DNA of 64,000 nt from Sphingomonas panacis (lineage in GTDB: Bacteria > Pseudomonadota > Alphaproteobacteria > Sphingomonadales > Sphingomonadaceae). The stretch's first letter is position 1. Each line of letters opens with the position of its first letter. Made by a program: the position numbers and the translations under genes. The stretch lies in NCBI RefSeq assembly GCF_001717955.1, contig NZ_CP014168.1, positions 186,001-250,000 on the forward strand. Reading direction: 5' to 3'. A model generated the notes under the pieces. It was not told the DNA's origin, ran no database searches, and saw only the letters and a program-made list of their open reading frames with translations. Shown here in pieces: positions 1-64,000 of the stretch.

Positions 1-1
1 C

Positions 2-544
2 GATGTGCTGCAAACCCCCGCCTTCCTGGCGCGGCAGACCGATTTCATCGCCGCGGTCGCGGCGGCGGGCAAGCCGGTCAACATCAAGAAGGGACAGTTC
101 ATGGCGCCCGGCGACATGGTGCATGTCGTCGCCAAGGCACGCGCCGCGGCCGAGAGCGCGGGCGTCGCCGCCGATTTCATGGTGTGCGAGCGTGGGGCGA
201 GCTTCGGCTACAACAACCTCGTCTCGGACATGCGCGGCCTGGCGATCATGCGCGAGACAGGCTGCCCGGTGGTGTACGACGCGACGCATTCGGTGCAATT
301 GCCAGGCGGACGCGGCGCCACCTCGGGCGGACAGCGCGAGCATGTGCCGGTGCTGGCGCGCGCCGCCGTCGCGGCGGGCATCTCGGGCCTGTTCATGGAA
401 ACGCACCCCGACCCCGACAAGGCGATGTCGGACGGCCCCAACAGTTGGCCGCTCGACCGGCTAGAAGCCCTGCTTGCGCGGCTGCTCGCGATCGACGCGA
501 TCGTGAAAGAGGGCGGCTTCGAAGAACAGGCGCTGGTCGCCTGA
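2..544 (+). CDS. kdsA: 3-deoxy-8-phosphooctulonate synthase, C-terminal part
   Basis: The window opens inside this gene; about 180 C-terminal residues are present of a family usually near 280. KdsA condenses phosphoenolpyruvate with arabinose 5-phosphate to make Kdo 8-phosphate, the cytoplasmic precursor of the Kdo sugar of lipopolysaccharide. Visible family hallmarks are the NIKKGQF segment, the [17 protein letters not shown] region and [10 protein letters not shown], followed by the MetHisPro-type [10 protein letters not shown] segment near the end. The reading frame is open from base 2, so the start lies upstream of the window. The identification is secure from these motifs; the N-terminal metal-site residues cannot be examined. 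Confidence 0.95.
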
Positions 545-579
545 CCATGCGACCCGGCGCGTGTGGAGGCTAAGACAGC

Positions 580-888
580 ATGTTCGCCCACGTTCCCGTC
601 GCGATCGGCATCCAGCTTGCCTGCTGGGCACTGGGTCGATGGCTCGGCGCGTCCACCAAGGCGTCGCTATGGCTCGGCTGCTTCGCGGGCGCTGCGGTGT
701 GCATCATGCGCGAGATCACACAGCGCGAATATCAATGGATCGAGCAGTTCGGCGGCGGCCGCCGCGCCAACATGCCGGGCTATGCCGGTCTCGAAGTGTG
801 GCAATGGAACGCCCATTCGCTGAGCGAGACTGCGGTGGCGATCGCCGCGTCGGTGGCGCTGGCGCTATTCGTCGCGCGGCGGCGATAG
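580..888 (+). CDS. small membrane protein of unknown function
   Basis: This 102-residue protein is not recognised. It starts 35 bases after the kdsA stop, on the same strand. Hydrophobic stretches lie at about residues 5-20, 27-43 and 83-98, separated by a charged, aromatic central part (EYQWIEQFGGGRR, VWQWN), and it ends in ARRR. This fits two or three membrane passes with a positively charged cytoplasmic tail. Codon use matches the surrounding genome and two shorter overlapping frames look like shadows. It could be co-transcribed with kdsA, but nothing links it to Kdo synthesis. Confidence 0.6.
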   Translation: MFAHVPVAIGIQLACWALGRWLGASTKASLWLGCFAGAAVCIMREITQREYQWIEQFGGGRRANMPGYAGLEVWQWNAHSLSETAVAIAASVALALFVARRR

Positions 889-895
889 CCGCGCG

Positions 896-1414
896 TCAGG
901 CCAAGCGTTCCGGCACCGACATCGCTTCCTCGACGATCGTCGCGCTCATCGCAACGGCTTCCCAGGGGAACACGAACCAGCGCTTGTCGCCGTCGCGGTC
1001 GATCGTCTCCGCCCGGTAATCGACCCGCGCCTGCGAGCGGACATTGTCCAGCACCACCGCGAAGCGCAGATTGCCGCTGTCGCAGCCGGTCTCGGCGAGC
1101 AGCTTGCGGATATAGGCGATCGTACCGCCGCTATCGTTGATGTCATCGACGAACAGCAGCCGCTCACCCGCTGCGCTCTTCTCCGCCACCTTGCGCAGCA
1201 GCTCGTCGGCGAAGCCCGGCACCTTGGAGGAATGATCGACCGACAGCATCGGCAGGTTTAGCTGGTGCGAGATGAACACAGCCGGCACCAGTCCGCCGCG
1301 CCCGATACCGATCACGAAATCGGGCTTCCAGTCGCCTGCCGAGACGCTCGCCGCGACGGTGCGGACATCGGCGAGGAAGGTCTCATAAGGGATGTAATAG
1401 AGGTCCGGGCTCAT
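896..1414 (-). CDS. phosphoribosyltransferase, xanthine/hypoxanthine type
   Basis: This 172-residue type I phosphoribosyltransferase carries the PRPP-binding signature LLFVDDINDSGGT at about residues 85-97, with the usual acidic pair and SGGT loop, and an upstream FVIGIGRGGLVPA segment typical of purine PRTases. It probably converts a free purine base plus PRPP to the nucleotide in the cytoplasm. Xanthine or hypoxanthine is the likely substrate by resemblance to short XPRT/HPRT-like enzymes, but specificity cannot be read from sequence. It lies downstream of a LysR regulator divergent from a TonB receptor and a NUP-family protein, which supports a role in purine salvage. Confidence 0.85.
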   Translation of the reverse strand: MSPDLYYIPYETFLADVRTVAASVSAGDWKPDFVIGIGRGGLVPAVFISHQLNLPMLSVDHSSKVPGFADELLRKVAEKSAAGERLLFVDDINDSGGTIAYIRKLLAETGCDSGNLRFAVVLDNVRSQARVDYRAETIDRDGDKRWFVFPWEAVAMSATIVEEAMSVPERLA

Positions 1415-1482
1415 GATCGGGCGAATCCAGAATGCTTGGAGAAAGCGCCCCGGATATCGTCTCGGCGCGGTCGCGGCAATCG

Positions 1483-2421
1483 TTACGCCTCTGCAGCAGC
1501 CGTCTGGATCGCCCCCGGATAGCCGAGCTGTGCGAAATCGTTCTCGATTTCCGCCAGCACGATGCTCGCCGCATAGGATGGCGTACGCGCGGTCGCGGTG
1601 GCGAGCGCCAGCGTCATCGGCCGCAGGATCGAATCGGAAATGCGCGTGAAGCCGAGCAGTCCGCGCTTGACCTCGGTGAAGACGTCGATCGAGGTGAGGA
1701 TGCCGATGCCGACCCCCTCCAACACCAGCGACACGATCATCTGGATGTTGTCGGAGGTGACGGTACGATCGAGCACGACGCCGGTGATCCCCTCCAGCAC
1801 CGCGATCTGCTGGCTGACCGCGAGCGGTTCGGCGGGCACGATCAGCGCCGAGCCGGTCACCGCCGAGAAACGCGCTTCCTTCTTTTGCCCGAGCGGGTGA
1901 TCCGGCCGGGTGATCAGCCCCAGCACCACCTCGACGAAGGCGCGCACGGTGATGCCGCGATAGGATTGCGGTTCGAAGAAAATGCCGAAATCGACCTCAC
2001 CGTTCATGATCGCGGCGCGCACCTTGTCGTTCTCGACCACGCGCACGCCGATCGTGATGCCGGGATAGCGGCTCTGGAGCGACCGGACGATGCCGGGCAG
2101 ATAGCCCTTGGCGAGCGCGTCGATCACGGCGATGTCGACGTGCCCGCGTTTGAGTCCGCGCAGATCCTCGATCTGCGCACGCACGTCGCTGAGGTTCTTC
2201 TGCCACCGCCCCCCGGCCGCCATCATGATCTCGCCCGCCGCGGTGAGGCGCAGGCCGGTTGGCAACCGTTCGAACAGCGGCATGCCGAGATCGGCCTCGA
2301 CATTGAGAATCTGCCGATCGATCGCCGATGCCGACACGTTGAGGACATCGGCCGCCTTGCGGATCGAACCGAGCCGCCCAACCGCCATGAAGTACCGCAG
2401 GAATCGCGAAAAGGCTGGCAT
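1483..2421 (-). CDS. LysR-family transcriptional regulator
   Basis: This 312-residue regulator has an N-terminal winged helix-turn-helix (FLRYFMAVGRLGSIRKAADVL, then SASAIDRQI) at about residues 5-60. A LysR substrate-binding domain of about 230 residues follows (GHVDIAVIDALAKGYLPGIV and onward). ATG at 2421 is preferred over the GTG at 2427 because a GAGGGG ribosome site sits five bases before it. It is transcribed away from the TonB receptor gene across a 324-bp gap that contains perfect palindromes. It probably controls that receptor and the purine-related genes, with the ligand unknown. An inverted order of IDRQI versus the usual SxxI helix is a minor variant. Confidence 0.92.
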   Translation of the reverse strand: MPAFSRFLRYFMAVGRLGSIRKAADVLNVSASAIDRQILNVEADLGMPLFERLPTGLRLTAAGEIMMAAGGRWQKNLSDVRAQIEDLRGLKRGHVDIAVIDALAKGYLPGIVRSLQSRYPGITIGVRVVENDKVRAAIMNGEVDFGIFFEPQSYRGITVRAFVEVVLGLITRPDHPLGQKKEARFSAVTGSALIVPAEPLAVSQQIAVLEGITGVVLDRTVTSDNIQMIVSLVLEGVGIGILTSIDVFTEVKRGLLGFTRISDSILRPMTLALATATARTPSYAASIVLAEIENDFAQLGYPGAIQTAAAEA

Positions 2422-2580
2422 TGGCACCCCTCTATTTTTTGCAACGCTCCGTGGGATTCATTGCGTTTGATGGCGCTACGTCAAGCCCCTACGCACATAT
2501 CATGCTGCGATGCCACAAAGCGCGGCGCTCCGCAGCGCGGACGCGCCTTGTTTGCGGCACGAGTAACGAAGCGGCAGAAA

Positions 2581-2639
2581 CTTCCGGAAGAGAATACGAT
2601 CTTCTTTACAATATCGTGAAGGCGTCATTACCATGACGC
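2581..2639. promoter_or_regulatory. palindromes in the LysR/TonB receptor divergent promoter
   Basis: The 324-bp intergenic stretch 2422-2745 has no gene. It holds three dyads: CTTCCGGAAG at 2581-2590, ACGAT/ATCGT arms at 2596-2600 and 2613-2617, and a perfect GCGTCAT-TACC-ATGACGC dyad at 2622-2639. Dyads of this kind between divergent genes are typical LysR or other regulator operators. The AT-rich TTCTTTACAATAT stretch between them may be part of the receptor promoter. Which protein binds is inference. Confidence 0.4.
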
Positions 2640-2745
2640 ACTGCAACATCCGGGGAAATGGATGGGCAGACGAGGCGGGGACATAAAACGGGTCGGCAGC
2701 GGGCGAGACAAAAGCCGCCCGCCGCGAAATGGGGGACATACATCG

Positions 2746-5211
2746 ATGGCACAAACTTACCTTCTTGGTTTCAGGAACGATTCCGCCGCGCGGCATCGTC
2801 GCAGCTACGCTTCGTTGACCGCGCTCGCGGCGGCATTGCTGTCATGCCCGGTGATCGCGGCACCCGCCCGCGCGGCCGATGCGCCGGCACCGGCGCCGGC
2901 GCCCGATGCGGCGCCCGACGAGAACAAGGACATCGTCGTCACCGGCGCGCTCAACGCGCTGCCGAACCAGGATGTCAGCTCGATCTTCGGCTTCAACAAG
3001 AGTGTGCTGGAGACGCCGCGTTCGGTCTCGACGATCAGTTCGGAGCAGATGGAGCGCTACGGCGTCACCGACATCTACGATCTCGTGGCGCAGTCGCCAG
3101 GCACGTTCACCAACTCGTTCTTCGGGGTCGGCGGCGCGCTCGATATTCGCGGCACGCCGGGCGAAGTGTTCTTCCGCGGCATGCGCCGGCTCGACAATCC
3201 CGGCAACTATCCCACGCCGATCGCCGCCGCTGACCGTATCGATATCGTGCGCGGCCCCTCCTCGCCGATCTACGGCCCGTCCAAGACCGGCGGCTACATG
3301 AACTTCGTGCCCAAATCGGCGCGGGTGAAGGGCGGCGCGCTGCTCGATCACGCGCAGGGTCAGGTCAGCTACACCGGCGGCAGTTGGTCGTACAACGACA
3401 TCAAGGCGGAACTGCGCGGCCCCTTGCGCTTCGGCGGCACCGAATTCGGCTACAGCCTGTACGGCGAGGTCGAGGATTCGGGCAGCTATTACCGCAACAT
3501 GTCGACTCGCAACGTCGTCTTGCAGGCAGCGTTCGACAACCAGATCACCGATTCGCTGCGCGTCGAATTCGGCGGCATGTACCAGAAATATGATGGCCAG
3601 CAGAATGGCGGCTGGAACCGGCTGACTCAGGCTCTGGTCGACAACGGCACCTACATCACCGGCACGCCGCCCTCGCTCGATACCAATGGCGACGGCCAGA
3701 TGTCGCCGGCGGAAATCAAGGCGGCGGGCGGCACCGCCGTGTTCAACCCGTTCCGCCCATCTGCAGCGATGTACACCAACACCACCCTCTCGCCATTGCT
3801 CGCGTTGACCAATCCCGGCACCACCACGCTCAGCCGCAAGGACGTGCTGACCGGGCCGAACGATTTCCTCAAGAACAAGCAGTCGACCGGCTATTTCGAC
3901 ATCATCTGGGATGGCGGAAATGACCTCGAGATCAAGAACCAGTTCTTCTACGACGGAACGCGCAACCGGAACAACAATGACTACGGCTTCTCGCAGTTTC
4001 ACCAGTCCTATGTGATCGAGGACAAGATCGTCGCGGCGAAGACCTTCAAGACCGACGTCGGCAAGTTCTCGCTGCAACTGTCGCCGTCGCTTCGCTATAC
4101 GCACTTCCTGCACGGTGACGATTTCACCTACGAATATTTCCACCGTGTCGATCTTTCGCAAGGCTACACGCCCGCCTCGAACCGGCTGTTGGCAAACGAA
4201 TGCGGCTGCAACTACACCAACTACATCAAGGGCCATGCCACCGATTACGGGTTCGCCGGCCTGCTCGACGCCGATTTCGATTTCGGCCTCGACGTCATCC
4301 TCGGCGGCCGGTACGACAAGGTCGATGTCACCTCGTCCTACAATCCGAGCAAGATGGAGGTCGCCCCGGCCACCGTGTCCGGATCGGGCAGCAACGACGG
4401 CTGGTCGTGGAACGCCAGCGTCTCGTACAAGCTGCCATTCGGGCTGATCCCCTATGGCACGATCTCGCGCCAGACGACGATCATCGCTGGTCAGGGTTCG
4501 GAAATCGACCCCGACACCGCGATCGCCGGCACCTTCATGACCGCGTCGAAGCTCTACGAAGGCGGCATCAAGGGAAGCTGGCTCGGCGGGAGGCTATACG
4601 GTGCGCTCGCGGTCTACAATCAGGAGCGCGTTGATCACAACATCCAGTCCTCGACCGTCAACCAGTCGGTGCAGACCAAGGGCATCGAGGCGGAAATGCG
4701 CTGGTCGGTCGACAAGCATCTGCTCCTCACCGGATCGTACACGCACCTCAAGGTCTACAATCTGACCTTCTACGATGCCGGTTCGACCTTCAGCTTCTTC
4801 GGGGTCGGCGACCTCACCAACATCACCAATCCGGCGCTGATCTTCGGCGGCCAGCCCGGCGGGCTCGTACCGATCCCCGACAAGGAAGCCTCGCGGCGGC
4901 AGGGCATCCCGACCAACACCTACACCGCCACCGGCACCTACAAGTTCGACAACGGCATCGCCGTCAACGCCAGTCTCGTCCACGTCGACTCGGTGTTCTC
5001 GGGCCAGTCGCGCACGGTCAAGCTGCCGGAATATACATTGGTCGACGTAGGCGCCTCCTATGAGACCGGGCCGTTCCTGCTCCGTGTCGTCGTCAAGAAC
5101 GCGACTGACGCGACCTATTATCGCGCCAACTTCACCGAGTTGTTCGGCGGCACGATCGTGCTGCCCGAACGGCCGCGCAGCTTCCAGGCGACGATCCAGT
5201 ACAAGTTCTGA
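2746..5211 (+). CDS. TonB-dependent outer membrane receptor
   Basis: This 821-residue protein begins with a signal peptide ending at ARA (about residue 43). A TonB box-like DIVVTG follows at 62-67, then a plug domain (about 80-190, with IRGTPGEVFFRGMRR and DRIDIVRGPSSPIYGP). A long beta-barrel runs to the terminal QYKF, whose final Phe is the usual barrel assembly signal. ATG 2746 follows a GGGGGAC ribosome site; an in-frame upstream ATG would add 28 residues before the signal peptide and is rejected. It should import a substrate into the periplasm using TonB energy. The adjacent NUP-family gene and nearby phosphoribosyltransferase suggest a purine base or nucleoside, though siderophores cannot be excluded. 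Confidence 0.93.
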   Translation: MAQTYLLGFRNDSAARHRRSYASLTALAAALLSCPVIAAPARAADAPAPAPAPDAAPDENKDIVVTGALNALPNQDVSSIFGFNKSVLETPRSVSTISSEQMERYGVTDIYDLVAQSPGTFTNSFFGVGGALDIRGTPGEVFFRGMRRLDNPGNYPTPIAAADRIDIVRGPSSPIYGPSKTGGYMNFVPKSARVKGGALLDHAQGQVSYTGGSWSYNDIKAELRGPLRFGGTEFGYSLYGEVEDSGSYYRNMSTRNVVLQAAFDNQITDSLRVEFGGMYQKYDGQQNGGWNRLTQALVDNGTYITGTPPSLDTNGDGQMSPAEIKAAGGTAVFNPFRPSAAMYTNTTLSPLLALTNPGTTTLSRKDVLTGPNDFLKNKQSTGYFDIIWDGGNDLEIKNQFFYDGTRNRNNNDYGFSQFHQSYVIEDKIVAAKTFKTDVGKFSLQLSPSLRYTHFLHGDDFTYEYFHRVDLSQGYTPASNRLLANECGCNYTNYIKGHATDYGFAGLLDADFDFGLDVILGGRYDKVDVTSSYNPSKMEVAPATVSGSGSNDGWSWNASVSYKLPFGLIPYGTISRQTTIIAGQGSEIDPDTAIAGTFMTASKLYEGGIKGSWLGGRLYGALAVYNQERVDHNIQSSTVNQSVQTKGIEAEMRWSVDKHLLLTGSYTHLKVYNLTFYDAGSTFSFFGVGDLTNITNPALIFGGQPGGLVPIPDKEASRRQGIPTNTYTATGTYKFDNGIAVNASLVHVDSVFSGQSRTVKLPEYTLVDVGASYETGPFLLRVVVKNATDATYYRANFTELFGGTIVLPERPRSFQATIQYKF

Positions 5212-5217
5212 CCTGAT

Positions 5218-5245
5218 CGGGGCGCCGGCGCAGGCCGACGCCCCG
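5218..5245 (+). terminator. GC-rich hairpin between receptor and NUP genes
   Basis: CGGGGCG at 5218-5224 pairs with CGCCCCG at 5239-5245, seven bases after the receptor stop. There is no T-tract, so it may be an attenuator or an mRNA-stabilising stem that sets the ratio of the two gene products rather than a full terminator. Confidence 0.35.
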
Positions 5246-5269
5246 TGTTCTCATTATGGAATACCGCCC

Positions 5270-6352
5270 ATGCGCTTGCTGACCCGCGCCACGCTCTTCG
5301 CCGCCGCGCTGTTCGGACTCGGCGCACCCGCCCTTGCCGCCCCGGCGGACTGCCAGCCCGGCGGGGCCTGCGCGCATCCCCTGCCCGTCAAGGTCGTGAT
5401 CGTCACGATGTTCGAGATCGGCAAGGACAGCGGCGACATGCCAGGCGAGTTCCAGATCTGGAAGGAGCGCCGTCATCTCGACACGCGCATTCCCTTCCCG
5501 CAATCGTACCATGATCTCTATTATAATCCCGAGACGCAGACACTCGGCATGGTCACGGGGATGGGCAGCATCCGCTCGGCGACCGCGACGCTCGCGCTGG
5601 GGCTCGACCAGCGGTTCGATCTCAGCCGCGCCTATTGGCTGGTCGCGGGCATCGCCGGGGTCGATCCCGCCAAGGCCTCGATCGGCTCGGCGGCGTGGGC
5701 GCACTATCTGGTCGATGGCGATCTCGCGCATGAGATCGACGCGCGTGAAATCCCCAAGGACTGGACATCGGGCTATTTCGCGCTCCACAGCAAGGGGCCG
5801 AACGACACCAGCCCGCCGGTCGGCCAGGGCGAGGTGTTCGAGATCAACGCCGGCTTGCGCGACTGGGCTTTCGCGCTGACCAAGGACATCGCGCTGCCCG
5901 ATGAAGCCGGCCTCAAGGCGGCACGCGCGCGCTTCACCGGCTATCCGGCCGGGCAGCGCCCGCCGTTCGTGCTCAAGGGCGACAATCTCGCCGCGATGAC
6001 GTTCTGGCACGGCAAGCTCTTGACCGGATGGGCCGAGGATTGGGTGACGTACTGGACTCACGGACAAGGCGAATTCGTCACCTCGGCGATGGAGGAGACG
6101 GGGACGTACCAGTCGATCACATATCTCGACACGATTGGCAGGGTCGACAAGCGTCGCTTCATGGTGCTGCGCGCCGGCAGCAACTACACGATGCCGCCGC
6201 CGGGCGTCGATGCCGCGACCTATCTGCTGCGCGAGAACGAGGGCTATGCCGGCATGCACGCCGCGCTGGAGAACCTCTACACGGTCGGATCGAAGGTGGT
6301 TGACGAACTCACCGCGCATTGGGATCGCTACGGCAAGACCGTACCGGAGTGA
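5270..6352 (+). CDS. NUP-family (purine nucleoside permease-like) periplasmic protein
   Basis: This 360-residue protein has a clear signal peptide, residues 1-24, ending APALAA. The mature part matches the purine nucleoside permease (NUP) family, named from Candida but related in fold to nucleoside phosphorylases: VKVVIVTMFEIG, MVTGMGSIRSATATLALG, WLVAGIAGVDP and the C-terminal MVLRAGSNYTMPPPG. With no membrane helices it is more likely a periplasmic nucleoside-binding or -cleaving protein than a permease. ATG 5270 is chosen because it starts the signal peptide; the open frame extends upstream into the receptor gene. It lies 58 bases after the TonB receptor, so the two probably form an operon for nucleoside uptake. 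Confidence 0.85.
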   Translation: MRLLTRATLFAAALFGLGAPALAAPADCQPGGACAHPLPVKVVIVTMFEIGKDSGDMPGEFQIWKERRHLDTRIPFPQSYHDLYYNPETQTLGMVTGMGSIRSATATLALGLDQRFDLSRAYWLVAGIAGVDPAKASIGSAAWAHYLVDGDLAHEIDAREIPKDWTSGYFALHSKGPNDTSPPVGQGEVFEINAGLRDWAFALTKDIALPDEAGLKAARARFTGYPAGQRPPFVLKGDNLAAMTFWHGKLLTGWAEDWVTYWTHGQGEFVTSAMEETGTYQSITYLDTIGRVDKRRFMVLRAGSNYTMPPPGVDAATYLLRENEGYAGMHAALENLYTVGSKVVDELTAHWDRYGKTVPE

Positions 6353-6625
6353 GGATATTTGCCCGCGCCGCGCGACCGTTCTGGCAATCTGCGGTGACGG
6401 TACACTGACGCGCGGGGCGGCGAAACGTGGCTAAGGTTGTCCATTCGAGTGACGGTGCGGGCGGTGTCACTTTTGGGCATGGCTGACGGCCGGGCACCCC
6501 GCGCGAGGGGTGGCCGTGACGGGTGGCGCTGACGGTTTCAAAGAGCGTTGGCGCGAGTTTGGCACAGGGGCTGCGTGTAGGACAGGCCCCCTGCCACAGT
6601 GCATCGATTTTGATACATAGCTCTT

Positions 6626-6945
6626 GTGAAACCGATGGCGTTTCTCGGCGACAGCCTCGACCGGCTGCGGGACTTCCCGGACGATGCGCGATCGAACGCC
6701 GGCCACCAACGCAGCGAGGTCCAGAACGGCAACGATCCCGACGATTGGAAGCCCATGAAAACGGTAGGCCCGGGCGTCCGGGACATCAGGATCAGGAAAG
6801 ATTCCGGGGCGTTCCGGATCCTCTACCTGGCGACGCTGCCTGACGCGGTACTGGTCCTGCATGCTTTTGATAAAAGACGCAGGCAACGCCGCAACGCGAT
6901 ACCGATCCGGCGGCAAGCCGTCTGCGGGCATGGAGGCAAACATGA
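6626..6945 (+). pseudogene. HigB/Gp49-like toxin, needs a -1 frameshift
   Basis: The frame from GTG 6626 encodes a RelE/Gp49-type toxin core: FLGDSLDRLRDFPDDAR, DPDDWKPMKTVGPGVRDIRI and FRILYLATLPDAVLVLHAFDK. At GAT-AAA-AGA (6869-6877) this frame runs on into unrelated, Arg-rich sequence. The expected C-terminus (KTQATPQRDTDPAASRLRAW) is found in the -1 frame and ends with TGA at 6943-6945. One extra A in the run 6872-6875 would restore a normal 106-residue toxin. This is therefore a broken gene, a sequencing error in the A run, or a frameshift-regulated gene. The TGA overlaps the antitoxin ATG, which is the usual arrangement for this family and supports the join. Confidence 0.75.
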
Positions 6946-7226
6946 TGGACGTTCAGACCTTCGACACTGTGTTCGACGCACTGGCGGATACCCCCGCCGA
7001 GGCTGCGAATCTCAAGGCACGCTCCGAGCTACTGTCGGCGTTGAAAGCGCGCGTGCGGGCTTGGGACGTGTCGCAGGAGGTCGCGGCCAACCGTCTCGGA
7101 ATAACTCGCCCGCGTCTCAATGACCTGTTGCAAGGCAAGATGGCGAAGTTTTCGCTTGATGCACTGGTGAACCTCGCGACCGCCTCCGGGCTGGTGGTGC
7201 ATATTCAGGTTGCGGAAGCCGCCTGA
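6942..7226 (+). CDS. HigA-like antitoxin, XRE-type helix-turn-helix
   Basis: This 94-residue protein has a helix-turn-helix at about residues 47-70 (SQEVAANRLGITRPRLNDLL) followed by GKMAKFSLDALVNLATASG, the pattern of XRE antitoxins paired with Gp49/HigB toxins. Two adjacent ATG codons (6942 and 6945) lie in the sequence ACATGATGG. The first overlaps the toxin stop TGA, indicating translational coupling. Toxin-before-antitoxin order is normal for HigBA. It probably neutralises the neighbouring toxin and represses the pair. The gene is intact although the toxin frame is not. Confidence 0.85.
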   Translation: MMDVQTFDTVFDALADTPAEAANLKARSELLSALKARVRAWDVSQEVAANRLGITRPRLNDLLQGKMAKFSLDALVNLATASGLVVHIQVAEAA

Positions 7227-7325
7227 CGCTACCTGTCGCGACTTGCGACGATGATGGCCCGGAATGCGATACTGAGCTGTGATCGGACGGCTCACGATTG
7301 GCGAAAAGTGGTGGGGAGCTGCCGT

Positions 7326-7766
7326 TCACGAGTAGAACTGTGACCAGATTTTGACGGAGCCTTTCGGCTTCAACAACGATGCTTGTCGAAGCAATTGATC
7401 GCGAAGTGGTTCCGCGCTCTCATAACCGGCCCGCACGGCCCTTGCGCATAGGTTGACGAACCGGCCGTCTACATCATCACGATCGTCGGTTTCTCGACAA
7501 ACTTCGTCTATGATCTCAAACGCTTCATCATAGCGATTTGCGAGCACGAGCGGGTAATGAGACCACATGCGTTCAGCGGCGGACAACGGTGCGAGCGCCC
7601 GCATAACTTCGACGCACCGCAGTGCTGCTTGAGCGTCTTGCCTTCCAAGAAACTGTATCGCCCTGGCCCCATACCATGCTCTACGAAGTTTTTTCAGCGG
7701 TGACACGAGATACTGGGACCTCTCCTGATAAACGGCCGCAATTGATCGCTGCCCAACATAAAACAC
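7326..7766 (-). CDS. hypothetical protein, all-helical
   Basis: This 146-residue protein is not recognised. The sequence is rich in Ala, Leu, Arg and Glu with regular heptad-like spacing and no membrane segment, suggesting a soluble helical, possibly TPR-like, fold (ARAIQFLGRQDAQAALRCVE, then MWSHYPLVLANRYDEAFEII). It is followed on the same strand, across 18 bases, by a small membrane protein gene transcribed first. Base composition is visibly less GC-rich than flanking genes, and with the adjacent toxin-antitoxin pair this suggests acquired DNA. No function can be given. Confidence 0.6.
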   Translation of the reverse strand: MFYVGQRSIAAVYQERSQYLVSPLKKLRRAWYGARAIQFLGRQDAQAALRCVEVMRALAPLSAAERMWSHYPLVLANRYDEAFEIIDEVCRETDDRDDVDGRFVNLCARAVRAGYESAEPLRDQLLRQASLLKPKGSVKIWSQFYS

Positions 7767-7784
7767 CGCCCGTGACGCGATAAC

Positions 7785-7976
7785 TCACGGGTGTAAATAT
7801 TCATGCATTAGAAAAGCCGCCGTCACGAGGCTCGCGGCCAAAGCGGCCCTGCCCTCATGTTGAGGCATCTTTTTACCGTCGCGTGCTTTTAAAGGTAGCA
7901 GGCAATAGACGATGAACAAAGTCACCCACAGAACTGCTGCTATTGCGACCGAGAATACATTCCCTTCCAACGGCAC
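7785..7976 (-). CDS. small two-helix membrane protein
   Basis: This 63-residue protein has a hydrophobic helix at about residues 6-27 (VFSVAIAAVLWVTLFIVYCL), a short charged loop (KARDGKKMPQHEGR) and a second hydrophobic stretch at about 44-58. It is encoded 18 bases upstream of the helical hypothetical protein on the same strand and shares its lower GC content. The charged loop between the two helices suggests a hairpin in the inner membrane. It has no recognised family. Confidence 0.5.
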   Translation of the reverse strand: MPLEGNVFSVAIAAVLWVTLFIVYCLLPLKARDGKKMPQHEGRAALAASLVTAAFLMHEYLHP

Positions 7977-8128
7977 TCTCCCCCGGCGTCATCATAGTCG
8001 ATAAAGGCAACGTTCGAAAGTCCGCGTATAGCGGTGCCACGCTACACCGACCTGCCATTCTGCTGGCGATAGCTCATGTGCTTAGAATGAAATGGGCAAC
8101 CAAAACGGCGGCAGGTGGGCGACAACCG

Positions 8129-8138
8129 CCCCCCCCCC
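8129..8138. repeat. homopolymer of ten C residues next to the lrp stop codon
   Basis: Ten consecutive C bases directly abut the TCA that is the stop codon of the Lrp-type gene on the minus strand, so its mRNA reads TGA then ten G. Such tracts can be slippage-prone, but this one lies outside the coding frame. Confidence 0.6.
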
Positions 8139-8609
8139 TCACCCACCCCGCTCCTTCACCGTCTCCATCGCCACGAACGTCGACGTGCTCTCGACATGCG
8201 GCAGGCTCGAGATCTTCTCCCCCAGCACGATGCGGTAGCGGCGGATGTCGGCGGTGCGGACCTTCAGCAGATAGTCGAAGCTGCTCGCGATCATGTGGCA
8301 TTCCTCGACCTCGGGGATGCGGCGCACGGCGGCGTTGAAATCGCGCAGCGCCGCCTCGCGGGTGTCGGACAGTTTGACCTCGGCGAAGGCGACGTGATCG
8401 AGGCCGAGCCGTGCCGGATCGACGATCGCGCGGAAGCCGCGGATCACGCGCGCGGCGATCAGCCGGCGCAGCCGCGCTTGCGTGGGCGATTTGGACAGGC
8501 CGATGCGCTGGGCGAGATCGGTGACGGTCATCCGCCCGTCCTCGACCAGCGCCGCGACGATGCGGTGATCGAACTCGTCCAGATCAACTGTTTCGGGTCG
8601 CTTTTCCAT
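8139..8609 (-). CDS. Lrp/AsnC-family regulator, probably of putA
   Basis: This 156-residue protein has an N-terminal helix-turn-helix (LDEFDHRIVAALVEDGRMTV, then LAQRIGLSKSPTQARLRRL) and a C-terminal RAM effector domain (VAFAEVKLSDTREAALRDF, then EVEECHMIASSFDYLLKVR). It is transcribed divergently from putA across 98 bases. In alphaproteobacteria an Lrp-type protein (PutR/BldR type) divergent from putA commonly activates it in response to proline. That role here is inferred from position and family. The PutA protein itself lacks a DNA-binding domain, which fits regulation by a separate factor. Confidence 0.9.
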   Translation of the reverse strand: MEKRPETVDLDEFDHRIVAALVEDGRMTVTDLAQRIGLSKSPTQARLRRLIAARVIRGFRAIVDPARLGLDHVAFAEVKLSDTREAALRDFNAAVRRIPEVEECHMIASSFDYLLKVRTADIRRYRIVLGEKISSLPHVESTSTFVAMETVKERGG

Positions 8610-8707
8610 CCGTTTCGCCTGCCATGTCGCCTGACAAAAGTCGATCCGGTATGATCCTGCCGCAAGATCGGTCGAAACGCTGCCCTCGCCTTTGCTACAT
8701 TTGCGTC

Positions 8708-11700
8708 ATGACGACGCCCCCGCCCTTCGCCGCCTTCGCGCCCCCGATCCGCCCCGCCACGCCGCTGCGCGCCCGCATCACCGCCGCCTATCGCCACGAC
8801 GAGGCCGAGGCGCTCGCGCCCCTGATCGCCGCCGCCACGCTCGACGAGACGACGCGCGCGGCGGTGCGCGAGACCGCGCGCACGCTCGTCACCACGCTGC
8901 GCGCGCAGAAGCGCGGCAGCGGGGTCGAGGGGCTGGTGCAGGAATATGCGCTGTCGAGCCAGGAAGGCGTCGCTTTGATGTGCCTCGCCGAAGCGCTGCT
9001 GCGCATTCCCGATGACGCCACGCGCGACGCGCTGATCCGCGACAAGATCGCCGATGGCGATTGGGGCGCGCATCTCGGCGGGGGCAAGTCGCTGTTCGTC
9101 AACGCCGCGACCTGGGGGCTGGTCGTCACCGGCAGGCTGGTCGGCAGCGTCGATGATCGCGGGCTCGGCGCGGCGCTCACGCGGCTGGTGGCGCGCGCGG
9201 GCGAGCCGGTGATCCGGCGCGGGGTCGATCTGGCGATGCGGATGATGGGCGAGCAATTCGTCACCGGCGAGACGATCGACGAGGCGCTGCGCCGGGCGCG
9301 GACGATGGGGGCGAAGGGCTTCGGCTACAGCTACGACATGCTCGGCGAGGCGGCGACCACCGCCGCCGACGCGGCGCGCTATTTCACCGATTACGAGCGC
9401 GCGATCCATGCGATCGGCACCGCATCGGCCGGGCGCGGCGTGTATGGCGGGCCGGGCATCTCGATCAAATTGTCGGCGCTTCACCCGCGCTACGTGCGGG
9501 CGCAGGCGGGGCGCGTGATGGCCGAGCTGCTGCCGCGCGTGACCGATCTGGCGCGGCTCGCCAAGCGCTATGACATCGGCTTCAACATCGATGCGGAGGA
9601 GGCCGACCGGCTGGAGCTGTCGCTCGATCTGCTCGAAAGCCTCGCGCTCGACCCCGATCTCGCCGGGTGGAACGGGCTTGGCTTCGTGGTGCAGGGTTAT
9701 GGCAAGCGCTGCCCGTTCGTGATCGACTGGATCGTCGATCTGGCGCGGCGCGCACAGCGGCGGATCATGGTGCGGCTGGTCAAGGGCGCCTATTGGGACG
9801 CCGAGATCAAGCGCGCTCAGGTCGACGGGCTGGCGGATTTCCCGGTGTATACGCGCAAGGTGCATACCGATGTCGCGTATATCGCCTGCGCGCGAAAGCT
9901 GCTCGCGGCGCGCGACGCGGTGTTCCCGCAATTCGCCACGCACAATGCGCAGACGCTGGCGACGATCTACCATCTCGCCGGGCCGGATTTCGTGGTGGGC
10001 GATTACGAATTCCAGTGCCTGCACGGCATGGGCGAGCCACTCTACGAACAGGTGGTCGGCGCGGACAAGCTCGGCCGGCCGTGCCGAGTCTATGCGCCGG
10101 TCGGCACGCATGAGACGTTGCTCGCGTATCTGGTACGGCGGCTGCTGGAGAATGGCGCCAATTCGTCGTTCGTCAACCGGATCAACGATGCTTCGGTGCC
10201 GATCGACGCGATGATCGCCGATCCGGTCGAGGTCGTGCGGGCGATGCCGCAGCCGGGGACGCGCCACGACCAGATCGCTTTGCCGTCCGCGCTCTATCCC
10301 GATCGCGCCAATTCGCGCGGGCTGGACCTCAGCGACGAGAGCGCGCTTGCCACGCTCGAAGCCGCTCTACTGGAGAGCGCCGCGACCGGCTGGATCGCCG
10401 CGCCGCCCGGTGGCGAGGGCGTGGCGCGCCCGGTGTGCAACCCCGCCGACGCGCGCGACGTGGTCGGCACGGTGTTCGAACCCTCGGCCGCGCAGGCGCA
10501 AGCCGCCGCGACCCGCGCCGCCACCTCGACTTGGGGCGCGGTGCCGGTCGCCGAGCGCGCGGCGATCCTCGACCGTGCCGCCGAGGCGTTGCAGGCGCGG
10601 ATGCCGGTGCTGCTCGGGCTGATCGTGCGCGAGGCGGGCAAGTCGCTGCCAAACGCGATCGCCGAGGTGCGCGAGGCCATCGACTTCCTGCACTATTACG
10701 CCGCGCAGGCGCGCGCCACGTTCGGCGCGGAGCAGGCGCCGCTTGGGCCGGTGGTGTGCATCAGCCCGTGGAACTTCCCGCTGGCGATCTTCACCGGGCA
10801 GGTCGCCGCCGCGCTCGCCGCCGGCAATCCGGTACTCGCCAAGCCCGCCGAGGAAACCCCGCTGATCGCGGCGGAGGCGGTGCGGTTGCTCCATGCCGCC
10901 GGGGTGCCAGGCGATGCGCTGCAGTTGCTGCCCGGCGACGGCGCGATCGGCGCTGCTTTGGTCGCCGCGCAGGAGACGGCTGGGGTGGTGTTCACCGGAT
11001 CGACGGATGTGGCGCGGCTGATCCAGCGCCAGCTTGCCACGCGGCTGTCACCATCGGGCAAGCCGATCCCGCTGATCGCCGAGACCGGCGGGCAGAATGC
11101 GATGATCGTCGATTCGTCCGCGCTCGCCGAGCAGGTGGTGGCGGATGTGCTCGCCTCGGCGTTCGACAGCGCGGGGCAGCGGTGTTCGGCGCTGCGCATC
11201 CTGTGCCTGCAGGAGGAGGTCGCCGATCGCACGCTGGCGATGCTGAAAGGTGCGCTCGCCGAGCTGACGCTCGGCCGCACCGACGCGCTCGCAGTCGATA
11301 TCGGCCCGGTCATCACCGCCGAGGCGCAAGGCGGGATCACCCAGCATATCGAGGCGATGCGCGCGCGCGGCCATGCCGTCACGCAAGCGCCGCTGCCAGT
11401 GGCGACTGCGCACGGCACGTTCGTCGCGCCGACGATCATCGAGATCGACCGGATCGCCGATGTCGAGCGTGAGGTGTTCGGCCCGGTGCTGCACGTGCTG
11501 CGGTTCCGGCGCGAGCGGCTGGGCGCGCTGGTCGAGGCGATCAACGCGACCGGCTATGGCCTCACCTTCGGGTTGCACACGCGGCTCGACGCGACCGTCG
11601 CCGAGGTGACGGCGCGGGTGCGGGCGGGCAATCTGTACGTGAACCGCAACGTCATCGGCGCGGTGGTCGGCGTGCAGCCGTTCGGCGGGCGCGGGCTTTC

Positions 11701-12304
11701 CGGCACCGGGCCGAAGGCGGGCGGGCCGCTGTATCTCGGGCGGCTGGCGCAGGTGGCGCCGGATGTCGCCGAACATAGCGGGCAGATCCCGGCGCCTCTG
11801 CGCGACTTCGCCGACTGGCTGGCGGCGCGCGGCGATGCGCGCGGGGCGGCAAAGGCGCTGCGCTACGGCGCGGCGTCGGCGCTTGGCGTCGAGCGCGCGT
11901 TGCCGGGGCCGGTCGGCGAGCGCAACCTCTACGCGCTGCACCCGCGCGGTGCCGTGCTGCTCAGGCCGGCGAGCGAGGCCGGGCTGATCGAACAGATGGC
12001 GGCGGTGCTGGCGACGGGCAATCGCGGCGTGGTCGCGGGGATGGCGCTTCCCGCCGGGCTGCCGGCGAGTGTCGCGGCGATGTTTGGTGGCGGGGATGCG
12101 GCGTATGCGGTCGCGCTGGTCGAGGGTGATCCGGGCGAGACGCTCGCCAGCGTGGCGGCGCTCGATGGCGCGATCGTGCCGGTCCACCGCGCCGACCCTG
12201 CCCGCCCGCTCGCGTATGATCCGGTGTGGCTGGTCGAGGAGGTTTCGACCTCGATCAACACGACGGCGGCTGGCGGCAATGCGAGCCTGATGGCGATCGG
12301 CTGA
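8708..12304 (+). CDS. putA: bifunctional proline dehydrogenase / L-glutamate gamma-semialdehyde dehydrogenase
   Basis: This 1198-residue enzyme oxidises proline to glutamate in two steps. The proline dehydrogenase barrel spans about residues 90-470 (MGAKGFGYSYDMLGEAATT, YGGPGISIKLSALHPRY, FNIDAEEADRLELSLDLLE, QGYGKRCPFVIDW). The aldehyde dehydrogenase domain follows, with Glu 792 in IAETGGQNA and the catalytic Cys 826 in SAGQRCSALRI. A C-terminal extension to residue 1198 matches the long PutA type. There is no N-terminal ribbon-helix-helix, so this PutA is not its own repressor. ATG 8708 is preferred, since the 28-residue upstream extension is atypical. The divergent Lrp-type gene probably controls it. 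Confidence 0.97.
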   Translation: MTTPPPFAAFAPPIRPATPLRARITAAYRHDEAEALAPLIAAATLDETTRAAVRETARTLVTTLRAQKRGSGVEGLVQEYALSSQEGVALMCLAEALLRIPDDATRDALIRDKIADGDWGAHLGGGKSLFVNAATWGLVVTGRLVGSVDDRGLGAALTRLVARAGEPVIRRGVDLAMRMMGEQFVTGETIDEALRRARTMGAKGFGYSYDMLGEAATTAADAARYFTDYERAIHAIGTASAGRGVYGGPGISIKLSALHPRYVRAQAGRVMAELLPRVTDLARLAKRYDIGFNIDAEEADRLELSLDLLESLALDPDLAGWNGLGFVVQGYGKRCPFVIDWIVDLARRAQRRIMVRLVKGAYWDAEIKRAQVDGLADFPVYTRKVHTDVAYIACARKLLAARDAVFPQFATHNAQTLATIYHLAGPDFVVGDYEFQCLHGMGEPLYEQVVGADKLGRPCRVYAPVGTHETLLAYLVRRLLENGANSSFVNRINDASVPIDAMIADPVEVVRAMPQPGTRHDQIALPSALYPDRANSRGLDLSDESALATLEAALLESAATGWIAAPPGGEGVARPVCNPADARDVVGTVFEPSAAQAQAAATRAATSTWGAVPVAERAAILDRAAEALQARMPVLLGLIVREAGKSLPNAIAEVREAIDFLHYYAAQARATFGAEQAPLGPVVCISPWNFPLAIFTGQVAAALAAGNPVLAKPAEETPLIAAEAVRLLHAAGVPGDALQLLPGDGAIGAALVAAQETAGVVFTGSTDVARLIQRQLATRLSPSGKPIPLIAETGGQNAMIVDSSALAEQVVADVLASAFDSAGQRCSALRILCLQEEVADRTLAMLKGALAELTLGRTDALAVDIGPVITAEAQGGITQHIEAMRARGHAVTQAPLPVATAHGTFVAPTIIEIDRIADVEREVFGPVLHVLRFRRERLGALVEAINATGYGLTFGLHTRLDATVAEVTARVRAGNLYVNRNVIGAVVGVQPFGGRGLSGTGPKAGGPLYLGRLAQVAPDVAEHSGQIPAPLRDFADWLAARGDARGAAKALRYGAASALGVERALPGPVGERNLYALHPRGAVLLRPASEAGLIEQMAAVLATGNRGVVAGMALPAGLPASVAAMFGGGDAAYAVALVEGDPGETLASVAALDGAIVPVHRADPARPLAYDPVWLVEEVSTSINTTAAGGNASLMAIG

Positions 12305-12309
12305 TCCTC

Positions 12310-12398
12310 CGTCGCCCCGGCGGAGGCCGGGGCCGCTGCGCAGTTTGGCGGGCCGGGTGCCCCTACCCCCAGCGGCCCCGGCCTTCGCCGGGGCGACG
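12310..12398. repeat. long inverted repeat (CGTCGCCCCGGC family)
   Basis: Arms of 29 bases at 12310-12338 and 12370-12398 are complementary except for one position, with a 31-base loop. It lies five bases after the putA stop. The same CGTCGCCCC-type arm ends recur at 41852-41932 and 61303-61330. It could act as a terminator-like stem or mRNA 3' end protector, and it is a member of a dispersed palindromic family. Confidence 0.85.
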
Positions 12399-12458
12399 AT
12401 CATGGCGAGCAGGCGGTTCCCTTTTCCGGCCTGCGTGCCCATATACACCGCACCGGCA

Positions 12459-12508
12459 CGCCCGCGTGACAGACGGGCGGCCTTTCGCGGGAGCCGAGTC
12501 CCGCCCGT
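12459..12508 (+). promoter_or_regulatory. leader with mutually exclusive hairpins before the DHA2 exporter gene
   Basis: CGCCCG (12459-12464) can pair with CGGGCG (12474-12479), leaving GCGGGA (12487-12492) to pair with TCCCGC (12499-12504). Alternatively ACGGGCGG (12473-12480) pairs with CCGCCCGT (12501-12508), which excludes both. The start codon is 16 bases downstream. Two competing folds of this kind are typical of attenuators and riboswitches, but GC-rich sequence makes chance pairing common. Confidence 0.35.
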
Positions 12509-12524
12509 TCAACGAAGTAGCCTT

Positions 12525-14075
12525 ATGTCCCTTCTCCCCTTTTCCGGTCAGCCGGCGCAGCGCCCGAGGCGGCGCGGGGTCGCCTCGGTCAACGCCGAGG
12601 TGCGCGACGGCATCGTTCCGGCGGCGGGGTCGCTTACCAAGACGCAGGATCTGGGGCCGGCGGTATCGGGGCAGAATTACCGGCTGGTCGCGCTGATCAT
12701 CGCCAGCGCGTTGTTCATGGAATTCGTCGACGCGACCGTGCTCGCGACCGCGCTGCCGACGATGGCGCGCGATTTCGGGGTGCGCGCGCCCGAGATGAGC
12801 ATCGCGCTCACCTCGTATCTGCTCGCGCTGGCGATCTTCATTCCGGCCTCGGGCGTGCTGGCGGATCGCTATGGCTCGCGCACCGTGTTCCGCGCCGCGA
12901 TCCTGCTGTTCATGGCCGGCAGCCTCGCCTGCGGCCAGTCGCGCACGCTCGAGATGATCGTGGTGTCGCGCTTCGTGCAGGGCATCGGGGGCGCGATGAT
13001 GATTCCGGTCGGGCGGCTGGTGCTGCTGCGCTCGGTCGCCAAGCAGGACATGGTCAACGCGATGTCGTGGCTGCTGGTGCCCGCGCTGATCGGCCCGATC
13101 ATCGGCCCGCCGCTCGGCGGGTTCATCGTCACCTATCTCGACTGGCGCTGGATCTTCTACATCAACCTGCCGGTGGGTGTGCTCGGGGTGTGGCTGGTCG
13201 GGCGCTTCATCGCCAACATCAAGGAGGATGAGCCGGCGCCATTCGACGTGCGCGGCTTCGTGCTGAGCGGGCTGTCGCTCGGCTGCCTGCTGTTCGGGTT
13301 CGAGATGGTCAGCCGCCCCGGCGAAGGCGGCACCGCGGCGGTGCTGGTCGCGATCGGCGTCGTGGCGGGCGGGCTCTACATCCGCCACGCGCGCGGCCGC
13401 GAGGGCGCGATCCTCGATCTTTCGCTGATGCGCGATCCGACCTTCCGCCTGTCGGTGATCGCGGGATCGATCACGCGAATCACGCAAGGGGCGCAGCCGT
13501 TCCTGCTGCCGCTGATGATGCAGGTCGGCTTCGGCTTCTCCGCCGCGCGCAGCGGCACGATCACGGTGGCGACCGCGATCGGATCGCTGGCGATGAAGGG
13601 CCTCGCGCAGCGCGTGCTGCGCCGGCTCGGCTTCCGCCGCGCGCTGATCTGGAACGGCGTGCTGGCGACCACGGGCTATGCGATGTGCGGGCTGTTCCGG
13701 CCGAGCTGGCCGGTGTGGGCGATGTTCGGGATGCTCGCGATCTCGGGCTTCTTCATGTCGTTCCAGTTCACCGCCTACAACACGATCGCCTATGACGGGG
13801 TCGACAAGCGCCACATGAGCAGCGCGACGGCGTTCTATTCGACCTTCCAGCAACTGATGCTCTCGCTCGGCATCTGCGTCGCGGCGATCGCGCTGCATCT
13901 GGCGATGGTGGCGAACGGCCATGCGACGCCGGCGCTCGACGATTTCTCGATCGCCTTCTGGGTCGTGACCTCGATTTCGCTGAGCGCGACCTTGTGGAAC
14001 GTGCGTTTCGCGCGCGATGCCGGCGCGGAGATCAGCGGGCATGTCGAGCCGGAGGTGGAGAAGGCCGCGGCTTGA
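12525..14075 (+). CDS. MFS exporter, DHA2 (EmrB/QacA) family
   Basis: This 516-residue transporter has a roughly 60-residue cytoplasmic N-terminus followed by about 14 hydrophobic segments. The DHA2 signatures are clear: EFVDATVLATALPTMARDFG in the first helix, LADRYGSRTVFRAA as motif A, and the DWRWIFYINLPVGVLG segment typical of drug:H+ antiporters of this family. It probably exports a toxic or amphipathic compound across the inner membrane. No membrane-fusion partner gene is adjacent. ATG 12525 begins the expected N-terminus; an in-frame open region extends upstream through the repeat and leader but is not conserved-looking. The preceding leader may regulate it. Confidence 0.92.
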   Translation: MSLLPFSGQPAQRPRRRGVASVNAEVRDGIVPAAGSLTKTQDLGPAVSGQNYRLVALIIASALFMEFVDATVLATALPTMARDFGVRAPEMSIALTSYLLALAIFIPASGVLADRYGSRTVFRAAILLFMAGSLACGQSRTLEMIVVSRFVQGIGGAMMIPVGRLVLLRSVAKQDMVNAMSWLLVPALIGPIIGPPLGGFIVTYLDWRWIFYINLPVGVLGVWLVGRFIANIKEDEPAPFDVRGFVLSGLSLGCLLFGFEMVSRPGEGGTAAVLVAIGVVAGGLYIRHARGREGAILDLSLMRDPTFRLSVIAGSITRITQGAQPFLLPLMMQVGFGFSAARSGTITVATAIGSLAMKGLAQRVLRRLGFRRALIWNGVLATTGYAMCGLFRPSWPVWAMFGMLAISGFFMSFQFTAYNTIAYDGVDKRHMSSATAFYSTFQQLMLSLGICVAAIALHLAMVANGHATPALDDFSIAFWVVTSISLSATLWNVRFARDAGAEISGHVEPEVEKAAA

Positions 14076-14106
14076 AGCGTTCTTCTTCGCCGATGGGTGA
14101 AAACTC

Positions 14107-14187
14107 CGGTCGCCCTGAGCTTGTCGAAGGGCGTGCCACAGGCGCTCCGCCCGGATCACGTGCTTCGACGGGCTCAGCACGAACGGG
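14107..14187. repeat. intergenic palindrome, GAACGG family, copy 1
   Basis: Left arm CCGGTCGCCCTGAGC and right arm GCTCAGCACGAACGGG flank a variable centre. It sits between the convergent MFS and MarR genes and could terminate both. It is the first of twelve copies in the window. Confidence 0.8.
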
Positions 14188-14201
14188 GAGGCGGCAAACC
14201 G

Positions 14202-14693
14202 TTACTCGCCGCCGAGCATGCCGATCCGCTTGCGCTCCTCGGCCGGGATCAGCCCTTCGAGCACCGCCCAGAAACCGCCCACCGCCGCCTGCCCCGCGCT
14301 TGCGTAGGCGGCGGACAGCCGTTCGCGCAGCGCGTCGAACAATTCGGTTTCGAGCCGGCGTCCGGTCTCGCTCAGCCGCAACAGCCGCTGGCGGCGGTCG
14401 CGTTCGCCGGGGCGCATCTCGACCAGTTCGCGCTCGATCAGTTCGTTGAGAACGCGGCCGAGCGATTGCTTGGTAATCGCCAGCAGGCCGAGCAACTGGC
14501 TCACGGTAAGATCGGGCTGGCGGGCGATGAAATACAGCGCACGGTGATGCGCGCGCCCCAATCCCTGGTCCGCCAATCCTTGATCGATGGTGCGCGTCAG
14601 GTGGCTGTTTCCGAAGTACAAAAGCTCGAGCCCGCGCCGAAGCTCGGGTTCGCGCAGGAAAAGCGGCGACGCGGCGGTGTTCTGGCCAGCCAT
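14202..14693 (-). CDS. MarR-family transcriptional regulator
   Basis: This 163-residue protein has the MarR winged helix: LGRAHHRALYFIARQPDLTV, then LLGLLAITKQSLGRVLNELI and the beta-wing GERDRRQRLLRLSETG. It is divergent from the branched-chain aminotransferase gene across 71 bases that contain a perfect AACCCT-ATC-AGGGTT dyad. The pairing of a MarR protein of this type (PetP-like in length and motif spacing) with ilvE recurs in alphaproteobacteria. It probably represses itself or ilvE. ATG 14693 is chosen; an in-frame start seven codons upstream is possible. Confidence 0.88.
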   Translation of the reverse strand: MAGQNTAASPLFLREPELRRGLELLYFGNSHLTRTIDQGLADQGLGRAHHRALYFIARQPDLTVSQLLGLLAITKQSLGRVLNELIERELVEMRPGERDRRQRLLRLSETGRRLETELFDALRERLSAAYASAGQAAVGGFWAVLEGLIPAEERKRIGMLGGE

Positions 14694-14712
14694 GTTGACC
14701 GGATTTGACCGC

Positions 14713-14727
14713 AACCCTATCAGGGTT
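14713..14727. promoter_or_regulatory. candidate MarR operator between divergent genes
   Basis: AACCCT-ATC-AGGGTT is a perfect 6-bp dyad in the 71-base gap between the MarR gene and ilvE. MarR proteins bind such short palindromes, usually beside their own promoter. The AT-rich TTGTATCAAATTGTA just downstream may be promoter sequence. Confidence 0.4.
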
Positions 14728-14764
14728 CAACCCCCAAGTTGTATCAAATTGTACGAAGGTTGCG

Positions 14765-15892
14765 ATGACCGATCTGACTCTCGACCCTGCCGATCGGATC
14801 GCCGCCGACGCGCCGACCTTCACCTTTGAACGCAACGCCAGCCCGATCGAGGCGAACGAGCGCGCCCGGCTGCTGGAGAACCCCGGCTTCGGGCGCGTCT
14901 TCACCGATCATATGGCGATGATCCGCTACAGCGAGGAAAAGGGCTGGCACGACGCGAAGATCGTGCCGCGCGCGCCGTTCCAGATGGATGGCGCCTCGTC
15001 GGTGCTGCATTACGCGCAGGAAATCTTCGAGGGCATGAAGGCCTACCGCCTTGCCGACGGCAGCACCGCGCTGTTCCGGCCCGAGGCGAACGCGCGCCGT
15101 TTCCGCGACTCCGCGATCCGCATGGCGATGGAGCCGCTACCCGAAGACCTGTTCCTCGCCTCGGTGCGCGAGCTCGTCAAAATCGAGCAGGACTGGATTC
15201 CCGAGGCCGAGGGCGGATCGCTGTATCTGCGCCCGTTCATGATCGCGAGCGAAGTGTTCCTCGGCGTGAAGCCGTCGTCCGAGTACCTCTACGCGGTGAT
15301 CGCCTCGTCGGTTGGCGCCTATTTCAAGGCCGGCGCCGGTGCGGTGTCGCTGTGGGTCTCGCAGGATTACACGCGCGCGGCGCCGGGCGGCACGGGTGCG
15401 GCCAAGTGCGGTGGCAATTACGCCTCCAGCCTGGTCGCGCAGGCCGAGGCGACGCGCAAGGGCTGCGACCAGGTGCTGTTCCTCGACGCGGTCGAGCGCC
15501 GCTGGATCGAGGAACTCGGCGGCATGAACATCTTCTTCGTGTTCGACGACGGCACGCTGGCGACCCCGCCGCTGACCGGCACGATCCTGCCCGGCATCAC
15601 CCGCGATTCGATCATCACGATGGCGCGCGACATGGGCCTCACCGTGCGCGAGGAGCCCTATGCGATCGACCAGTGCCGCGCCGACGCCGAGAGCGGCCGA
15701 CTGCGCGAGGCGTTCGCCTGCGGCACCGCCGCCGTGGTCGCGCCGATCGGCATGATGAAGATGGCCGACGGCGACTTCACGATCGGCAGCGGCGGCCCCG
15801 GCCAGACGACGATGCGAATCCGCGACGCGCTGACCAGCGTGCAGCGCGGCAAGCTGCCCGACCCGCGCGGCTGGGTCGAACAGATCGCCTGA
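14765..15892 (+). CDS. ilvE: branched-chain amino acid aminotransferase
   Basis: This 375-residue class IV PLP aminotransferase interconverts Leu, Ile and Val with their 2-keto acids using glutamate/2-oxoglutarate. Motifs of the long (eukaryote-like, IlvE2) subgroup are visible: VLHYAQEIFEGMKAYR, RPEANARRF, GTGAAKCGGNYASSL containing the PLP lysine, EELGGMNIFFV, LTGTILPGITRDS and FACGTAAVVAPIG. ATG 14765 overlaps no other gene, and an in-frame ATG 20 codons upstream lies in the promoter region and is rejected. It is divergent from a MarR regulator. It ends 70 bases before tRNA-Gln. Confidence 0.95.
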   Translation: MTDLTLDPADRIAADAPTFTFERNASPIEANERARLLENPGFGRVFTDHMAMIRYSEEKGWHDAKIVPRAPFQMDGASSVLHYAQEIFEGMKAYRLADGSTALFRPEANARRFRDSAIRMAMEPLPEDLFLASVRELVKIEQDWIPEAEGGSLYLRPFMIASEVFLGVKPSSEYLYAVIASSVGAYFKAGAGAVSLWVSQDYTRAAPGGTGAAKCGGNYASSLVAQAEATRKGCDQVLFLDAVERRWIEELGGMNIFFVFDDGTLATPPLTGTILPGITRDSIITMARDMGLTVREEPYAIDQCRADAESGRLREAFACGTAAVVAPIGMMKMADGDFTIGSGGPGQTTMRIRDALTSVQRGKLPDPRGWVEQIA

Positions 15893-15962
15893 TCGGAGCG
15901 GCCCTTCACAAAAGGGTCTTTCCACCGGCGGATGCTGCGCCTAAAGGCCTGCGTTCGCGCGT

Positions 15963-16037
15963 TGGGGCGTCGCCAAGTGGTAAGGCAGCGGCTTTTGGTG
16001 CCGCCATTCGCAGGTTCGAATCCTGCCGCCCCAGCCA
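15963..16037 (+). tRNA. tRNA-Gln (anticodon TTG)
   Basis: The acceptor stem TGGGGCG (15963-15969) pairs with CGCCCCA (16027-16033), followed by discriminator G and an encoded CCA (16035-16037). The anticodon stem GCGGC/GCCGC encloses the loop TTTTGGT with anticodon TTG, and the T arm is GCAGG-TTCGAAT-CCTGC. All arms fold without mismatch. It reads CAA and probably CAG by wobble. Confidence 0.97.
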
Positions 16038-16043
16038 GCACGG

Positions 16044-16358
16044 TCACACCGGCATGTCATCGCGGAAGCGGTCGATCCGGTGCATGCGCTCGTGCAGGAT
16101 CGTGACGATGCCGACCGCGCCGTCGGGCAGTACGCGCCAGTAGATGTAATGGTGTTCGTACCGGCAATAGAAGCCGTCCACGCCAAGCTCGCGCGGCACC
16201 GCGCGCCAGACCAGACGGCGGGCGGCGATGTCGTCAAAGCACGCGAAAAGGCCGCGGAGATACAGGTCGGCCTGGACGTCGCCCCATGTGTCCCGCGTAT
16301 AGGTGTAGATGTCGTCGAGCCGCCTGTCCGCAGCCTCCTGAATACGCCATGCCGCCAC
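16044..16358 (-). CDS. parE: ParE-type toxin, RelE/ParE superfamily
   Basis: This 104-residue protein has the ParE pattern: the N-terminal AADRRLDDIYTYTRDTWG helix pair, a central GLFACFDDIA helix, the FYCRYEHHYIYWRVLPDG strands and the C-terminal VTILHERMHRIDRF. ParE toxins usually poison DNA gyrase. It starts at GTG 16358, six bases after the ParD stop, and ends seven bases from the tRNA-Gln CCA on the opposite strand. With the upstream antitoxin it forms a complete addiction module next to a tRNA, a common insertion neighbourhood, though no integrase or attachment repeat is seen. Confidence 0.9.
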   Translation of the reverse strand: MAAWRIQEAADRRLDDIYTYTRDTWGDVQADLYLRGLFACFDDIAARRLVWRAVPRELGVDGFYCRYEHHYIYWRVLPDGAVGIVTILHERMHRIDRFRDDMPV

Positions 16359-16364
16359 GGCGGT

Positions 16365-16610
16365 TCAGCGCCGCGCGTTGCGCGCGATCACCGTCTCTGC
16401 GTCAAGCGCATGATAACCCGTGTCGGGCGCGGCGAATGCCGCCGCGAGTTCGGCCTTGAGGACAGTGAAGCGCTCCGCTTCCACGCGCGCCTTGTCGCGC
16501 CGAATCAGATCGCGGACATATTCGCTGACGTTTTCATAGGTGCCGGACTCGCCCACGCTGTCGGCGACGAAATCGCCGAGCGCACCGCTGACGCGGACAT
16601 TGAGAGTCAT
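16365..16610 (-). CDS. parD: ParD-type antitoxin
   Basis: This 81-residue protein begins MTLNVRVSGALGDFVADSV and continues GTYENVSEYVRDLIRRDKAR, the ribbon-helix-helix DNA-binding arrangement of CopG/ParD antitoxins. The C-terminal tail after residue 50 would wrap the toxin. It is encoded immediately before parE on the same strand, the standard antitoxin-first order, and probably represses the pair. A larger open frame runs upstream of ATG 16610 into the LysR gene and is a shadow. Confidence 0.9.
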   Translation of the reverse strand: MTLNVRVSGALGDFVADSVGESGTYENVSEYVRDLIRRDKARVEAERFTVLKAELAAAFAAPDTGYHALDAETVIARNARR

Positions 16611-16686
16611 CGGTTTCCGCACTGAGCGCCTCCACGATCCTCCGCAAGATACGGGATAGTGCGGACAGGGGCAACGCTTTGGACGT

Positions 16687-17583
16687 TCATTCCGCCACCA
16701 CCGCATGCGCGCGCGCCTCCTCCGCGAAGTGGCGCAACGCGGTCGAGAGGTCGCCGCGCCGGTAGGCGATCGCCATGCGTGCGCTGCGGCGGATATCGGT
16801 GAGGTCGCGGTAGGTGACACCCTGCACCAGTGCCATCCGCATCGAGTTCGGCACCAGCGACACGCCGAGTTCGGCGGCGACGAAGGCGAGCACCGAGGCG
16901 ATCTGCGGTGCGGACTGGCCGAGGATCGGCTCGAACCCGGCATCGCGACACGCGGCGATGGCGGCGTCGAACAAGGTCGGCCCGAGATCGCGCGGGGTGA
17001 GCACGAACGGCTCCCCCGCCAGCGCGGCGAGCGGCAGCGCGTCACCGGTCGCGGCAGGATGCGCGGCGGGCAGCGCGGCGACGAGCGGCTCGTCATCGAG
17101 CGCGTGGATGTGCAGCCCCTCAAGCTCTACCGACCCGGGCCGCAGGAACGCCGCGTCGAGCATGTCGTCGCGCAGCGCGGCGACGAGATCGAGCGAATTG
17201 CCCTCGCGCAGCGTCAGGTCGATCTCGGGGAAGCGGCGGCGGTAGCCGCGGATCACGGCGGGCACGATCGGGTTGAACGCGGCCGAGCCGGTGAAGCCGA
17301 CGCGCAAAGCGCCGGTCTCGCCGCGCGCGGCGCGTTGCGCGGCGTGGATCGCGGCTTCGGCCTGGGCGGGCAACGTGCGCACGCCGGCGCGGAACGCTTC
17401 GCCGGCCTCGGTCAGTTCGGCGCGCTGCGGTATGCGGTGGAACAGCCGCGCCCCGATTTCGTCTTCGAGATCGCGGATCTGCTGGCTGAGCGGCGGCTGG
17501 CCGATGCCGAGCCGGCGCGCGGCGCGGGTGAAATTGCCCTCCTCGGCCACCGCGAGGAAGTAGCGCACGTGCCGCAATTCCAT
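16687..17583 (-). CDS. LysR-family transcriptional regulator
   Basis: This 298-residue regulator begins MELRHVRYFLAVAEEGNFTR and continues AARRLGIGQPPLSQQIRDLE, a textbook LysR helix-turn-helix. An inducer-binding domain follows from about residue 90 (LRVGFTGSAAFNPIVPAVI). The overall sequence resembles the BenM/CatM/CbbR-like branch that responds to aromatic or small organic acids. It is divergent from an alpha/beta hydrolase gene across about 90 bases, which is the usual arrangement for a regulator and its target. The start at 17583 matches the family's N-terminus, seven codons inside the longest frame. Confidence 0.92.
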   Translation of the reverse strand: MELRHVRYFLAVAEEGNFTRAARRLGIGQPPLSQQIRDLEDEIGARLFHRIPQRAELTEAGEAFRAGVRTLPAQAEAAIHAAQRAARGETGALRVGFTGSAAFNPIVPAVIRGYRRRFPEIDLTLREGNSLDLVAALRDDMLDAAFLRPGSVELEGLHIHALDDEPLVAALPAAHPAATGDALPLAALAGEPFVLTPRDLGPTLFDAAIAACRDAGFEPILGQSAPQIASVLAFVAAELGVSLVPNSMRMALVQGVTYRDLTDIRRSARMAIAYRRGDLSTALRHFAEEARAHAVVAE

Positions 17584-17671
17584 GTCATCTCCAAAAGCTA
17601 TCAAGATCGCCTGTTCGAGATATTAGACAGATGATCGCGACGAGACCAGATTGCCGGTCGGAGATTCGCGC

Positions 17672-18445
17672 ATGTTTACCGATTTCGACGCTTTCGGCTT
17701 TGCCGCCACTGACGAGTATGACCCCGCCCCGCCGGCGGTGCGGCCGCTGATGCCGACCGTGTTCCTGCCCGGCCTGCTCTGCGACGCCGCGCTGTGGCGC
17801 CCGCAGATCGACGCGCTGGCGCGCCACGTCGCGCCGATGGTGGCCGATCTGACGCTCGACGACAGCATTCCGGCGATGGCGCGGCGCGTGCTGGCGGTGG
17901 CGCCGCCGCGCTTCGCGCTCGTCGCTTTGTCGATGGGGGGCTATGTCGCGCTCGAAATCCTGCGGCAGGCGCCCGGGCGCGTCTCGTCGGTGGCGCTGCT
18001 CGACACCAGCGCGCGCGCCGATTCGGCGGAGCGGGCGGCGCAGCGCCGGGCCGGGATGGCCTCGCTCGAACGCGGGCGGTTCGTCGGCATCACGCGGCAG
18101 TTGCTCGACCGGCTGGTCCACCCCGACAAGAGCGAGGGGCCGGTCGCCGACGCGCTCAAGGCGATGGCGCTGCGCGTCGGCGGGGCGGCGTTCCTGCGCC
18201 AGCAGCATGCGATCCTCGACCGGGTCGACATGCGCGCGGTCCTCCCCGGCGTGCGCGTGCCGACCTTGGTCGCGGTCGGCGACGGCGACCGGATCACCCC
18301 GCCGCACGAGGCCGCGGAGATCGCCGCGCTGATCCCCGGCGCGCACCTCCACACGTTCGACGCCTGTGGCCACCTGCCCGCGCTCGAACAGCCGGGCGAG
18401 ACGGCGGCGCTGCTCAAATGGTGGCTGGCGCGCGATCCGGGCTGA
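17672..18445 (+). CDS. alpha/beta hydrolase
   Basis: This protein of about 257 residues has the fold's landmarks: TVFLPGLLCDAALW near the oxyanion strand, the nucleophile elbow ALSMGGYVA with its Ser, the acidic residue in VAVGDGDRITPP and the His in DACGHLPALEQP. It is probably an esterase, lactonase or C-C hydrolase of the cytoplasm; substrate is unknown. ATG 17672 has a GGAG site eight bases upstream and is preferred, although ATG 17750 would remove a poorly conserved 26-residue N-terminus. It is divergent from a LysR gene that may control it. Confidence 0.88.
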   Translation: MFTDFDAFGFAATDEYDPAPPAVRPLMPTVFLPGLLCDAALWRPQIDALARHVAPMVADLTLDDSIPAMARRVLAVAPPRFALVALSMGGYVALEILRQAPGRVSSVALLDTSARADSAERAAQRRAGMASLERGRFVGITRQLLDRLVHPDKSEGPVADALKAMALRVGGAAFLRQQHAILDRVDMRAVLPGVRVPTLVAVGDGDRITPPHEAAEIAALIPGAHLHTFDACGHLPALEQPGETAALLKWWLARDPG

Positions 18446-18466
18446 CGCGGCGAGCGCTACGTCAGA

Positions 18467-18528
18467 CCCGTTCGTGCTGAGCCTGTCGAAGCACGCGCCC
18501 CGAGCGTTGCCGCGTGGGGCGAACGGGG
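18467..18528. repeat. intergenic palindrome, GAACGG family, copy 2
   Basis: The left arm CCCGTTCGTGCTGAGCCTG is complete, but the right arm is shortened to GGGGCGAACGGG. It lies between the convergent hydrolase and CDF genes. Confidence 0.75.
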
Positions 18529-18539
18529 TTGGTTGGGCT

Positions 18540-19487
18540 TCAGCAATCCACCGCACATTCGCTGGTTTCGACCTGTACCGTCGCGTGGCCGATGCCGAAG
18601 CGCGCGCGCAGCATCGCCTGGGTTTCCATTAGGAAGCCGTCGCCGGGGTGCCCGGCGGGCATCAGCAGGTGCGTGGTCAGCACGGTCTCGGTCGTGCTCA
18701 TCGGCCAGATGTGGAGATCGTGGATGCGAGTCACGCCGGGCAGCGCCTGAAGCGCGGCGCCGACCGCGTCGTAATCGATCGCGCGCGGCACCGCCGCCAG
18801 TGACATCTCGACCGATTCGCGCAGCAGCCCCCACGTGTGCCAGATGATCAGCAACGCGATGACGATGCTGACCGCCGGATCGAGCCAGGTCATGCCGGTG
18901 AACAGGATGATCCCGCCGACGATCACCACCCCCGCCGACACCGCCGCATCGGCGGCCATGTGGAGGAACGCGCCGCGGATGTTGATGTCATGCTTGCGCC
19001 CGCGTGCGAACAGCAACGCGGTCGCCAGGTTGACGACGATGCCGACCGCCGCGACGATCGACACGGTCGCGCCGGCGACGGGCGCGGGCGCGGCGAGTCG
19101 CTGCGCCGCCTCGAGGATGATCGCGCCGAGCGCGACGAGCAGGAACAGCGCGTTGAGCAGCGCGGCGAGGATCGTCGAGCCCTTGAGGCCATAGGTGAAG
19201 CGCTTGGTCGCCGCGCGCCGCGCGAGCGTCGCGCCGCCCCAGGCGATGGCGAGGCCGAGCACGTCGGACAGGTTGTGTCCCGCATCGGCGAGCAAAGCGA
19301 CCGAATGCGCGACGAAGCCGAACCCGGCCTCGACTCCGACGAACACGATGTTGAGCGCGATGCCGATCGCGAAGGCGCGGTCGAACGCGGCGGGCGCGTG
19401 GGCATGGCCGTGGCCGTGCCCGCCATGATCGTGACCGCCGTGGCTATGTCCGCCGTGATCGTGGGCGTGAGTGTGATGGCCGGCCAA
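18540..19487 (-). CDS. cation diffusion facilitator, zinc-type exporter
   Basis: This 315-residue CDF transporter has an extremely His-rich N-terminus (residues 4-29, repeated HGGH and HGHGH units) for metal binding. Six transmembrane helices include the metal-site motifs LLADAGHNLSDVLG and AFLHMAADAAVSAG, and a cytoplasmic C-terminal domain carries IHDLHIWPMSTTETVLTTHL. It resembles ZitB/CzcD and probably exports Zn2+ by proton exchange. The start is TTG 19487, with a GGAG site eight bases upstream. A much longer open frame upstream is antisense to hrpB and is rejected. Confidence 0.93.
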   Translation of the reverse strand: MAGHHTHAHDHGGHSHGGHDHGGHGHGHAHAPAAFDRAFAIGIALNIVFVGVEAGFGFVAHSVALLADAGHNLSDVLGLAIAWGGATLARRAATKRFTYGLKGSTILAALLNALFLLVALGAIILEAAQRLAAPAPVAGATVSIVAAVGIVVNLATALLFARGRKHDINIRGAFLHMAADAAVSAGVVIVGGIILFTGMTWLDPAVSIVIALLIIWHTWGLLRESVEMSLAAVPRAIDYDAVGAALQALPGVTRIHDLHIWPMSTTETVLTTHLLMPAGHPGDGFLMETQAMLRARFGIGHATVQVETSECAVDC

Positions 19488-19622
19488 GGGGGAAACTCCG
19501 CGTATCGGTTTCGCGTGCCGTAGCATCCCCGGCGCAGGTGATACTAGCACGCGCAGCATTCCCCTGCCGCGCGCGCGGGGAGAAGGGCTGGCGTTCTGCG
19601 CGTCGGCGCGTAGAACGCCGCC

Positions 19623-22226
19623 GTGGCCGATCCCGCCCTCCCCGTCCTTGCCGTTCTTCCGGACCTGCTCGCCGTTTTGCGTGGCGGTGCGAACGCGGTG
19701 CTGGTCGCGCCGCCGGGGGCTGGCAAGACCACGGCGGTCGCGCCTGCCGTGCTCGGCGAAGACTGGTGCAAAGGCGAAGTGCTGTTGCTGTCGCCGCGCC
19801 GGCTCGCCGCGCGCGCTGCTGCCGAGCGGATGGCGGCGCTGGCGGGGGAGCCGGTCGGGCGGACGTTCGGCTATGCGACGCGGATGGACAGCAAGCGCTC
19901 CGCCGCGACTCGGGTGACGGTGCTGACCGAGGGGATTTTCGTCAACCGAATCCAGGCCGATCCGGAACTCGCGGGCGTGTCGGCGGTGCTGTTCGACGAG
20001 GTGCATGAGCGCAGCCTCGACAGCGACTTCGGGCTGGCGCTGGCGCTCGACGCGCAAGGCGGGCTGCGGCCCGATCTGCGGCTGGTGGCGATGTCGGCGA
20101 CGCTCGATGGCGGGCGGTTCTCGGCGTTGATGGCGGGCGCGCCGGTCATCGAAAGCGCCGGGCGCATGTTCCCGCTGACGCTGCGCCATCTGGGACGGGC
20201 AGCGGAGGCGCGGATCGAGGATTCGGTCGCCGCCGCCGTGCGGACCGCTTTGCGCGAGGAGGATGGCGGTATCCTCGCCTTCCTGCCCGGCGTCGGCGAG
20301 ATCGAGCGCACTGCAGAACGGCTCGACGGGCTGGGCGACGGCATCGCGCTGCACCGGCTGCACGGCAACCTCGATCCCGGCGCACAGCGCGCCGCGATTC
20401 AGCCCGATCCGCAGGGGCGGCGCAAGATCGTGCTGGCGACCTCGATCGCCGAGACCAGCCTGACGCTCGACGGGATATCGGTGGTGGTCGATTCGGGGCT
20501 GGCGCGGCGGCCGCGCTATGACCGGGCGGCGGGGATGACCCGGCTCGTCACCGAACGCGCGAGCCAGGCGGCGGTGACTCAGCGCGCCGGGCGTGCCGCG
20601 CGCCAGCGGCCGGGCGTGGCGTATCGCTTATGGGAAGAGGCGGCGACGGCCGGGCTGCCGCGCTTCGACCCGCCCGAAATTCTGGAGGCCGATCTGTCGG
20701 CGTTGACGCTCGATTGCGCGTTGTGGGGGGTGAGCGATCCGCGCGCGCTGGCGTGGCTCGATCCGCCGCCCGAGGCCGCCGTCAGCGAGGCGCGCGCGCG
20801 GCTGACGACGCTGGAGGCGATCGACGGCGACGGGCGGCCGACCCCGCACGGCGCGGCGATCGCCAAGCTGCCGCTGCCACCCCGGCTCGGACATATGCTG
20901 GTGCGTGCCGGCGAGATCGGCCTCGGCGCGGTCGCGGCGGAGGTGGCGGTGCTGCTCGGCGAGCGCGGACTGGGCGGGAGCGACGCCGATCTGGAGATGC
21001 GGTTGCGGCGCTGGCGCGGTGAGCGCGGGATGCGGGCTGAGGGGGCAAGGCGGCTGGCGAAACGGTGGGCTTCGTTGCTCACGCCCCTCCCTGAAAGAGC
21101 ATCAGGTGAACAGCGCCCCGCGCTGTTCAGGTCAGGCCGGGGGCCTGACCGACCTGACGCTGGGTTGGGGGTGGGTCGCCCGCGTGGGAACGCCGCGCCC
21201 GCCCCGAACCAACCCACCCCCGCCCCCTCCCTGCCAGGGAGGGGAGAAGAAGTGGCCATCGCCCTCGCCTTTCCCGATCGGATCGCGCGGCGGCGTGACG
21301 CCAGCGGGGAGACCTGGGCTTCGGTCGGCGGGCGGGGCTTCAAGCTCGACCCCGCCTCCTCGCTCGCGCGGGCGGAGTGGCTCGCGGTCGCCGAGACGCA
21401 GGGGATGGCGGCGGGTGCGCGAATCCTGTCGGCCGCGCCGATCGATCAGGCGAGCGTCGAGGCGCTGTTCGGCGACCGTATCGCCACGCATCGCACGGTG
21501 AGCTTCGATCCCGCCACGGGCGGGGTGCGCGCGACGCGCGAGCGGCGGCTCGGCGCGATCCGGCTGTCGAGCGGACCCGATGCCGACGCCGATCCGCAGG
21601 CGATCGCCGAGGCGTTGCTCGGCGGGGTGCTGGGCGGCGGGTTGCGGCTGTTGCCGTGGAGCGAAGCGGCGCAGGCGCTGCTCGCGCGCGTCGCGTTCCT
21701 GCGCGGCGAGGGCCGCCCGGTCGAGGCGATCGACGAGGCGGCGTTGCTGGCGCGTGCCGACGAGTGGCTGACGCCGCTGCTCGCGGGCAAGCGTCGGCTC
21801 GACGCGATCGACCCCGGTGCGCTCGCCGATGCGCTTCGCGGCGTGATCGGCTGGGACACGCTTCGGCTGCTCGATGCCGAGGCGCCGACGCATTTCCAGT
21901 CGCCCGCCGGCAGCAGCCATCCGATCGACTATGCCGCCGAGGGCGGGCCGCGAGTCGATCTGCGGCCGCAGGCGCTGTTCGGGTTGGCCGCACATCCGAT
22001 GATCGCGGGCGGGCGCGTGCCGCTGGTGCTGAGCCTCACCTCGCCCGCCGGCCGCCCGATCCAGACGACTCGCGATCTGCCCGGTTTCTGGGCGGGAAGC
22101 TGGGCCGATGTGGCGCGCGAGATGCGTGGCCGCTATCCGCGCCACCCCTGGCCCGACGATCCGGCGGCGGCGAATCCCACCACGCGCACGAAAAACGCGG
22201 ATGCAAGGGCGCGCGGGGCGCGTTAA
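19623..22226 (+). CDS. hrpB: ATP-dependent helicase HrpB
   Basis: This 867-residue DEAH-box helicase has motif I PPGAGKTT (30-37), motif II DEVH (125-128), motif III SAT, and motif VI QRAGRAARQRPGVAYRLW, followed by the HA2/ratchet region and the HrpB C-terminal domain (DLPGFWAGSWADVAREMRGR, then YPRHPWPDDP). Residues of about 488-542 (LPERASGEQRPAL through SLPGRGEE) are not helicase-like. They are encoded by a hairpin-rich palindromic element at 21086-21250 that keeps the frame open. HrpB function is poorly defined; it is an RNA helicase in proteobacteria. The start codon is GTG 19623. It is divergent from the CDF gene. Confidence 0.95.
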   Translation: MADPALPVLAVLPDLLAVLRGGANAVLVAPPGAGKTTAVAPAVLGEDWCKGEVLLLSPRRLAARAAAERMAALAGEPVGRTFGYATRMDSKRSAATRVTVLTEGIFVNRIQADPELAGVSAVLFDEVHERSLDSDFGLALALDAQGGLRPDLRLVAMSATLDGGRFSALMAGAPVIESAGRMFPLTLRHLGRAAEARIEDSVAAAVRTALREEDGGILAFLPGVGEIERTAERLDGLGDGIALHRLHGNLDPGAQRAAIQPDPQGRRKIVLATSIAETSLTLDGISVVVDSGLARRPRYDRAAGMTRLVTERASQAAVTQRAGRAARQRPGVAYRLWEEAATAGLPRFDPPEILEADLSALTLDCALWGVSDPRALAWLDPPPEAAVSEARARLTTLEAIDGDGRPTPHGAAIAKLPLPPRLGHMLVRAGEIGLGAVAAEVAVLLGERGLGGSDADLEMRLRRWRGERGMRAEGARRLAKRWASLLTPLPERASGEQRPALFRSGRGPDRPDAGLGVGRPRGNAAPAPNQPTPAPSLPGRGEEVAIALAFPDRIARRRDASGETWASVGGRGFKLDPASSLARAEWLAVAETQGMAAGARILSAAPIDQASVEALFGDRIATHRTVSFDPATGGVRATRERRLGAIRLSSGPDADADPQAIAEALLGGVLGGGLRLLPWSEAAQALLARVAFLRGEGRPVEAIDEAALLARADEWLTPLLAGKRRLDAIDPGALADALRGVIGWDTLRLLDAEAPTHFQSPAGSSHPIDYAAEGGPRVDLRPQALFGLAAHPMIAGGRVPLVLSLTSPAGRPIQTTRDLPGFWAGSWADVAREMRGRYPRHPWPDDPAAANPTTRTKNADARARGAR
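21086..21250. repeat. in-frame palindromic element inside hrpB
   Basis: Three successive hairpins are visible: TGAACAGCGC/GCGCTGTTCA (21107-21129), GGTCAGGCC/GGCCTGACC (21130-21150) and GGGGGTGGGT/ACCCACCCCC (21167-21221). The element is bounded by CCCTCCCTG motifs and ends in CTCCCTGCCAGGGAGGGGAG. It adds about 55 Pro/Arg/Gly-rich codons without a stop. This looks like insertion of a mobile palindromic repeat into coding sequence. Confidence 0.8.
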
Positions 22227-22244
22227 GGGGGGGGATATGTTTGC

Positions 22245-22268
22245 GAAATGCGCGGAAGAGCGCATTTC
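22245..22268. terminator. hrpB: hairpin after hrpB
   Basis: GAAATGCGC (22245-22253) and GCGCATTTC (22260-22268) form a perfect 9-bp stem with a six-base loop, 18 bases after the hrpB stop. No T-run follows, so termination strength is uncertain. Confidence 0.5.
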
Positions 22269-22275
22269 GGCAGAC

Positions 22276-22353
22276 GGTGCCGGCCCGCTCCCCCACCCGG
22301 CCGCCCACGAGCGTACCCTGATGGGTGGCCGGGTGGGGGAGCGGGCCGGCACC
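22276..22353. repeat. long inverted repeat upstream of the NDUFS4-like gene
   Basis: Two 32-base arms, 22276-22307 and 22322-22353, are complementary except at one position, around a 14-base loop. The stem is one of the strongest possible structures in the window. It lies 28 bases before the next start codon, so it probably separates the two transcripts or forms a 5' leader stem. Confidence 0.85.
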
Positions 22354-22381
22354 GCGAGACAAAGAGGGAATCCGAGACGTC

Positions 22382-22663
22382 ATGGCCATTGCCCGTATCT
22401 ACCAGCGCCCGAAGAACGCGATGCAGTCGGGCCGTGCCCGCACCCAGGAGTGGGTGCTCGATTTCGCGCCCGCCGAGGCCAAGCGCGCCGACCCGCTGAC
22501 CGGCTGGGCCGGATCGGGCGACACGCAGGAGCAGCTTCGCATCGGCTTCCCGACTCAGGAGGCCGCGGTCGCCTATGCCGAGCGCGAGGGGCTGGCCTAT
22601 ACCGTCCTGGCCGCGCCGGTGCGCAAGCTCAAGCTGCAGGCCTATGCGGATAATTTCCGGTAA
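22382..22663 (+). CDS. NADH dehydrogenase accessory subunit, NDUFS4-like
   Basis: This 93-residue protein begins MAIARIYQRPKNAMQSGRAR and contains EWVLDF, DPLTGWAGSGDTQEQ and AVAYAEREGLAYTV, the conserved core of the ETC complex I 18-kDa subunit (NDUFS4) family found in alphaproteobacteria and mitochondria. It should sit on the peripheral arm of complex I near the Fe-S subunits. The main nuo genes are not in the window, which is usual for this supernumerary subunit. ATG 22382 starts the conserved N-terminus. Confidence 0.93.
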   Translation: MAIARIYQRPKNAMQSGRARTQEWVLDFAPAEAKRADPLTGWAGSGDTQEQLRIGFPTQEAAVAYAEREGLAYTVLAAPVRKLKLQAYADNFR

Positions 22664-22751
22664 GGGTGCCTTCGTTCCTGCGGTGTGGCGAGTGTAGCCG
22701 GACGGCCGATACACCCTCGGGCCTGCCCGGTTTATCGCACCGCCCCCTACC

Positions 22752-22834
22752 CCGTTCGCACTGAGCTGTGTCGAAGTGCGTGCCACAAGCGCTGCGTTTG
22801 GGGCACGTCCTTCGACTTCGCTCAGGACGAACGG
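22752..22834. repeat. intergenic palindrome, GAACGG family, copy 3
   Basis: Arms CCGTTCGCACTGAGC and GCTCAGGACGAACGG flank a variable centre. It lies between the convergent NDUFS4-like and mscL genes. Confidence 0.8.
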
Positions 22835-22863
22835 ATTGCGTTATCGAACCGTCGCGGCGGCCA

Positions 22864-23304
22864 TCACACCGTCGGGCGCTTCTTCAGTTCATCGCGAATC
22901 TCGCGCAGCAGCGCGATGTCGGCGGGTTCCGGGGGTGCTTCGGCGGCGGGTTCCTGGGGCTTGTCCATCAGCTTGTGGACGCTGCGCACCAGCAGGAAGA
23001 TGATGAACGCGAGGATCACGAAATTGACCGCCGCGGTGATGAACGCGCCGTAGCCGAACACCGCGACGCCGGCCTTCTTCAGCGCGGCATAGTCGCTCGA
23101 TCCGGCGAGTTCAGCGGGCACCTTGCCGAGAATCAGGAAGTGGCTGGAAAAATCGAGACCGCCGGTGATCTTGCCGATCACGGGCATGATGATGTCATCG
23201 GTCAGCGACGACACGATCTTGCCGAACGCCGCGCCGATGATGACCGCGACCGCCAGATCGAGCACGTTGCCGCGCGCGATGAATGCCTTGAACTCCTTGA
23301 ACAC
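22864..23304 (-). CDS. mscL: large-conductance mechanosensitive channel
   Basis: This 146-residue channel protein begins [20 protein letters not shown] and continues [20 protein letters not shown], the conserved N-terminal helix and first transmembrane segment of MscL. A periplasmic loop precedes the second helix ([20 protein letters not shown]), and a cytoplasmic helix bundle ends the protein ([12 protein letters not shown]). It opens under membrane tension to release solutes during hypo-osmotic shock. Length is normal for the family. It is divergent from lemA. Confidence 0.97.
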
Positions 23305-23387
23305 GCAGATCCTCCAACCGATTTCGCTTCCGCGCGGCCATGCTATCCGGGTAAGACGGCCACGCCAAGTTGAAGGAGCCGCCTCGC

Positions 23388-23966
23388 ATGACCTTTCGTG
23401 CCATTCTCACGCTCGCCGCCGCCGCGATGCTGTCCGCCTGCGGATTGAACAGCGTGCCGACCGCCGAGGAGAACGCCAAGGCGAAATGGGGCGAGGTGCA
23501 GAACCAGTATCAGCGCCGCTCCGATCTGATCCCCAATCTCGTCGCCACGGTGAAGGCGGCGGGCGCGCAGGAGAAGGCGATCCTCGTCGAAGTGACGCAG
23601 GCGCGCGCCGCCGCGAACACTGTCAAGGTTTCGGGCGATGACCTGAAAGACCCGGCCAAGGTCCAGCAGTTCGCGCAGGTTCAGGGTGCGCTCGGCCTGT
23701 CGTTGCAGCGCTTGCAGGAGGCGTATCCCGAGCTGAAATCGCAGGGCAATTACGCGACGCTGATGGATCAGCTGGAGGGCACCGAGAACCGCATCACCAA
23801 TGCGCGGCGCGACTACAATACCGCGGTGCAATCGTACAACGTGACGATCCGCACCTTCCCCGATGCGATCGGCGCGAAGATCTTCTACGGGGCCAAGCCG
23901 ATGGTGCCGTTCCAGGCGACCACGCCGGGCGCGGAGACCGCGCCGAAGGTCGATTTCGGTAGTTGA
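23388..23966 (+). CDS. LemA-family lipoprotein
   Basis: This 192-residue protein has a short signal peptide with lipobox LSAC (Cys at about residue 18). The LemA core follows: [26 protein letters not shown]-like [47 protein letters not shown] and the [15 protein letters not shown] end. LemA proteins form a helical bundle anchored to the envelope; their biochemical role is unknown. ATG 23388 has a GGAG site. It is the first gene of an apparent operon with two TPM-domain genes, the usual companions of lemA. Confidence 0.93.
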
Positions 23967-23971
23967 GGGTG

Positions 23972-24835
23972 ATGCCGCTGCTGCGGTTCCTGCTTCTGCT
24001 CCTCGCCGGCCTGCTGATCGGCACGCCGGCGGGGGCGCAGACCTATCCCAAGTTCACCGGCCTCGTCGTCGATGCGGCGAACGTTCTGCCGGCGGCGACC
24101 CGCGCCGATCTCGAAGCCAAGCTGGAGGCGCTCCAGAAGGACACGCACCGCCAACTCGTCGTCGCGACGATCCCCGATCTGCAAGGCTATAGCCTTGAGG
24201 ATTACGGCATCGGGCTGCTGCGCACCTGGGGGCCGGGCCTCAAGGACGTCAACAACGGCGCGATCCTGTTCATCGCGCCCAACGAACCCGCCGGCCATCG
24301 CGGGCCGCGCATCGAGGTCGGCTATGGGCTTGAGCCGATCCTGACCGATGCGTTCTCAGGCGTGACGATCCGCGAGCAGATGATGCCCAAGCTGCGCGCG
24401 GGCGACGTACCCGGCGCGATGGAGGCGGGCACCGACGCGCTGATCGCGCAACTGCGCGCCTCGCCCGACGAGGCCAAGGCGCAGACCGATGCCGCGATCA
24501 AGGACTTCGACAAGACGCACCAGCGCCAGGGTTCGGGCAGCGGCGGCGGCATTCCGTTCGGATTGATCTTCTGGGGATTCATCATCCTGTTCGTCGCGCT
24601 GTCGTGGTTCCGGCGCGCGAGCGGCAACCGCTATGTCGGGCAAAGCGGCGGCAGTTCGTGGCCGGTGATCCTGTGGGGTATCGGCAGCGAGATCGGCCGG
24701 GGGTCTTCGGGCGGTAGTTGGAGCAGCGGCGATTCCGGTAGCTCCGGCGGCAGCAGCGGTGGCTGGGGTGATGGCGGGTTCAGCGGCGGTGGCGGCGGAT
24801 CTGGTGGAGGCGGCGGCGCCTCGGGGGATTGGTGA
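23972..24835 (+). CDS. TPM-domain membrane protein, YgcG type
   Basis: This 287-residue protein has a signal peptide (PLLRFLLLLLAGLLIG), then a TPM domain at about residues 30-180 (FTGLVVDAANVLPAATRADL, RQLVVATIPDLQGYSLEDYG, GPRIEVGYGLEPILTDAFSG). A transmembrane helix (IPFGLIFWGFIILFVALSWF) and a long Gly/Ser-rich C-terminal tail with GGGSGGGGG follow. TPM proteins are thought to act on envelope or photosystem maintenance; the molecular activity is uncertain. It begins five bases after lemA and its stop TGA shares a base with the next ATG. Confidence 0.88.
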   Translation: MPLLRFLLLLLAGLLIGTPAGAQTYPKFTGLVVDAANVLPAATRADLEAKLEALQKDTHRQLVVATIPDLQGYSLEDYGIGLLRTWGPGLKDVNNGAILFIAPNEPAGHRGPRIEVGYGLEPILTDAFSGVTIREQMMPKLRAGDVPGAMEAGTDALIAQLRASPDEAKAQTDAAIKDFDKTHQRQGSGSGGGIPFGLIFWGFIILFVALSWFRRASGNRYVGQSGGSSWPVILWGIGSEIGRGSSGGSWSSGDSGSSGGSSGGWGDGGFSGGGGGSGGGGGASGDW

Positions 24836-25500
24836 TGGCACGATTCGCGCTCACACCCGCCGACCGCGACCGCGTGACGGCGGCGGTCGCCGACGCGGAA
24901 CGCGGCACCGATGGCGAGATCGTCACGATCGTGGCGGCGCAGTCGGACAGCTATCATGACGTGCCGCTCCAGTTCGGCGTGCTGGCGGCGCTGCTCGTCA
25001 CCGCGCTGGCGGCGCTCGACGCGCGCTGGCTGGAGATCGGGCTGGACCCGTGGGGCGAGGCCGATCTCGGCCATGTCCTGCTCGTGCTGCTCATCGCGCA
25101 GACGGCGGTGTTTCTTGGCGTGCGCTATCTGGTCGGCTGGGCGCCGGTCCGGTTCGCGCTCACCCCGCGCGCGACCAAGCGGCGGCGGGTGCGGCGGCGC
25201 GCGCTGCAACATTTCCATGTCGGCGCCGAGAACCGCACGCAGGCCAAGGTCGGCATATTGCTCTACCTCTCGACACGCGAGCGGATGGCCGAGATCATCG
25301 CCGACGAGGCGATCCACCGCGCGGTGCCGGCCGAGCGCTGGGGCGATGCGATGGCGGCGCTGGTCGCCGAGGTGCGCGAAGGCCGCGCCGGAGATGGCAT
25401 GGCGGCGGCGGTCACGGCGATCGGCGCGATTTTGGCCGAGACTTTTCCCAAGACGGAAAATGACGTGAACGAACTTCCCGACCGGCTGATCGAATTGTGA
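24835..25500 (+). CDS. second TPM-domain membrane protein
   Basis: This 221-residue protein begins MARFALTPADRDRVTAAVAD and contains a TPM-like domain split around two transmembrane helices (FGVLAALLVTALAAL and LLVLLIAQTAVFLGVRYLVG). The C-terminal half carries KVGILLYLSTRERMAEIIAD and the AIHRAVPAERW region typical of TPM/YgcG partners. The ATG overlaps the preceding stop in TGATG, so translation is coupled. Together with lemA and the first TPM gene it is a conserved trio in sphingomonads. Function is unknown beyond membrane association. Confidence 0.82.
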   Translation: MARFALTPADRDRVTAAVADAERGTDGEIVTIVAAQSDSYHDVPLQFGVLAALLVTALAALDARWLEIGLDPWGEADLGHVLLVLLIAQTAVFLGVRYLVGWAPVRFALTPRATKRRRVRRRALQHFHVGAENRTQAKVGILLYLSTRERMAEIIADEAIHRAVPAERWGDAMAALVAEVREGRAGDGMAAAVTAIGAILAETFPKTENDVNELPDRLIEL

Positions 25501-26012
25501 CCAAGGCCGTCGAAACCGTCTGGCAGGGCAAGTTCATCACCGTCCGCAAACAGGGCACGTGGGAATATGTCGGCCGCGCGCGGGGCATCCAGGCGGCGGT
25601 GATCCTCGCGGTCGAGGCGGGCGAGGTGCTGCTGGTCGAGCAATATCGCGTGCCGCTCGGGCGCAATTGCATCGAGCTTCCCGCCGGCCTGGTCGGCGAC
25701 GAGACCGAGGGGGAGGCGGTCGCCACCTCCGCGGCGCGCGAGCTTGAGGAGGAAACCGGCTACCGCCCGGCGAAGATCGACGTGATCGGCGAGTTCTGCT
25801 CGTCGCCGGGGATGGTCTCGGAGAGTTTCACGCTGGTTCGCGCGACCGGGCTGACCAAGGTGAGCGACGGCGGCGGGGTGCCGGGCGAGAACATCACCGT
25901 CCACCGCGTCGCGCTGGCGACGCTGCCCGAGTTCATCGCCGCCAAGCGCGCCGAGGGGCTGGCGGTGGATGTGAAATTGCTGCTGTTGCTGGGCGCTTCG
26001 ATTCTGGGCTGA
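25497..26012 (+). CDS. NUDIX hydrolase, ADP-ribose pyrophosphatase type
   Basis: This 171-residue protein has the Nudix box GDETEGEAVATSAARELEEE followed by TGY at about residues 68-90 (G, E, REL-EE pattern intact). The upstream VEQYRVPLGRNCIELPAGLV segment is the signature of the ADP-ribose pyrophosphatase branch. It probably hydrolyses ADP-ribose or a related nucleotide sugar in the cytoplasm. It starts with GTG 25497 in GTGA, overlapping the previous stop by four bases, so it is the last gene of the lemA-TPM operon. Confidence 0.9.
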   Translation: MTKAVETVWQGKFITVRKQGTWEYVGRARGIQAAVILAVEAGEVLLVEQYRVPLGRNCIELPAGLVGDETEGEAVATSAARELEEETGYRPAKIDVIGEFCSSPGMVSESFTLVRATGLTKVSDGGGVPGENITVHRVALATLPEFIAAKRAEGLAVDVKLLLLLGASILG

Positions 26013-26021
26013 TCCGCCCTG

Positions 26022-26130
26022 CCCCGTTGGTGCTGAGCGTGGTCGAAGCCTGTCCTGAGCGGCTGGCTTGCCGGCGAGCCGAAGGGGGCGTGCCCGGAAC
26101 ACGTGCTTCGACAGGCTCAGCACGAACGGG
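26022..26130. repeat. intergenic palindrome, GAACGG family, copy 4
   Basis: Arms CCGTTGGTGCTGAGC and GCTCAGCACGAACGGG surround a longer than usual centre of about 75 bases. It lies between the convergent nudix and Rrf2 genes. Confidence 0.8.
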
Positions 26131-26160
26131 ACGTGGTGGCGCTCGGGACGAACGGCGTGC

Positions 26161-26592
26161 TTACGCCGCCGCCAGCACCTTCGTCGTCGTATCCGCAAGG
26201 CTGGTGCCGTCGAGGATGCGCGCGGTTTCGTCGCGGACGCGGAGCATCGCGTGGCGGATCGCGCAGGCCGCCTCGTCCTTGCAATCGGTGCAGGAGCGGT
26301 AGGCGGTTCGGCTAACGCAGGGCACCAAAGCGAGCGGCCCTTCGATCACACGGATGATCTCGCCGAGCGAGATCAGGTGCGTCGGGCGCGCGAGCAGATA
26401 GCCGCCCATCTTGCCGCGGTGGCTGTGCAGGAACCCGGCCTCGCGCAGATCCGCGAGGATCAGTTCGAGGAATTTGCGCGGCACGTTCGCCTCGGCCGCG
26501 ATGCGGTTCATCGGAATGGGCGGGCTGCCGGCGGGGGCTTCAGCAAGGAAGATCATCGCGCGGAGCGCGTATCGGGAACGCTGCGTCAACAT
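26161..26592 (-). CDS. Rrf2-family transcriptional regulator with Fe-S type cysteines
   Basis: This 143-residue protein begins MLTQRSRYALRAMIFLAEAP, followed by the Rrf2 winged helix (IPMNRIAAEANVPRKFLELI, then LHSHRGKMGGYLLARP). The C-terminal half holds Cys 92, 101, 104 and 110, positioned as cluster ligands in Fe-S Rrf2 proteins, with an additional CxxC spacing compared with IscR. It probably senses iron-sulfur status, redox or NO. No isc, suf or cys gene is adjacent, so the target is unknown. ATG 26592 is preferred to an upstream in-frame start. Confidence 0.88.
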   Translation of the reverse strand: MLTQRSRYALRAMIFLAEAPAGSPPIPMNRIAAEANVPRKFLELILADLREAGFLHSHRGKMGGYLLARPTHLISLGEIIRVIEGPLALVPCVSRTAYRSCTDCKDEAACAIRHAMLRVRDETARILDGTSLADTTTKVLAAA

Positions 26593-26639
26593 AGTATAGC
26601 CGCTATGGACCGATAATGTGGCGAGCGAAAGGCGCCCCT

Positions 26640-26667
26640 TTGCATTCATTTGCGCCCGCCCTATATA
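26640..26667 (+). promoter_or_regulatory. ssrA: candidate promoter of the tmRNA gene
   Basis: TTGCAT (26640-26645) and TATATA (26662-26667) are separated by 16 bases and lie just before the first structured segment of the tmRNA precursor. They match sigma-70 type boxes, in a region otherwise GC-rich. Confidence 0.5.
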
Positions 26668-26673
26668 GACCGC

Positions 26674-27018
26674 GTAGGCCGGTTCGTCCGGTGACTATGG
26701 CGATAAAGTGCGGCGTGAAATAGATGCAGCGGACCCGGGGGCAGTACCCGGCGACTCCACCACAGCCTGTCTTTCAGGCGGGCTTTGATGGGGTCGAACT
26801 AGGATCGACGTGTATTGAAAGGCGCTGTTTTTGCCCGGGCTGAGTAACCCGTTCAAGGCTCAAAACCACAAGTGCTAACGATAACGAAGCACTCGCGATT
26901 GCCGCGTAACTGAAAGCCTAACGGCTTAGGTTACGACGCATAAACGCGGTTCGGGCCGCACCGGGCAACAGAAGCGGACACCGGCGGTACGGGGAGCACC
27001 GAGCAACAGAAGCTCCCC
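26674..27018 (+). ncRNA. ssrA: transfer-messenger RNA, circularly permuted two-piece form
   Basis: The 3' tRNA half comes first: a T arm CCGGG-GGCAGTA-CCCGG, then CGACTCC-A and CCA ending at 26762. After a 27-base spacer the 5' half starts with GGGGTCG (26790-26796), which pairs with CGACTCC to complete the acceptor stem. The tag frame at 26874-26909 reads ANDNEALAIAA then TAA. The pseudoknot region follows, with two GCAACAGAAGC copies and a GGGGAGC/GCTCCCC stem ending at 27018. This is the alphaproteobacterial permuted tmRNA, which rescues stalled ribosomes and marks the product for proteolysis. The outer ends are estimates. Confidence 0.93.
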
Positions 27019-27057
27019 ACTTTCTTCTTGAGATGGCCGGATCGGTAGCGCCAAAAT

Positions 27058-27128
27058 CCGTTCGTGCTGAGCGAAGTCGAAGCACGTGCGTGATGCACGC
27101 GGCCTTCGACCTCGCTCAGGCCGAACGG
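27058..27128. repeat. intergenic palindrome, GAACGG family, copy 5
   Basis: Arms CCGTTCGTGCTGAGC and GCTCAGGCCGAACGG lie between the tmRNA and the hemerythrin gene, abutting the latter's stop codon. Confidence 0.8.
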
Positions 27129-27131
27129 AGG

Positions 27132-27617
27132 CTATTCGCGCTCGTCGCTGCTCGGCGGATTGGCCTTGGCTTCGGCGCTCTCCAGCGGTTTGCGCTCTTC
27201 GTAGATTTCCGCGAGCTTCGCTTCGGTTTCGTCTGAGAGTTCCTCGGCGGCGGCGGGGAACATCTCTTCTTCTTCCTCGGTGATGTGATGCTCGTAGCGG
27301 CGGCGCATGTGGAAGAATTTCTCGCTCCACGCGTCCGAACCGAAATCGAGATCGTGCATCTCGCCGAGCAGATCGTCGACTTCCTTGTGTTCGGAGACCG
27401 AGTGGCGCGCATCGTCGCGCAGTTCGGGATCGCCGAGCATCGTCGCGTAGAGCGATTCCTCCTCGGCGGCGGCATGGCCCTGCAGCTCGATGCGGAACGC
27501 TTCGAACAGCGACTGGCGCTCGCTGGACGCGCCGGTCAGGTCGGCGAGCTGCTTGAGCATGTCGCGCTGCTTGTCGTGATCGCGCTTGAGGTCTTTGTAG
27601 ATCTGCGCCGTCGCCAT
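27132..27617 (-). CDS. hemerythrin-domain protein
   Basis: This 161-residue protein has the hemerythrin His/Glu ligand pattern: KRDHDKQRDML near residue 14, LQGHAAAEEESLY near 47, SVSEHKEVDDLL near 75, and RRYEHHITEEEEEMF near 108, spaced along four helices. A charged C-terminal tail follows. Such proteins bind a diiron centre and store or sense oxygen or NO, or act in general stress responses. It stands alone, on the minus strand, between the tmRNA and a PAS protein. Confidence 0.93.
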   Translation of the reverse strand: MATAQIYKDLKRDHDKQRDMLKQLADLTGASSERQSLFEAFRIELQGHAAAEEESLYATMLGDPELRDDARHSVSEHKEVDDLLGEMHDLDFGSDAWSEKFFHMRRRYEHHITEEEEEMFPAAAEELSDETEAKLAEIYEERKPLESAEAKANPPSSDERE

Positions 27618-27686
27618 TGGGTTTCTCCTGCCGCTTCGGCACGATCAACCATCGGAACGACGAGACGGTTCAATCCGCGACGCGAT

Positions 27687-28106
27687 TCAGCAATAGCGGC
27701 CCTCAGCGACGGCCCGCGCGCCGCCCCACAACAGATGCTCCAGCGTCACGTCCTGCTTGCTGCCGCACAGGCGCACGGGCCTGCCGCGATCACATTCCAC
27801 CCGCGCGGTGATCCGAATCCAGCGATCGACCCCCACCGCCGACCAGATCAGCGCGTCGACCGAGAAGCCGGTCCTGTCGCGGATCGCGCGGGCGCGCAGC
27901 CGCTCCATCTCGGCCCGCGAATCGGGATCGTAGAGGTCCACCGCCATCTCGCGATCCACCGGCGAGCCGCGTGGCAGATCGAACAGGTCGTAGACGCCGT
28001 CGCTCCAGAGCAGCCGCTCGGTCGCGAGATCGCATTGCCACGCCCCGACCCGGGTCGCCGAAATCGGCATGGCCCGGCCTGAACACGATATCGGGACGTG
28101 GGACAT
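27687..28106 (-). CDS. single PAS-domain protein
   Basis: This 139-residue protein consists of little more than one PAS fold of the PAS_3 type: ATRVGAWQCDLATERLLWSD, then VYDLFDLPRGSP, YDPDSRAEMERLRARAI and the C-terminal IRITARVECDRGRPVRLCGS. There is no attached kinase or cyclase domain. It could be a standalone sensor or a partner of another signalling protein. ATG 28106 follows an AAGGAAAAGG ribosome site. It starts 74 bases beyond the smc stop on the opposite reading direction order, both being minus-strand genes. Confidence 0.75.
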   Translation of the reverse strand: MSHVPISCSGRAMPISATRVGAWQCDLATERLLWSDGVYDLFDLPRGSPVDREMAVDLYDPDSRAEMERLRARAIRDRTGFSVDALIWSAVGVDRWIRITARVECDRGRPVRLCGSKQDVTLEHLLWGGARAVAEGRYC

Positions 28107-28180
28107 GGCGCCTTTTCCTTTGATCGAGAACGACCGTCCCGCGCGCCGTAACACAGGACGGGTTAACTCTGCGTAATCCG

Positions 28181-31100
28181 CTATGCCGCGAGCAATCCCG
28201 CCGCGCCGCCGAGATCGACCGAGACCAGCCGGCTCACCCCCTGTTCGATCATCGTCACGCCGAACAGCCGGTGCATCCGGCTCATCGTCACGGCATTGTG
28301 CGTGACGATCAGGTAGCGCGTCAGCGTCTCGCGGCTCATCGCGTCGAGCAGATCGCAGAAGCGTTCGATATTGGCGTCGTCGAGCGGCGCATCGACCTCG
28401 TCGAGCACGCAGATCGGCGCGGGGTTGGTGAGGAACAGCCCGAAGATCAGCGCGACGGCGGTCAGCGCCTGCTCGCCGCCCGACAGCAAGGTGAGCGATT
28501 GCAGCTTCTTGCCCGGCGGCTGCGCCATGATTTCGAGCCCCGCTTCGAGCGGATCGTCCGAATCGACCAGTTCGAGATGCGCCTGCCCGCCGTTGAAGAG
28601 CGTCGTGAACAGCCGCCGGAAATGCGTATCGACCGCCTCGAACGCGGCGAGCAGCCGCTGGCGGCCCTCGCGGTTGAGCGTGCCGATCGAGCCGCGCAGC
28701 CGATTAACCGCGATACCCAGTTCCTCGCGCTCGGCGGCATTGCCCGCGCTTGACGCCTCCAGTTCGGCGAGTTCGGTTTCGGCGACGAGGTTGACCGGGC
28801 CGATCCGCTCGCGATCGACGTTCAGCTTATCGTGGTTCGCGGATTCCTCGGGCGGCGCGCGCACCGTGTCGCCGTCGAAGCCGACGCGTTCGGGGAGCAG
28901 CACCGACGGGCATTGGAAACGCTCGCCCGACAGGCGGTTCATCTCGACCCGGCGCGCTTCGTGGTTCTCGGCGCGCGCGGCGGCGCCGGCGCGGGCTTCG
29001 CGCGCCTCGGCGAGTGCCTCGGCTGCGGCGTTGGCGCGCGCCTCGGCTTCGCGCAAAGCGCTGTCGGCGGCGCGCTCGGCTTGCGCGGCGGTGTCGGCGG
29101 CGGCGCGGGCTTCGGCGTGCGCGGCCTCGCGCGCGGCGATCTCGGCGGCGAGGGCTGTGGGGCGATCGGCGAGCGTGGCGGCTTCGGTGGCGAGATCGAG
29201 CGCGCGCTTGTCCATTTCGGCGATCCGCTTGGCAGCCTCGCCCGCGCGCGCGCGCCAGCCCTTCGCCTCGGCGGTGCCGGCGGCGAGCCGTTCGCGCGCG
29301 TCACCGATCGCGCGGTCGAGCCCGGTGCGCTCGGCGCGAACCGTGGCGATGGCGGTGCGCTTGGCGTCGGCATCGGCGGAGAAGCCGGCGACACGCGCGC
29401 GGGTTTCACTGCCGTCGGGGAGCGCGGCGCGGGCGGCGGCGGTGCGATCGGCCTCGGCGCGCGATTCGGCATGTTCGCCGCGCACGCGCTCGGCGCGGGT
29501 GGCGAGATCGGCGCGCTGCGCTTCGAGGCGTTCGAGCGCGGTGGCGGCGCGGTCCTCGGCGCGGCCCGCTTCGCGCGCGGTCGCGTCCGATGAATCGAGC
29601 AGGCGGCGCGCGTCGGCGGCGGCGCGGCGCGCCTCGCCGATCGCAGCGTCGATTCGGCGCAGTTCGGCATCGGCGGTTTCGACCGCGCGGACCAGTTCGG
29701 GACGCAGATCCTCGATCGCGCGGAGGCGGTTGAGCCGTTCGAGCCGCTCGGCCGCCGCCGCGCCGCCGCTGCGCGCGACATAACCGTCCCAACGGCGCAG
29801 CGCGCCGCCGAGCGTGACGAGACGCTGGCCGACCGCGAGCGGGACGCCATCATCGGCTTGCGCGACGAAGATCTGCGCGAGGCGCCGTGCGAGCGCTTCG
29901 GGCGCGGCGACATGCGCGGCGAGCGGAGCGGTGCCGGGCGGCGTGGCGGGATCGCCGGGCTGAACCCCTGCCCCCGCCCAATGCCGCTCCGCCGCCGGAT
30001 CGAGCCCGGCTTCGAGATCGTCGCCGAGTGCTGCGGCGAGCGCGCGTTCGTAGCCGGGATCGGGGCGGACCCGGTCGAGCAGCCGGTCGCGGCCATCACG
30101 CCTGGTCGCCTTGGTGAGCGCCGCCGCCTCGCTGTCGAGCGCTGCCAGTTCGGCGTGCGCGGCGGAGCGCTGCGACTGGGCGTGGTCGCGCCCGCCGATC
30201 GCGGCGCGTTCGGCGGCGTCGGCGCCGGCGAGCGCGGCCCGGGCCGCCTCGGCATGGCGAAGCGCCTGCGCGCGTGCCTCCCCCGCCCGCGTGCGCTCGG
30301 CGAGCAGCGGCGCTGAGTCGGCGAGCGCGGCGGCTTCCGCCGTCACACGGGCGAGATCGCGCGCGGCGCGATCGAGCCGGGCACGCGCCGCCGACAAAGC
30401 GGCATCGGCGACGCGGACATCGGCGATCTCGCTCGCCTGTGCGGCGAGCGCCTGCGCGAGCGCGACCTCGGCATCGCGCCCGGCGCGTTCGGCCTCGGCG
30501 ACGGCGGTGTCGAGTTCGGGCAGCCGCGCGGTCGCCGCCGCGAGCCGCGCTTCGAGGGCCTTGGCCTCCCCGGCGAGCCGGGCGATCGCCTCGGCGGCGT
30601 CGCTGGCGAGCGCGCCTTCGCGGGCGCGGTCGGCGGCGAGGCGAGTCTTGCTGTCCTCAAGCTCCTTGATCCGGCGCAGCACGGCGGCGTGATCGGCACG
30701 AAGCCCGGCGAGCGCGTGGCCGGCCTCGGTTGCCGCGTCGCGCGCCGCCTGCGCGGTGGCACGGGCCTGCGCGACGGTGTCGGTCGCCTGCGTGCTGTAG
30801 GCGGCGGCGGCGCGCTGCGCCTCGGCGGCGACGGCAACGCGCGCTTCGCATGCGGTGGCCTCGGCCTTGGCGGCGTCCGATGCGGCCTGCGCCTCGCGCC
30901 AACGTGCGAAGATCGTCCGCGCCTCGGCGACGCGGATCTGGTCGGACAGCGCGCGGTAGCGTTCGGCCTGGCGCGCTTGCCGGCGCAACGCGGCGGCGCG
31001 CGCATCCTGATCGGAGATCAACTCGTCGAGCTTGGCGAGATTGGCTTCGGTCGCGCGCAGCCGCGCCTCGGCGTCGCGTCGCCTGACGTGAAGCCCGGCG

Positions 31101-31579
31101 ATGCCAGCGGCTTCCTCCAGCATGGCGCGGCGCTCGGCGGGCTTGGCGGCGATCACCGCGCTGATCCGGCCCTGGCTGACGAGCGCCGGCGAATGCGCGC
31201 CGGTGGCGGCATCGGCGAACAGCAGCGACACGTCCTTGGCGCGCACGTCGCGCCCGTCGATCCGATAGGCGGAGCCGGCGCCGCGCTCGATGCGGCGGAC
31301 GATCTCGGTCTCGGTCCCGTCGATCTCGGTGAGCATCGCGACTTCGGCGAAGTCGCGCGCCGGGCGGGTGGAGGTGCCCGCGAAGATCACGTCCTCCATG
31401 CCGGCGCCGCGCAGCGAGCGCGCCGACGTTTCGCCCATCGTCCAGCGCAGCGCTTCGAGCAGGTTCGATTTGCCGCAGCCGTTGGGGCCGACGATGCCGG
31501 TCAGGCCGGGTTCGATGCGCAGATCGGCTGGATCGACGAAGCTCTTGAAGCCCGACAATCGCAGCCGTTTGATCTGCAC
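28181..31579 (-). CDS. smc: chromosome segregation protein SMC
   Basis: This 1132-residue ATPase has an N-terminal Walker A GPNGCGKS (31-38) and Q-loop region. Two long Ala/Arg/Glu-rich coiled coils flank a hinge near residues 490-620. The C-terminal head has the ABC signature LSGGEQALTA near residue 1030 and Walker B CVLDEVDAPLDD. It forms a ring dimer with ScpA and ScpB that organises and separates chromosomes. Length is normal. Extreme Ala/Arg content produces long open frames on the other strand, all shadows. It is followed upstream by two DsbA-like genes, a usual sphingomonad order. Confidence 0.97.
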   Translation of the reverse strand: MQIKRLRLSGFKSFVDPADLRIEPGLTGIVGPNGCGKSNLLEALRWTMGETSARSLRGAGMEDVIFAGTSTRPARDFAEVAMLTEIDGTETEIVRRIERGAGSAYRIDGRDVRAKDVSLLFADAATGAHSPALVSQGRISAVIAAKPAERRAMLEEAAGIAGLHVRRRDAEARLRATEANLAKLDELISDQDARAAALRRQARQAERYRALSDQIRVAEARTIFARWREAQAASDAAKAEATACEARVAVAAEAQRAAAAYSTQATDTVAQARATAQAARDAATEAGHALAGLRADHAAVLRRIKELEDSKTRLAADRAREGALASDAAEAIARLAGEAKALEARLAAATARLPELDTAVAEAERAGRDAEVALAQALAAQASEIADVRVADAALSAARARLDRAARDLARVTAEAAALADSAPLLAERTRAGEARAQALRHAEAARAALAGADAAERAAIGGRDHAQSQRSAAHAELAALDSEAAALTKATRRDGRDRLLDRVRPDPGYERALAAALGDDLEAGLDPAAERHWAGAGVQPGDPATPPGTAPLAAHVAAPEALARRLAQIFVAQADDGVPLAVGQRLVTLGGALRRWDGYVARSGGAAAAERLERLNRLRAIEDLRPELVRAVETADAELRRIDAAIGEARRAAADARRLLDSSDATAREAGRAEDRAATALERLEAQRADLATRAERVRGEHAESRAEADRTAAARAALPDGSETRARVAGFSADADAKRTAIATVRAERTGLDRAIGDARERLAAGTAEAKGWRARAGEAAKRIAEMDKRALDLATEAATLADRPTALAAEIAAREAAHAEARAAADTAAQAERAADSALREAEARANAAAEALAEAREARAGAAARAENHEARRVEMNRLSGERFQCPSVLLPERVGFDGDTVRAPPEESANHDKLNVDRERIGPVNLVAETELAELEASSAGNAAEREELGIAVNRLRGSIGTLNREGRQRLLAAFEAVDTHFRRLFTTLFNGGQAHLELVDSDDPLEAGLEIMAQPPGKKLQSLTLLSGGEQALTAVALIFGLFLTNPAPICVLDEVDAPLDDANIERFCDLLDAMSRETLTRYLIVTHNAVTMSRMHRLFGVTMIEQGVSRLVSVDLGGAAGLLAA

Positions 31580-31603
31580 GCTTAAGCCCCCCGGCCCCGT
31601 GCG

Positions 31604-32350
31604 TTACAGCGCGCCAGCGGCCTTCAGCGCGGGTTCGAGTTGCTCATACGCCGCCGCATTGGGCACGACCTTGCCGTTGACGATGAAGGTCGGCGTGCCG
31701 GTGATGTTGTACTTCTGGTTGGCGGCGTCGGTCTGCTTGGCGATCGCCTCAAGCGCCTTGCTGTCGGCAAGGCATGCCTGCGCCTTGGCCTCGGGCACGC
31801 CGCGCTGCTTCACGAAATCGACATAGCCGTAGAATTTGGCGAGATAGGCGATGACCTGCGCGGGCGTCGCGGTGTTGAGCTTGGCCTGTTCGTCGGCGGG
31901 GATCTGGTCCTTGCGGTAGATCAGCGATTCCTGATTGGCGAACATCTGGTCGAGCATCGGGAAGAACTGCGCCGGCTCGACGCACTGGCCGAGCAGGATC
32001 GGGCCGAGATCGAGCTGGTTGTGAACCGGGTAATCGTGGAATTCGTAGGAGAGCTTGCCCGCCGCGATCGGCCCGGCCTTCAATTTGGGCAGGCCCTCGG
32101 CATCGAACACGCCGCAATGCGGGCAGGTGCGCGAGCCATATTCGATCAGCTTCACCGGCGCATCGGGGTTGCCCATGCGGTAGCCGCCGTCCTCGGTCTT
32201 GGCGATGGTATCGACCCAGCTCTGACCGGCCGGGGCGGGCTTGGCCGCGACCGGGGCAGACGCCGCGCCAGTGCCGCCGGCATCGGCGGCGGGCTTGCAG
32301 GCGGCGAGGGTGATCGCCGCGACGATCGCGACCGACAAACGCATGGACAT
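31604..32350 (-). CDS. DsbA-family thiol oxidoreductase, lipoprotein
   Basis: This 248-residue protein has a lipobox TLAAC near residue 18 and a Pro/Ala-rich linker. A DsbA-like domain follows with active-site CPHC (YGSRTCPHCGVFDAEGLPKL) and the cis-Pro segment ITGTPTFIVNGK. It is probably an envelope disulfide oxidase or isomerase. Of two ATGs six bases apart, 32350 is chosen because AGGAG lies eleven bases upstream. It is encoded 24 bases before smc and 29 bases after a second DsbA-like gene, so the three are probably one transcript. Confidence 0.9.
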   Translation of the reverse strand: MSMRLSVAIVAAITLAACKPAADAGGTGAASAPVAAKPAPAGQSWVDTIAKTEDGGYRMGNPDAPVKLIEYGSRTCPHCGVFDAEGLPKLKAGPIAAGKLSYEFHDYPVHNQLDLGPILLGQCVEPAQFFPMLDQMFANQESLIYRKDQIPADEQAKLNTATPAQVIAYLAKFYGYVDFVKQRGVPEAKAQACLADSKALEAIAKQTDAANQKYNITGTPTFIVNGKVVPNAAAYEQLEPALKAAGAL

Positions 32351-32379
32351 TTCTGTGTCAGCTCCTGGGAGAAAAAGGG

Positions 32380-33054
32380 TCAGTGGGCGCCGGCGGCACG
32401 CAACGCCGCTTCGAGATCGGGCCAGCTCTTGAACACATAAGGCTTGCCGTTGAGCACGAACGAGGGTGTGGACTGAATCGCCTTCCACGATGCGTCGCTC
32501 AGCGTCGCGATCGCGGCGATGCCGGCCTCGTCGGCGAAGCAGGCGTCGATCGCGGCGTCGCTCATGCCGCGCCCGCGCATCAGCGCGTCGAGCCCGGCGC
32601 CGGTGGCGATCTTCTTCAACTGCGCGCCGATCGGATAGCCCGCCAGCCGCGCGGCGTTGATCTGGTTATACTCGAACGCGCGCGGCAGCCATTCCTGCTG
32701 CTGCGCGAAGATCGCATCGGTCGCGCCCGAGAAGCCAGCCGGGGCGGCGCAGCGCGCGAGCTGCGCGGCGGCGAGATCGACACGATCCCGCACGGCGTTG
32801 CGCACTTCGATGCTGGTCGAGCCGGATTTCACGAACTTGCCCTTGAGCGTCGCCGATGACTCGACGCTGAACGCACCGCAATGCGGGCAGGTGTAGCTGA
32901 GATATTCGACCAGTCTGACCTTGGCCTTGGGGTTGCCGATCACATAGGCGCCGCTCGCGGTCTTGGTCGCCACCGTCGTCCAGTCCGGTGCGGCGAGCGC
33001 GGGAGACGCCGCCAGCCCGAGAATCACCAGCAGAACAGCCAGCCAACGCATCAT
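32380..33054 (-). CDS. DsbA-family periplasmic thiol oxidoreductase
   Basis: This 224-residue paralogue of the preceding protein has a signal peptide (WLAVLLVILGLAASPALA). The CPHC active site lies in YLSYTCPHCGAFSVESSATL and the C-terminal SFVLNGKPYVFKSW segment provides the cis-Pro loop. It shares the TWT..GNP-K-RLVEY arrangement with its neighbour, so the pair arose by duplication. It acts in the periplasm in disulfide bond formation. Its start overlaps the end of the DUF721 gene by four bases, so translation is coupled. Confidence 0.9.
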   Translation of the reverse strand: MMRWLAVLLVILGLAASPALAAPDWTTVATKTASGAYVIGNPKAKVRLVEYLSYTCPHCGAFSVESSATLKGKFVKSGSTSIEVRNAVRDRVDLAAAQLARCAAPAGFSGATDAIFAQQQEWLPRAFEYNQINAARLAGYPIGAQLKKIATGAGLDALMRGRGMSDAAIDACFADEAGIAAIATLSDASWKAIQSTPSFVLNGKPYVFKSWPDLEAALRAAGAH

Positions 33055-33581
33055 TCCTCACCCTTCCCTACCGCCGGCGCACCGCGCGTCGCGGCGACGC
33101 CCGCCGCCAAGGCTTCCAGCACCGCCTTCAATTCCGGGTCCGCGATCGTGCGCAGGCTCGCGCCGAGCTCGACCGGCACGGGCTTAAGCGACGGCGGCGC
33201 TGCGCGTGGGCGCGGCGCGGGCACGTCACCCTGCCGGATCAGCACGCGCGCGACCGCTTCGTAGCCGAAGAAGCGATTGACGCGCTCGACGATCTCGGGC
33301 GCGATATGCTGCATCATCGTCGCATGCGCGCCGCGCACGACGAGGTTGAGCGTGCCGCCAGTGCGCTCGCCCATCGGAAATTTGATCGATTCGGGCGCGG
33401 ACACGCCGGCATAGCGGCTGCCGACGATCTCGCCCCAGCGAGTCACCACCGCGCTTTGCACGAAGCCGAAACGCCGGAACGCCGTGCGCGTCGCATCGGG
33501 CAGCAGTTCGGACACCGCACGCGCGCCACCGCCGCGACGCGGCGCTGGTGCCGGCTCGGCGGGAGGGCGACGTTTGCTCAT
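33051..33581 (-). CDS. DUF721 / DciA-like protein
   Basis: This 176-residue protein contains the DUF721 core at about residues 20-110 (RRFGFVQSAVVTRWGEIVGS, ESIKFP, GGTLNLVVRGAHATMMQHIA, VERVNRFFGYEAVARVLIRQ), with basic Pro-rich ends. The family includes DciA, which loads or regulates the replicative helicase DnaB in bacteria without DnaC; this assignment is by family only. ATG 33581 (MSKRRPP) is chosen over an in-frame start four codons upstream. It is divergent from mutY. Confidence 0.85.
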   Translation of the reverse strand: MSKRRPPAEPAPAPRRGGGARAVSELLPDATRTAFRRFGFVQSAVVTRWGEIVGSRYAGVSAPESIKFPMGERTGGTLNLVVRGAHATMMQHIAPEIVERVNRFFGYEAVARVLIRQGDVPAPRPRAAPPSLKPVPVELGASLRTIADPELKAVLEALAAGVAATRGAPAVGKGEE

Positions 33582-33634
33582 CGCGCAGTCCATGCCATAG
33601 CCGGGGCGTGCGCGCCAAGCTTACATCCAACATC

Positions 33635-34660
33635 ATGGGCAACATCGCCCGGCCTTTGCTCGACTGGTACGACGCGCATGCCCGCGCGCTGCCGTGGCGC
33701 AGCCCGCCGGGGCGCCCGCGTGCCGACCCATACCGGGTGTGGCTGTCCGAGATCATGCTCCAGCAGACCACGGTCGCGGCGGTGCGGCCCAAGTTCGAAA
33801 TGTTCGTCGCGCGCTGGCCGAGCGTGGCGGCGCTGGCGGCGGCGGACGAGGCCGAACTGATGGCGGCATGGGCGGGGCTTGGCTATTATGCACGCGCACG
33901 CAACCTGATCGCCTGCGCGCGCGTCGTCGCCGAGGCGGGCGCTTTTCCCGAGACCGAGGCGGGCCTGCGCGGCCTGCCCGGCGTGGGCGCCTATACCGCC
34001 GCCGCGATCGCCGCGATCGCGTTCGGGGAGCGCGCGGCGGTGGTCGACGCCAATGTCGCGCGGGTGGTGGCGCGGCTGTTCGCGATTTCGCAGCCGTTGC
34101 CGGGCGCGATGGAGACGATCCGCGCCGCGACCGACACGATCACCCCCGCCGACCGACCCGGCGATTTCGTGCAGGCGATGATGGATCTCGGCTCCGCGAT
34201 CTGCACGCCCCGCAAGCCCGCCTGTCTCGCCTGTCCGCTCAACGCCGCGTGCACGGCATATGCGGCGGGCATGGCCGAGGCCTATCCGGTCAAACCCGCC
34301 AAGGCCGCCAAGCCGCAGCGCTACGGCACGATCTTCTGGCTGGAGGATGCGGGGCAAGTGCTGCTGGTGCGGCGCCCGCCCAAGGGTCTGCTCGGCGGGA
34401 TGCGCGCGCTGCCGACGGGTCCGTGGGCCGCCGCGCCGCCGGTGCTGGAGGACGCGCCGGTGCGATCGAACTGGGAGATGCTGCCCGGCACCGTGGCGCA
34501 TGTCTTCACCCACTTCCGCCTCGAACTCGCGCTTGCGGTCGGGCAGGCGCGCGGGCATGCGGTGGCCGGCGAATGGTGGCCTGCCGACGATCTCGAATCG
34601 GCCGGGCTGCCGACCGTCTTCGCCAAGGCGGCGGCTGAAATCAGAAGGGTGAGCGCATGA
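33635..34660 (+). CDS. mutY: A/G-specific adenine glycosylase
   Basis: This 341-residue DNA repair enzyme removes adenine mispaired with 8-oxoguanine or guanine. It shows the helix-hairpin-helix GLRGLPGVGAYTAAAIAAIA with catalytic Asp in VVDANVARVVARL, and the Glu in SEIMLQQTTVAAV. The Fe-S loop is ICTPRKPACLACPLNAAC. A C-terminal Nudix-like MutT domain (from about residue 235) recognises 8-oxoG. ATG 33635 fits the family. The stop overlaps the next gene's ATG by four bases. Confidence 0.96.
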   Translation: MGNIARPLLDWYDAHARALPWRSPPGRPRADPYRVWLSEIMLQQTTVAAVRPKFEMFVARWPSVAALAAADEAELMAAWAGLGYYARARNLIACARVVAEAGAFPETEAGLRGLPGVGAYTAAAIAAIAFGERAAVVDANVARVVARLFAISQPLPGAMETIRAATDTITPADRPGDFVQAMMDLGSAICTPRKPACLACPLNAACTAYAAGMAEAYPVKPAKAAKPQRYGTIFWLEDAGQVLLVRRPPKGLLGGMRALPTGPWAAAPPVLEDAPVRSNWEMLPGTVAHVFTHFRLELALAVGQARGHAVAGEWWPADDLESAGLPTVFAKAAAEIRRVSA

Positions 34661-35985
34661 TCCGACAGATCGCTTCCGGGGCCGCGCTGGCCGCATTGCT
34701 GGTGAGCGGCGCACTCGCCGGTCAGGCGCTGCCGGTCTCCCCATCCGCGCCCGCAACCGCGACCAATGCCAGCCCGCTGCCCAACACGCAGGCGCTGTTC
34801 GATTCCTACGTCCAGAGCGACAAGATGCCCGGCATCGTCGGCGCGTTTGGCGCGGGCGATCTGCCGACGGTGTTCGTCTCGGCGGGGCGGATCGACGACG
34901 CCACGACCGCCCCCGCCGCCGGCCCGGACAGCCTGTGGCGGATCTATTCGATGACCAAGCCGATCACCGCGCTCGCCGCGATGATGCTGATCGGACAGGG
35001 CAAGATCAAACTCGACCAGCCGGTGTCGGACTTCATCCCGGCGTTCAAGACCATGCGCGTGCAGATCAGCCCCGATTCGCTGGCGAGCAAACCCGCCGCC
35101 AGCCCGGTCACGGTGCGCGAACTGCTGACGCATACCGCTGGCCTGGGCTATACGATCGTGACGCGCGGGCCGCTGCTCGACGCCTATGAGAAGGCCGGCA
35201 TCACCCCCTTCACCGCCGATGCCAAGAGCGAGGCGAAGATGCGGCTCACCCGGCCCAAAACGCTGGAAGAGTTCGCCAACAAGGTCGCGACCTTGCCGCT
35301 GATCGCCGAGCCGGGCACCAAATGGAGCTATTCGATCGGCCTCGACGTGATGGGCCGCGTGATCGAGGTGGCGAGCGGGATGCCGTTCGACCGTTTCCTG
35401 CAGACGCGCATCTTCACCCCGCTCGGCATGACATCGACCTATTTCACCGTGCCGGCGAGCGCGGCGAAGCGGCTGGCGACCGGGTATGTGTGGATCGGCG
35501 ATGGGCGCATTCCGCTCGACCGGGGGGCAAGCTCGGTATTCCTCCAGCCGCCGAGCTTCCCCTATGGCGGCGCCGGGCTGGTGACGTCGGCGCGCGATTA
35601 CGACCGCTTCACGCATCTGTTGCAGGACGGCGGCGCGCTGGACGGCGTGCGGCTGATCAAACCCGAGACGGCAGCGCTGATGATGTCCAACCTGCTGCCG
35701 CCGGGCGTGACCTATCGCGACGCCCCGGCCGGCTCGGGCGGAACGTCGGGCGGACCCGCGACGGTCGGCTTCGGTGCGGGCGGCTCGGTCAACCTCGTCG
35801 ACGTGGCGGGCGGCGCACGCAAGGGCACCTATGCGTGGGGCGGCGCGGCGGGGACGATCTTCTGGGTCGATCCGGCGCGGCACATGCGCGGCACGGTGAT
35901 GGTCAATTATTTGCCCAACGACAAATGGCCGATCCGCAGCGATGTCGCCAAGGCGCTTCGCGCCGATCTGGCGCGCTACCGGTGA
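34657..35985 (+). CDS. serine hydrolase, beta-lactamase/EstB family
   Basis: This 442-residue exported protein has a signal peptide (ASGAALAALLVSGALAGQAL). A class C beta-lactamase-like fold carries SMTK (SxxK nucleophile, in WRIYSMTKPITALA), Tyr in WSYSIGLDVMGRVIE and the late GGAAGTIFWVDPARHM segment in place of the KTG box. It is more likely an esterase or peptidase than a resistance enzyme. Start ATGA overlaps mutY's stop, and its own stop overlaps the next GTG, so it is translationally coupled within mutY-hydrolase-nudC. Confidence 0.88.
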   Translation: MIRQIASGAALAALLVSGALAGQALPVSPSAPATATNASPLPNTQALFDSYVQSDKMPGIVGAFGAGDLPTVFVSAGRIDDATTAPAAGPDSLWRIYSMTKPITALAAMMLIGQGKIKLDQPVSDFIPAFKTMRVQISPDSLASKPAASPVTVRELLTHTAGLGYTIVTRGPLLDAYEKAGITPFTADAKSEAKMRLTRPKTLEEFANKVATLPLIAEPGTKWSYSIGLDVMGRVIEVASGMPFDRFLQTRIFTPLGMTSTYFTVPASAAKRLATGYVWIGDGRIPLDRGASSVFLQPPSFPYGGAGLVTSARDYDRFTHLLQDGGALDGVRLIKPETAALMMSNLLPPGVTYRDAPAGSGGTSGGPATVGFGAGGSVNLVDVAGGARKGTYAWGGAAGTIFWVDPARHMRGTVMVNYLPNDKWPIRSDVAKALRADLARYR

Positions 35986-36851
35986 TCGCCCCCGGCTTCA
36001 CCGGCGGGCTGCTCGATCGGTCCGACCTGCTGCGCCACGATCCCGAAGGTTTCGCCGCCGCCGCGCGCGATCCCGCGGCGCGGCTGCTCAGGCTCGACGG
36101 CTACGAGCCGGATGTGGATGGCGACGGCCGGCTGGTGTGGACCGGCATCGCGGACGCCCCCGACGACGCCGAACTGGTGCTGCTCGGGCTTGGCGACGGC
36201 GCGCCGCATTTCGCCGCCTTCTCGGCGACCGGCGCGGCGCCTGCCCGGCGATCGGCGCGGCTGATGGACTTGATCGGCCAGTTCGCGCCGGGCGAGGCGG
36301 CGACCTATGCGGCGGCGCGCAGCGTGCTCGACTGGCATGCCCGCCACCGCTTCTGCGCCAATTGCGGCGCGCCGACCGCGATGTTCCGCGCCGGCTGGGC
36401 ACGCAAATGCCCCAATTGCCACGCCGAGCATTTCCCGCGCGTCGATCCGGTCGTCATCATGATCGCCGAACATGACGGGCGCGCCTTGCTCGGGCGCCAG
36501 CCGGCGTTTCCGCCGGGGCGCTATTCGGCGCTGGCGGGGTTCCTCGAACCCGGCGAGAGCATCGAGGAAGCGGTCGCGCGCGAAATCGCGGAGGAAGCCG
36601 GCGTGCGGGTGCGCGACGTGCGCTACATCGCCAGCCAGCCGTGGCCGTTCCCGTCCTCGCTGATGATCGCCTGCGTTGGCTATGCCGATGACGATCGCCT
36701 CACGATCGACACCAACGAGCTTGAGGACGCGATGTGGGTGTCGCGCGACGAGGTGCGCCGGGTGCTGGCGGGCGAGCCGGGCGCGTTCCTGCCGCCGCCG
36801 GCCTATGCGATCGCCAACACGCTGTTGCGGGCTTGGGCAGAGGACGCCTGA
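35982..36851 (+). CDS. nudC: NAD+ diphosphatase / NADH pyrophosphatase
   Basis: This 289-residue protein has an N-terminal domain, then a zinc ribbon CANC...CPNC (in HRFCANCGAPTAMF and RKCPNCHAEHFPR). A Nudix domain follows with the box GFLEPGESIEEAVAREIAEE followed by AG. The NudC-specific SQPWPFPSSLMIA motif comes after it. It splits NAD(H) to NMN(H) and AMP, and in some bacteria removes NAD caps from RNA. It starts with GTG 35982 in the overlap GTGA with the hydrolase gene. Confidence 0.95.
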   Translation: MIAPGFTGGLLDRSDLLRHDPEGFAAAARDPAARLLRLDGYEPDVDGDGRLVWTGIADAPDDAELVLLGLGDGAPHFAAFSATGAAPARRSARLMDLIGQFAPGEAATYAAARSVLDWHARHRFCANCGAPTAMFRAGWARKCPNCHAEHFPRVDPVVIMIAEHDGRALLGRQPAFPPGRYSALAGFLEPGESIEEAVAREIAEEAGVRVRDVRYIASQPWPFPSSLMIACVGYADDDRLTIDTNELEDAMWVSRDEVRRVLAGEPGAFLPPPAYAIANTLLRAWAEDA

Positions 36852-36858
36852 ACCCTCC

Positions 36859-36928
36859 CCGTTCGTACCGAGCTAAGTCGAGGGATAGCCCGGAGCCCAG
36901 GTGTCTCGACTTCGCTCGACACGAACGG
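36859..36928. repeat. intergenic palindrome, GAACGG family, copy 6
   Basis: Arms CCGTTCGTACCGAGC and GCTCGACACGAACGG lie between the convergent nudC and pheA genes. The centre carries the TCGAGGG variant. Confidence 0.8.
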
Positions 36929-36964
36929 TTGGGAATGCCGTTCTCCGCTGTGGATGCGGCAGGC

Positions 36965-37855
36965 TTACCCCCGCGCCCGCGCCCTCGGATATGCCCCCAG
37001 CACGCGCATGGATTTCGAGTGGAAGCCGAGTTCCTCCAGCGCGCGATCGACGTTTTCGTCGCCGGGGCGGCCTTCGATGTCGCAATAAAACTCGGTGGCG
37101 GCGAAGGTGCCGCCCTGCTGGTAGCTTTCGAGCTTGGTCATGTTGACGCCGTTGGTCGCGAACCCGCCCATCGCCTTGTAGAGCGCGGCGGGGACGTTCT
37201 TCACCTTGAAGATCAGCGTCGTCATGAACGGCCCCTCGCCGACCGGCGGATGCCCCGCGCGCGCCAGCACGACGAAGCGGGTGGTGTTGTGATCGGCATC
37301 GGCGATGTCGCTCGCCAGCGTTTCCAGACCGTAGATCTTCGCCGCACCCGGCGGCGCGAGCGCGGCGGTGGCGGGATCACCGAGTTCGACCACCATCGCA
37401 GCGGCGCCGGCGGTGTCGGGATAGCTGACCGGCGCGATGCCGTGCTCGCGCAGCCAGTGGCGGCACTGGCCGAGCGCCTGCGGGTGGCTCATCGCATCGC
37501 GCACGCCGCTCACCGGCCCCAGCCCCATCAGCGCGTAGCGGATCGGCAGGAAATGCTCGCCGGTGATGGTCAGCCCCGATTCGGGGAGCAGGAAGTGAAT
37601 GTCGGCGACGCGGCCGTGGAGCGAATTCTCGATCGGGATGATCGCGCAATCGGCGAGGCCGTCACGCACCGCGTCGATCGCGTCGGAGAAATCGAAACAG
37701 GGCAGCGGCAGACAGTCCGGGAACGCCTCCAGCGCGGCGATGTGCGAGTTTGCGCCGGGCGCGCCCTGAAACGCGACCGCACGGTGCGGGGCGGCGGCGG
37801 CTTGTTCGATCATGCGCGCGACGATCGGCCGCGCGGGTGCTGCGAAGTTTTCCAT
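36965..37855 (-). CDS. pheA: prephenate dehydratase
   Basis: This 296-residue enzyme makes phenylpyruvate from prephenate in phenylalanine synthesis. The catalytic domain has VAFQGAPGANSHIAALEAFP, AIIPIENSLHGRVADIHFLL and the TRF motif in NTTRFVVLARAG. A C-terminal ACT domain (TLIFKVKNVPAALYKAMGGF, then NMTKLESYQQGGTFAATEFY) carries an ESY variant of the phenylalanine-binding ESRP site. No chorismate mutase domain is attached. ATG 37855 (MENFAAP) is the start. It is divergent from the cytochrome c gene. Confidence 0.95.
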   Translation of the reverse strand: MENFAAPARPIVARMIEQAAAAPHRAVAFQGAPGANSHIAALEAFPDCLPLPCFDFSDAIDAVRDGLADCAIIPIENSLHGRVADIHFLLPESGLTITGEHFLPIRYALMGLGPVSGVRDAMSHPQALGQCRHWLREHGIAPVSYPDTAGAAAMVVELGDPATAALAPPGAAKIYGLETLASDIADADHNTTRFVVLARAGHPPVGEGPFMTTLIFKVKNVPAALYKAMGGFATNGVNMTKLESYQQGGTFAATEFYCDIEGRPGDENVDRALEELGFHSKSMRVLGAYPRARARG

Positions 37856-37961
37856 GATCGGCGAGGCCCTAACGATGGTGCCCTTCGCACACAAGCTTGG
37901 CTTGCCGTGGCGTGCCGGCGAATCTAAGGGTGGGATAATACCGGAGAGGGGCCACGCAACG

Positions 37962-38627
37962 ATGGACAGCCGTACAAACACGATCGCGGGTTGGACGCTG
38001 GGCGCATGTGCCGCCGCTTTGGCGCTCACCATCGCGGGCACGACCTTGTTTTCCGCCGAAAAACCCGAGAAGGCCGGCTATCCGGTCGAGGGTGTTTCCA
38101 CCGAGGCCAGTGGCGCCGCGGCCGAGGAGCCGATCGCCAACCTGCTCGCCAAGGCCGACGCCGCGCATGGTGCCGAGGTGTTCAAGAAATGCGCGGCCTG
38201 CCACACGGTCAACCAGGGCGGCGCCAACGGGATCGGCCCGAACCTGTGGGGCACGGTCGGCGAAGCCAAGGGCCAGGGCAAGGCGGGCTTCGCCTTCTCC
38301 GACGCGCTGAAAGGCAAGGGCGGCACCTGGGATTTCGATTCGCTCAACCAGTGGCTCGCCAGCCCGCGCAAATATGTGCCGGGCACCAAGATGACCTTCG
38401 CGGGGCTTTCGGCGGGCAAGGATCGCGCCGACGTGATCCTCTACCTCAACCAGCAGGGTTCGAACCTGCCGCTCCCCGCCCCGCAAGCCGGCGCGCCGAC
38501 CGCGACCGACGCCAAGGCGCCGCCGGGAGCCGCCCCCGCCGCGCCTGGCGAGGAAGCCAAGCCGAGCGCCGAGGGCTTGTCCAACGTCGCCACGCCGGCG
38601 AACGTGGCGGCGCCGGCGGGGAAGTAA
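37962..38627 (+). CDS. membrane-anchored class I cytochrome c
   Basis: This 221-residue protein has an uncleaved N-terminal anchor (IAGWTLGACAAALALTIAGT), a flexible linker, and a heme domain with CAACH at 77-81 and axial Met in PGTKMTFAGL near residue 147. An Ala/Pro-rich tail ends the protein. It matches the cy-type cytochrome of alphaproteobacteria (CycM) that passes electrons from complex III to terminal oxidases. ATG 37962 follows GGAGAGG. It is divergent from pheA. Confidence 0.93.
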   Translation: MDSRTNTIAGWTLGACAAALALTIAGTTLFSAEKPEKAGYPVEGVSTEASGAAAEEPIANLLAKADAAHGAEVFKKCAACHTVNQGGANGIGPNLWGTVGEAKGQGKAGFAFSDALKGKGGTWDFDSLNQWLASPRKYVPGTKMTFAGLSAGKDRADVILYLNQQGSNLPLPAPQAGAPTATDAKAPPGAAPAAPGEEAKPSAEGLSNVATPANVAAPAGK

Positions 38628-38634
38628 CCCCTAT

Positions 38635-38704
38635 CCGTTCGCCCCGAGCGAAGTCGAGGGGCTGCCCGGAGCGCAGGTGCCTCGACTTCGCTCGACACGA
38701 ACGG
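38635..38704. repeat. intergenic palindrome, GAACGG family, copy 7
   Basis: Arms CCGTTCGCCCCGAGC and GCTCGACACGAACGG begin eight bases after the cytochrome c stop. It is followed within 35 bases by copy 8. Confidence 0.8.
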
Positions 38705-38734
38705 TTGTGGGTTGAGCCGACGACGCTCCACAAT

Positions 38735-38813
38735 GTTCGTCCTGAGCATGTCCAAGGACGTGCCGCCAGCGCTGAGCTCGGGACACGCCCTTCGACAGGC
38801 TCAGTGCGAACGG
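38735..38813. repeat. intergenic palindrome, GAACGG family, copy 8
   Basis: Arms TGTTCGTCCTGAGC and GCTCAGTGCGAACGG lie in tandem with copy 7, between the convergent cytochrome c and LOG genes. The two copies differ in their centres. Confidence 0.8.
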
Positions 38814-38838
38814 CTTGATGGGATCGCCCGGCGGCGGG

Positions 38839-39723
38839 TTACTCTGCCGGGAACACCGCCGGATCGGCGTCGCGGTAGAAGTCGCGGACCACGTCCCAGC
38901 CTTCCTGCGCGGTCTCGACGAACTTGAAGATGTTGAGATCGCGGCGCGAGACCACGCCTTCCTCGACGAGCGCGTCGAAATTGACGACACGCGTCCAGAA
39001 ATCGCGGCCGTAGAGCAGCACCGGGATCGGCGAAATCTTGCCGGTCTGGATCAAGGTGAGCAGCTCGAACAGTTCGTCGAACGTGCCGAACCCACCGGGG
39101 AACGCCGCCAGCGCGCGCGCGTGGAGCAGGAAGTGCATCTTGCGCAGCGCGAAATAGTGGAACTGCATCGACAGCGACGGGGTGACATACGGATTGGGCG
39201 CCTGCTCGTGCGGCAGCACGATGTTGAGGCCGATCGATTCGTGCCCCGCCTCGGCCGCGCCGCGGTTGGCCGCTTCCATGATCGAGGGGCCGCCGCCCGA
39301 GCAGACGACGAAGTGGCGCTTGCCCTCGTCATCGTTGGGGAAGCGGCTGGCGAGGCCGGCGAGCTCACGCGCGACATCGTAATAATGCGATTTGGCGACC
39401 AGCCGCTCGGCGATCAGCCGGGCTTCGTCGCCCTGCGCGAGATCGAGCATCGCCTGCGCCTTGGCCGGCTCGGGGATTCGCGCTGAACCGTAGAACACGA
39501 AGGTCGAGGCGATATTGGCTTCCTCGAGGATCAGCTCGGGCTTGAGCAGCTCGAGCTGGAACCGCACCGGGCGCAGATCCTCGCGCAGCAGGAAATCCAT
39601 GTCCTGAAAAGCGAGGCGATATGCGGGGGTTTTGGTTTGCGGGGTGCTGACGCCGGTCTTGGCTTTTTCGGCATCCTGGCGAGCGCGCGGAAAAACGCGC
39701 GACGGTACATGGGGATCACTCAT
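38839..39723 (-). CDS. LOG-family (TIGR00730) protein
   Basis: This 294-residue protein carries the nucleotide-binding signatures of the LOG/lysine decarboxylase-like family: FVFYGSARIPEP, FVVCSGGGPSIMEAANRGA, HFLLHARALAAFPGGFGT and FDELFELLTLIQTGK, including the PGGxGTxxE motif. Family members hydrolyse nucleoside 5'-monophosphates to base plus ribose phosphate, some releasing cytokinins. The N-terminal extension of about 85 residues is typical of the longer bacterial subgroup. Physiological role here is unknown. Confidence 0.9.
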   Translation of the reverse strand: MSDPHVPSRVFPRARQDAEKAKTGVSTPQTKTPAYRLAFQDMDFLLREDLRPVRFQLELLKPELILEEANIASTFVFYGSARIPEPAKAQAMLDLAQGDEARLIAERLVAKSHYYDVARELAGLASRFPNDDEGKRHFVVCSGGGPSIMEAANRGAAEAGHESIGLNIVLPHEQAPNPYVTPSLSMQFHYFALRKMHFLLHARALAAFPGGFGTFDELFELLTLIQTGKISPIPVLLYGRDFWTRVVNFDALVEEGVVSRRDLNIFKFVETAQEGWDVVRDFYRDADPAVFPAE

Positions 39724-39783
39724 TCGACGTTATGTAGGGTATTGTGGCGCGGGATTGAACCCCGGGGGAGGACGATCCTCTCA

Positions 39784-39838
39784 CCGTTCGCAGCGCGGCG
39801 CTTGGGACACGTGCTTCGACTTCGCTCAGCACGAACGG
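39784..39838. repeat. intergenic palindrome, GAACGG family, copy 9
   Basis: The left arm is shortened to CCGTTCGCAGCGCGG; the right arm GCTCAGCACGAACGGG is complete. It lies between the extensin-like and LOG genes, both on the minus strand. Confidence 0.75.
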
Positions 39839-39846
39839 GTTTGCGT

Positions 39847-40527
39847 TTACCGGCAGAAGCTCTTGTGATCGTCCTCCAGGTGGAGGTGATTGTGATGCAC
39901 CGCGTTGTAATCGGGGCTGAGCACCGTGCCGAACCGCTTGCACGCCGAATCGTGGACCGTGCGCAGGAACGCGCGGACCCGTGGATCGGACGATTGCCAG
40001 CCGTTCAGCACGCTGATCCGCCGCCCGTCCTCCAGCACGAACGCGCCGATATCGACCGCGTTGGCGATCGCATGGCCCGACAGCATCGCGCGCGCCGTGC
40101 CGATCGTGTTGCGGCAGGCGTAGGTGCCCATGCTCTCGACCCGCACCAGATCGCTGCCGAGCATCTGGCGCGCCGCCGGCACCGCCGCATGGCGCACCCA
40201 GCCGGCGAAGCTGCGCGCGAGGCCGCAGCGCATCGCGGTCAAATTGGTGACGGGCACGCCAATGTCGATCAATTGCACCGCGCCGGCAACGCGACAGCCG
40301 CCGCCGTAATCGCGCTCCGCGAGCGGGCTGAACCGCACATCCTCGCGCGACAGATCGGTGTAGCACGCCTGAGTCTCGCGGCTGGTCGGGATCGCGAGCG
40401 TGATCGGCTGCGATCCGCGCGGGCGCGGTGGCGGCTTGCTGCTGCCGCACGCCGACAGCGCGAGGCACGCGAACACAAAGAGCCACCGCGCCACGCCACC
40501 GGCGCTTCGGCATTCACGTTTACGCAT
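39847..40527 (-). CDS. extensin-like family lipoprotein
   Basis: This 226-residue protein has a signal peptide with lipobox LSAC near residue 27 and a Pro-rich linker. The extensin-like C-terminal domain (PF06904 type) follows: YGGGCRVAGAVQLIDIGVPV, MGTYACRNTIGTARAMLSGH, HAIANAVDIGAFVLEDGRRI and HHNHLHLEDDHKSFCR. Conserved His and Cys residues resemble a metallopeptidase-like (LAS) fold. It is an envelope protein of unknown activity, possibly acting on peptidoglycan. ATG 40527 is the likely start. It is divergent from serC. Confidence 0.85.
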   Translation of the reverse strand: MRKRECRSAGGVARWLFVFACLALSACGSSKPPPRPRGSQPITLAIPTSRETQACYTDLSREDVRFSPLAERDYGGGCRVAGAVQLIDIGVPVTNLTAMRCGLARSFAGWVRHAAVPAARQMLGSDLVRVESMGTYACRNTIGTARAMLSGHAIANAVDIGAFVLEDGRRISVLNGWQSSDPRVRAFLRTVHDSACKRFGTVLSPDYNAVHHNHLHLEDDHKSFCR

Positions 40528-40649
40528 ACTCGCCACACGCCGATCTTGCGGCACCGCGGATGGCGGAACAAGCCCGGCGTGGCGATTTGCGCCAAAGCGA
40601 ACCGTGCGTCGGTTGACACCCGGCCAATCGCCGTTAGAGCCGGCGCCGG

Positions 40650-40696
40650 GCCACGCGGTCCCAACGCCGCGCGTGCTCTCTGTGAGGAGAGACTAC
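40650..40696 (+). promoter_or_regulatory. candidate serC leader RNA
   Basis: Two hairpins lie directly before serC: CACGCGG (40652-40658) with CCGCGCGTG (40667-40675), and CTCTC (40676-40680) with GAGAG (40687-40691). The second contains the ribosome-binding GAGGAGAG, so folding would block translation. This layout recalls the published serC RNA motif of alphaproteobacteria; the match is from memory of its layout and was not tested against a model. Confidence 0.5.
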
Positions 40697-41839
40697 ATGA
40701 CTGACCTACCCGCGCTTCCGGCGACGAAGCCTGCGCGTCCTTTCTTCAGCTCCGGCCCCTGCGCCAAGCCTCCGGGCTGGTCCGCCGCCGATCTCGCTAC
40801 CGAATCGCTCGGCCGTTCGCACCGCTCGAAGATCGGCAAGACCCGCCTCGCCTATTGCATCGATCTGATGCGCGAGCTGCTCAATCTGCCCGCCACCCAC
40901 CGCATCGGCATCGTCCCCGGCTCCGACACCGGCGCGTTCGAAATGGCGATGTGGACGATGCTGGGCGCGCGCGGCGTCACCACGCTCGCCTGGGAAAGCT
41001 TCGGCGAAGGCTGGGTGACGGATGCCGTCAAGCAGCTCAAGCTCGATCCGACCGTGATCCGCGCCGATTACGGCCAGCTCCCCGACCTGACGACCGTCGA
41101 CTGGTCGACCGACGTGCTGTTCACCTGGAACGGCACCACCTCGGGCGTGCGCGTGCCGAACGGTGACTGGATTCCCGACGATCGCGAAGGCTTGAGCTTC
41201 GCCGACGCGACCAGCGCGGTGTTCGCTTACCCGCTGCCGTGGGACAAGATCGACGTCGCCACCTTCTCCTGGCAGAAGGTGCTGGGCGGCGAAGGCGGCC
41301 ACGGTGTGCTGATCCTCGGCCCGCGTGCGGTCGAGCGGCTGGAAAGCTATACGCCGGCCTGGCCGCTGCCGAAGGTGTTCCGCCTGATGGCGAAGGGCAA
41401 GCTCGCCGAGGGCGTGTTCAAGGGCGAGACGATCAACACCCCGTCGATGCTCGCGGTCGAGGATGCGATCTTCGCGCTCGAATGGGGCAAACAGATCGGC
41501 GGCGCCGCCGGCCTGATCGCACGCAGCGACGCCAATGCCGCCGCGCTCGACAAGATTGTCGCCGAACGCGACTGGCTCGGCCATCTCGCCGAGGACGAGG
41601 CCTCGCGCTCGAAGACCAGCGTGTGCCTGACGGTCGAAGGCGCTGACGAGGCGTTCGTCAAAACCTTCGCCGGCCTGCTCGAAAAGCAGGGCGCGGCGTT
41701 CGACGTCGCCGGCTACCGCGATGCCCCCGCCGGTCTGCGGATCTGGTGCGGTGCGACGGTCGATACCGCCGATATCGAGGCGCTCGGGCCGTGGCTCGAC
41801 TGGGCCTACGCCACCGCCAAGACGCCGGTCGCCGCGTAA
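40697..41839 (+). CDS. serC: phosphoserine transaminase
   Basis: This 380-residue PLP enzyme converts 3-phosphohydroxypyruvate to phosphoserine. Hallmarks include FFSSGPCAKPPGW, LGRSHRSKIGKTRL, VPGSDTGAFEMAMWTMLGAR and VATFSWQKVLGGEGGHGVLI with the PLP lysine, and the later INTPSMLAVEDAIFALEW. It belongs to the alphaproteobacterial long type. ATG 40697 follows GAGGAGAG within a leader hairpin. The open frame extends 99 codons upstream through the leader and is rejected. serA follows after a 105-bp palindrome-bearing gap, so the pair is one serine synthesis locus. Confidence 0.95.
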   Translation: MTDLPALPATKPARPFFSSGPCAKPPGWSAADLATESLGRSHRSKIGKTRLAYCIDLMRELLNLPATHRIGIVPGSDTGAFEMAMWTMLGARGVTTLAWESFGEGWVTDAVKQLKLDPTVIRADYGQLPDLTTVDWSTDVLFTWNGTTSGVRVPNGDWIPDDREGLSFADATSAVFAYPLPWDKIDVATFSWQKVLGGEGGHGVLILGPRAVERLESYTPAWPLPKVFRLMAKGKLAEGVFKGETINTPSMLAVEDAIFALEWGKQIGGAAGLIARSDANAAALDKIVAERDWLGHLAEDEASRSKTSVCLTVEGADEAFVKTFAGLLEKQGAAFDVAGYRDAPAGLRIWCGATVDTADIEALGPWLDWAYATAKTPVAA

Positions 41840-41851
41840 CCCACCCTATTA

Positions 41852-41932
41852 CGTCGCCCCAGCGGAAGCTGGGGCCTCCCTCCGCATAGCGTGCCCTCGC
41901 GGCACGAGATCCCAGCTTTCGCTGGGATGACG
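41852..41932. repeat. inverted repeat between serC and serA (CGTCGCCCC family)
   Basis: Left arm CGTCGCCCCAGCGGAAGCTG and right arm CAGCTTTCGCTGGGATGACG, about 40 bases apart, enclose a smaller CGTGCC/GGCACG stem. It has the same CGTC-ended arms as the element after putA. It splits the serC-serA locus and may cause partial termination. Confidence 0.75.
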
Positions 41933-41944
41933 AAGGAATTGAAC

Positions 41945-43522
41945 ATGCCAAAAGTCCTCATTTCCGACAAAATGGACCCCAAAGCCGCGCAGATCTTCCG
42001 GGAGCGCGGCGTCGAAGTCGACGAGATCACCGGCAAGACCCCCGAAGAGCTGATCGCGATCATCGGCGAGTATGATGGCCTCGCCATCCGCAGCTCGACC
42101 AAGGTGACCAAGGCGATCCTCGCCGCCGCGACCAACCTCAAGGTGGTCGGCCGCGCCGGCATCGGCGTCGACAATGTCGATATCCCCGCCGCTTCCGCCG
42201 CCGGCGTGGTGGTGATGAACACCCCGTTCGGCAATTCGATCACCACCGCCGAACATGCCATCGCGCTGATGTTCGCGCTCGCCCGCGATCTGCCCGAGGC
42301 CGACAAATCGACTCAGGCCGGCAAGTGGGAGAAGAACCGCTTCATGGGCGTCGAAGTCACCGGCAAGACGCTCGGGCTGATCGGCGCGGGCAACATCGGC
42401 TCGATCGTCGCCGATCGCGCGCTCGGCCTGCGCATGAAGGTGGTCGCGTTCGATCCGTTCCTGTCGCCCGAACGCGCGATCGAACTCGGCGTCGAGAAGG
42501 TCGAGCTCGACGAACTGCTCGCGCGCGCCGATTTCATCACGCTGCACACCCCGCTCACCGACCAGACCCGCAACATCCTGTCGGCCGAAAATCTCGCCAA
42601 GACCAAGAAGGGCGTTCGCATCATCAACTGCGCGCGCGGCGGGCTGATCGACGAGGCGGCGCTCAAGGAAGGTCTCGATTCGGGGCATATCGGCGGCGCC
42701 GCGCTCGACGTGTTCGTGACCGAGCCGGCCAAGGATTCGCCCTTGTTCGGCACGCCCAACTTCATCTCGACCCCGCACCTCGGCGCATCGACCAGCGAAG
42801 CGCAGGTCAACGTCGCGATCCAGGTCGCCGAGCAGATGGCGGACTATCTCGTCTCGGGCGGGATCACCAACGCGCTCAACGTGCCGTCGCTGTCGGCGGA
42901 GGAAGCGCCGCGTCTGAAGCCCTACATGGCGCTTGCCGAGAAGCTCGGCAGCCTCGTCGGCCAGCTCACGCGCGGCGCGGTGCCGCGAATCTCGATCCAC
43001 ACCGAGGGTGCAGCGACCGAACTCAACCAGAAGCCGATGGTTTCGGCGGTGCTGCACGGCTTCCTGCGCACCCAGACCGACACGGTCAACATGGTCAACG
43101 CGCCGTTGCTCGCCAAGGAGCGCGGCATGGAAGTGCGCGAGGTGAAGACCGAGCGCGAGGGGGATTACCATACGCTGCTGCGCGTCTCGGTGAAGACCGA
43201 CGCGGGTGAGCGCTCGGTCGCCGGCACATTGTTCGGCGATGCCGCGCCGCGTCTTGTCGAGCTGTTCGGCATCAAGGTCGAGGCCGATCTCGCCGGGCCG
43301 ATGCTGTATGTCGTCAACGAGGACGCGCCCGGCTTCATCGGCCGGCTCGGCTCGCTGCTCGGCGAATCGGGCGTCAACATCGGCACCTTCCACCTCGGCC
43401 GCCGTTCGGCGGGCGGCGAAGCGGTGCTGCTGCTGTCGGTCGACGAGCCGGTCACGCCCGAGCTGATCGCCAAGGTGCGCGAGCTGGCCGGCGTGAAGAC
43501 CGCGATGGCGCTGGCGTTTTAG
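41945..43522 (+). CDS. serA: D-3-phosphoglycerate dehydrogenase
   Basis: This 525-residue NAD-dependent enzyme catalyses the first step of serine synthesis. It has KVLISDKMDPKAAQIF at the N-terminus, the NAD motif GKTLGLIGAGNIGSIVADRA, the catalytic Arg, Glu and His regions (INCARGGLIDEAALKE, STPHLGASTSEAQ), an intervening allosteric domain and a C-terminal ACT domain (VNEDAPGFIGRLGSLLGESG). Length fits the long bacterial form. ATG 41945 is used, as the in-frame upstream codons come from the palindrome. It follows serC. Confidence 0.96.
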   Translation: MPKVLISDKMDPKAAQIFRERGVEVDEITGKTPEELIAIIGEYDGLAIRSSTKVTKAILAAATNLKVVGRAGIGVDNVDIPAASAAGVVVMNTPFGNSITTAEHAIALMFALARDLPEADKSTQAGKWEKNRFMGVEVTGKTLGLIGAGNIGSIVADRALGLRMKVVAFDPFLSPERAIELGVEKVELDELLARADFITLHTPLTDQTRNILSAENLAKTKKGVRIINCARGGLIDEAALKEGLDSGHIGGAALDVFVTEPAKDSPLFGTPNFISTPHLGASTSEAQVNVAIQVAEQMADYLVSGGITNALNVPSLSAEEAPRLKPYMALAEKLGSLVGQLTRGAVPRISIHTEGAATELNQKPMVSAVLHGFLRTQTDTVNMVNAPLLAKERGMEVREVKTEREGDYHTLLRVSVKTDAGERSVAGTLFGDAAPRLVELFGIKVEADLAGPMLYVVNEDAPGFIGRLGSLLGESGVNIGTFHLGRRSAGGEAVLLLSVDEPVTPELIAKVRELAGVKTAMALAF

Positions 43523-43534
43523 AACCCGCCTTTT

Positions 43535-43606
43535 CCGTTCGGGCCGAGCGAAGTCGAGGCCGGGGTCGCTCCGGGCACGCCCCTCGACTTCGCTCGGGAC
43601 GAACGG
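43535..43606. repeat. intergenic palindrome, GAACGG family, copy 10
   Basis: Arms CCGTTCGGGCCGAGC and GCTCGGGACGAACGG begin 12 bases after the serA stop, between serA and hisZ on the same strand, so it may terminate serA. Confidence 0.8.
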
Positions 43607-43612
43607 AATCTG

Positions 43613-43685
43613 GGTATCCCCTGTTCTTCCACCGCGAAGCCGGTACAGGCTTCGGCAGGACGCCCACACGGGCCTTTGGAATACC
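43613..43685 (+). ncRNA. candidate structured leader (three-way junction) before hisZ
   Basis: GGTATCC (43613-43619) pairs with GGAATACC (43678-43685) with one bulged A. Inside it, CCTG (43620-43623) pairs with CAGG (43656-43659), CGAAGCC (43635-43641) with GGCTTCG (43648-43654), and GCCC (43662-43665) with GGGC (43670-43673). Closing the outer stem would mask the GGA six to eight bases before the hisZ ATG. The layout is riboswitch-like; no known class is recognised and only one sequence was examined. Confidence 0.35.
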
Positions 43686-43691
43686 TCGCCG

Positions 43692-44795
43692 ATGACCTCG
43701 CTTCTCCCCCAAGGTTTCCGGGATCGCCTGCCGCCCGTCGCCGATGCCACGGCACGGCTCGAACAGGCCGTACTCGGCGCTGCGTTCCAGCATGGCTATG
43801 AGCGCGCCGATCCGGCGCTGGCCGAGTTCGAGCAGGGCCTCGCCGGGCGGCTCAAGTCGGCGACCGCGCAGGATGCGGTTCGCTTCGTCGATCCGGTGTC
43901 GCAGCGCACGCTGGCGATCCGGCCCGACATCACCGCGCAGATCGGCCGGATCGCCGCAACGCGGATGGGGCATCATCCGCGCCCGGTGCGCCTCTCCTAT
44001 GCGGGTCCGGTGCTGCGGCTGCGCGCGTCGCAGCTCAGCCCCGAGCGCGAATTGCTTCAGATGGGCTGCGAGCTGATCGGGCTCGACACCGTCGCGGCGG
44101 CGGCGGAGATCGTCGGCGTTGCGGTCGAGGCGCTCGAAGCGGCTGGCGTGCGCGACATTTCGATCGATTTCACCCTGCCCGATCTGGTCGGCGTTCTCGC
44201 GCGTGGCCCGCTGCCGATCGACCCGGCGCAGATCGCCGCGCTCAGCGAGCGGCTCGATGCCAAGGATGCCGGCGGCGTCGCGGAGATCGCGCGCGCGTAT
44301 CTGCCGCTGGTCGAGGCGGCGGGGCCATTCGAAGCGGCGCATCACCGGCTCTGCGCGTTCGATGCCGGCGGCGCGCTCACCTCGCGGCTCGACGGGCTGT
44401 GGGCGATCGCGCAAGGGCTGAAGGGCCGCGTCGGGCTGACGCTCGACCCGACCGAGCGGCACGGCTTCGAATATCAAAGCTGGCTCGGCTTCTCGATCTT
44501 CGCGAGCGGCGTGCGCGGCGAGATCGGGCGCGGCGGCACCTACACCGTCGTCCATGAGGATGGCGCCGAAGAGGCCGCGGTCGGCTTCTCGCTCTACGCC
44601 GACGCGATCGTCGCGGCCGGGCTGGGCGAGATCGACCGGCGCCGGCTGTTCGTGCCGCTCGGCACCGATCCGGCGCTGACGGCGGCGATGCGTAAGGCCG
44701 GCTGGGTCACGGTCGCCGCACTTGAGGCAGGGGATACGCCCGAGGCGCAGCTTTGCACCCATCTGCTGGCGGAAGGTGAGCCGCGGGCGCTGTAA
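43692..44795 (+). CDS. hisZ: ATP phosphoribosyltransferase regulatory subunit
   Basis: This 367-residue protein resembles a class II aminoacyl-tRNA synthetase without catalytic residues: LLPQGFRDRLPPVADATARL, FVDPVSQRTLAIRPDITAQI, VRLSYAGPVLRLRASQLSPE, RELLQMGCELIG and FEYQSWLGFSIFASGVRGEI. HisZ pairs with short-form HisG to start histidine synthesis. HisRS itself would be longer and carry a tRNA-binding domain. hisG is not in the window. A structured leader lies immediately upstream. It converges on pyrC across palindrome copy 11. Confidence 0.92.
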   Translation: MTSLLPQGFRDRLPPVADATARLEQAVLGAAFQHGYERADPALAEFEQGLAGRLKSATAQDAVRFVDPVSQRTLAIRPDITAQIGRIAATRMGHHPRPVRLSYAGPVLRLRASQLSPERELLQMGCELIGLDTVAAAAEIVGVAVEALEAAGVRDISIDFTLPDLVGVLARGPLPIDPAQIAALSERLDAKDAGGVAEIARAYLPLVEAAGPFEAAHHRLCAFDAGGALTSRLDGLWAIAQGLKGRVGLTLDPTERHGFEYQSWLGFSIFASGVRGEIGRGGTYTVVHEDGAEEAAVGFSLYADAIVAAGLGEIDRRRLFVPLGTDPALTAAMRKAGWVTVAALEAGDTPEAQLCTHLLAEGEPRAL

Positions 44796-44814
44796 GAGCG
44801 CCCGTTTCTCACGC

Positions 44815-44890
44815 CGTTCGTCCCGAGCGAAGTCGAGGGACACGTCCACGCGCTCCGCCATGTGTCTCGACTTCGCTCGACACGAACGGG
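44815..44890. repeat. intergenic palindrome, GAACGG family, copy 11
   Basis: Arms CCGTTCGTCCCGAGC and GCTCGACACGAACGG lie between the convergent hisZ and pyrC genes. Confidence 0.8.
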
Positions 44891-44899
44891 GTGAGACGG

Positions 44900-46225
44900 T
44901 CAGCCGAACTCGACTGCCTCGAACCGGATCGGTTCGCCCACGGCCGTCTCGGCCAGCGCGGCATCCCACATCACGCGGTTGCCGCGCACGATCGTGCCGA
45001 TCGGCTTGCCGGTCAGCTCCATGCCGGTGAACGGCGACCAGCCGCAGCGCGACGCCAGCCAGTTCTCGGTGATCGTCCAGCGCGCCTTCAGGTCGACGAT
45101 CGAGAAATCCGCGTCATAACCGACCGCGATCCGGCCCTTGCCGACGATCCCGAAAATCCGCTGCGCGCCGGCGCTGGTCAGGTCGATCACGCGCTGGAGC
45201 GTGGTGCGCCCTTCCGCGACATGGTTGAGCAGCAGCGGCAGCAACGTCTGCACGCCGGGCATGCCGCTCGGCGAGTCGGGATAGGGCTTGGCCTTCTCCT
45301 CGATCGTGTGCGGCGCGTGGTCCGAGCCGATCACGTCGGGCACGCCCTGCCGCAACCAGTGCCATAGCCCGTCGCGATGCGCGCCCGAGCGGATCGGCGG
45401 GTTCATCTGCGCATAGCTGCCGAGCCGGGGATAGGCGTCCTCGCCCGCCAGCGTGAGATGCTGGGGCGTCACCTCGCAGGTGGCGATGTCCTTGTGCTGC
45501 GACAGCAGTTCGAGTTCGGCGGGCGTGGTGATGTGAAGCACGTGGATTCGCCGCCGCGCCGCGCGCGCCAGCGCGAGGATTCGCCGCGTCGCCAGCAATG
45601 CGCTCTCATCGTCGCGCCACACCGGATGCGAGGACGGGTCGCCGGGGACGCGCTCGCCCGCGCGCGCGTTCATCCGCGCCTCGTCCTCGGCGTGGATCGC
45701 GACGCGGCGCTTGCCCGAGGCGAGCACTTGCGCCAGCGACGAATCCTCGGAGACGAGCAGGTCTCCAGTCGAGGCGCCCATGAAGATCTTGACGCCCGCC
45801 GTGCCCGGCACCCGCTCAAGCTCGGCGAGGTCCGGGGCATTCACATTGGTCGCGCCGACATAGAAAGCGTGGTCGCACCACATGCGATGGTGCGCGCGCG
45901 TCAGCTTGTCGGTGATCGCGGCGGCGCTGTCGGTGTTGGGCTTGGTGTTGGGCATTTCGAACACCGAGGTCACCCCGCCGAGCACGGCGGCGCGGCTGCC
46001 GCTTTCGAGATCCTCCTTGTGGACCAGCCCCGGCTCGCGGAAATGGACCTGCGTGTCGATCACGCCGGGCAGGATATCGAGCCCGGTGCAATCGATCGTC
46101 TCACCGGCATCGCCGGTCGCGCCGATCGCGGCGATCTTGCCGCCGATCACGCCGACATTGGTTTGCGCCGGGCCGCTCGGCAAATGCACCGTTCCGCCCG
46201 TCAGCATCAGATCGAACCGCGCCAT
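44900..46225 (-). CDS. pyrC: dihydroorotase, class I
   Basis: This 441-residue amidohydrolase closes carbamoyl aspartate to dihydroorotate in pyrimidine synthesis. Metal-binding motifs are DTQVHFREPGLVHKEDLESG, AGVKIFMGAST with the carboxylated Lys, IHAEDEARM, IHVLHITTPAE and DVIGSDHAPHTIEEKAKPYP with the catalytic Asp. The intact Zn ligands separate it from the inactive PyrC' proteins that partner PyrB. An allantoinase or hydantoinase role is less likely. It is divergent from ygfZ across about 40 bases. Confidence 0.92.
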   Translation of the reverse strand: MARFDLMLTGGTVHLPSGPAQTNVGVIGGKIAAIGATGDAGETIDCTGLDILPGVIDTQVHFREPGLVHKEDLESGSRAAVLGGVTSVFEMPNTKPNTDSAAAITDKLTRAHHRMWCDHAFYVGATNVNAPDLAELERVPGTAGVKIFMGASTGDLLVSEDSSLAQVLASGKRRVAIHAEDEARMNARAGERVPGDPSSHPVWRDDESALLATRRILALARAARRRIHVLHITTPAELELLSQHKDIATCEVTPQHLTLAGEDAYPRLGSYAQMNPPIRSGAHRDGLWHWLRQGVPDVIGSDHAPHTIEEKAKPYPDSPSGMPGVQTLLPLLLNHVAEGRTTLQRVIDLTSAGAQRIFGIVGKGRIAVGYDADFSIVDLKARWTITENWLASRCGWSPFTGMELTGKPIGTIVRGNRVMWDAALAETAVGEPIRFEAVEFG

Positions 46226-46266
46226 AGCTGCCTCTTTCGCTTAGTCTCGCGCCCTCCTACCTGTTG

Positions 46267-47010
46267 ATGATGACCGAAACCACCCCGACCCTGCTCGCGA
46301 CCCGCGCGCTGATCCGTATTGCCGGCGACGATGTTCGCGGTTTCCTGCAAGGCTTGCTGACTCAGGACGTGATCGGGCTGGATGCGTCCGGGCCGCGCTG
46401 GGCCGGGCTGCTGACCCCACAGGGCAAGGCTTTGTTCGATTTCCTGCTGTGGGCCGATGGCGACGCGGTGCTGATCGATTGCGAGGCGAGCGCTGCCGCG
46501 GCGCTGACGCGGCGGCTGTCGATGTACCGGCTGCGGCGCGCGATCACGATCGAGGCGGCGGATGGCGGGGTGCATTGGTCCTCGCGGCACGGCGCGTTCG
46601 CCGATCCGCGCCTGCCCGATCTCGGCTTCCGCTGGATCGGCGCGGCTGGCGGGGAAGCTGCCGATGCGGCGTGGCGCGCACACCGGCTCGCGCACGGCGT
46701 GACCGAGGGGATCGGCGAACTCGGCAGCGATCAGACGCTCTGGCTCGAATGCAATGCGCGCGAGCTGAACGGGGTCAGCTTCACCAAGGGCTGCTATGTC
46801 GGGCAGGAGAATACCGCGCGCATGAACTATCGCGCGAAAGTCAACCGCCGGCTGGTGGTGGCGCCGCTTGGCGAACCGGGCGACCGGACGCGTGCGTCGT
46901 ATCCCGAACTGGGGTTGATGGTCGAGCTGCGCCGTGTCGAGGCGCTCGGCGACGCGGTGCGCCCGACGTGGCTCGAAGCCGCTTTGGCCGAGGCCACGCC
47001 GGTTGCCTAA
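46267..47010 (+). CDS. ygfZ: YgfZ/GcvT-like folate-binding protein
   Basis: This 247-residue protein has the YgfZ signature KGCYVGQENTARM (K-G-C-Y-x-G-Q-E) at about residues 175-187 and the N-terminal IAGDDVRGFLQGLLTQDV segment. YgfZ proteins use a folate to help maintain Fe-S enzymes such as radical SAM proteins, and the conserved Cys is present. It is shorter at the C-terminus than E. coli YgfZ, as is usual for the alphaproteobacterial form. ATG 46267 or 46270 may start it. Confidence 0.93.
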   Translation: MMTETTPTLLATRALIRIAGDDVRGFLQGLLTQDVIGLDASGPRWAGLLTPQGKALFDFLLWADGDAVLIDCEASAAAALTRRLSMYRLRRAITIEAADGGVHWSSRHGAFADPRLPDLGFRWIGAAGGEAADAAWRAHRLAHGVTEGIGELGSDQTLWLECNARELNGVSFTKGCYVGQENTARMNYRAKVNRRLVVAPLGEPGDRTRASYPELGLMVELRRVEALGDAVRPTWLEAALAEATPVA

Positions 47011-47031
47011 ATTCGACGCGCGTCAATAGCG

Positions 47032-47173
47032 CCGTTCGTCCTGAGTAACCGCCGAGTAGCCCGCAGGGCGTATCGAGGTCGTGTATCGAAGGACAAGCCC
47101 CGAGAGCGACCTGTGCTTCGATACGGGCTCTCGATACGGCTTCGCCTACTCAATCCCTACTCAGCACGAACGG
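47032..47173. repeat. intergenic palindrome, GAACGG family, copy 12 (extended)
   Basis: Outer arms CCGTTCGTCCTGAGT and ACTCAGCACGAACGG enclose further inverted segments (GCGTATCGAGG, CTTCGATACGG, CGATACGGC). At about 140 bases it is the longest member and looks like a copy with a second palindrome nested inside it. It lies between the convergent ygfZ and ompA-like genes. Confidence 0.75.
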
Positions 47174-47239
47174 CTACGGTTGCCATCAAAAGATAGGGCC
47201 AAGCGGCGGCATCCGCCACCTTGCGCATCTTCCGCGCAC

Positions 47240-47268
47240 AAAAAAAGGGGGCCGGTTTCCCGACCCCC
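47240..47268 (-). terminator. intrinsic terminator of the OmpA-family gene
   Basis: On the minus strand a GGGGG-x-CGG stem with a GAAA loop pairs with CCG-x-CCCCC and is followed by seven T bases (complement of 47240-47246). It lies 29 bases after the stop codon and has the full form of a rho-independent terminator. Confidence 0.9.
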
Positions 47269-47296
47269 TCTCTTCGAACTTTCGTCCAGCTCTGGC

Positions 47297-48424
47297 TTAG
47301 TTGCCCGAACCCGGACCGTACGTGATTTCCACGCGACGGTTCTGCACTTCGCGAACGCCATCGGCGGTCTGAACGCGCAGATGGGCGGGGTCTTCGCCGA
47401 ACGCCTGCGTGGTCATCACGGTCTCGGGGACCGAATGCGCCGACAGATAAGCCTTCACCGAGTCCGCGCGACGCTGCGACAGACCGACGTTGTACTTCGG
47501 CGTGCCCGAGCGATCGGTGAAGCCGGCCAGCATGACCTGCGCGTTGCCGCACGACTGGTACTGGCTGATGGCGTTGTCGAGGATCGACGACGCTTCTGCC
47601 GTGATGTCCGACTTGTCCCATTCGAAGAACACGATGAACGGACCAGGCGAGCAGACCACCGGAGGCGGCGGCGGCGGAGCAGTCGGCTCCGGCGGCGGCG
47701 GCGGGGGCGGAGGAGGCGGCGGCGGCGGCGGAGCAGCAGGCTCGCCGAAGTTGTACGTCAGGCCACCGAGGAGGCTGTGCGAACGATAGCGCGTCTCGTA
47801 GCTCGCGCCCTCGACACCGACCAGCTTGATGTTGTCGGCGTTGAAGAAACGATACTTGAGCGAGATATCGACATGGTCCGAAAGCGGAGCGCGAACGCCC
47901 GCGATGCCCTGCCAGGCGAAGACCGTGTCGCTGTCGTCGAGGATCGCCGCACGGTTGCCGGCGCGAACGCCCGCCATCGATACGCGCGCAACACCGACAC
48001 CACCGCCGACGAAGCCCTGAACGCCATTGTCGTCACCGAAGTCGAGCAGGCCGTTGACCATGAAGCTCAGAGCCGACGTGTGGCTGTGCGGGCTGTTGTA
48101 GTTGCCCGGCCCTGCGAAACCACCGGGGGTGGTCACGAACGGGCTGTTGACCGACGAACGATAGTCGTCGCCCTTGGCGAACTTGTAAGCGACTTCGCTT
48201 TCAAGCCGGAACATGCCAAGATCGTAACCGATGACGCCATCGACGTCGTAACCGGTCTTCGTCTTGTAGGTCGAAGCCGACGGCACGTTGCCGATATCGA
48301 ACTTCGAGTCTTCGACGATCATACCGCCGCCTTCGACGCCAACATACCACGACTTATCGCGGGCAAGAGCTGGCGTTGCGAGAGCAGTGGAGGCAAGCGC
48401 GATGATTACGGCTAGCTTCCGCAT
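47297..48424 (-). CDS. OmpA-family outer membrane protein
   Basis: This 375-residue protein has a signal peptide (KLAVIIALASTALATPALA) and an N-terminal eight-stranded beta-barrel to about residue 220, ending YNFGEPAAP. A linker of about 20 consecutive prolines with a Glu-Pro-Thr break follows. The C-terminal OmpA peptidoglycan-binding domain carries FFEWDKSDITAEASSILDNA and YNVGLSQRRADSVKAYL. It anchors the outer membrane to the cell wall and may form a pore. A strong terminator follows, and no downstream gene shares the transcript. Confidence 0.95.
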   Translation of the reverse strand: MRKLAVIIALASTALATPALARDKSWYVGVEGGGMIVEDSKFDIGNVPSASTYKTKTGYDVDGVIGYDLGMFRLESEVAYKFAKGDDYRSSVNSPFVTTPGGFAGPGNYNSPHSHTSALSFMVNGLLDFGDDNGVQGFVGGGVGVARVSMAGVRAGNRAAILDDSDTVFAWQGIAGVRAPLSDHVDISLKYRFFNADNIKLVGVEGASYETRYRSHSLLGGLTYNFGEPAAPPPPPPPPPPPPPPEPTAPPPPPPVVCSPGPFIVFFEWDKSDITAEASSILDNAISQYQSCGNAQVMLAGFTDRSGTPKYNVGLSQRRADSVKAYLSAHSVPETVMTTQAFGEDPAHLRVQTADGVREVQNRRVEITYGPGSGN

Positions 48425-48512
48425 AGAAATCCCCTTTCATTAGGTGTCACTCGGACAGCCCAAACTCCCTAGGACGGGCTTGGTTTCCACGCAAGCGCAC
48501 AAATACCTGCGA

Positions 48513-48532
48513 CTGTTGCAGAAGCGCAACAG
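48513..48532 (-). terminator. hairpin after the GTA gene cluster
   Basis: CTGTTGC (48513-48519) and GCAACAG (48526-48532) form a perfect 7-bp stem, 28 bases past the last GTA-type gene. There is no T-run. It lies in the 136-base gap before the OmpA-family gene and could also overlap that gene's promoter. Confidence 0.4.
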
Positions 48533-48560
48533 CCGAGGTCTTAAAGGGGTTTCCGCCGGC

Positions 48561-49064
48561 TTACGCGGCGATCAGCCCGTGTGTGTGCAGTGCAGCAAGA
48601 ATTGCGCTGATCGCCTCTCGCGCCTCGATGTCGGCCACGGTGCCGCCAGAGGGCTCGGCGATCGTCGATTGCTGCGCTGCAACAACCTGAACACCGTCGA
48701 TTTCGAGTCGCGATCCGCGCACGACGCCGACGCTCCAGCCACTCCCGTCGAACAGCGCCTCGCTCGCATCGGAGAGGTTCCAAACGCGCATGCCCGTTTT
48801 GGGTATGCAGAATCGCCAGCCGCCGTCGCTCCAGCCGGCGAGATGGCGGGCGTGCCCCGCCCACACGCCGGTCGGCGCCGCGCCGACGATCCAGCACTGT
48901 CCCGCGACCGGCGTCGCGGGCGGCGTGTCGATACCGATCGCCAACACCACCGGGTGCGCGAACAGATCGAGCAGAGTCAGCGCCTCGTTATGAGTCATCT
49001 CCTTCTGCGCCTGCCCGGCGCTCAACAGCGGCAGCGCCAGGCGTGCGGTCACATCGTCAGTCAT
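48561..49064 (-). CDS. DUF2793 protein, tail-associated
   Basis: This 167-residue protein begins LALPLLSAGQAQKEMTHNEA, the DUF2793 signature, and continues AGQCWIVGAAPTGVWAGHA and GWRFCIPKTGMRVW, then an Ala-rich helical C-terminus. The family occurs at the end of alphaproteobacterial gene-transfer-agent and phage tail operons and is thought to be a tail or fibre component. It follows the gp15-like gene by a single base and is the last gene of the cluster. Confidence 0.88.
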   Translation of the reverse strand: MTDDVTARLALPLLSAGQAQKEMTHNEALTLLDLFAHPVVLAIGIDTPPATPVAGQCWIVGAAPTGVWAGHARHLAGWSDGGWRFCIPKTGMRVWNLSDASEALFDGSGWSVGVVRGSRLEIDGVQVVAAQQSTIAEPSGGTVADIEAREAISAILAALHTHGLIAA

Positions 49065-49065
49065 G

Positions 49066-51228
49066 TCATGCCTCCCAGGCGGGGATGAAGAGGTTTGCGG
49101 CAGTCGATGCGCCGACCGAGCCGACCTGCCGGATCGAAACGGTCACGCCCGCGCCGCGCTCGGCGGCGCCGAGGTTGAGCATGGGCTCGCTGGTCTCGGC
49201 TGCCGGCGCGGTTCCGATCGTCACGCGGTAGAGTTCCCGCTCCTCGACGAGCGGCGAATCGACGCCGTCGATCCAGCGCCACCCGGCGCGGCTGCGGCGC
49301 GTCCAGCGGATCTCGGCGCCGCCGTCACCAAGCTCGCGCCAGCGCAGACCCACCGGCGCGAGCGGCAAGACCGAGCCGCCCGCGATCGTCGTCTGTGCCG
49401 CGGCTGGCCCCGCGACATCGCCGATGCCCGAGGCGAGCACGCGAACCTCGCCGCCGAGCGTCGCAAGCGGTACGTCGAGCGCCATCACGGCGTCGCGTTC
49501 GATCAGTACGACACGATCGCCCACCGCCTGAGTCCCGATCGCCGCCTCGGTGCCGCGTCGGCCACGATACAGGGTGGAGAGCCGCCAGCGAGTCGCGCCG
49601 ATCTGCTCGGCCACGCCGAACTGGAGCAACTCGTCACCGCACAAAGCGAGGTTCGCGCCCGCATCGAGCGCCGCAGCGTCCGCGCCCGACAGTGCCATGT
49701 TCGCATGGGCAAGCTCGACCTCGAACCGCGAGCGGCGATCGATCACCGTCGCCGGTACGGCGAGCGGCACCGACGCGAGCACGCCGAGCGTCGCGGGCGC
49801 AGCCGTCGCGCCCGCCGTGGACCAGCGCGCGCCGCCGTCGAGGCTGTACAGCAACGCGGCGCGCCGCCAGCCGGGCGCGGTGCCCGCCGCCGCGATCGTC
49901 ACGCGCGGCGCGCTCAGCACGCTGTCGTCAAGCGGGGGGATTTCGAAGACGTGGACGATCGTCGTGCCGGCGACCGCGTCGGGCGAGGACAGCACCCTGC
50001 CCCCGCTCGCTCGCACGGGCAGCGCGGCGGCGGCGAGCCGCACGCACTCGAGCGACAGCACCATGTGTTCGAGCGACCAGCCGGTCACCCGCCACGCGCC
50101 CGCCGCGCCATCAATCGCGACGCACGCTCCGGGTGCGATGCCGATCGCGTCCCAGCCGAGCGCGACCGTCCGCCGCACCCGCCCCGCCTCGGCACGCGCG
50201 AGCGTCGCCTCCGCCATCGTCTTGGCGCTGGCCGCGTCGAGCGCGGCGGGCATGTCGATCTGCTGGTCGCTATAGCCCGCGCCCGGCCGCCGCGCGCGCT
50301 GAACGCCGGTTTGATAATCGCGCGCCGGATCATAATGTTTGAGCGTCACCGTGCGCGGCACCGTCTCGATCGCGGCGGTCGATCCGACCGCGCGCGCGCC
50401 GCCGCCCGCGCCCGTCGCGACGCCGGCATCGGCGATGGTGCGCTCCGGATCGATCGAAACGCGCAGCGACAGCCCCGCCCCCTCCGGCGCGAATCGACCG
50501 CCAATCGCCGTGCCGAGCGTCTCGATCACCGCGCGCAGATTGCCATACGCGGCGAAGCCCGGCAGCGGCAGCGTCGCCGCCGCGCCGTCGATCAGCCCAC
50601 CGGAGAGGTCCGCCGCGATTGCGCCTGCGGCGACCGGCGCGGGATCGGCGATGACCTCGAAGGTCAGCGACGGGATGCGGTTGCCGTAGTCGGCAAGCTG
50701 AAGGCTCTCGAACACCGCATAGGCGATGCCGCGATGCGCCGGCACCAGCCCCGCGCCTTCCGCAGACGCGATCAGCGGATCGGCGTCCTGATCCTCGCCG
50801 CCGAGATGCAGGCGGAAGCCGGTCGAGACCTTGAAGTCACCCGCGCCCCCGCGCAGCAGATTGCCGTCCGCCCAGATCCGCCCGACGCTTCGGATCGGCC
50901 GCCCCGACAGCGCCACCGCGAACGACGCCGAATAGCTGTAATTGGTCACGCTCGGCTGGCCCTTGCCGCTGCTCGCGGTGCTGCGGCTTTCGATCAGGTC
51001 GGTTGACCAGATCACGCAGCCGGCGATCCGCATCGTGCCGAACACGCGCTGGATCGGCATGCCATAAGAGGAGGTCTGCACCGCCAGTTCGGTCAGCCGT
51101 GGCCCCTCGCGCCCCTTGGGCTTGAAGAGCACGTCGCGGTCGATCGTCTGGCCGAGCAGCGCGCCGATCGCGCCGCCGATGGGGCCGCCGATCACGCTGC
51201 CGATCGTCGTCAGCACCAAGGTCGCCAT
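49066..51228 (-). CDS. GTA gp15-like tail hub protein, short form
   Basis: This 720-residue protein has the characteristic Gly/Ile-rich start (IGGPIGGAIGALLGQTIDRD), then a hub-like region (VQTSSYGMPIQRVFGTMRIA, SGRPIRSVGRIWADG, LADYGNRIPSLTFEVI) and C-terminal beta domains. RcGTA gp15 is about 1300 residues with a TIM-barrel-like domain, which I do not see here, so this is a reduced form. The start overlaps the end of the NlpC/P60 region closely (ATG 51228, upstream stop 51230). It would form the tail tip that meets the recipient cell. Confidence 0.88.
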   Translation of the reverse strand: MATLVLTTIGSVIGGPIGGAIGALLGQTIDRDVLFKPKGREGPRLTELAVQTSSYGMPIQRVFGTMRIAGCVIWSTDLIESRSTASSGKGQPSVTNYSYSASFAVALSGRPIRSVGRIWADGNLLRGGAGDFKVSTGFRLHLGGEDQDADPLIASAEGAGLVPAHRGIAYAVFESLQLADYGNRIPSLTFEVIADPAPVAAGAIAADLSGGLIDGAAATLPLPGFAAYGNLRAVIETLGTAIGGRFAPEGAGLSLRVSIDPERTIADAGVATGAGGGARAVGSTAAIETVPRTVTLKHYDPARDYQTGVQRARRPGAGYSDQQIDMPAALDAASAKTMAEATLARAEAGRVRRTVALGWDAIGIAPGACVAIDGAAGAWRVTGWSLEHMVLSLECVRLAAAALPVRASGGRVLSSPDAVAGTTIVHVFEIPPLDDSVLSAPRVTIAAAGTAPGWRRAALLYSLDGGARWSTAGATAAPATLGVLASVPLAVPATVIDRRSRFEVELAHANMALSGADAAALDAGANLALCGDELLQFGVAEQIGATRWRLSTLYRGRRGTEAAIGTQAVGDRVVLIERDAVMALDVPLATLGGEVRVLASGIGDVAGPAAAQTTIAGGSVLPLAPVGLRWRELGDGGAEIRWTRRSRAGWRWIDGVDSPLVEERELYRVTIGTAPAAETSEPMLNLGAAERGAGVTVSIRQVGSVGASTAANLFIPAWEA

Positions 51229-51229
51229 A

Positions 51230-51622
51230 TCAGTCTCCTGTCAAACGCCACGCCGCGACCAGCGGCCACGGCGGCACGCCCGGTCGCTCGACCACGCGCC
51301 TGAGCATCGCGTCGGCATGGACGACCCCGCCCGGCACCCGCACGGCGAGGTGGAATTGCGCTGGCCCGGCCGCGAACAGCAGCAAGTCGCCGTCCATCGG
51401 CGCCGAGGTGCGGGCGAGCCCGGTCGCGTCGATCGCGGCGGACGGATCACCGCTTCGGATCGCATAATCCGCCGGAATCACCGTCGAGACTCCGGCGGCG
51501 CGCGCCGCCAGCGCCGCCAGCCCGACGCAATCGAGCCCGAACGCGGGATCGCGCCCGTGCAGGCGGAACCGCGCACCCACCGCGCCCCGCGCCGCCGCTA
51601 CGGCGCACTCGCCCGGCGTCAT
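51230..51622 (-). CDS. NlpC/P60-type peptidase, GTA gp14-like
   Basis: This 130-residue protein contains DPAFGLDCVGLAALAARAAG (Cys nucleophile in the DCVGL motif), DGDLLLFAAGPAQFHLAVRV with the catalytic His, and VVHADAMLRRVVERP. It is the small cell-wall peptidase of siphovirus-like tails, used to breach the recipient envelope, and corresponds to RcGTA gp14. Its start overlaps the DUF2163 stop in ATGA. The larger open frame to its left is a shadow of the DUF2163 gene. Confidence 0.9.
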   Translation of the reverse strand: MTPGECAVAAARGAVGARFRLHGRDPAFGLDCVGLAALAARAAGVSTVIPADYAIRSGDPSAAIDATGLARTSAPMDGDLLLFAAGPAQFHLAVRVPGGVVHADAMLRRVVERPGVPPWPLVAAWRLTGD

Positions 51623-52428
51623 GCGCCGGGATACCGGGTGAGCAAGTCGATGCCGGGGAGGTACGGCTCGCCGCGAAAGTTCAGGGCGTTGCCGAACCGC
51701 GCCGCACAGGTCGCGACGCTCTTGTCGCAACCCTCGACCAGTTCGATCAGATCGCCCGGCGTGGGCGTAAAGACGGGCTCGGCGCGCAGCATCACCACCG
51801 CGCCGTCCGATGCCGCGACCGCGCTCTCCAGCCCGCTGTTCGCCCCCCCGAACCAGCGGAGCAGCCCGCCACCATAAGCGTTGGCGTTTGGCTCGACCGC
51901 GTCCACCGTCACCGCCTGCCCGGCGACCGACACCATGCGCGCGAAGCGCCGCCGCCCCGCCATCGCGACGCGGCACCTCTTGTCGCCCAGCTCGGCGCGG
52001 CACTCCGCCGAGGTTTCCTCCGCCGCTGGCCGGTCGAGCGCCGCGCTCGCGCCGCGCAGCTCGGCGGTGAAGGCGCCGTCCCTGGTCTCGACCGATCCGA
52101 TCGTGCCTTCGCCGAGATCGACTCGCGCGTCGCCGCCGGCCCAGTCGACCGCGAACAGCCGCACGCGCGCGCCGTCCCACCGCCCCGCGCCGAGATCGCG
52201 CGCGCTGATCGCCGTGCCGGTCAGCGCACCCGACACGTCCATCGTATCGACGTCGAGGCCGTCGCTGCGCTTGATCGCCGAGGGTGTCATGCCCGGCGCG
52301 GCGCGGTGGATCAGGCCGTCGATCACCAGATCGCGGTCGTGCGAGGTCAGCCCGATCGCGATGCCGTCGCGCCGCTCCAGCCGCCAGCACAGAGCGACCG
52401 TCGACAGTGGTCCATCGAGGAAGCTCAT
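51619..52428 (-). CDS. DUF2163 tail protein, GTA gp13-like
   Basis: This 269-residue protein has the DUF2163/DUF2163_C pattern: ALCWRLERRDGIAIGLTSHD, RDLVIDGLIHRAAPGMTPSA, CRAELGDKRCRVAMAGRR and EGCDKSVATCAARFGNALNF followed by the RGEPYLPG end. It corresponds to RcGTA gp13, part of the tail hub. The paired cysteines in the C-terminal part (KSVATC, CRAEL, KRC) probably bind a metal as in that protein. It overlaps the preceding gene by four bases. Confidence 0.9.
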   Translation of the reverse strand: MSFLDGPLSTVALCWRLERRDGIAIGLTSHDRDLVIDGLIHRAAPGMTPSAIKRSDGLDVDTMDVSGALTGTAISARDLGAGRWDGARVRLFAVDWAGGDARVDLGEGTIGSVETRDGAFTAELRGASAALDRPAAEETSAECRAELGDKRCRVAMAGRRRFARMVSVAGQAVTVDAVEPNANAYGGGLLRWFGGANSGLESAVAASDGAVVMLRAEPVFTPTPGDLIELVEGCDKSVATCAARFGNALNFRGEPYLPGIDLLTRYPGA

Positions 52429-54719
52429 GCCACATCCTCGCGCACTTCGAGCAGCGGCACCGACGCCGCCGATCCCGCCAGAAAGGTCGCGCGCGCCACG
52501 CTGAGGCTGTCCTCGGCGAAGCGGACCGGCACGTCGAAGCGAAACCCAGCCGTCACCACCGCACCCGCCGCCGGCGCGGTATCGAAGTCTATCATCCCGC
52601 CCGCCGCCAGCGAGAATGCGGCGCTCGCCACGCCGTCGACCGCGACCATCACGCTACCACCGACCGGCCGCGTGATCCGCCGCACCACCGCGCCATAGTG
52701 TTTGACCAGCGCGAAACGGGTGGCGATGCCGTCGCCGATACCGATCTGCTGATCGAGCACTGTCGGCACCACGCCGCCCGATGACGCATCGAACGGATCG
52801 CGCAACCGGAACGCGCGAGCCGGCCCCATCCGCGCGCGGAAGAACGCGAGCAGAGTCGCGATATCGGCTTCGGAGCGCACCCCCGGCCCGACATCGTAGC
52901 GCGTTCGCGCCTCCGCCCAACTCGCGTTGCGCGCCTCGTGCCCGCCCGCGCTCGTCACGATCGCGGTGGAATATTCGGGTGCCACCTCCGCCTCGCGGCC
53001 GAGCGCGAGCGGGAACAGCACATCGTCGAACGCCTGCATCTCGTCCGCCTCCTCTTCGAAATGCACGAAACCATCGCGGATCACCTGCGGCAGCGCCCAG
53101 ACGAACCCGCGCCGCACGCCGCGCGCCCGCGCGCGCTGCGCCGCCGCCTCGATCTCGCGCCAGCCGGCGGCGTCTTCGCGCCGCAGCACGAAGCCGGCGA
53201 GATAATCGGTCTCACCGGTCGCATAGCCGAGCCGCCCTTGCGCTTCGGCGAGGGCGTGCTCGCTCAAGGTGCTGTTGCCCGCGGTGACGTAGTCATAATC
53301 CTCAAGCTGAAGCACATCGAACGCGGGCCGCGCCCAGCCGAGCGGCAGATTGGCACGCCGCAGTTCGGGGGCATCCGCCGCCAGCACGGTCGGCAGATAC
53401 GCGAGCAGATGCGCCTCGCACGCCGGCGCGACCGCCTTCACCGCCGCGACCAGCGCCGCCGTCGAGGCCGCCAGCACCGCGCCCGCCGCATCGAGCAGCG
53501 CCGTCGCCCCCGCCGACAGCGGCCCGCGCACGCTGGCGATCTCGATCGGATCGCCCAGCACCGCCCGCGCGGCCGCGTCGTACAGGCATGGCCGGCCATC
53601 GGGCATCACCCACCACCACGGCTCGCCGACCTGGAACTTCGGCGCCAGCCCCGCCGCCACCGCGATGCCGATCACCTCGGCGGCGACCGCGTGCAGATAG
53701 GCCATCGCGCCGCCATGCGCCGGCGATAGCAAGGTAGAGGGCGGCACCCAGCCGGTCAGCGCGGGCGACCCATCCCATGCGCCCTGCTTCCAGTCCGCCG
53801 GGCAATGCGCGTCGAACAGTTCGTAGCTGAGCGACCAGATCACATCATAGCCGAGCACCGCCGCGCGCTCGGCGAAGTCGCGCTGCCACGCCCGCGCCGC
53901 GACATTGAGCGCGCCCCCCGCCAGCGTCACGAGGCGCTCGGCGACGGTGAGCCGGAAATAATGGCTCATCCCGACATAGTGGACGATCGCGCCGCGATAG
54001 CCGAGGTGAAGCGCATTACGCAGGAGCCGCGCCGGCGTCAGATTGTAGCTGTCGTCATAGCCGCTGGCGATCTCGAGCGCGTGCGCGGGCACCACCGCGT
54101 CGCCGATCGCCAGCACCGCGCCCGGCCCCGAACAGGCGATGCCGCTCAGCTCGACCCAACCCTCGGCGGGCTCGGCGAGTGGCGCGTCGCTCGTGTCATA
54201 ATCCGGCGGGACCAGCGACACGAACATCCGGTCGATATCCCCCGCCCACACCGGCACCGCTTCGTCCGGCAGCAGGAACCCGCCCGCGACGCTCGCGAAG
54301 TCGATCGCGACCTGTGCGTCCTCGGGCGTGCCGGTCGCATAGTTCCACAGCCGCACGTACCAGGTTCGCGCCGCCCCGCCCGCGTCGCGCCCCTCGATCG
54401 TCAGCACCGGCCCGTCGATCGCATCGAGCGGCCGCACCCCCGCCGATCGCCAGCGGAACGCGAGCCGGCAGCCGCGAAAGTCGCGCGCCGTTTCATAGGC
54501 GAGCAACGGATGATCGAAGCGATCCTCCGCCGCCCAGATCAGCCCGGCGAGATCGTTCCTGCGGTAGAACACCGCATCCACGCGCAGCGCATCGGGCGCG
54601 ATCGTGGTGACGGCGGCCATCATCGGCCGCGGGAAATCCACCGTCCAGAAACGCGGATCGAACCGCGAGATCACACCCTCGGCCTGATGAGTCCGCGCCG
54701 CCGCCAACCAATATGCCAT
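52425..54719 (-). CDS. DUF2460 (GTA gp12-like) distal tail protein with large N-terminal extension
   Basis: The last 200 or so residues match DUF2460/gp12: SEADIATLLAFFRARMGPAR, FRLRDPFDASSG, VLDQQIGIGDGIATRFALVK and FRFDVPVRFAEDSLSV. A DUF2460 protein is normally about 210 residues, but this one has 764. The N-terminal 550 residues (FYRRNDLAGLIWAAEDRFDH, RGAIVHYVGMSHYFRL, KFQVGEPWWWVMPDGRPCLY) look enzyme-like, perhaps a TIM barrel or tail sheath-like fold. The fusion is in one clean frame with no sign of error. It may stand in for the TIM-barrel domain that gp15 lacks. Confidence 0.82.
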   Translation of the reverse strand: MAYWLAAARTHQAEGVISRFDPRFWTVDFPRPMMAAVTTIAPDALRVDAVFYRRNDLAGLIWAAEDRFDHPLLAYETARDFRGCRLAFRWRSAGVRPLDAIDGPVLTIEGRDAGGAARTWYVRLWNYATGTPEDAQVAIDFASVAGGFLLPDEAVPVWAGDIDRMFVSLVPPDYDTSDAPLAEPAEGWVELSGIACSGPGAVLAIGDAVVPAHALEIASGYDDSYNLTPARLLRNALHLGYRGAIVHYVGMSHYFRLTVAERLVTLAGGALNVAARAWQRDFAERAAVLGYDVIWSLSYELFDAHCPADWKQGAWDGSPALTGWVPPSTLLSPAHGGAMAYLHAVAAEVIGIAVAAGLAPKFQVGEPWWWVMPDGRPCLYDAAARAVLGDPIEIASVRGPLSAGATALLDAAGAVLAASTAALVAAVKAVAPACEAHLLAYLPTVLAADAPELRRANLPLGWARPAFDVLQLEDYDYVTAGNSTLSEHALAEAQGRLGYATGETDYLAGFVLRREDAAGWREIEAAAQRARARGVRRGFVWALPQVIRDGFVHFEEEADEMQAFDDVLFPLALGREAEVAPEYSTAIVTSAGGHEARNASWAEARTRYDVGPGVRSEADIATLLAFFRARMGPARAFRLRDPFDASSGGVVPTVLDQQIGIGDGIATRFALVKHYGAVVRRITRPVGGSVMVAVDGVASAAFSLAAGGMIDFDTAPAAGAVVTAGFRFDVPVRFAEDSLSVARATFLAGSAASVPLLEVREDVA

Positions 54720-54726
54720 AGCTCTT

Positions 54727-55296
54727 TCACTCCACCGCCAGCGCCGCCTTCACCGCGCGCGCGACCTGCCGGCCCGACGCGCTCAGCGCCGCACCGCTTT
54801 CGCCACGCGCGGCGTTGATCGTGATCACGACCCGCACGTCGCGCCCGCCACCCCCGCCGGCGGCGACGATGCTCCCGCTCGATGTCGGCACGAACAGCTC
54901 CGGCCCGCGCTCGCCGACCACATAGGCGCGCGCCGGCGACACTGGCCCGCCGGTCGCCCGCCCCGGCGATCCGCCCAGCAACCCGGCCAGCGTCGTCAGC
55001 AGACCGCCGCCGCCCGAACTCGCGCCGCCGCTGCCGAGGATCGAATCGATCCCGCTGCGGATCGCCGCGCTCGCGATGTCGGCGAGCACCGACAGCGCGA
55101 CCTTGCGCAGATCCTCGAACCCCAGCGACCCGGTTCGCGCCGCCTTGACCAGCACATTCTCGATCTCGCGCCCGGCGCGATCCGCCCCCGTGACCAGCGG
55201 GCCGTCGAGACTGGCGCGCATCGTATCCACGTCGCGCGCGAAGCCGGCGGTGTCGGCGCGCACGCTCACCACCAGCCGGTCGATTTCCTCATCCAT
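54727..55296 (-). CDS. short tail tape measure protein, GTA gp11-like
   Basis: This 189-residue protein begins MDEEIDRLVVSVRADTAGFA, then helical FEDLRKVALSVLADIASAAI. A Gly-rich segment GGSPGRATGGPVSPARAYVV and the phage-type GERGPELFVPTSSGSIV end motif follow. This is the tape measure signature in RcGTA-like clusters, where the short length sets a tail of about 50 nm. It overlaps the chaperone gene by eight bases. The sequence is too short for a typical siphophage tail, supporting a GTA. Confidence 0.88.
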   Translation of the reverse strand: MDEEIDRLVVSVRADTAGFARDVDTMRASLDGPLVTGADRAGREIENVLVKAARTGSLGFEDLRKVALSVLADIASAAIRSGIDSILGSGGASSGGGGLLTTLAGLLGGSPGRATGGPVSPARAYVVGERGPELFVPTSSGSIVAAGGGGGRDVRVVITINAARGESGAALSASGRQVARAVKAALAVE

Positions 55297-55489
55297 CGGG
55301 AAACGCCTCCATCAATGTCGCGATCGTCTCGGGGGTCGGCGGCGTCGCGCCGGCCTCGCCGCCGATCGCCGCCACCAGCGCCGCCAGTTCGGCGGGTGTC
55401 GCAGCCCAGAAGTGCGCAGGGCGCCAGCCGAACGCGACGCCGGCCAGCCCCGCCAGCCGCACCGCCGCATCGGCGAAGCGCGCACTCAT
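55289..55489 (-). CDS. tail assembly chaperone, GTA gp10.1-like
   Basis: This 66-residue protein (SARFADAAVRLAGLAGVAFG, then WRPAHFWAATPAELAALVAA) fits the small TIGR02216/DUF2376 tail protein found between the gp10-like gene and the tape measure in alphaproteobacterial clusters. It overlaps its upstream neighbour in ATGA and its downstream one by eight bases. The longer frame in which it sits is a shadow of gp9/gp10. Confidence 0.8.
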   Translation of the reverse strand: MSARFADAAVRLAGLAGVAFGWRPAHFWAATPAELAALVAAIGGEAGATPPTPETIATLMEAFPDG

Positions 55490-55800
55490 CGCCCGCCAAG
55501 GATCTGCGCGAGCAGCACGCGCAACACCGGTGTCGCCTGCGCCAGACCCGCCGCCGCGACCGCCTCGCCGAACAGCTCGCGCGTCAGCGCGGCCGGGGCT
55601 TCGTGCAAACAGTGCCAGAACAGCGCGACCAGCTCGCGCAGGGAGAGTTGCCCCGCCGCCGCGCGCTCGACCAATGCGAACAGCGGCCCCAACTCCTCCT
55701 CCGCCGCGACCAGCGCCGCGAAGCTCGGCCGCAGCACGATCTGTTCGCCCGCCACGCGGATCGCCGCCTCGCCGCGCGCGGGGTTCGCCACCGCGCTCAT
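55486..55800 (-). CDS. GTA-gp10 family tail chaperone
   Basis: This 104-residue protein (AAIRVAGEQIVLRPSFAALV, AAEEELGPLFALVERAAAGQ, LRELVALFWHCLHEAPAA) matches the GTA-gp10 family (DUF3356), the first tail chaperone in RcGTA-like clusters. It is helical and acidic. It overlaps the tail tube gene by four bases, so translation is coupled. In siphoviruses the two chaperone frames are linked by ribosomal frameshifting, whereas here they are separate overlapping genes. Confidence 0.87.
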   Translation of the reverse strand: MSAVANPARGEAAIRVAGEQIVLRPSFAALVAAEEELGPLFALVERAAAGQLSLRELVALFWHCLHEAPAALTRELFGEAVAAAGLAQATPVLRVLLAQILGGR

Positions 55801-56204
55801 GCCGCCACCACCGCGCCCGAGCTTTCCAGCGCGATCGTGTAGCTGCGCTCGCCATTGTAATCCCCGGCATAGTCGAGCCGCGTCACAAGGAAGCGTCCGC
55901 TCAGCGTCTCGCCACTCTCGAAGCTCAGCCGATAGTCATCGATCACGCCGGCGAGCGCATTGCCCTTGAGCCGCACCTCCGCCGCCGATCCGGTGAACAC
56001 CCCCGCCCCCGAGACGCTGACCGAGCGCACCCCAGCGCCCGACAGCAATTCGCGCCACCCGCCCGAATCCTTCGAGGTGATCGCCACCATCTCGCCGTTG
56101 ATCGAAAGCTGCGTCGTGCGCAGCCCCGCCACCGTCGCATAAGCAACCGGCGATCCGCCGTTGCCGATTTTCAGCAGGAATGCCCTGCCACTCTCCGCGC
56201 CCAT
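55797..56204 (-). CDS. major tail tube protein, GTA gp9-like
   Basis: This 135-residue protein begins GAESGRAFLLKIGNGGSPVA and continues YATVAGLRTTQLSINGEMVA, ITSKDSGGWRELLSGAGVRS and VSVSGAGVFTGSAAEVRLKG. This is the TP901-1 type major tail protein fold of phage and GTA tails. It polymerises into the tail tube. A 30-base gap separates it from the DUF3168 gene upstream. The predominance of beta strands with Gly turns fits the family. Confidence 0.92.
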   Translation of the reverse strand: MGAESGRAFLLKIGNGGSPVAYATVAGLRTTQLSINGEMVAITSKDSGGWRELLSGAGVRSVSVSGAGVFTGSAAEVRLKGNALAGVIDDYRLSFESGETLSGRFLVTRLDYAGDYNGERSYTIALESSGAVVAA

Positions 56205-56234
56205 ATCATGCTCCTGTCTGTTGAAATCGCCGCC

Positions 56235-56618
56235 TCACGCGGCGAGCATCCGCACCCGATATTCGATCACCGCGCTCCACCGCCCCGGCGCCGGCCGCAG
56301 CAGCCGCGTCCGCACGAACACGAGGCTCGCGATCCGCCACCCGTCGAGATCGCGCGGCAGCGCCTCGATCGCCGCACTCGCCGCGCCGGCAAGCGCCTGT
56401 ACCCGCGCCGGCGTCTCGGCCGCGTCGCGGATCGTCACCGCCAGCCGCAGCTCGCGCCCGTCGCGATCCTTGACGCTCCAGTCGCCGCTCAGCGTCTCGC
56501 CGATCTCGGCGAAAGGCGGGGTCGCCTTGACCGGCGGCCCCTCGAACACGCCGTTCAGCCCGGGGATTGCTTTGAGCACCGCGAGCAACGCCGCCTGCAC
56601 CACGCCGTCCGCGCTCAT
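56235..56618 (-). CDS. DUF3168 tail terminator, GTA gp8-like
   Basis: This 127-residue protein (VVQAALLAVLKAIPGLNGVF, KATPPFAEIGETLSGDWSVK, DRDGRELRLAVTIRDAAETP, RLLRPAPGRWSAVIEYRVRM) is a DUF3168 protein, the tail terminator or completion factor of RcGTA-like particles. It overlaps the small upstream gene by four bases. The length and conserved GRELRL-type strands are typical. Confidence 0.9.
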   Translation of the reverse strand: MSADGVVQAALLAVLKAIPGLNGVFEGPPVKATPPFAEIGETLSGDWSVKDRDGRELRLAVTIRDAAETPARVQALAGAASAAIEALPRDLDGWRIASLVFVRTRLLRPAPGRWSAVIEYRVRMLAA

Positions 56619-56812
56619 CGCAGCAGACTCCCGATCCAGCGCAGCCGCGCATCCTCGCGCGAGACCCGCCCGACCAGCACGATCGCGTCGTCCTCGCCGC
56701 TGACGGTCAGTTCGGGAAACGCCGCCTGCAACCGCGCCGCGCCTTCGGTGATCGCGCGCGCCTGCGCTGCGGCGCCGATCGTGCGGCCTCGCCCTGCCAG
56801 CCCGCTCAACAT
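56615..56812 (-). CDS. small protein in the gp7 position
   Basis: This 65-residue protein (AAAQARAITEGAARLQAAFP, ELTVSGEDDAIVLVGRVSRE, DARLRWIGSLLR) occupies the place where RcGTA has gp7, a head-closure protein of about 110 residues, but shows no clear similarity to it. It overlaps the gene on each side (ATGA-type spacing), so it is probably translated. It could be a reduced head-closure protein, an unrelated replacement, or an assembly factor. Confidence 0.6.
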   Translation of the reverse strand: MLSGLAGRGRTIGAAAQARAITEGAARLQAAFPELTVSGEDDAIVLVGRVSREDARLRWIGSLLR

Positions 56813-57369
56813 GCGCGTGTCCGCCGCGTCAGCGCGATGCGGCGGAACGGCCGCCACAGCGCCGTCACCGCCACCGGCGGCGCCGCCGCCGCATCGCGCA
56901 CGGTGAACAGATGCGCCGCGAGCAGCACGACACCCTGCCGGATCGGCGCGGGCAGCGCCTCCCAGCCGGTCGCCAGCCCGGCGGTGAAGGTCACGCCCAC
57001 CCGCATCGCGCCGCCCGAATCGATCACCCGCACCCAGCCGTCGCCGGCGGGATCGATGTCGATCACATAGGCCTCGCTCGCCAGCGCCGTGCCGCCGATC
57101 GCCTCGACCGCACCGATCGCCCGAACCGGCGTTGCCGCCAGTTGCTGCCACGCGCGGCTCGCCGGCAGCACGTCGCGCAAGCTCCGCGCGATCAGCACCT
57201 GCCCGATAAACGCTTCGCCCAGCCCCAGCGCGGTCTCGGCCAGTGCCACCACCAGCGCATCCTCGTCATCGTTGACCAGCCGCAGCATCGCCTTCACCTC
57301 GGCCAGCGCCGCCGCGCGATCCTCCCCGCCGAGCACCACCGCGCCCGGCCCCTCGCTCCCGATCGTCAT
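56806..57369 (-). CDS. head-tail connector, GTA gp6-like
   Basis: This 187-residue protein (AAALAEVKAMLRLVNDDEDA, LGEAFIGQVLIARSLRDVLP, EALPAPIRQGVVLLAAHLFT) has the adaptor pattern of phage gp6/phiE125 gp8-like connectors, the N-terminal VKAMLRL helix and C-terminal helix. It links the portal ring to the tail. ATG 57369 is preferred because a GGTGGAG site lies six bases upstream, whereas the earlier ATG abuts that site. It lies 103 bases after the capsid gene, past a hairpin. Confidence 0.88.
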   Translation of the reverse strand: MTIGSEGPGAVVLGGEDRAAALAEVKAMLRLVNDDEDALVVALAETALGLGEAFIGQVLIARSLRDVLPASRAWQQLAATPVRAIGAVEAIGGTALASEAYVIDIDPAGDGWVRVIDSGGAMRVGVTFTAGLATGWEALPAPIRQGVVLLAAHLFTVRDAAAAPPVAVTALWRPFRRIALTRRTRAC

Positions 57370-57445
57370 GAACATCTCCACCTTAAAGCGGGCGCAGCCG
57401 TCGGACGGCACCGCGATGCGGTGCCGCCGCCCGGCCGCGCCGAGT

Positions 57446-57471
57446 CCGGGATTTGCTTGCGCAAACCCCGG
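57446..57471 (-). terminator. hairpin after the major capsid gene
   Basis: CCGGGATTTGC (57446-57456) and GCAAACCCCGG (57461-57471) form an 11-bp stem with one mismatch and a TTGC loop, one base after the capsid stop codon. In phages such stems after capsid genes cause partial termination or protect the abundant capsid mRNA. Confidence 0.6.
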
Positions 57472-57472
57472 C

Positions 57473-58528
57473 TCAGCTTGCGGCGAACTTCATCAGCTTG
57501 ATCGCCTCGGAATTGCTCACGCAGCCACCGATCCGCTTGGTCGCGTAGAAGGTGACGAACGGCTTGTTCGAATAGGGATCGCGCAGGATCGCGGTTTCGC
57601 TCCGCTCCGCGATCAGATAGCCGGCGCGGAAATCGCCGAACGCGATCGCCAGCGCGTTGGCGGCGATGTCGGGCATGTCCTCGGCCTCGATCACCGGATA
57701 GCCGAGCAACGTCGCCGGCTGCCCCGCCGCCAACCCGGGTGCCCAGAGGAACGCGCCGTCGGTGGTCTTGAACTTGCGGATCCGCGCCAGCGTCGCCGAG
57801 TTCATCACCCAGTTCGCATTCTGGCGATACGGCCCGCGCAGGCTCTGGACGAGGTCGATCAGCCGGTCCTGCGGGTTGGCGGCGAAATCGCCGGCCGCGC
57901 CGCTCGCCAGATATTGCAGCGTGCCGAACGCGCGCGCCGCGTCGTTGGCGGCCGCGACCGGTGCCTGCAGGAATCCCTTGGGCCGAGCAACGCCCGATCC
58001 GGTGACGAACGCCGCCCCTTCGGCGCGCGCGAACTCGGTGGCCACCTCCCCGGCGAGCCACCCTTCGACATCGAACAGCGCATCGTCGAGCATCGCCTGG
58101 CTCGCGCTCGGGTTGGCGTACAATTCCCCCATCGGCGGGGCGATCTCGGCATAGGTCGGCGTGGGCGTCCCCGGCCGCGCATCGGTCTCCGCTGCCCAGC
58201 CCGAGGGCGTGCCGCCGCTCGTCACCAGCTTGCGATACCCCGCCGAGCCGACCTTGACGACATTGGCGATCGCCCGGATCGGCGAGATCGAGGTGAGCGT
58301 CGCGTCGATCACCGCATCGATCTCCTTGGGGATCGCATAGCCGCCGCTGTCGCCGGTCACGCCGGTGAACGATTTCATCTCGACGCTGCTGCCGCTGCGC
58401 AGGAACCCCGAGAACGCCGCCGCGCGACCACCGTCGCGCGCGCCGCTCAGCAACGGCCGCACCACCGCGCCGCCCATCTCCACGCCCGAGAAGCTCGTCT
58501 CAAGCGAATCCGCTTTCACTTCGATCAT
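57473..58528 (-). CDS. HK97-type major capsid protein, GTA gp5-like
   Basis: This 351-residue capsid protein has the HK97 fold segments: MKSFTGVTGDSGGYAIPKEI, FARAEGAAFVTGSGVARPKG, WVMNSATLARIRKFKTTDG and the C-terminal FGDFRAGYLIAERSETAILR, then KPFVTFYATKRIGG. The N-terminal 50 residues are the likely scaffold (delta) part removed by the protease. It is somewhat shorter than RcGTA gp5 (about 398). A hairpin directly follows its stop codon. Confidence 0.95.
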   Translation of the reverse strand: MIEVKADSLETSFSGVEMGGAVVRPLLSGARDGGRAAAFSGFLRSGSSVEMKSFTGVTGDSGGYAIPKEIDAVIDATLTSISPIRAIANVVKVGSAGYRKLVTSGGTPSGWAAETDARPGTPTPTYAEIAPPMGELYANPSASQAMLDDALFDVEGWLAGEVATEFARAEGAAFVTGSGVARPKGFLQAPVAAANDAARAFGTLQYLASGAAGDFAANPQDRLIDLVQSLRGPYRQNANWVMNSATLARIRKFKTTDGAFLWAPGLAAGQPATLLGYPVIEAEDMPDIAANALAIAFGDFRAGYLIAERSETAILRDPYSNKPFVTFYATKRIGGCVSNSEAIKLMKFAAS

Positions 58529-58602
58529 GTCATTCTCCCATGCGAAAACACCCCCGCGCAGGCACCGCCGGCGGGCAAAAACCTCGAAAATCTCGAAAGC
58601 CG

Positions 58603-59070
58603 TCAGGCTATCGCATGCACCCGTGCGAGCGGCTGCATCGGCTGCGCGACCAGGCTCACCTCGACCAGATCGACCGCGGTCAGTTCGCGATACCGCCCCC
58701 GCGCCGCCGCTTTCACCCGGTAGCCGAACGACAACCCGGAAACCGCGCCCGACCGCACCAGCCCGGCGAGCCGCGCATCGTCGATCCGCCCGATCACGCG
58801 CAGCCCCCGCATATCCTCGCCCGCCTGCTCGATCACGCCGACCGGCGCGCCATTATGCTGCCACAGCAACGGCACCGGCCCGACCGGCCCGAACGCGCCC
58901 GCGCGCACCACGTCGCCACCGCGATCGGCGCGGTCGAACACGGCGGCATAGCCAGCGAAGCGCAGCCCGGCCGCCCCATCCGTTCCCCCGCGAAAGCGGG
59001 GGTCCAGAGCCACCGACGCGGCGCTGCCTGGCTCTGGACTCCCGCTTGCGCGGGAGAACGGCGCGGTCAC
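58603..59070 (-). CDS. HK97-type prohead protease, GTA gp4-like
   Basis: This protein of about 155 residues carries the protease core: LRFAGYAAVFDRADRGGDVV, GPVPLLWQHNGAPVGVIEQA with the catalytic His, and SGAVSGLSFGYRVKAAARGR with the Ser, then VDLVEVSLVAQPMQP. The start is GTG 59070, in GTGA overlap with the DUF6127 stop. The first 30 or so residues (SRASGSPEPGSAASVALDP and onward) are entirely encoded by a palindromic repeat, so they are not native protease sequence. No other start codon suits the core. Confidence 0.87.
   Translation of the reverse strand: MTAPFSRASGSPEPGSAASVALDPRFRGGTDGAAGLRFAGYAAVFDRADRGGDVVRAGAFGPVGPVPLLWQHNGAPVGVIEQAGEDMRGLRVIGRIDDARLAGLVRSGAVSGLSFGYRVKAAARGRYRELTAVDLVEVSLVAQPMQPLARVHAIA
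58983..59058. repeat. palindromic repeat inside the prohead protease gene
   Basis: Two 30-base arms, 58983-59012 and 59029-59058, are complementary except at a few positions, enclosing 16 bases. Translation on the minus strand gives a SRASGSPEPG and DPRFRGG pattern typical of dispersed bacterial palindromes of this kind. It reads through in frame. Confidence 0.85.
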
Positions 59071-59375
59071 TTCACCCAATCCCAGAACCCGAACCGCGCC
59101 GCGAGGCCGGCGAGCAACACCGCGCCGCCGATCCGTGCCACCCAGCCGATCACCGCTTTCCACGCCGAGCGCTTGGCGTCGCGCCACGCGCCGAGCAATT
59201 CGCGCAACTCGGCCATGTCCTTGGCCGCGCCCGAATCATCCAGCCCGAGCCGCATCAGCGCCCGGCTCGCGCCAAGCTCGCCGGCTTCTTCCGCGATCGC
59301 ACGCAAGGTCGCCAGATCGGCACCCTCGGCCTGCCCCTGCGCCATCAACTGCGCCAGCACCGCACTCACACTCAT
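59067..59375 (-). CDS. DUF6127 family protein
   Basis: This 102-residue protein begins MSVSAVLAQLMAQGQAEGAD, then LRAIAEEAGELGASRALMRL and LGAWRDAKRSAWKAVIGWVA with a C-terminal hydrophobic helix. It matches DUF6127 of sphingomonad GTA clusters, inserted between portal and protease as gp3.5 or equivalent. Its start overlaps the portal stop in ATGA and its stop overlaps the protease GTG in GTGA. It may be a small membrane-associated assembly factor; function unknown. Confidence 0.8.
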   Translation of the reverse strand: MSVSAVLAQLMAQGQAEGADLATLRAIAEEAGELGASRALMRLGLDDSGAAKDMAELRELLGAWRDAKRSAWKAVIGWVARIGGAVLLAGLAARFGFWDWVK

Positions 59376-60505
59376 GCCACACCTCCCGCGTGATCCGCGT
59401 TCAAGCCCAACATCGCCCGCTTTTCCGCGTCGCTGAGGAACCCGGCCGCATTCACCTGCGCCCACAGCCGCTCGCGATCCTCGGCGAGTGCCGTGACCTT
59501 ATCGACGTCGACGCGCAGCCACGGCGCCTCGAACCAGCCGGCCAGCCCCTGCGCGAGTCCGGCGAAGATCGTGTCGGCCAGCGGCAGGATCGCCAGCCGC
59601 CACAGAGCGCGGCTCGCCTCGCGGTAATTCGCATAGGTCGCGTCACCCGGCAGCCCGAGCAGCATCGGCGGCACCCCGAAGCCGCATGCGATCTCGCGCG
59701 CCGCCGCCGCCTTCAGCCCGACGAAATCCATGTCGGCCGGGGTCATGCTGAGCGCCTGCCATTTGAGGCCGCCCTCCAGCAGCATCGGCCGCCCGGCATT
59801 GCCCGCGCCGGCGAACCCAGCTTCCATTTCGGTACGGAGCCGCTCGAACTGTTCGCGCGACAGCACCGATCCGTCGCCCGGATCATGCACCAGCGCGCCC
59901 GACGGCCGGGCGGCATTGTCGAGCAGCGCCTTGTTCCAGCGTGCCGCCGCATTGTGCAGCGCGATCGCGCCCGCCGCCGCGCCCAGACACCCCAGCCCAT
60001 AATGGTCGTCGAGCGGATGGAAGCTGCGCAGATGCACCAGCTCGGGCCGCGCGCCGTCCGCAATCAGCCGCGTCACCCGCTCGCCGACGCGGTAGCGATA
60101 CGCGACCGGCCAGCCGCCCGCATCCGCCTCCACGCTCACCCGCTCGGGCCTGAGCGCGAACAGCTCGACGACCTGCCCCGCCGGGTCGGTCATGATCTGG
60201 ACATAGGCGTTGCCGTGCAGCAGCAGGTGCGCCGCGACCGTCTCGGTCAGCGCCTGCCCGCCCGAACGCGCGCTCACCAGCGCGAGCAGATCGGACGAAG
60301 ACGCCGTCACCGGCGCGCCCGCCAGCCCCTGCGCGACCAGCCGCACCGCGCGCTGCGCGACGGCGTTGCGGCAATAGCCCTGCCGCACCTGCGCCGCATA
60401 ATCATCGGCCCATTCGCCCGACGATCTCCCCGCCGACCACAGGCCATAGCGCGCCAGCACCGGACGCACGTCGCGCCCGGCTGATTTCCAGCCGAAGAGT
60501 TTCAT
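59372..60505 (-). CDS. phage portal protein, GTA gp3-like
   Basis: This 377-residue protein has the HK97 portal pattern: YAAQVRQGYCRNAVAQRAVR, VTASSSDLLALVSARSGGQA, LLLHGNAYVQIMTDPAGQVV, LFALRPERVSVEADAGGWPV, VHLRSFHPLDDHYGLGCLGA and PMLLEGGLKWQALSMTPADM. It forms the dodecameric ring through which DNA is packaged. It lies 88 bases after the methyltransferase-like gene, and that gap contains a perfect 7-bp hairpin, so it may be transcribed separately from that gene. Confidence 0.93.
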   Translation of the reverse strand: MKLFGWKSAGRDVRPVLARYGLWSAGRSSGEWADDYAAQVRQGYCRNAVAQRAVRLVAQGLAGAPVTASSSDLLALVSARSGGQALTETVAAHLLLHGNAYVQIMTDPAGQVVELFALRPERVSVEADAGGWPVAYRYRVGERVTRLIADGARPELVHLRSFHPLDDHYGLGCLGAAAGAIALHNAAARWNKALLDNAARPSGALVHDPGDGSVLSREQFERLRTEMEAGFAGAGNAGRPMLLEGGLKWQALSMTPADMDFVGLKAAAAREIACGFGVPPMLLGLPGDATYANYREASRALWRLAILPLADTIFAGLAQGLAGWFEAPWLRVDVDKVTALAEDRERLWAQVNAAGFLSDAEKRAMLGLNADHAGGVA

Positions 60506-60525
60506 GTGATGTCCTTGTTCAAGCC

Positions 60526-60544
60526 GGCGCGAAACTGTCGCGCC
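60526..60544. terminator. hairpin between methyltransferase-like and portal genes
   Basis: GGCGCGA (60526-60532) and TCGCGCC (60538-60544) form a perfect 7-bp stem with loop AACTG. It lies in the 88-base gap between the methyltransferase-like stop and the portal start and may separate the two transcripts. Confidence 0.4.
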
Positions 60545-60593
60545 CGCGCCAACCGCACATGCTTTGGCCCCCGTTATGGGAGCAGATCGAAGA

Positions 60594-61265
60594 TCAGCCC
60601 GGCTTCTTGCCGAACCAGATCACGTGCCGCGCGCCCTTGCCGCTGGCACGCGCGCGGATCGTCACCTCGTCCACCGCGAACCCGGCCTCGCCGAGCCGCC
60701 GGGCGAATTTCACGTCGGGCGCGGCCGACCAGATCGCCAGCACCCCGCCGGGCCGAAGCGCGCCCCGCGCCGCCTCCAGCCCGCGCGCCGAGTACAGCCG
60801 GTCGTTGCCGCGCCGCGTGAGACCATCGGGACCGTTATCGACATCGAGCAGGATCGCGTCATACGCGCCCCGCCCGCCGGCGATCACCGCGCCGACATCC
60901 TCGGTGAGGATCTCCACACGGCGGTCGTCGAGGCTGTCGCCGGTCAGCGCCGCCATCGGCCCGCGCGCCCAGTCGATCACCTGCGGCACCAGTTCCGCCA
61001 CAGACACGCTCGCCTGCGGCCCGAGCCGCGCCAGCGCCGCGCGCAACGTGAAGCCCATGCCATAGCCGCCGATCAGGAAATGCGGCGCCGCGCCCGTCAC
61101 CCGATCGCACGCCAGCGTCGCCAGCGCCTCCTCGGAACCGCTCATCCGGCTGCTCATCAATTCCTCGACACCGAGCATGATGAAGAAGTCGGTGCCACGC
61201 TGCACCAGCCGCATTTCGCCGCCGCCCGGCACCTGTGCGCTATCGATCAATATTCTCGGAACCAT
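60594..61265 (-). CDS. spermidine-synthase-like methyltransferase-fold protein
   Basis: This 223-residue protein has the spermidine synthase/Rossmann methyltransferase pattern: FFIMLGVEELMSSRMSGSEE, PHFLIGGYGMGFTLRAALAR with the nucleotide loop, VSVAELVPQVIDWARGPMAA, VEILTEDVGAVIAGGRGAYD, AILLDVDNGPDGLTRR and LRPGGVLAIWSAAPDVKFAR. It is short for SpeE. It sits between terminase and portal, where RcGTA has nothing, with hairpins on each side. It may be a cargo gene or a GTA accessory; the substrate is unknown. Confidence 0.8.
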   Translation of the reverse strand: MVPRILIDSAQVPGGGEMRLVQRGTDFFIMLGVEELMSSRMSGSEEALATLACDRVTGAAPHFLIGGYGMGFTLRAALARLGPQASVSVAELVPQVIDWARGPMAALTGDSLDDRRVEILTEDVGAVIAGGRGAYDAILLDVDNGPDGLTRRGNDRLYSARGLEAARGALRPGGVLAIWSAAPDVKFARRLGEAGFAVDEVTIRARASGKGARHVIWFGKKPG

Positions 61266-61302
61266 CCGTCCTCCTAGCGCCCTAAAAGCCAATCGCCCAG
61301 CC

Positions 61303-61330
61303 CGTCGCCCCGGCCTCCGCCGGGGCGACG
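61303..61330. terminator. hairpin abutting the large terminase stop codon
   Basis: CGTCGCCCCGGC (61303-61314) and GCCGGGGCGACG (61319-61330) form a perfect 12-bp stem with loop CTCC, adjacent to the terminase stop at 61331. It shares its arm ends with the CGTCGCCCC repeats after putA and serC and may end the terminase transcript. Confidence 0.6.
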
Positions 61331-62653
61331 CTAGAGTCCCCGCACCGCAGCCATCCCCACCCGTCCCGGCAGCAGCACCGCCAGCGCCCACACCAGGGCA
61401 TCCGCCCGGTCGGGCGAGCGGCCCGGCCCCTGATAGCGCCCGCCCGCGACCAGACCGCACATCTCGTCCTCCAGCCCCGGAAACGCGCCGACATGATGCA
61501 CCCGCCCCCGCCCATATTCGACCGACACCGGCTCCGCGCGCGCCGCCTTGCCGCGCGTCGCGCTGACGGTGGCAATCGGCAGGCCGGGATCGACTCGTTC
61601 GAGCACCGATCGCACCATCTGCCCGCCCTGATTGACCTCGGCCACCACGCGGTCGGCGGCGTGCCGCCCGGCGCACGCCACCACCGCGCGCGCCCATCCC
61701 TCGGGGCTTTCCCCGACGACGCTGGCATCCTCGATCACATACGCATGACCATCCTCGCCCAGCCCCGCCGCGACGATGCCGCACGCGTCGCCCTCGCCGC
61801 TCGCGCTTCCCGCCGGCGGATCGACCCCCACCACCACGCGCACCAGCGCCGGCGCACGCGCCACCCGGCACGCCTCGATGCCGCCGCGAGTCCACAACGC
61901 CCCCGGCAGATCCTCGATCAGCTCGCCGTCGATCTCCTGCCGGCCGAGCCGCGTGCCGCCATAGCCTTGCTCGATCGCGGCGATGAAGCCCTCGCCGAGA
62001 TGGTGGTTGTCGTGAGTCCGCCCGCGCGACTCTTCGAGTCCCTTGATCGCCATGATCCGCCGCAGCAGCGGCACCGCGCGCGGCGTCGTCGTCACCATCA
62101 CCTGCTGTTCCGCGCCGAGCCGCAGCCCGAGCATCAGATTGTCCCATGCCGCGTCCGCGCGCCGCCATTTGGCGATTTCGTCGCACCAGGCGGCGTGATG
62201 CTGCGGCCCGCGCAGTTTTTCGGGCGCCTCGGCCGAATAGGTGAAGGCGCGCGCGCCCGACATGAACACCAGTTCGCCCGAACTGCGATGCCAGTCGATC
62301 CGCTCGCCCGGCATCGCCACCGACAATATGCCACTGTCACCCTCCACCATCACCCGTGTCACATCCTCGATCGTCGCGCCGACCAGAGCGATCCGCGCAC
62401 CCGGCAGATCGCGCGCGATCTGGCTGACCCATTCCGCCCCCGCGCGCGTCTTGCCGAAACCGCGCCCGGCACGGACCAGCCACACCCGCCAATCGCCTTC
62501 CGGGCGATACTGCCCTTGGTGCGCGCACAACGCCCACGTCCGCACCAGCGTACGTTTGACGGGAGCGTCGAGACTTTCGATCATCTTCACCTGTTTGTCC
62601 GGCGGCAACGACGCGAGCATCGCCAACACTTCGACCATTCTTGTTTCGGTCAT
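61331..62653 (-). CDS. large terminase, GTA gp2-like
   Basis: This 440-residue packaging ATPase-nuclease has Walker A RGFGKTRAG (in WLVRAGRGFGKTRAGAEWV), SGARAFTYSAEAPEKLRGPQ, HHAAWCDEIAKWRRADAAWD, then VMVTTTPRAVPLLRRIMAIK. The nuclease domain carries VVVGVDPPAGSASGEGDACG and KAARAEPVSVEYGRGRVHHV. It cuts and pumps DNA into the procapsid. In GTAs this enzyme packages random genomic DNA. Its start overlaps the preceding stop in ATGA. Confidence 0.94.
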   Translation of the reverse strand: MTETRMVEVLAMLASLPPDKQVKMIESLDAPVKRTLVRTWALCAHQGQYRPEGDWRVWLVRAGRGFGKTRAGAEWVSQIARDLPGARIALVGATIEDVTRVMVEGDSGILSVAMPGERIDWHRSSGELVFMSGARAFTYSAEAPEKLRGPQHHAAWCDEIAKWRRADAAWDNLMLGLRLGAEQQVMVTTTPRAVPLLRRIMAIKGLEESRGRTHDNHHLGEGFIAAIEQGYGGTRLGRQEIDGELIEDLPGALWTRGGIEACRVARAPALVRVVVGVDPPAGSASGEGDACGIVAAGLGEDGHAYVIEDASVVGESPEGWARAVVACAGRHAADRVVAEVNQGGQMVRSVLERVDPGLPIATVSATRGKAARAEPVSVEYGRGRVHHVGAFPGLEDEMCGLVAGGRYQGPGRSPDRADALVWALAVLLPGRVGMAAVRGL

Positions 62654-63069
62654 GCCTTCGCCGGCAGCCGTTTGCCGAGCGCCGCGAGCTTGCCCAACAG
62701 CGCCTGTTCGACCTCCGCCATCGAAGCCATGCGCGGCATCGCCTCGCGCGGCGCGTTCGGTCGGGCCCGCCGGGTCTCATGACGCGCAAGCATCTTGAGC
62801 GCCAAAGCCTGGTCGAACGTCCCGACCTCGCGCGCGTTCACGTCGATCGCGCGTGCCAGCAACTCGTCCTCAAGCCGCGCATACGCCGAGTCCAGCGCCT
62901 CTTCCCACCCGTCCGCGAAGGCCGGATCATGCCGACGCAACGCATAGGCCGAAGCGGGAGTCCGCCCCGCCGCCTCGGCCGATCGCGCCACATCGCCGCT
63001 CAGCGCGAGCGTATCGAGAAAGATCGTCCGTGCCGCTGCCGTCCAGCCGGCGCTCGCCATATCGGTCAT
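62650..63069 (-). CDS. GTA gp1-like putative small terminase
   Basis: This 139-residue protein (AAARTIFLDTLALSGDVARS, AEAAGRTPASAYALRRHDPA, FADGWEEALDSAYARLEDEL) has the helix-turn-helix-like ALSGDVxxSAxxAGxTPASAYxLR pattern followed by an acidic helix, seen in small terminases and RcGTA gp1. A GGAGG site lies six bases before ATG 63069. It is the first gene of the cluster and lies beside an AT-rich gap (63142-63201) that could hold the cluster promoter. Confidence 0.85.
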   Translation of the reverse strand: MTDMASAGWTAAARTIFLDTLALSGDVARSAEAAGRTPASAYALRRHDPAFADGWEEALDSAYARLEDELLARAIDVNAREVGTFDQALALKMLARHETRRARPNAPREAMPRMASMAEVEQALLGKLAALGKRLPAKA

Positions 63070-63141
63070 CGCCGCCTCCTGTCCCCGCGCCCCGCCGGTC
63101 GCGATTTGCCACCATAACGACTCCCTTAAACCGGGCGTCAT

Positions 63142-63201
63142 GCTGTAGGACAGAAGTTTTTAACCGATATGGTACAATTCGTCAGAGACTCTCGACACGC
63201 G
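63142..63201 (-). promoter_or_regulatory. AT-rich gap upstream of the GTA cluster
   Basis: This stretch is clearly less GC-rich than its surroundings (it includes GAAGTTTTTAACC and ATGGTACAATTCG). It lies upstream of the first GTA-type gene and downstream of the small membrane protein gene on the same strand. A promoter for the cluster is plausible, but I see no exact consensus boxes. Confidence 0.3.
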
Positions 63202-63474
63202 TCAACGATCCTCGCGGTTGCCCCAGCGCCACCGCAGCCCGGTCTTGTTGGCCGCCACCACGCCGAACGCGGCGATCAGCGCGACGTACGCGACGATGCG
63301 CGGCACACCGACCGGCATCAACCGCGTCGTCGCCACCAAAGCGGCGAGGAAGCCCAGCATCACCGCCCAGCCCTGCCACGTCACCGGCGTCGCGCCGAAG
63401 CCGAACCATTTGGGCACGAACCAATAGCCTTCGCGCGCGCGGAAATGCGCCTTCACCTCGTCAAGCATCGTCAT
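63202..63474 (-). CDS. small membrane protein, conserved-looking
   Basis: This 90-residue protein (HFRAREGYWFVPKWFGFGAT, PVTWQGWAVMLGFLAALVAT) has hydrophobic segments at about residues 34-50 and 59-77 and ends WRWGNREDR. It is not a phage gene. The start overlaps the ribbon-helix-helix-like gene by about 14 bases. It probably spans the inner membrane twice; function unknown. Confidence 0.6.
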   Translation of the reverse strand: MTMLDEVKAHFRAREGYWFVPKWFGFGATPVTWQGWAVMLGFLAALVATTRLMPVGVPRIVAYVALIAAFGVVAANKTGLRWRWGNREDR

Positions 63475-63673
63475 CCTCCGATTTGGGCGGCCGGCCGCGT
63501 TTGGCCGGTGTCGGCGCGTCCAGCTTCACGCCCCGCCGCGTCAGCGCTTCGCGCAGCAGGCATTCGAACTCGGCGTTGACGCTCCGCAGGTCCGCCGCCG
63601 CCGCGCGCTCGACCGCCGCGTACAGCGCGGGGTCGAGGCGCAATGGAAACGCCTTCCGCGGAGGGTTAGCCAC
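63461..63673 (-). CDS. ribbon-helix-helix (Arc/HicB-like) small protein
   Basis: This protein of about 70 residues (ANPPRKAFPLRLDPALYAAV, ERAAAADLRSVNAEFECLLR, EALTRRGVKLDAPTPAKRGR) has the FPLRLD strand followed by two helices typical of Arc-like DNA-binding proteins used as HicB-type antitoxins. The C-terminal KRGRPPKSEDD tail is AT-hook-like. The start is GTG 63673, next to the SPFH gene. No toxin gene is visible on either side. Confidence 0.65.
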   Translation of the reverse strand: MANPPRKAFPLRLDPALYAAVERAAAADLRSVNAEFECLLREALTRRGVKLDAPTPAKRGRPPKSEDDDA

Positions 63674-63684
63674 CGCCCCGTGCC

Positions 63685-63999
63685 TTACTGATAAAGTGTG
63701 CCGGTGTTGACGACCGGCTGGGTGTCGCGCTCCCCGCACAGCACCACCATCAGGTTGGAGACCATCGCCGCGCGCCGCTCGTCGTCGAGTTCGACGACGC
63801 CCTTCGCGCTCAGCAGGTCGAGCGCCATCTCGACCATGCCGACCGCACCCTCGACCAGGGTCTTGCGCGCCGCGACCACCGCCTGCGCCTGCTGCCGCCG
63901 CAGCATCGCCCCGGCGATCTCGGGCGCATAGGCGAGGTGCGTGAAGCCGCATTCGTCGACCGTGATCCCCGCGACCTTCAGCCGCGCGAGCAGTTCGGT
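63685..63999 (-). CDS. SPFH/Band 7 domain protein, C-terminal part
   Basis: The frame is open from the right edge of the window and encodes about 105 residues: [40 protein letters not shown] and [20 protein letters not shown], then [20 protein letters not shown] and [20 protein letters not shown]. This is the end of an SPFH (stomatin/prohibitin/flotillin) protein with its oligomerising helix. The start and membrane segment lie outside. It precedes the Arc-like gene by 12 bases, so the two may share a transcript. Confidence 0.8.
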
Positions 64000-64000
64000 G

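Follow-up and report, generated by a model that had tools for sequence, protein, structure and literature searches.

Gene transfer agents (GTAs) of the RcGTA type are usually accompanied by the activator GafA, whose homologs are assigned to the family DUF6456 (PMC9765227, PMC9638019). The gafA gene was reported in 196 of 208 GTA genomes (PMC9765227), and RcGTA production was described to require the GafA homolog rcc01865 (PMC6363796). In Caulobacter, a repressor is described to hold down gafYZ, while GafYZ switch on the cluster (PMC9632790, PMC11150451), and with a stronger -35 the GTA promoter was reported to become independent of GafYZ (PMC11150451). It is still an open question in the field what keeps GTA production rare and why these agents have persisted, and GafA is regarded as the obligatory switch.

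In the Sphingomonas genome under study (G000), a window, which means here the whole analysed stretch of 64,000 nucleotides, carried 19 genes in RcGTA order on the minus strand, from the start of g1 (63069) to the end of the DUF2793 gene (48561): g1, g2, a SpeE-like insert, g3, g3.5, g4-g10, g10.1, g11-g15 and DUF2793 (Table 1). By gene content and by the order of its head-tail genes this is a cluster of the RcGTA type, a kind already known in Sphingomonadales, and the new aspect is regulatory, namely a changed leader together with the loss of gafA. Profile matches were obtained from terminase to DUF2793, including an Rcc01695-family distal tail protein and part of GTA_megatron, while the Pfam scan matched no family for g1 and g7; a short replacement of g7 has been described for Sphingomonadales (PMC9765227). 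The original prediction had the location, strand and order of this run right and counted 17 genes, two fewer than found here. Its ATGA or GTGA overlaps could be seen from the coordinates at many gene junctions, and its tape measure of 189 residues corresponded to g11.

Table 1. Features of the GTA cluster and of the g1 leader (positions in the window)
Feature	Position	Strand	Basis
g1, small terminase position	62650..63069	-	position and homologs; Pfam match none
g2, large terminase	61331..62653	-	Terminase_6N and 6C
SpeE-like gene between g2 and g3, 223 aa	60594..61265	-	Spermine_synth E 1.6e-4, just below cut-off; location in relatives
g3, portal	59372..60505	-	Phage_portal
g3.5	59067..59375	-	DUF6127
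g4, prohead protease	58603..59070	-	Peptidase_S78
g5, major capsid protein	57473..58528	-	Phage_capsid
g6, head-tail connector position	56806..57375	-	Phage_connect_1 below cut-off; homologs
g7 position, ~65 aa protein	56615..56812	-	position; short replacement known from PMC9765227
g8, tail completion	56235..56618	-	Tail_completion_gp17
g9, tail tube	55797..56204	-	Phage_tail_2
g10	55486..55800	-	GTA-gp10 family
g10.1, tail assembly chaperone	55289..55489	-	Phage_TAC_6; TIGR02216 below cut-off
g11, short tape measure, 189 aa	54727..55296	-	position; Tape_meas_lam_C below cut-off
g12, N4-type tail sheath and TIM barrel domains fused to distal tail protein	52425..54719	-	
g13, baseplate hub (GTA hub)	51619..52428	-	TIGR02218
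g14, peptidase position	51230..51622	-	NLPC_P60 E 0.014, below cut-off
g15, short megatron, 720 aa	49066..51228	-	GTA_megatron in two stretches; Rcc01698_C
DUF2793 tail protein	48561..49064	-	DUF2793 profile
OmpA porin, conserved downstream neighbour	47297..48424	-	profile; synteny in relatives
Inverted repeat TACC-N5-GGTT in g1 leader, likely operator	63162..63174	-	also before gafA in relatives and before common leader block
TGTCCTACA, gafA-type promoter element of g1	63144..63152	-	common to G146, G147, G239

Of 267 genus genomes that were at least 90% complete, G000 among them, 236 had a terminase match and 31 had none, which amounts to only mild patchiness, the distribution that had been named as a point against the original prediction; in a relatives set it was present in 54 of 61 genomes. 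The gene set recurred in 20 same-genus stretches, with deletions in G011, G016 and G034, and for G146, G157, G239 and G263 the order of the genes was read out directly. In 16 of the 20 stretches the cluster was followed by OmpA, and the remaining four stretches or contigs end before this gene. The tree of 14 GTA proteins and the RpoB tree both grouped G000 with G022 and G031. Vertical inheritance with the host chromosome is indicated by this synteny and by the RpoB agreement for G000; elsewhere the two trees disagree strongly in one place, G027 being grouped with G010 by the GTA proteins (support 98) and with G002 by RpoB (support 100). The fused g12 and the short g11 were widespread across the genus, so together with the trees they did not bear out the distinct branch that had been proposed. 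The closest named relatives by terminase were Sphingomonas sp. NFR15 (91%), S. populi 3-7 (89%) and Sphingomonas sp. BAUL-RG-20F-R05-02 (78%). An SPFH/Pal/Tol neighbourhood upstream of the cluster is common to G146 and G147 (L227, L229), and in G146 about 3.7 kb extra lies between it and g1. Decaying clusters were found in relatives, e.g. G011, G016, G025, G026, G030 and G034. The capsid match of G022 stops at residue 227 of 351 (L037), and its capsid gene is possibly broken.

Besides G000, the first set comprised 36 genus genomes, 34 of them with a DUF6456 match; in the larger set the match was present in 232 of the 267 and missing in 35. Above cut-off, the profile matched a single control genome out of 14, a Caulobacter. 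In G000, neither this profile nor a relative's GafA gave any match at E 0.01 or better, and the dedicated activator, which is usual for RcGTA-type GTAs and not strictly defining, was not found. That the gene had merely been missed was considered and rejected: the best hit of a loose DUF6456 search (E 0.027) was a protein reading as an ECF-type sigma factor, and a relative's GafA as query reached E 0.0285 at best. Terminase-positive genomes without DUF6456 numbered 22 of 236, partly named by elimination, 20 of them with strong terminase matches.

In relatives, gafA adjoins a divergent helix-turn-helix gene. This helix-turn-helix (XRE) gene is intact in G000 (C1:1244190-1244765), lying beside a DUF2339 gene likewise found in G027, and only HTH was detected by Pfam in its protein. 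The 182 bases between the two genes contain an inverted repeat and CTGTCCTACAGCA, and a reading frame, MRDLTDRAIAATGA, is located 60 bases from the start of TGTCCTACA and ends within the slot, which thus retains a gafA-type promoter and a 14-codon start. GafA of three intact relatives begins MR-x-LVE near the corresponding place. In G000, gafA was thus deleted except for its first codons.

The g1 leader was surveyed in 67 genomes including G000, with G081, G220 and G232 outside the survey. A block like CTTGACATCGTCACGCTGTTTTGGTACATAACAGGAACG was located before g1 or g2 in 47 of them, usually preceded by an AACC-N-GGT repeat, which was not found before the block in e.g. G001, G005, G014, G036, G130, G135 and G270. 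With a 54-base consensus, 46 genomes scored at least 36 and the others at most 30, G019 (40) being set aside; G027 (28) was classed with the common block only via a strict pattern, which itself misses G145 and G109, both of which have the block. All 47 block genomes gave a DUF6456 match, versus none in 15 of the 20 others (counts that ignore shared ancestry); among the former, the match of G011 holds a stop and that of G026 is partial. The CTTGACATCGTCACGCTGTTTTGGTACATAACAGGAACG-type block can be read as a GafA-dependent promoter.

In G000, G146, G147 and G239 the block score was at background (25-28 of 54), and the repeat followed by TGTCCTACAGC was found in these four genomes only within the survey. 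This element was kept in the four species despite otherwise divergent flanks, and its TACC-N5-GGTT repeat is a likely operator. G146 and G147 have DUF6456 by profile match, while G239 has none (by elimination). The pattern GGTTN{2,8}TGTCCTACA gave 20 matches in 41 genomes, versus 21 for the reversed control; the bare pattern is not enriched, so the argument rests on location and repeat. The AACC repeat accompanied 10 of the 20 matches. Of these ten, eight immediately precede gafA, and the other two are in G000, in the empty slot and at C1:1573095. A second TGTCCTACA at window 6576-6584 has no AACC repeat, thus the 9-mer alone is not specific. Further arrangements were observed: G019 kept gafA and had, besides a decayed block (40 of 54), a gafA-like element located farther upstream; G003 and G219 had neither leader type and kept gafA; 13 genomes of the gafA-less group also had neither type (L237-L249), and seven aligned genomes of this group shared a third leader, AACCCATCTGGTT-like with TTGTTGGATACAAA and GGTACATAACGGGAACATC. 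In literature searches of limited scope no paper on such a GTA leader change was found.

These observations could be explained by a domesticated, vertically inherited RcGTA-type GTA in which gafA was no longer needed once the promoter had changed, and whose cluster is perhaps still expressed, a reading in which we place about even confidence. A more specific form of it, which we put forward tentatively and a little short of even confidence, would be that the operon gained the promoter type of the activator gene, and that the activator was then lost in G000 and, by elimination, in G239, with the particle genes fully selected, giving an activator-free GTA. The leader change would have placed the structural operon under signals formerly controlling gafA, with the XRE repressor, whose gene adjoins the empty slot, as the probable controller through putative binding. 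The gafA gene could then have become dispensable and been lost later; this order of events is suggested by G146 and G147, in which the new leader and DUF6456 occur together. Upon derepression, the cells would produce small particles with short tails, loaded with host DNA fragments, like those of RcGTA and CcGTA. The Caulobacter -35 result, as reported (PMC11150451), implies that one step can free the promoter from its activator. Against a promoter swap, GafZ of Caulobacter is described also as an antiterminator, a role that a new promoter would not replace, and the fact that several relatives are losing their clusters counts against continued expression.

The main rival, to which we give a lesser but substantial probability, is a recently silenced GTA, in which the deletion of gafA stopped production and the genes are still undecayed. 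It would agree with the described essential role of rcc01865 (PMC6363796) and with how common losses are in the genus (31 of 267 genomes without terminase, 35 of 267 without DUF6456), as well as with decay in relatives. Selection was examined by dN/dS (Nei-Gojobori) over g1-g15. Against G146, the closest relative, dN was 0.066, dS 0.356 and dN/dS 0.184. For G147, on a contig that stops after g11, dN/dS was 0.166. With G239 as outgroup, nonsynonymous and synonymous changes were 226/371 on the G000 branch versus 244/399 on the G146 branch (p=1), and with G110 as outgroup they were 221/401 versus 225/381 (p=0.59); for G000 versus G147 they were 100/184 and 77/142 (p=1). Relaxed selection on the G000 branch was not seen in these comparisons with G146 and G147, and the cluster genes were full length compared with relatives, which both speak against silencing. 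Judged from these sequence comparisons, purifying selection acts on an intact cluster, although the loss of gafA may be too recent for relaxation to show. The keeping of the leader element in four species across divergent flanks, and the full gene set of G239, a second genome without DUF6456 (by elimination), also count against a silenced cluster.

Action of another activator, or of a GafA too divergent for detection, at the new leader would be improbable. Other solutions do seem to exist, as 15 of the 236 terminase-positive genomes share a like terminase match and have no DUF6456, and the 13 of them whose leaders were read have their own conserved leader; in addition, G049 and G059, from another family of the order (L064, L066), have the full gene set and no DUF6456 match. 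On the other side stand the searches of G000 described above, which gave nothing at E 0.01, and the orthologous gafA slot, which is empty.

Integrase was sought in 19 flanking proteins, a subset of the flanking ORFs, and was absent among eight upstream proteins (SPFH, Pal, TolA, TolR, NMO, UPF0047, aspartate kinase-like and methyltransferase) and among 10 downstream ORFs, five of them without a Pfam family at 1e-4, and OmpA; within this scope, which extends beyond the window, no integrase adjoins the structural genes as would be expected for an active prophage. In phage records, all 155 terminase matches and all 538 capsid matches were less than 60% identical, while g12 had one short unannotated 'Bacteriophage sp.' record at 65.9% identity. 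A prophage or prophage remnant instead of a GTA is very improbable: although phage homologs exist for most structural genes, the cluster is at one site genus-wide, the GTA tree is RpoB-like, integrase is missing among the scanned neighbours and the best phage terminase is only 49% identical. The best matches to terminase (49%) and g12 (66%), MW091529.1 and MT840053.1, are both short 'Bacteriophage sp.' records, and may be GTA fragments of host DNA. Two other portal genes, at C1:4.21 Mb and C1:1.38 Mb, were considered as marks of a second GTA, and this was rejected; these loci look like ordinary prophages by eye. The original prediction of a system other than a decayed prophage was upheld, as was the absence of integrase among the proteins scanned. 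Its description as maintained and probably functional held for the first part, by the dN/dS comparison it had called for, while the second part is weakened by the loss of gafA and the decaying clusters in relatives.

The combination of N4-type sheath and TIM barrel domains in g12 with a short megatron g15 recurs throughout the genus and partly in the wider order. The RcGTA megatron barrel was absent among the matches listed for g12, and a literature search on the N4-type sheath with TIM barrel found no paper. The SpeE-like gene was considered as a part of the GTA design and rejected: its matches, present in 40 of 61 genomes, are mostly elsewhere on the chromosome. Of the first 37 genus genomes, about seven carry it within the cluster, and G026 and G030 have retained it despite the decay of their clusters. 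The third gafA-type element (C1:1573095; L191:5793-8104) precedes sp1 and sp2, both of unassigned family. Sp1 is 179 aa with a signal-peptide-like start, and sp2 is 570 aa with a weak GDSL lipase match; neither gave a confident solved-structure match, a PHROG or a Pfam family above cut-off, and the flanks of sp1 relatives in nine genomes held no gafA-type element.

A lineage with a selected, intact cluster, a changed leader and no gafA, accompanied by relatives at an earlier stage, would be a natural test of whether the switch can go while the particle stays. If the cluster is silent, these strains would instead document GTA loss at an early and datable stage.

With the RcGTA of Rhodobacter capsulatus the locus shares the order g1-g15 and the families of Rcc01695-type Dit, GTA hub and megatron; the distal tail protein matched PDB 6tba_6B at 4.4e-39 and g15 matched 6tba_8A at 3.9e-43. 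It differs in that g15 has 720 aa versus 1304 in RcGTA, with the middle missing, that g12 has extra N4-like domains, and that a SpeE-like insert is present and gafA is not. The distal tail protein part of g12, which is of siphophage type, is joined to domains like Gp64 of phage N4 and its non-contractile tail sheath. With CcGTA of Caulobacter crescentus (RogA and GafYZ), relatives have in common that a gene of the helix-turn-helix repressor type adjoins the activator gene, whereas here the activator is deleted and the repeat is AACC-N-GGTT in place of GGAA-N4-TTCC. RcGTA-like clusters of Sphingomonadales were reportedly treated by Kogay et al. in 2019 and 2022, and are said to include the 'ancient prophage' of Viswanathan et al. 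2017. The gene set and the short g7 replacement are shared with these clusters, while the loss of gafA and the changed leader set the present locus apart.
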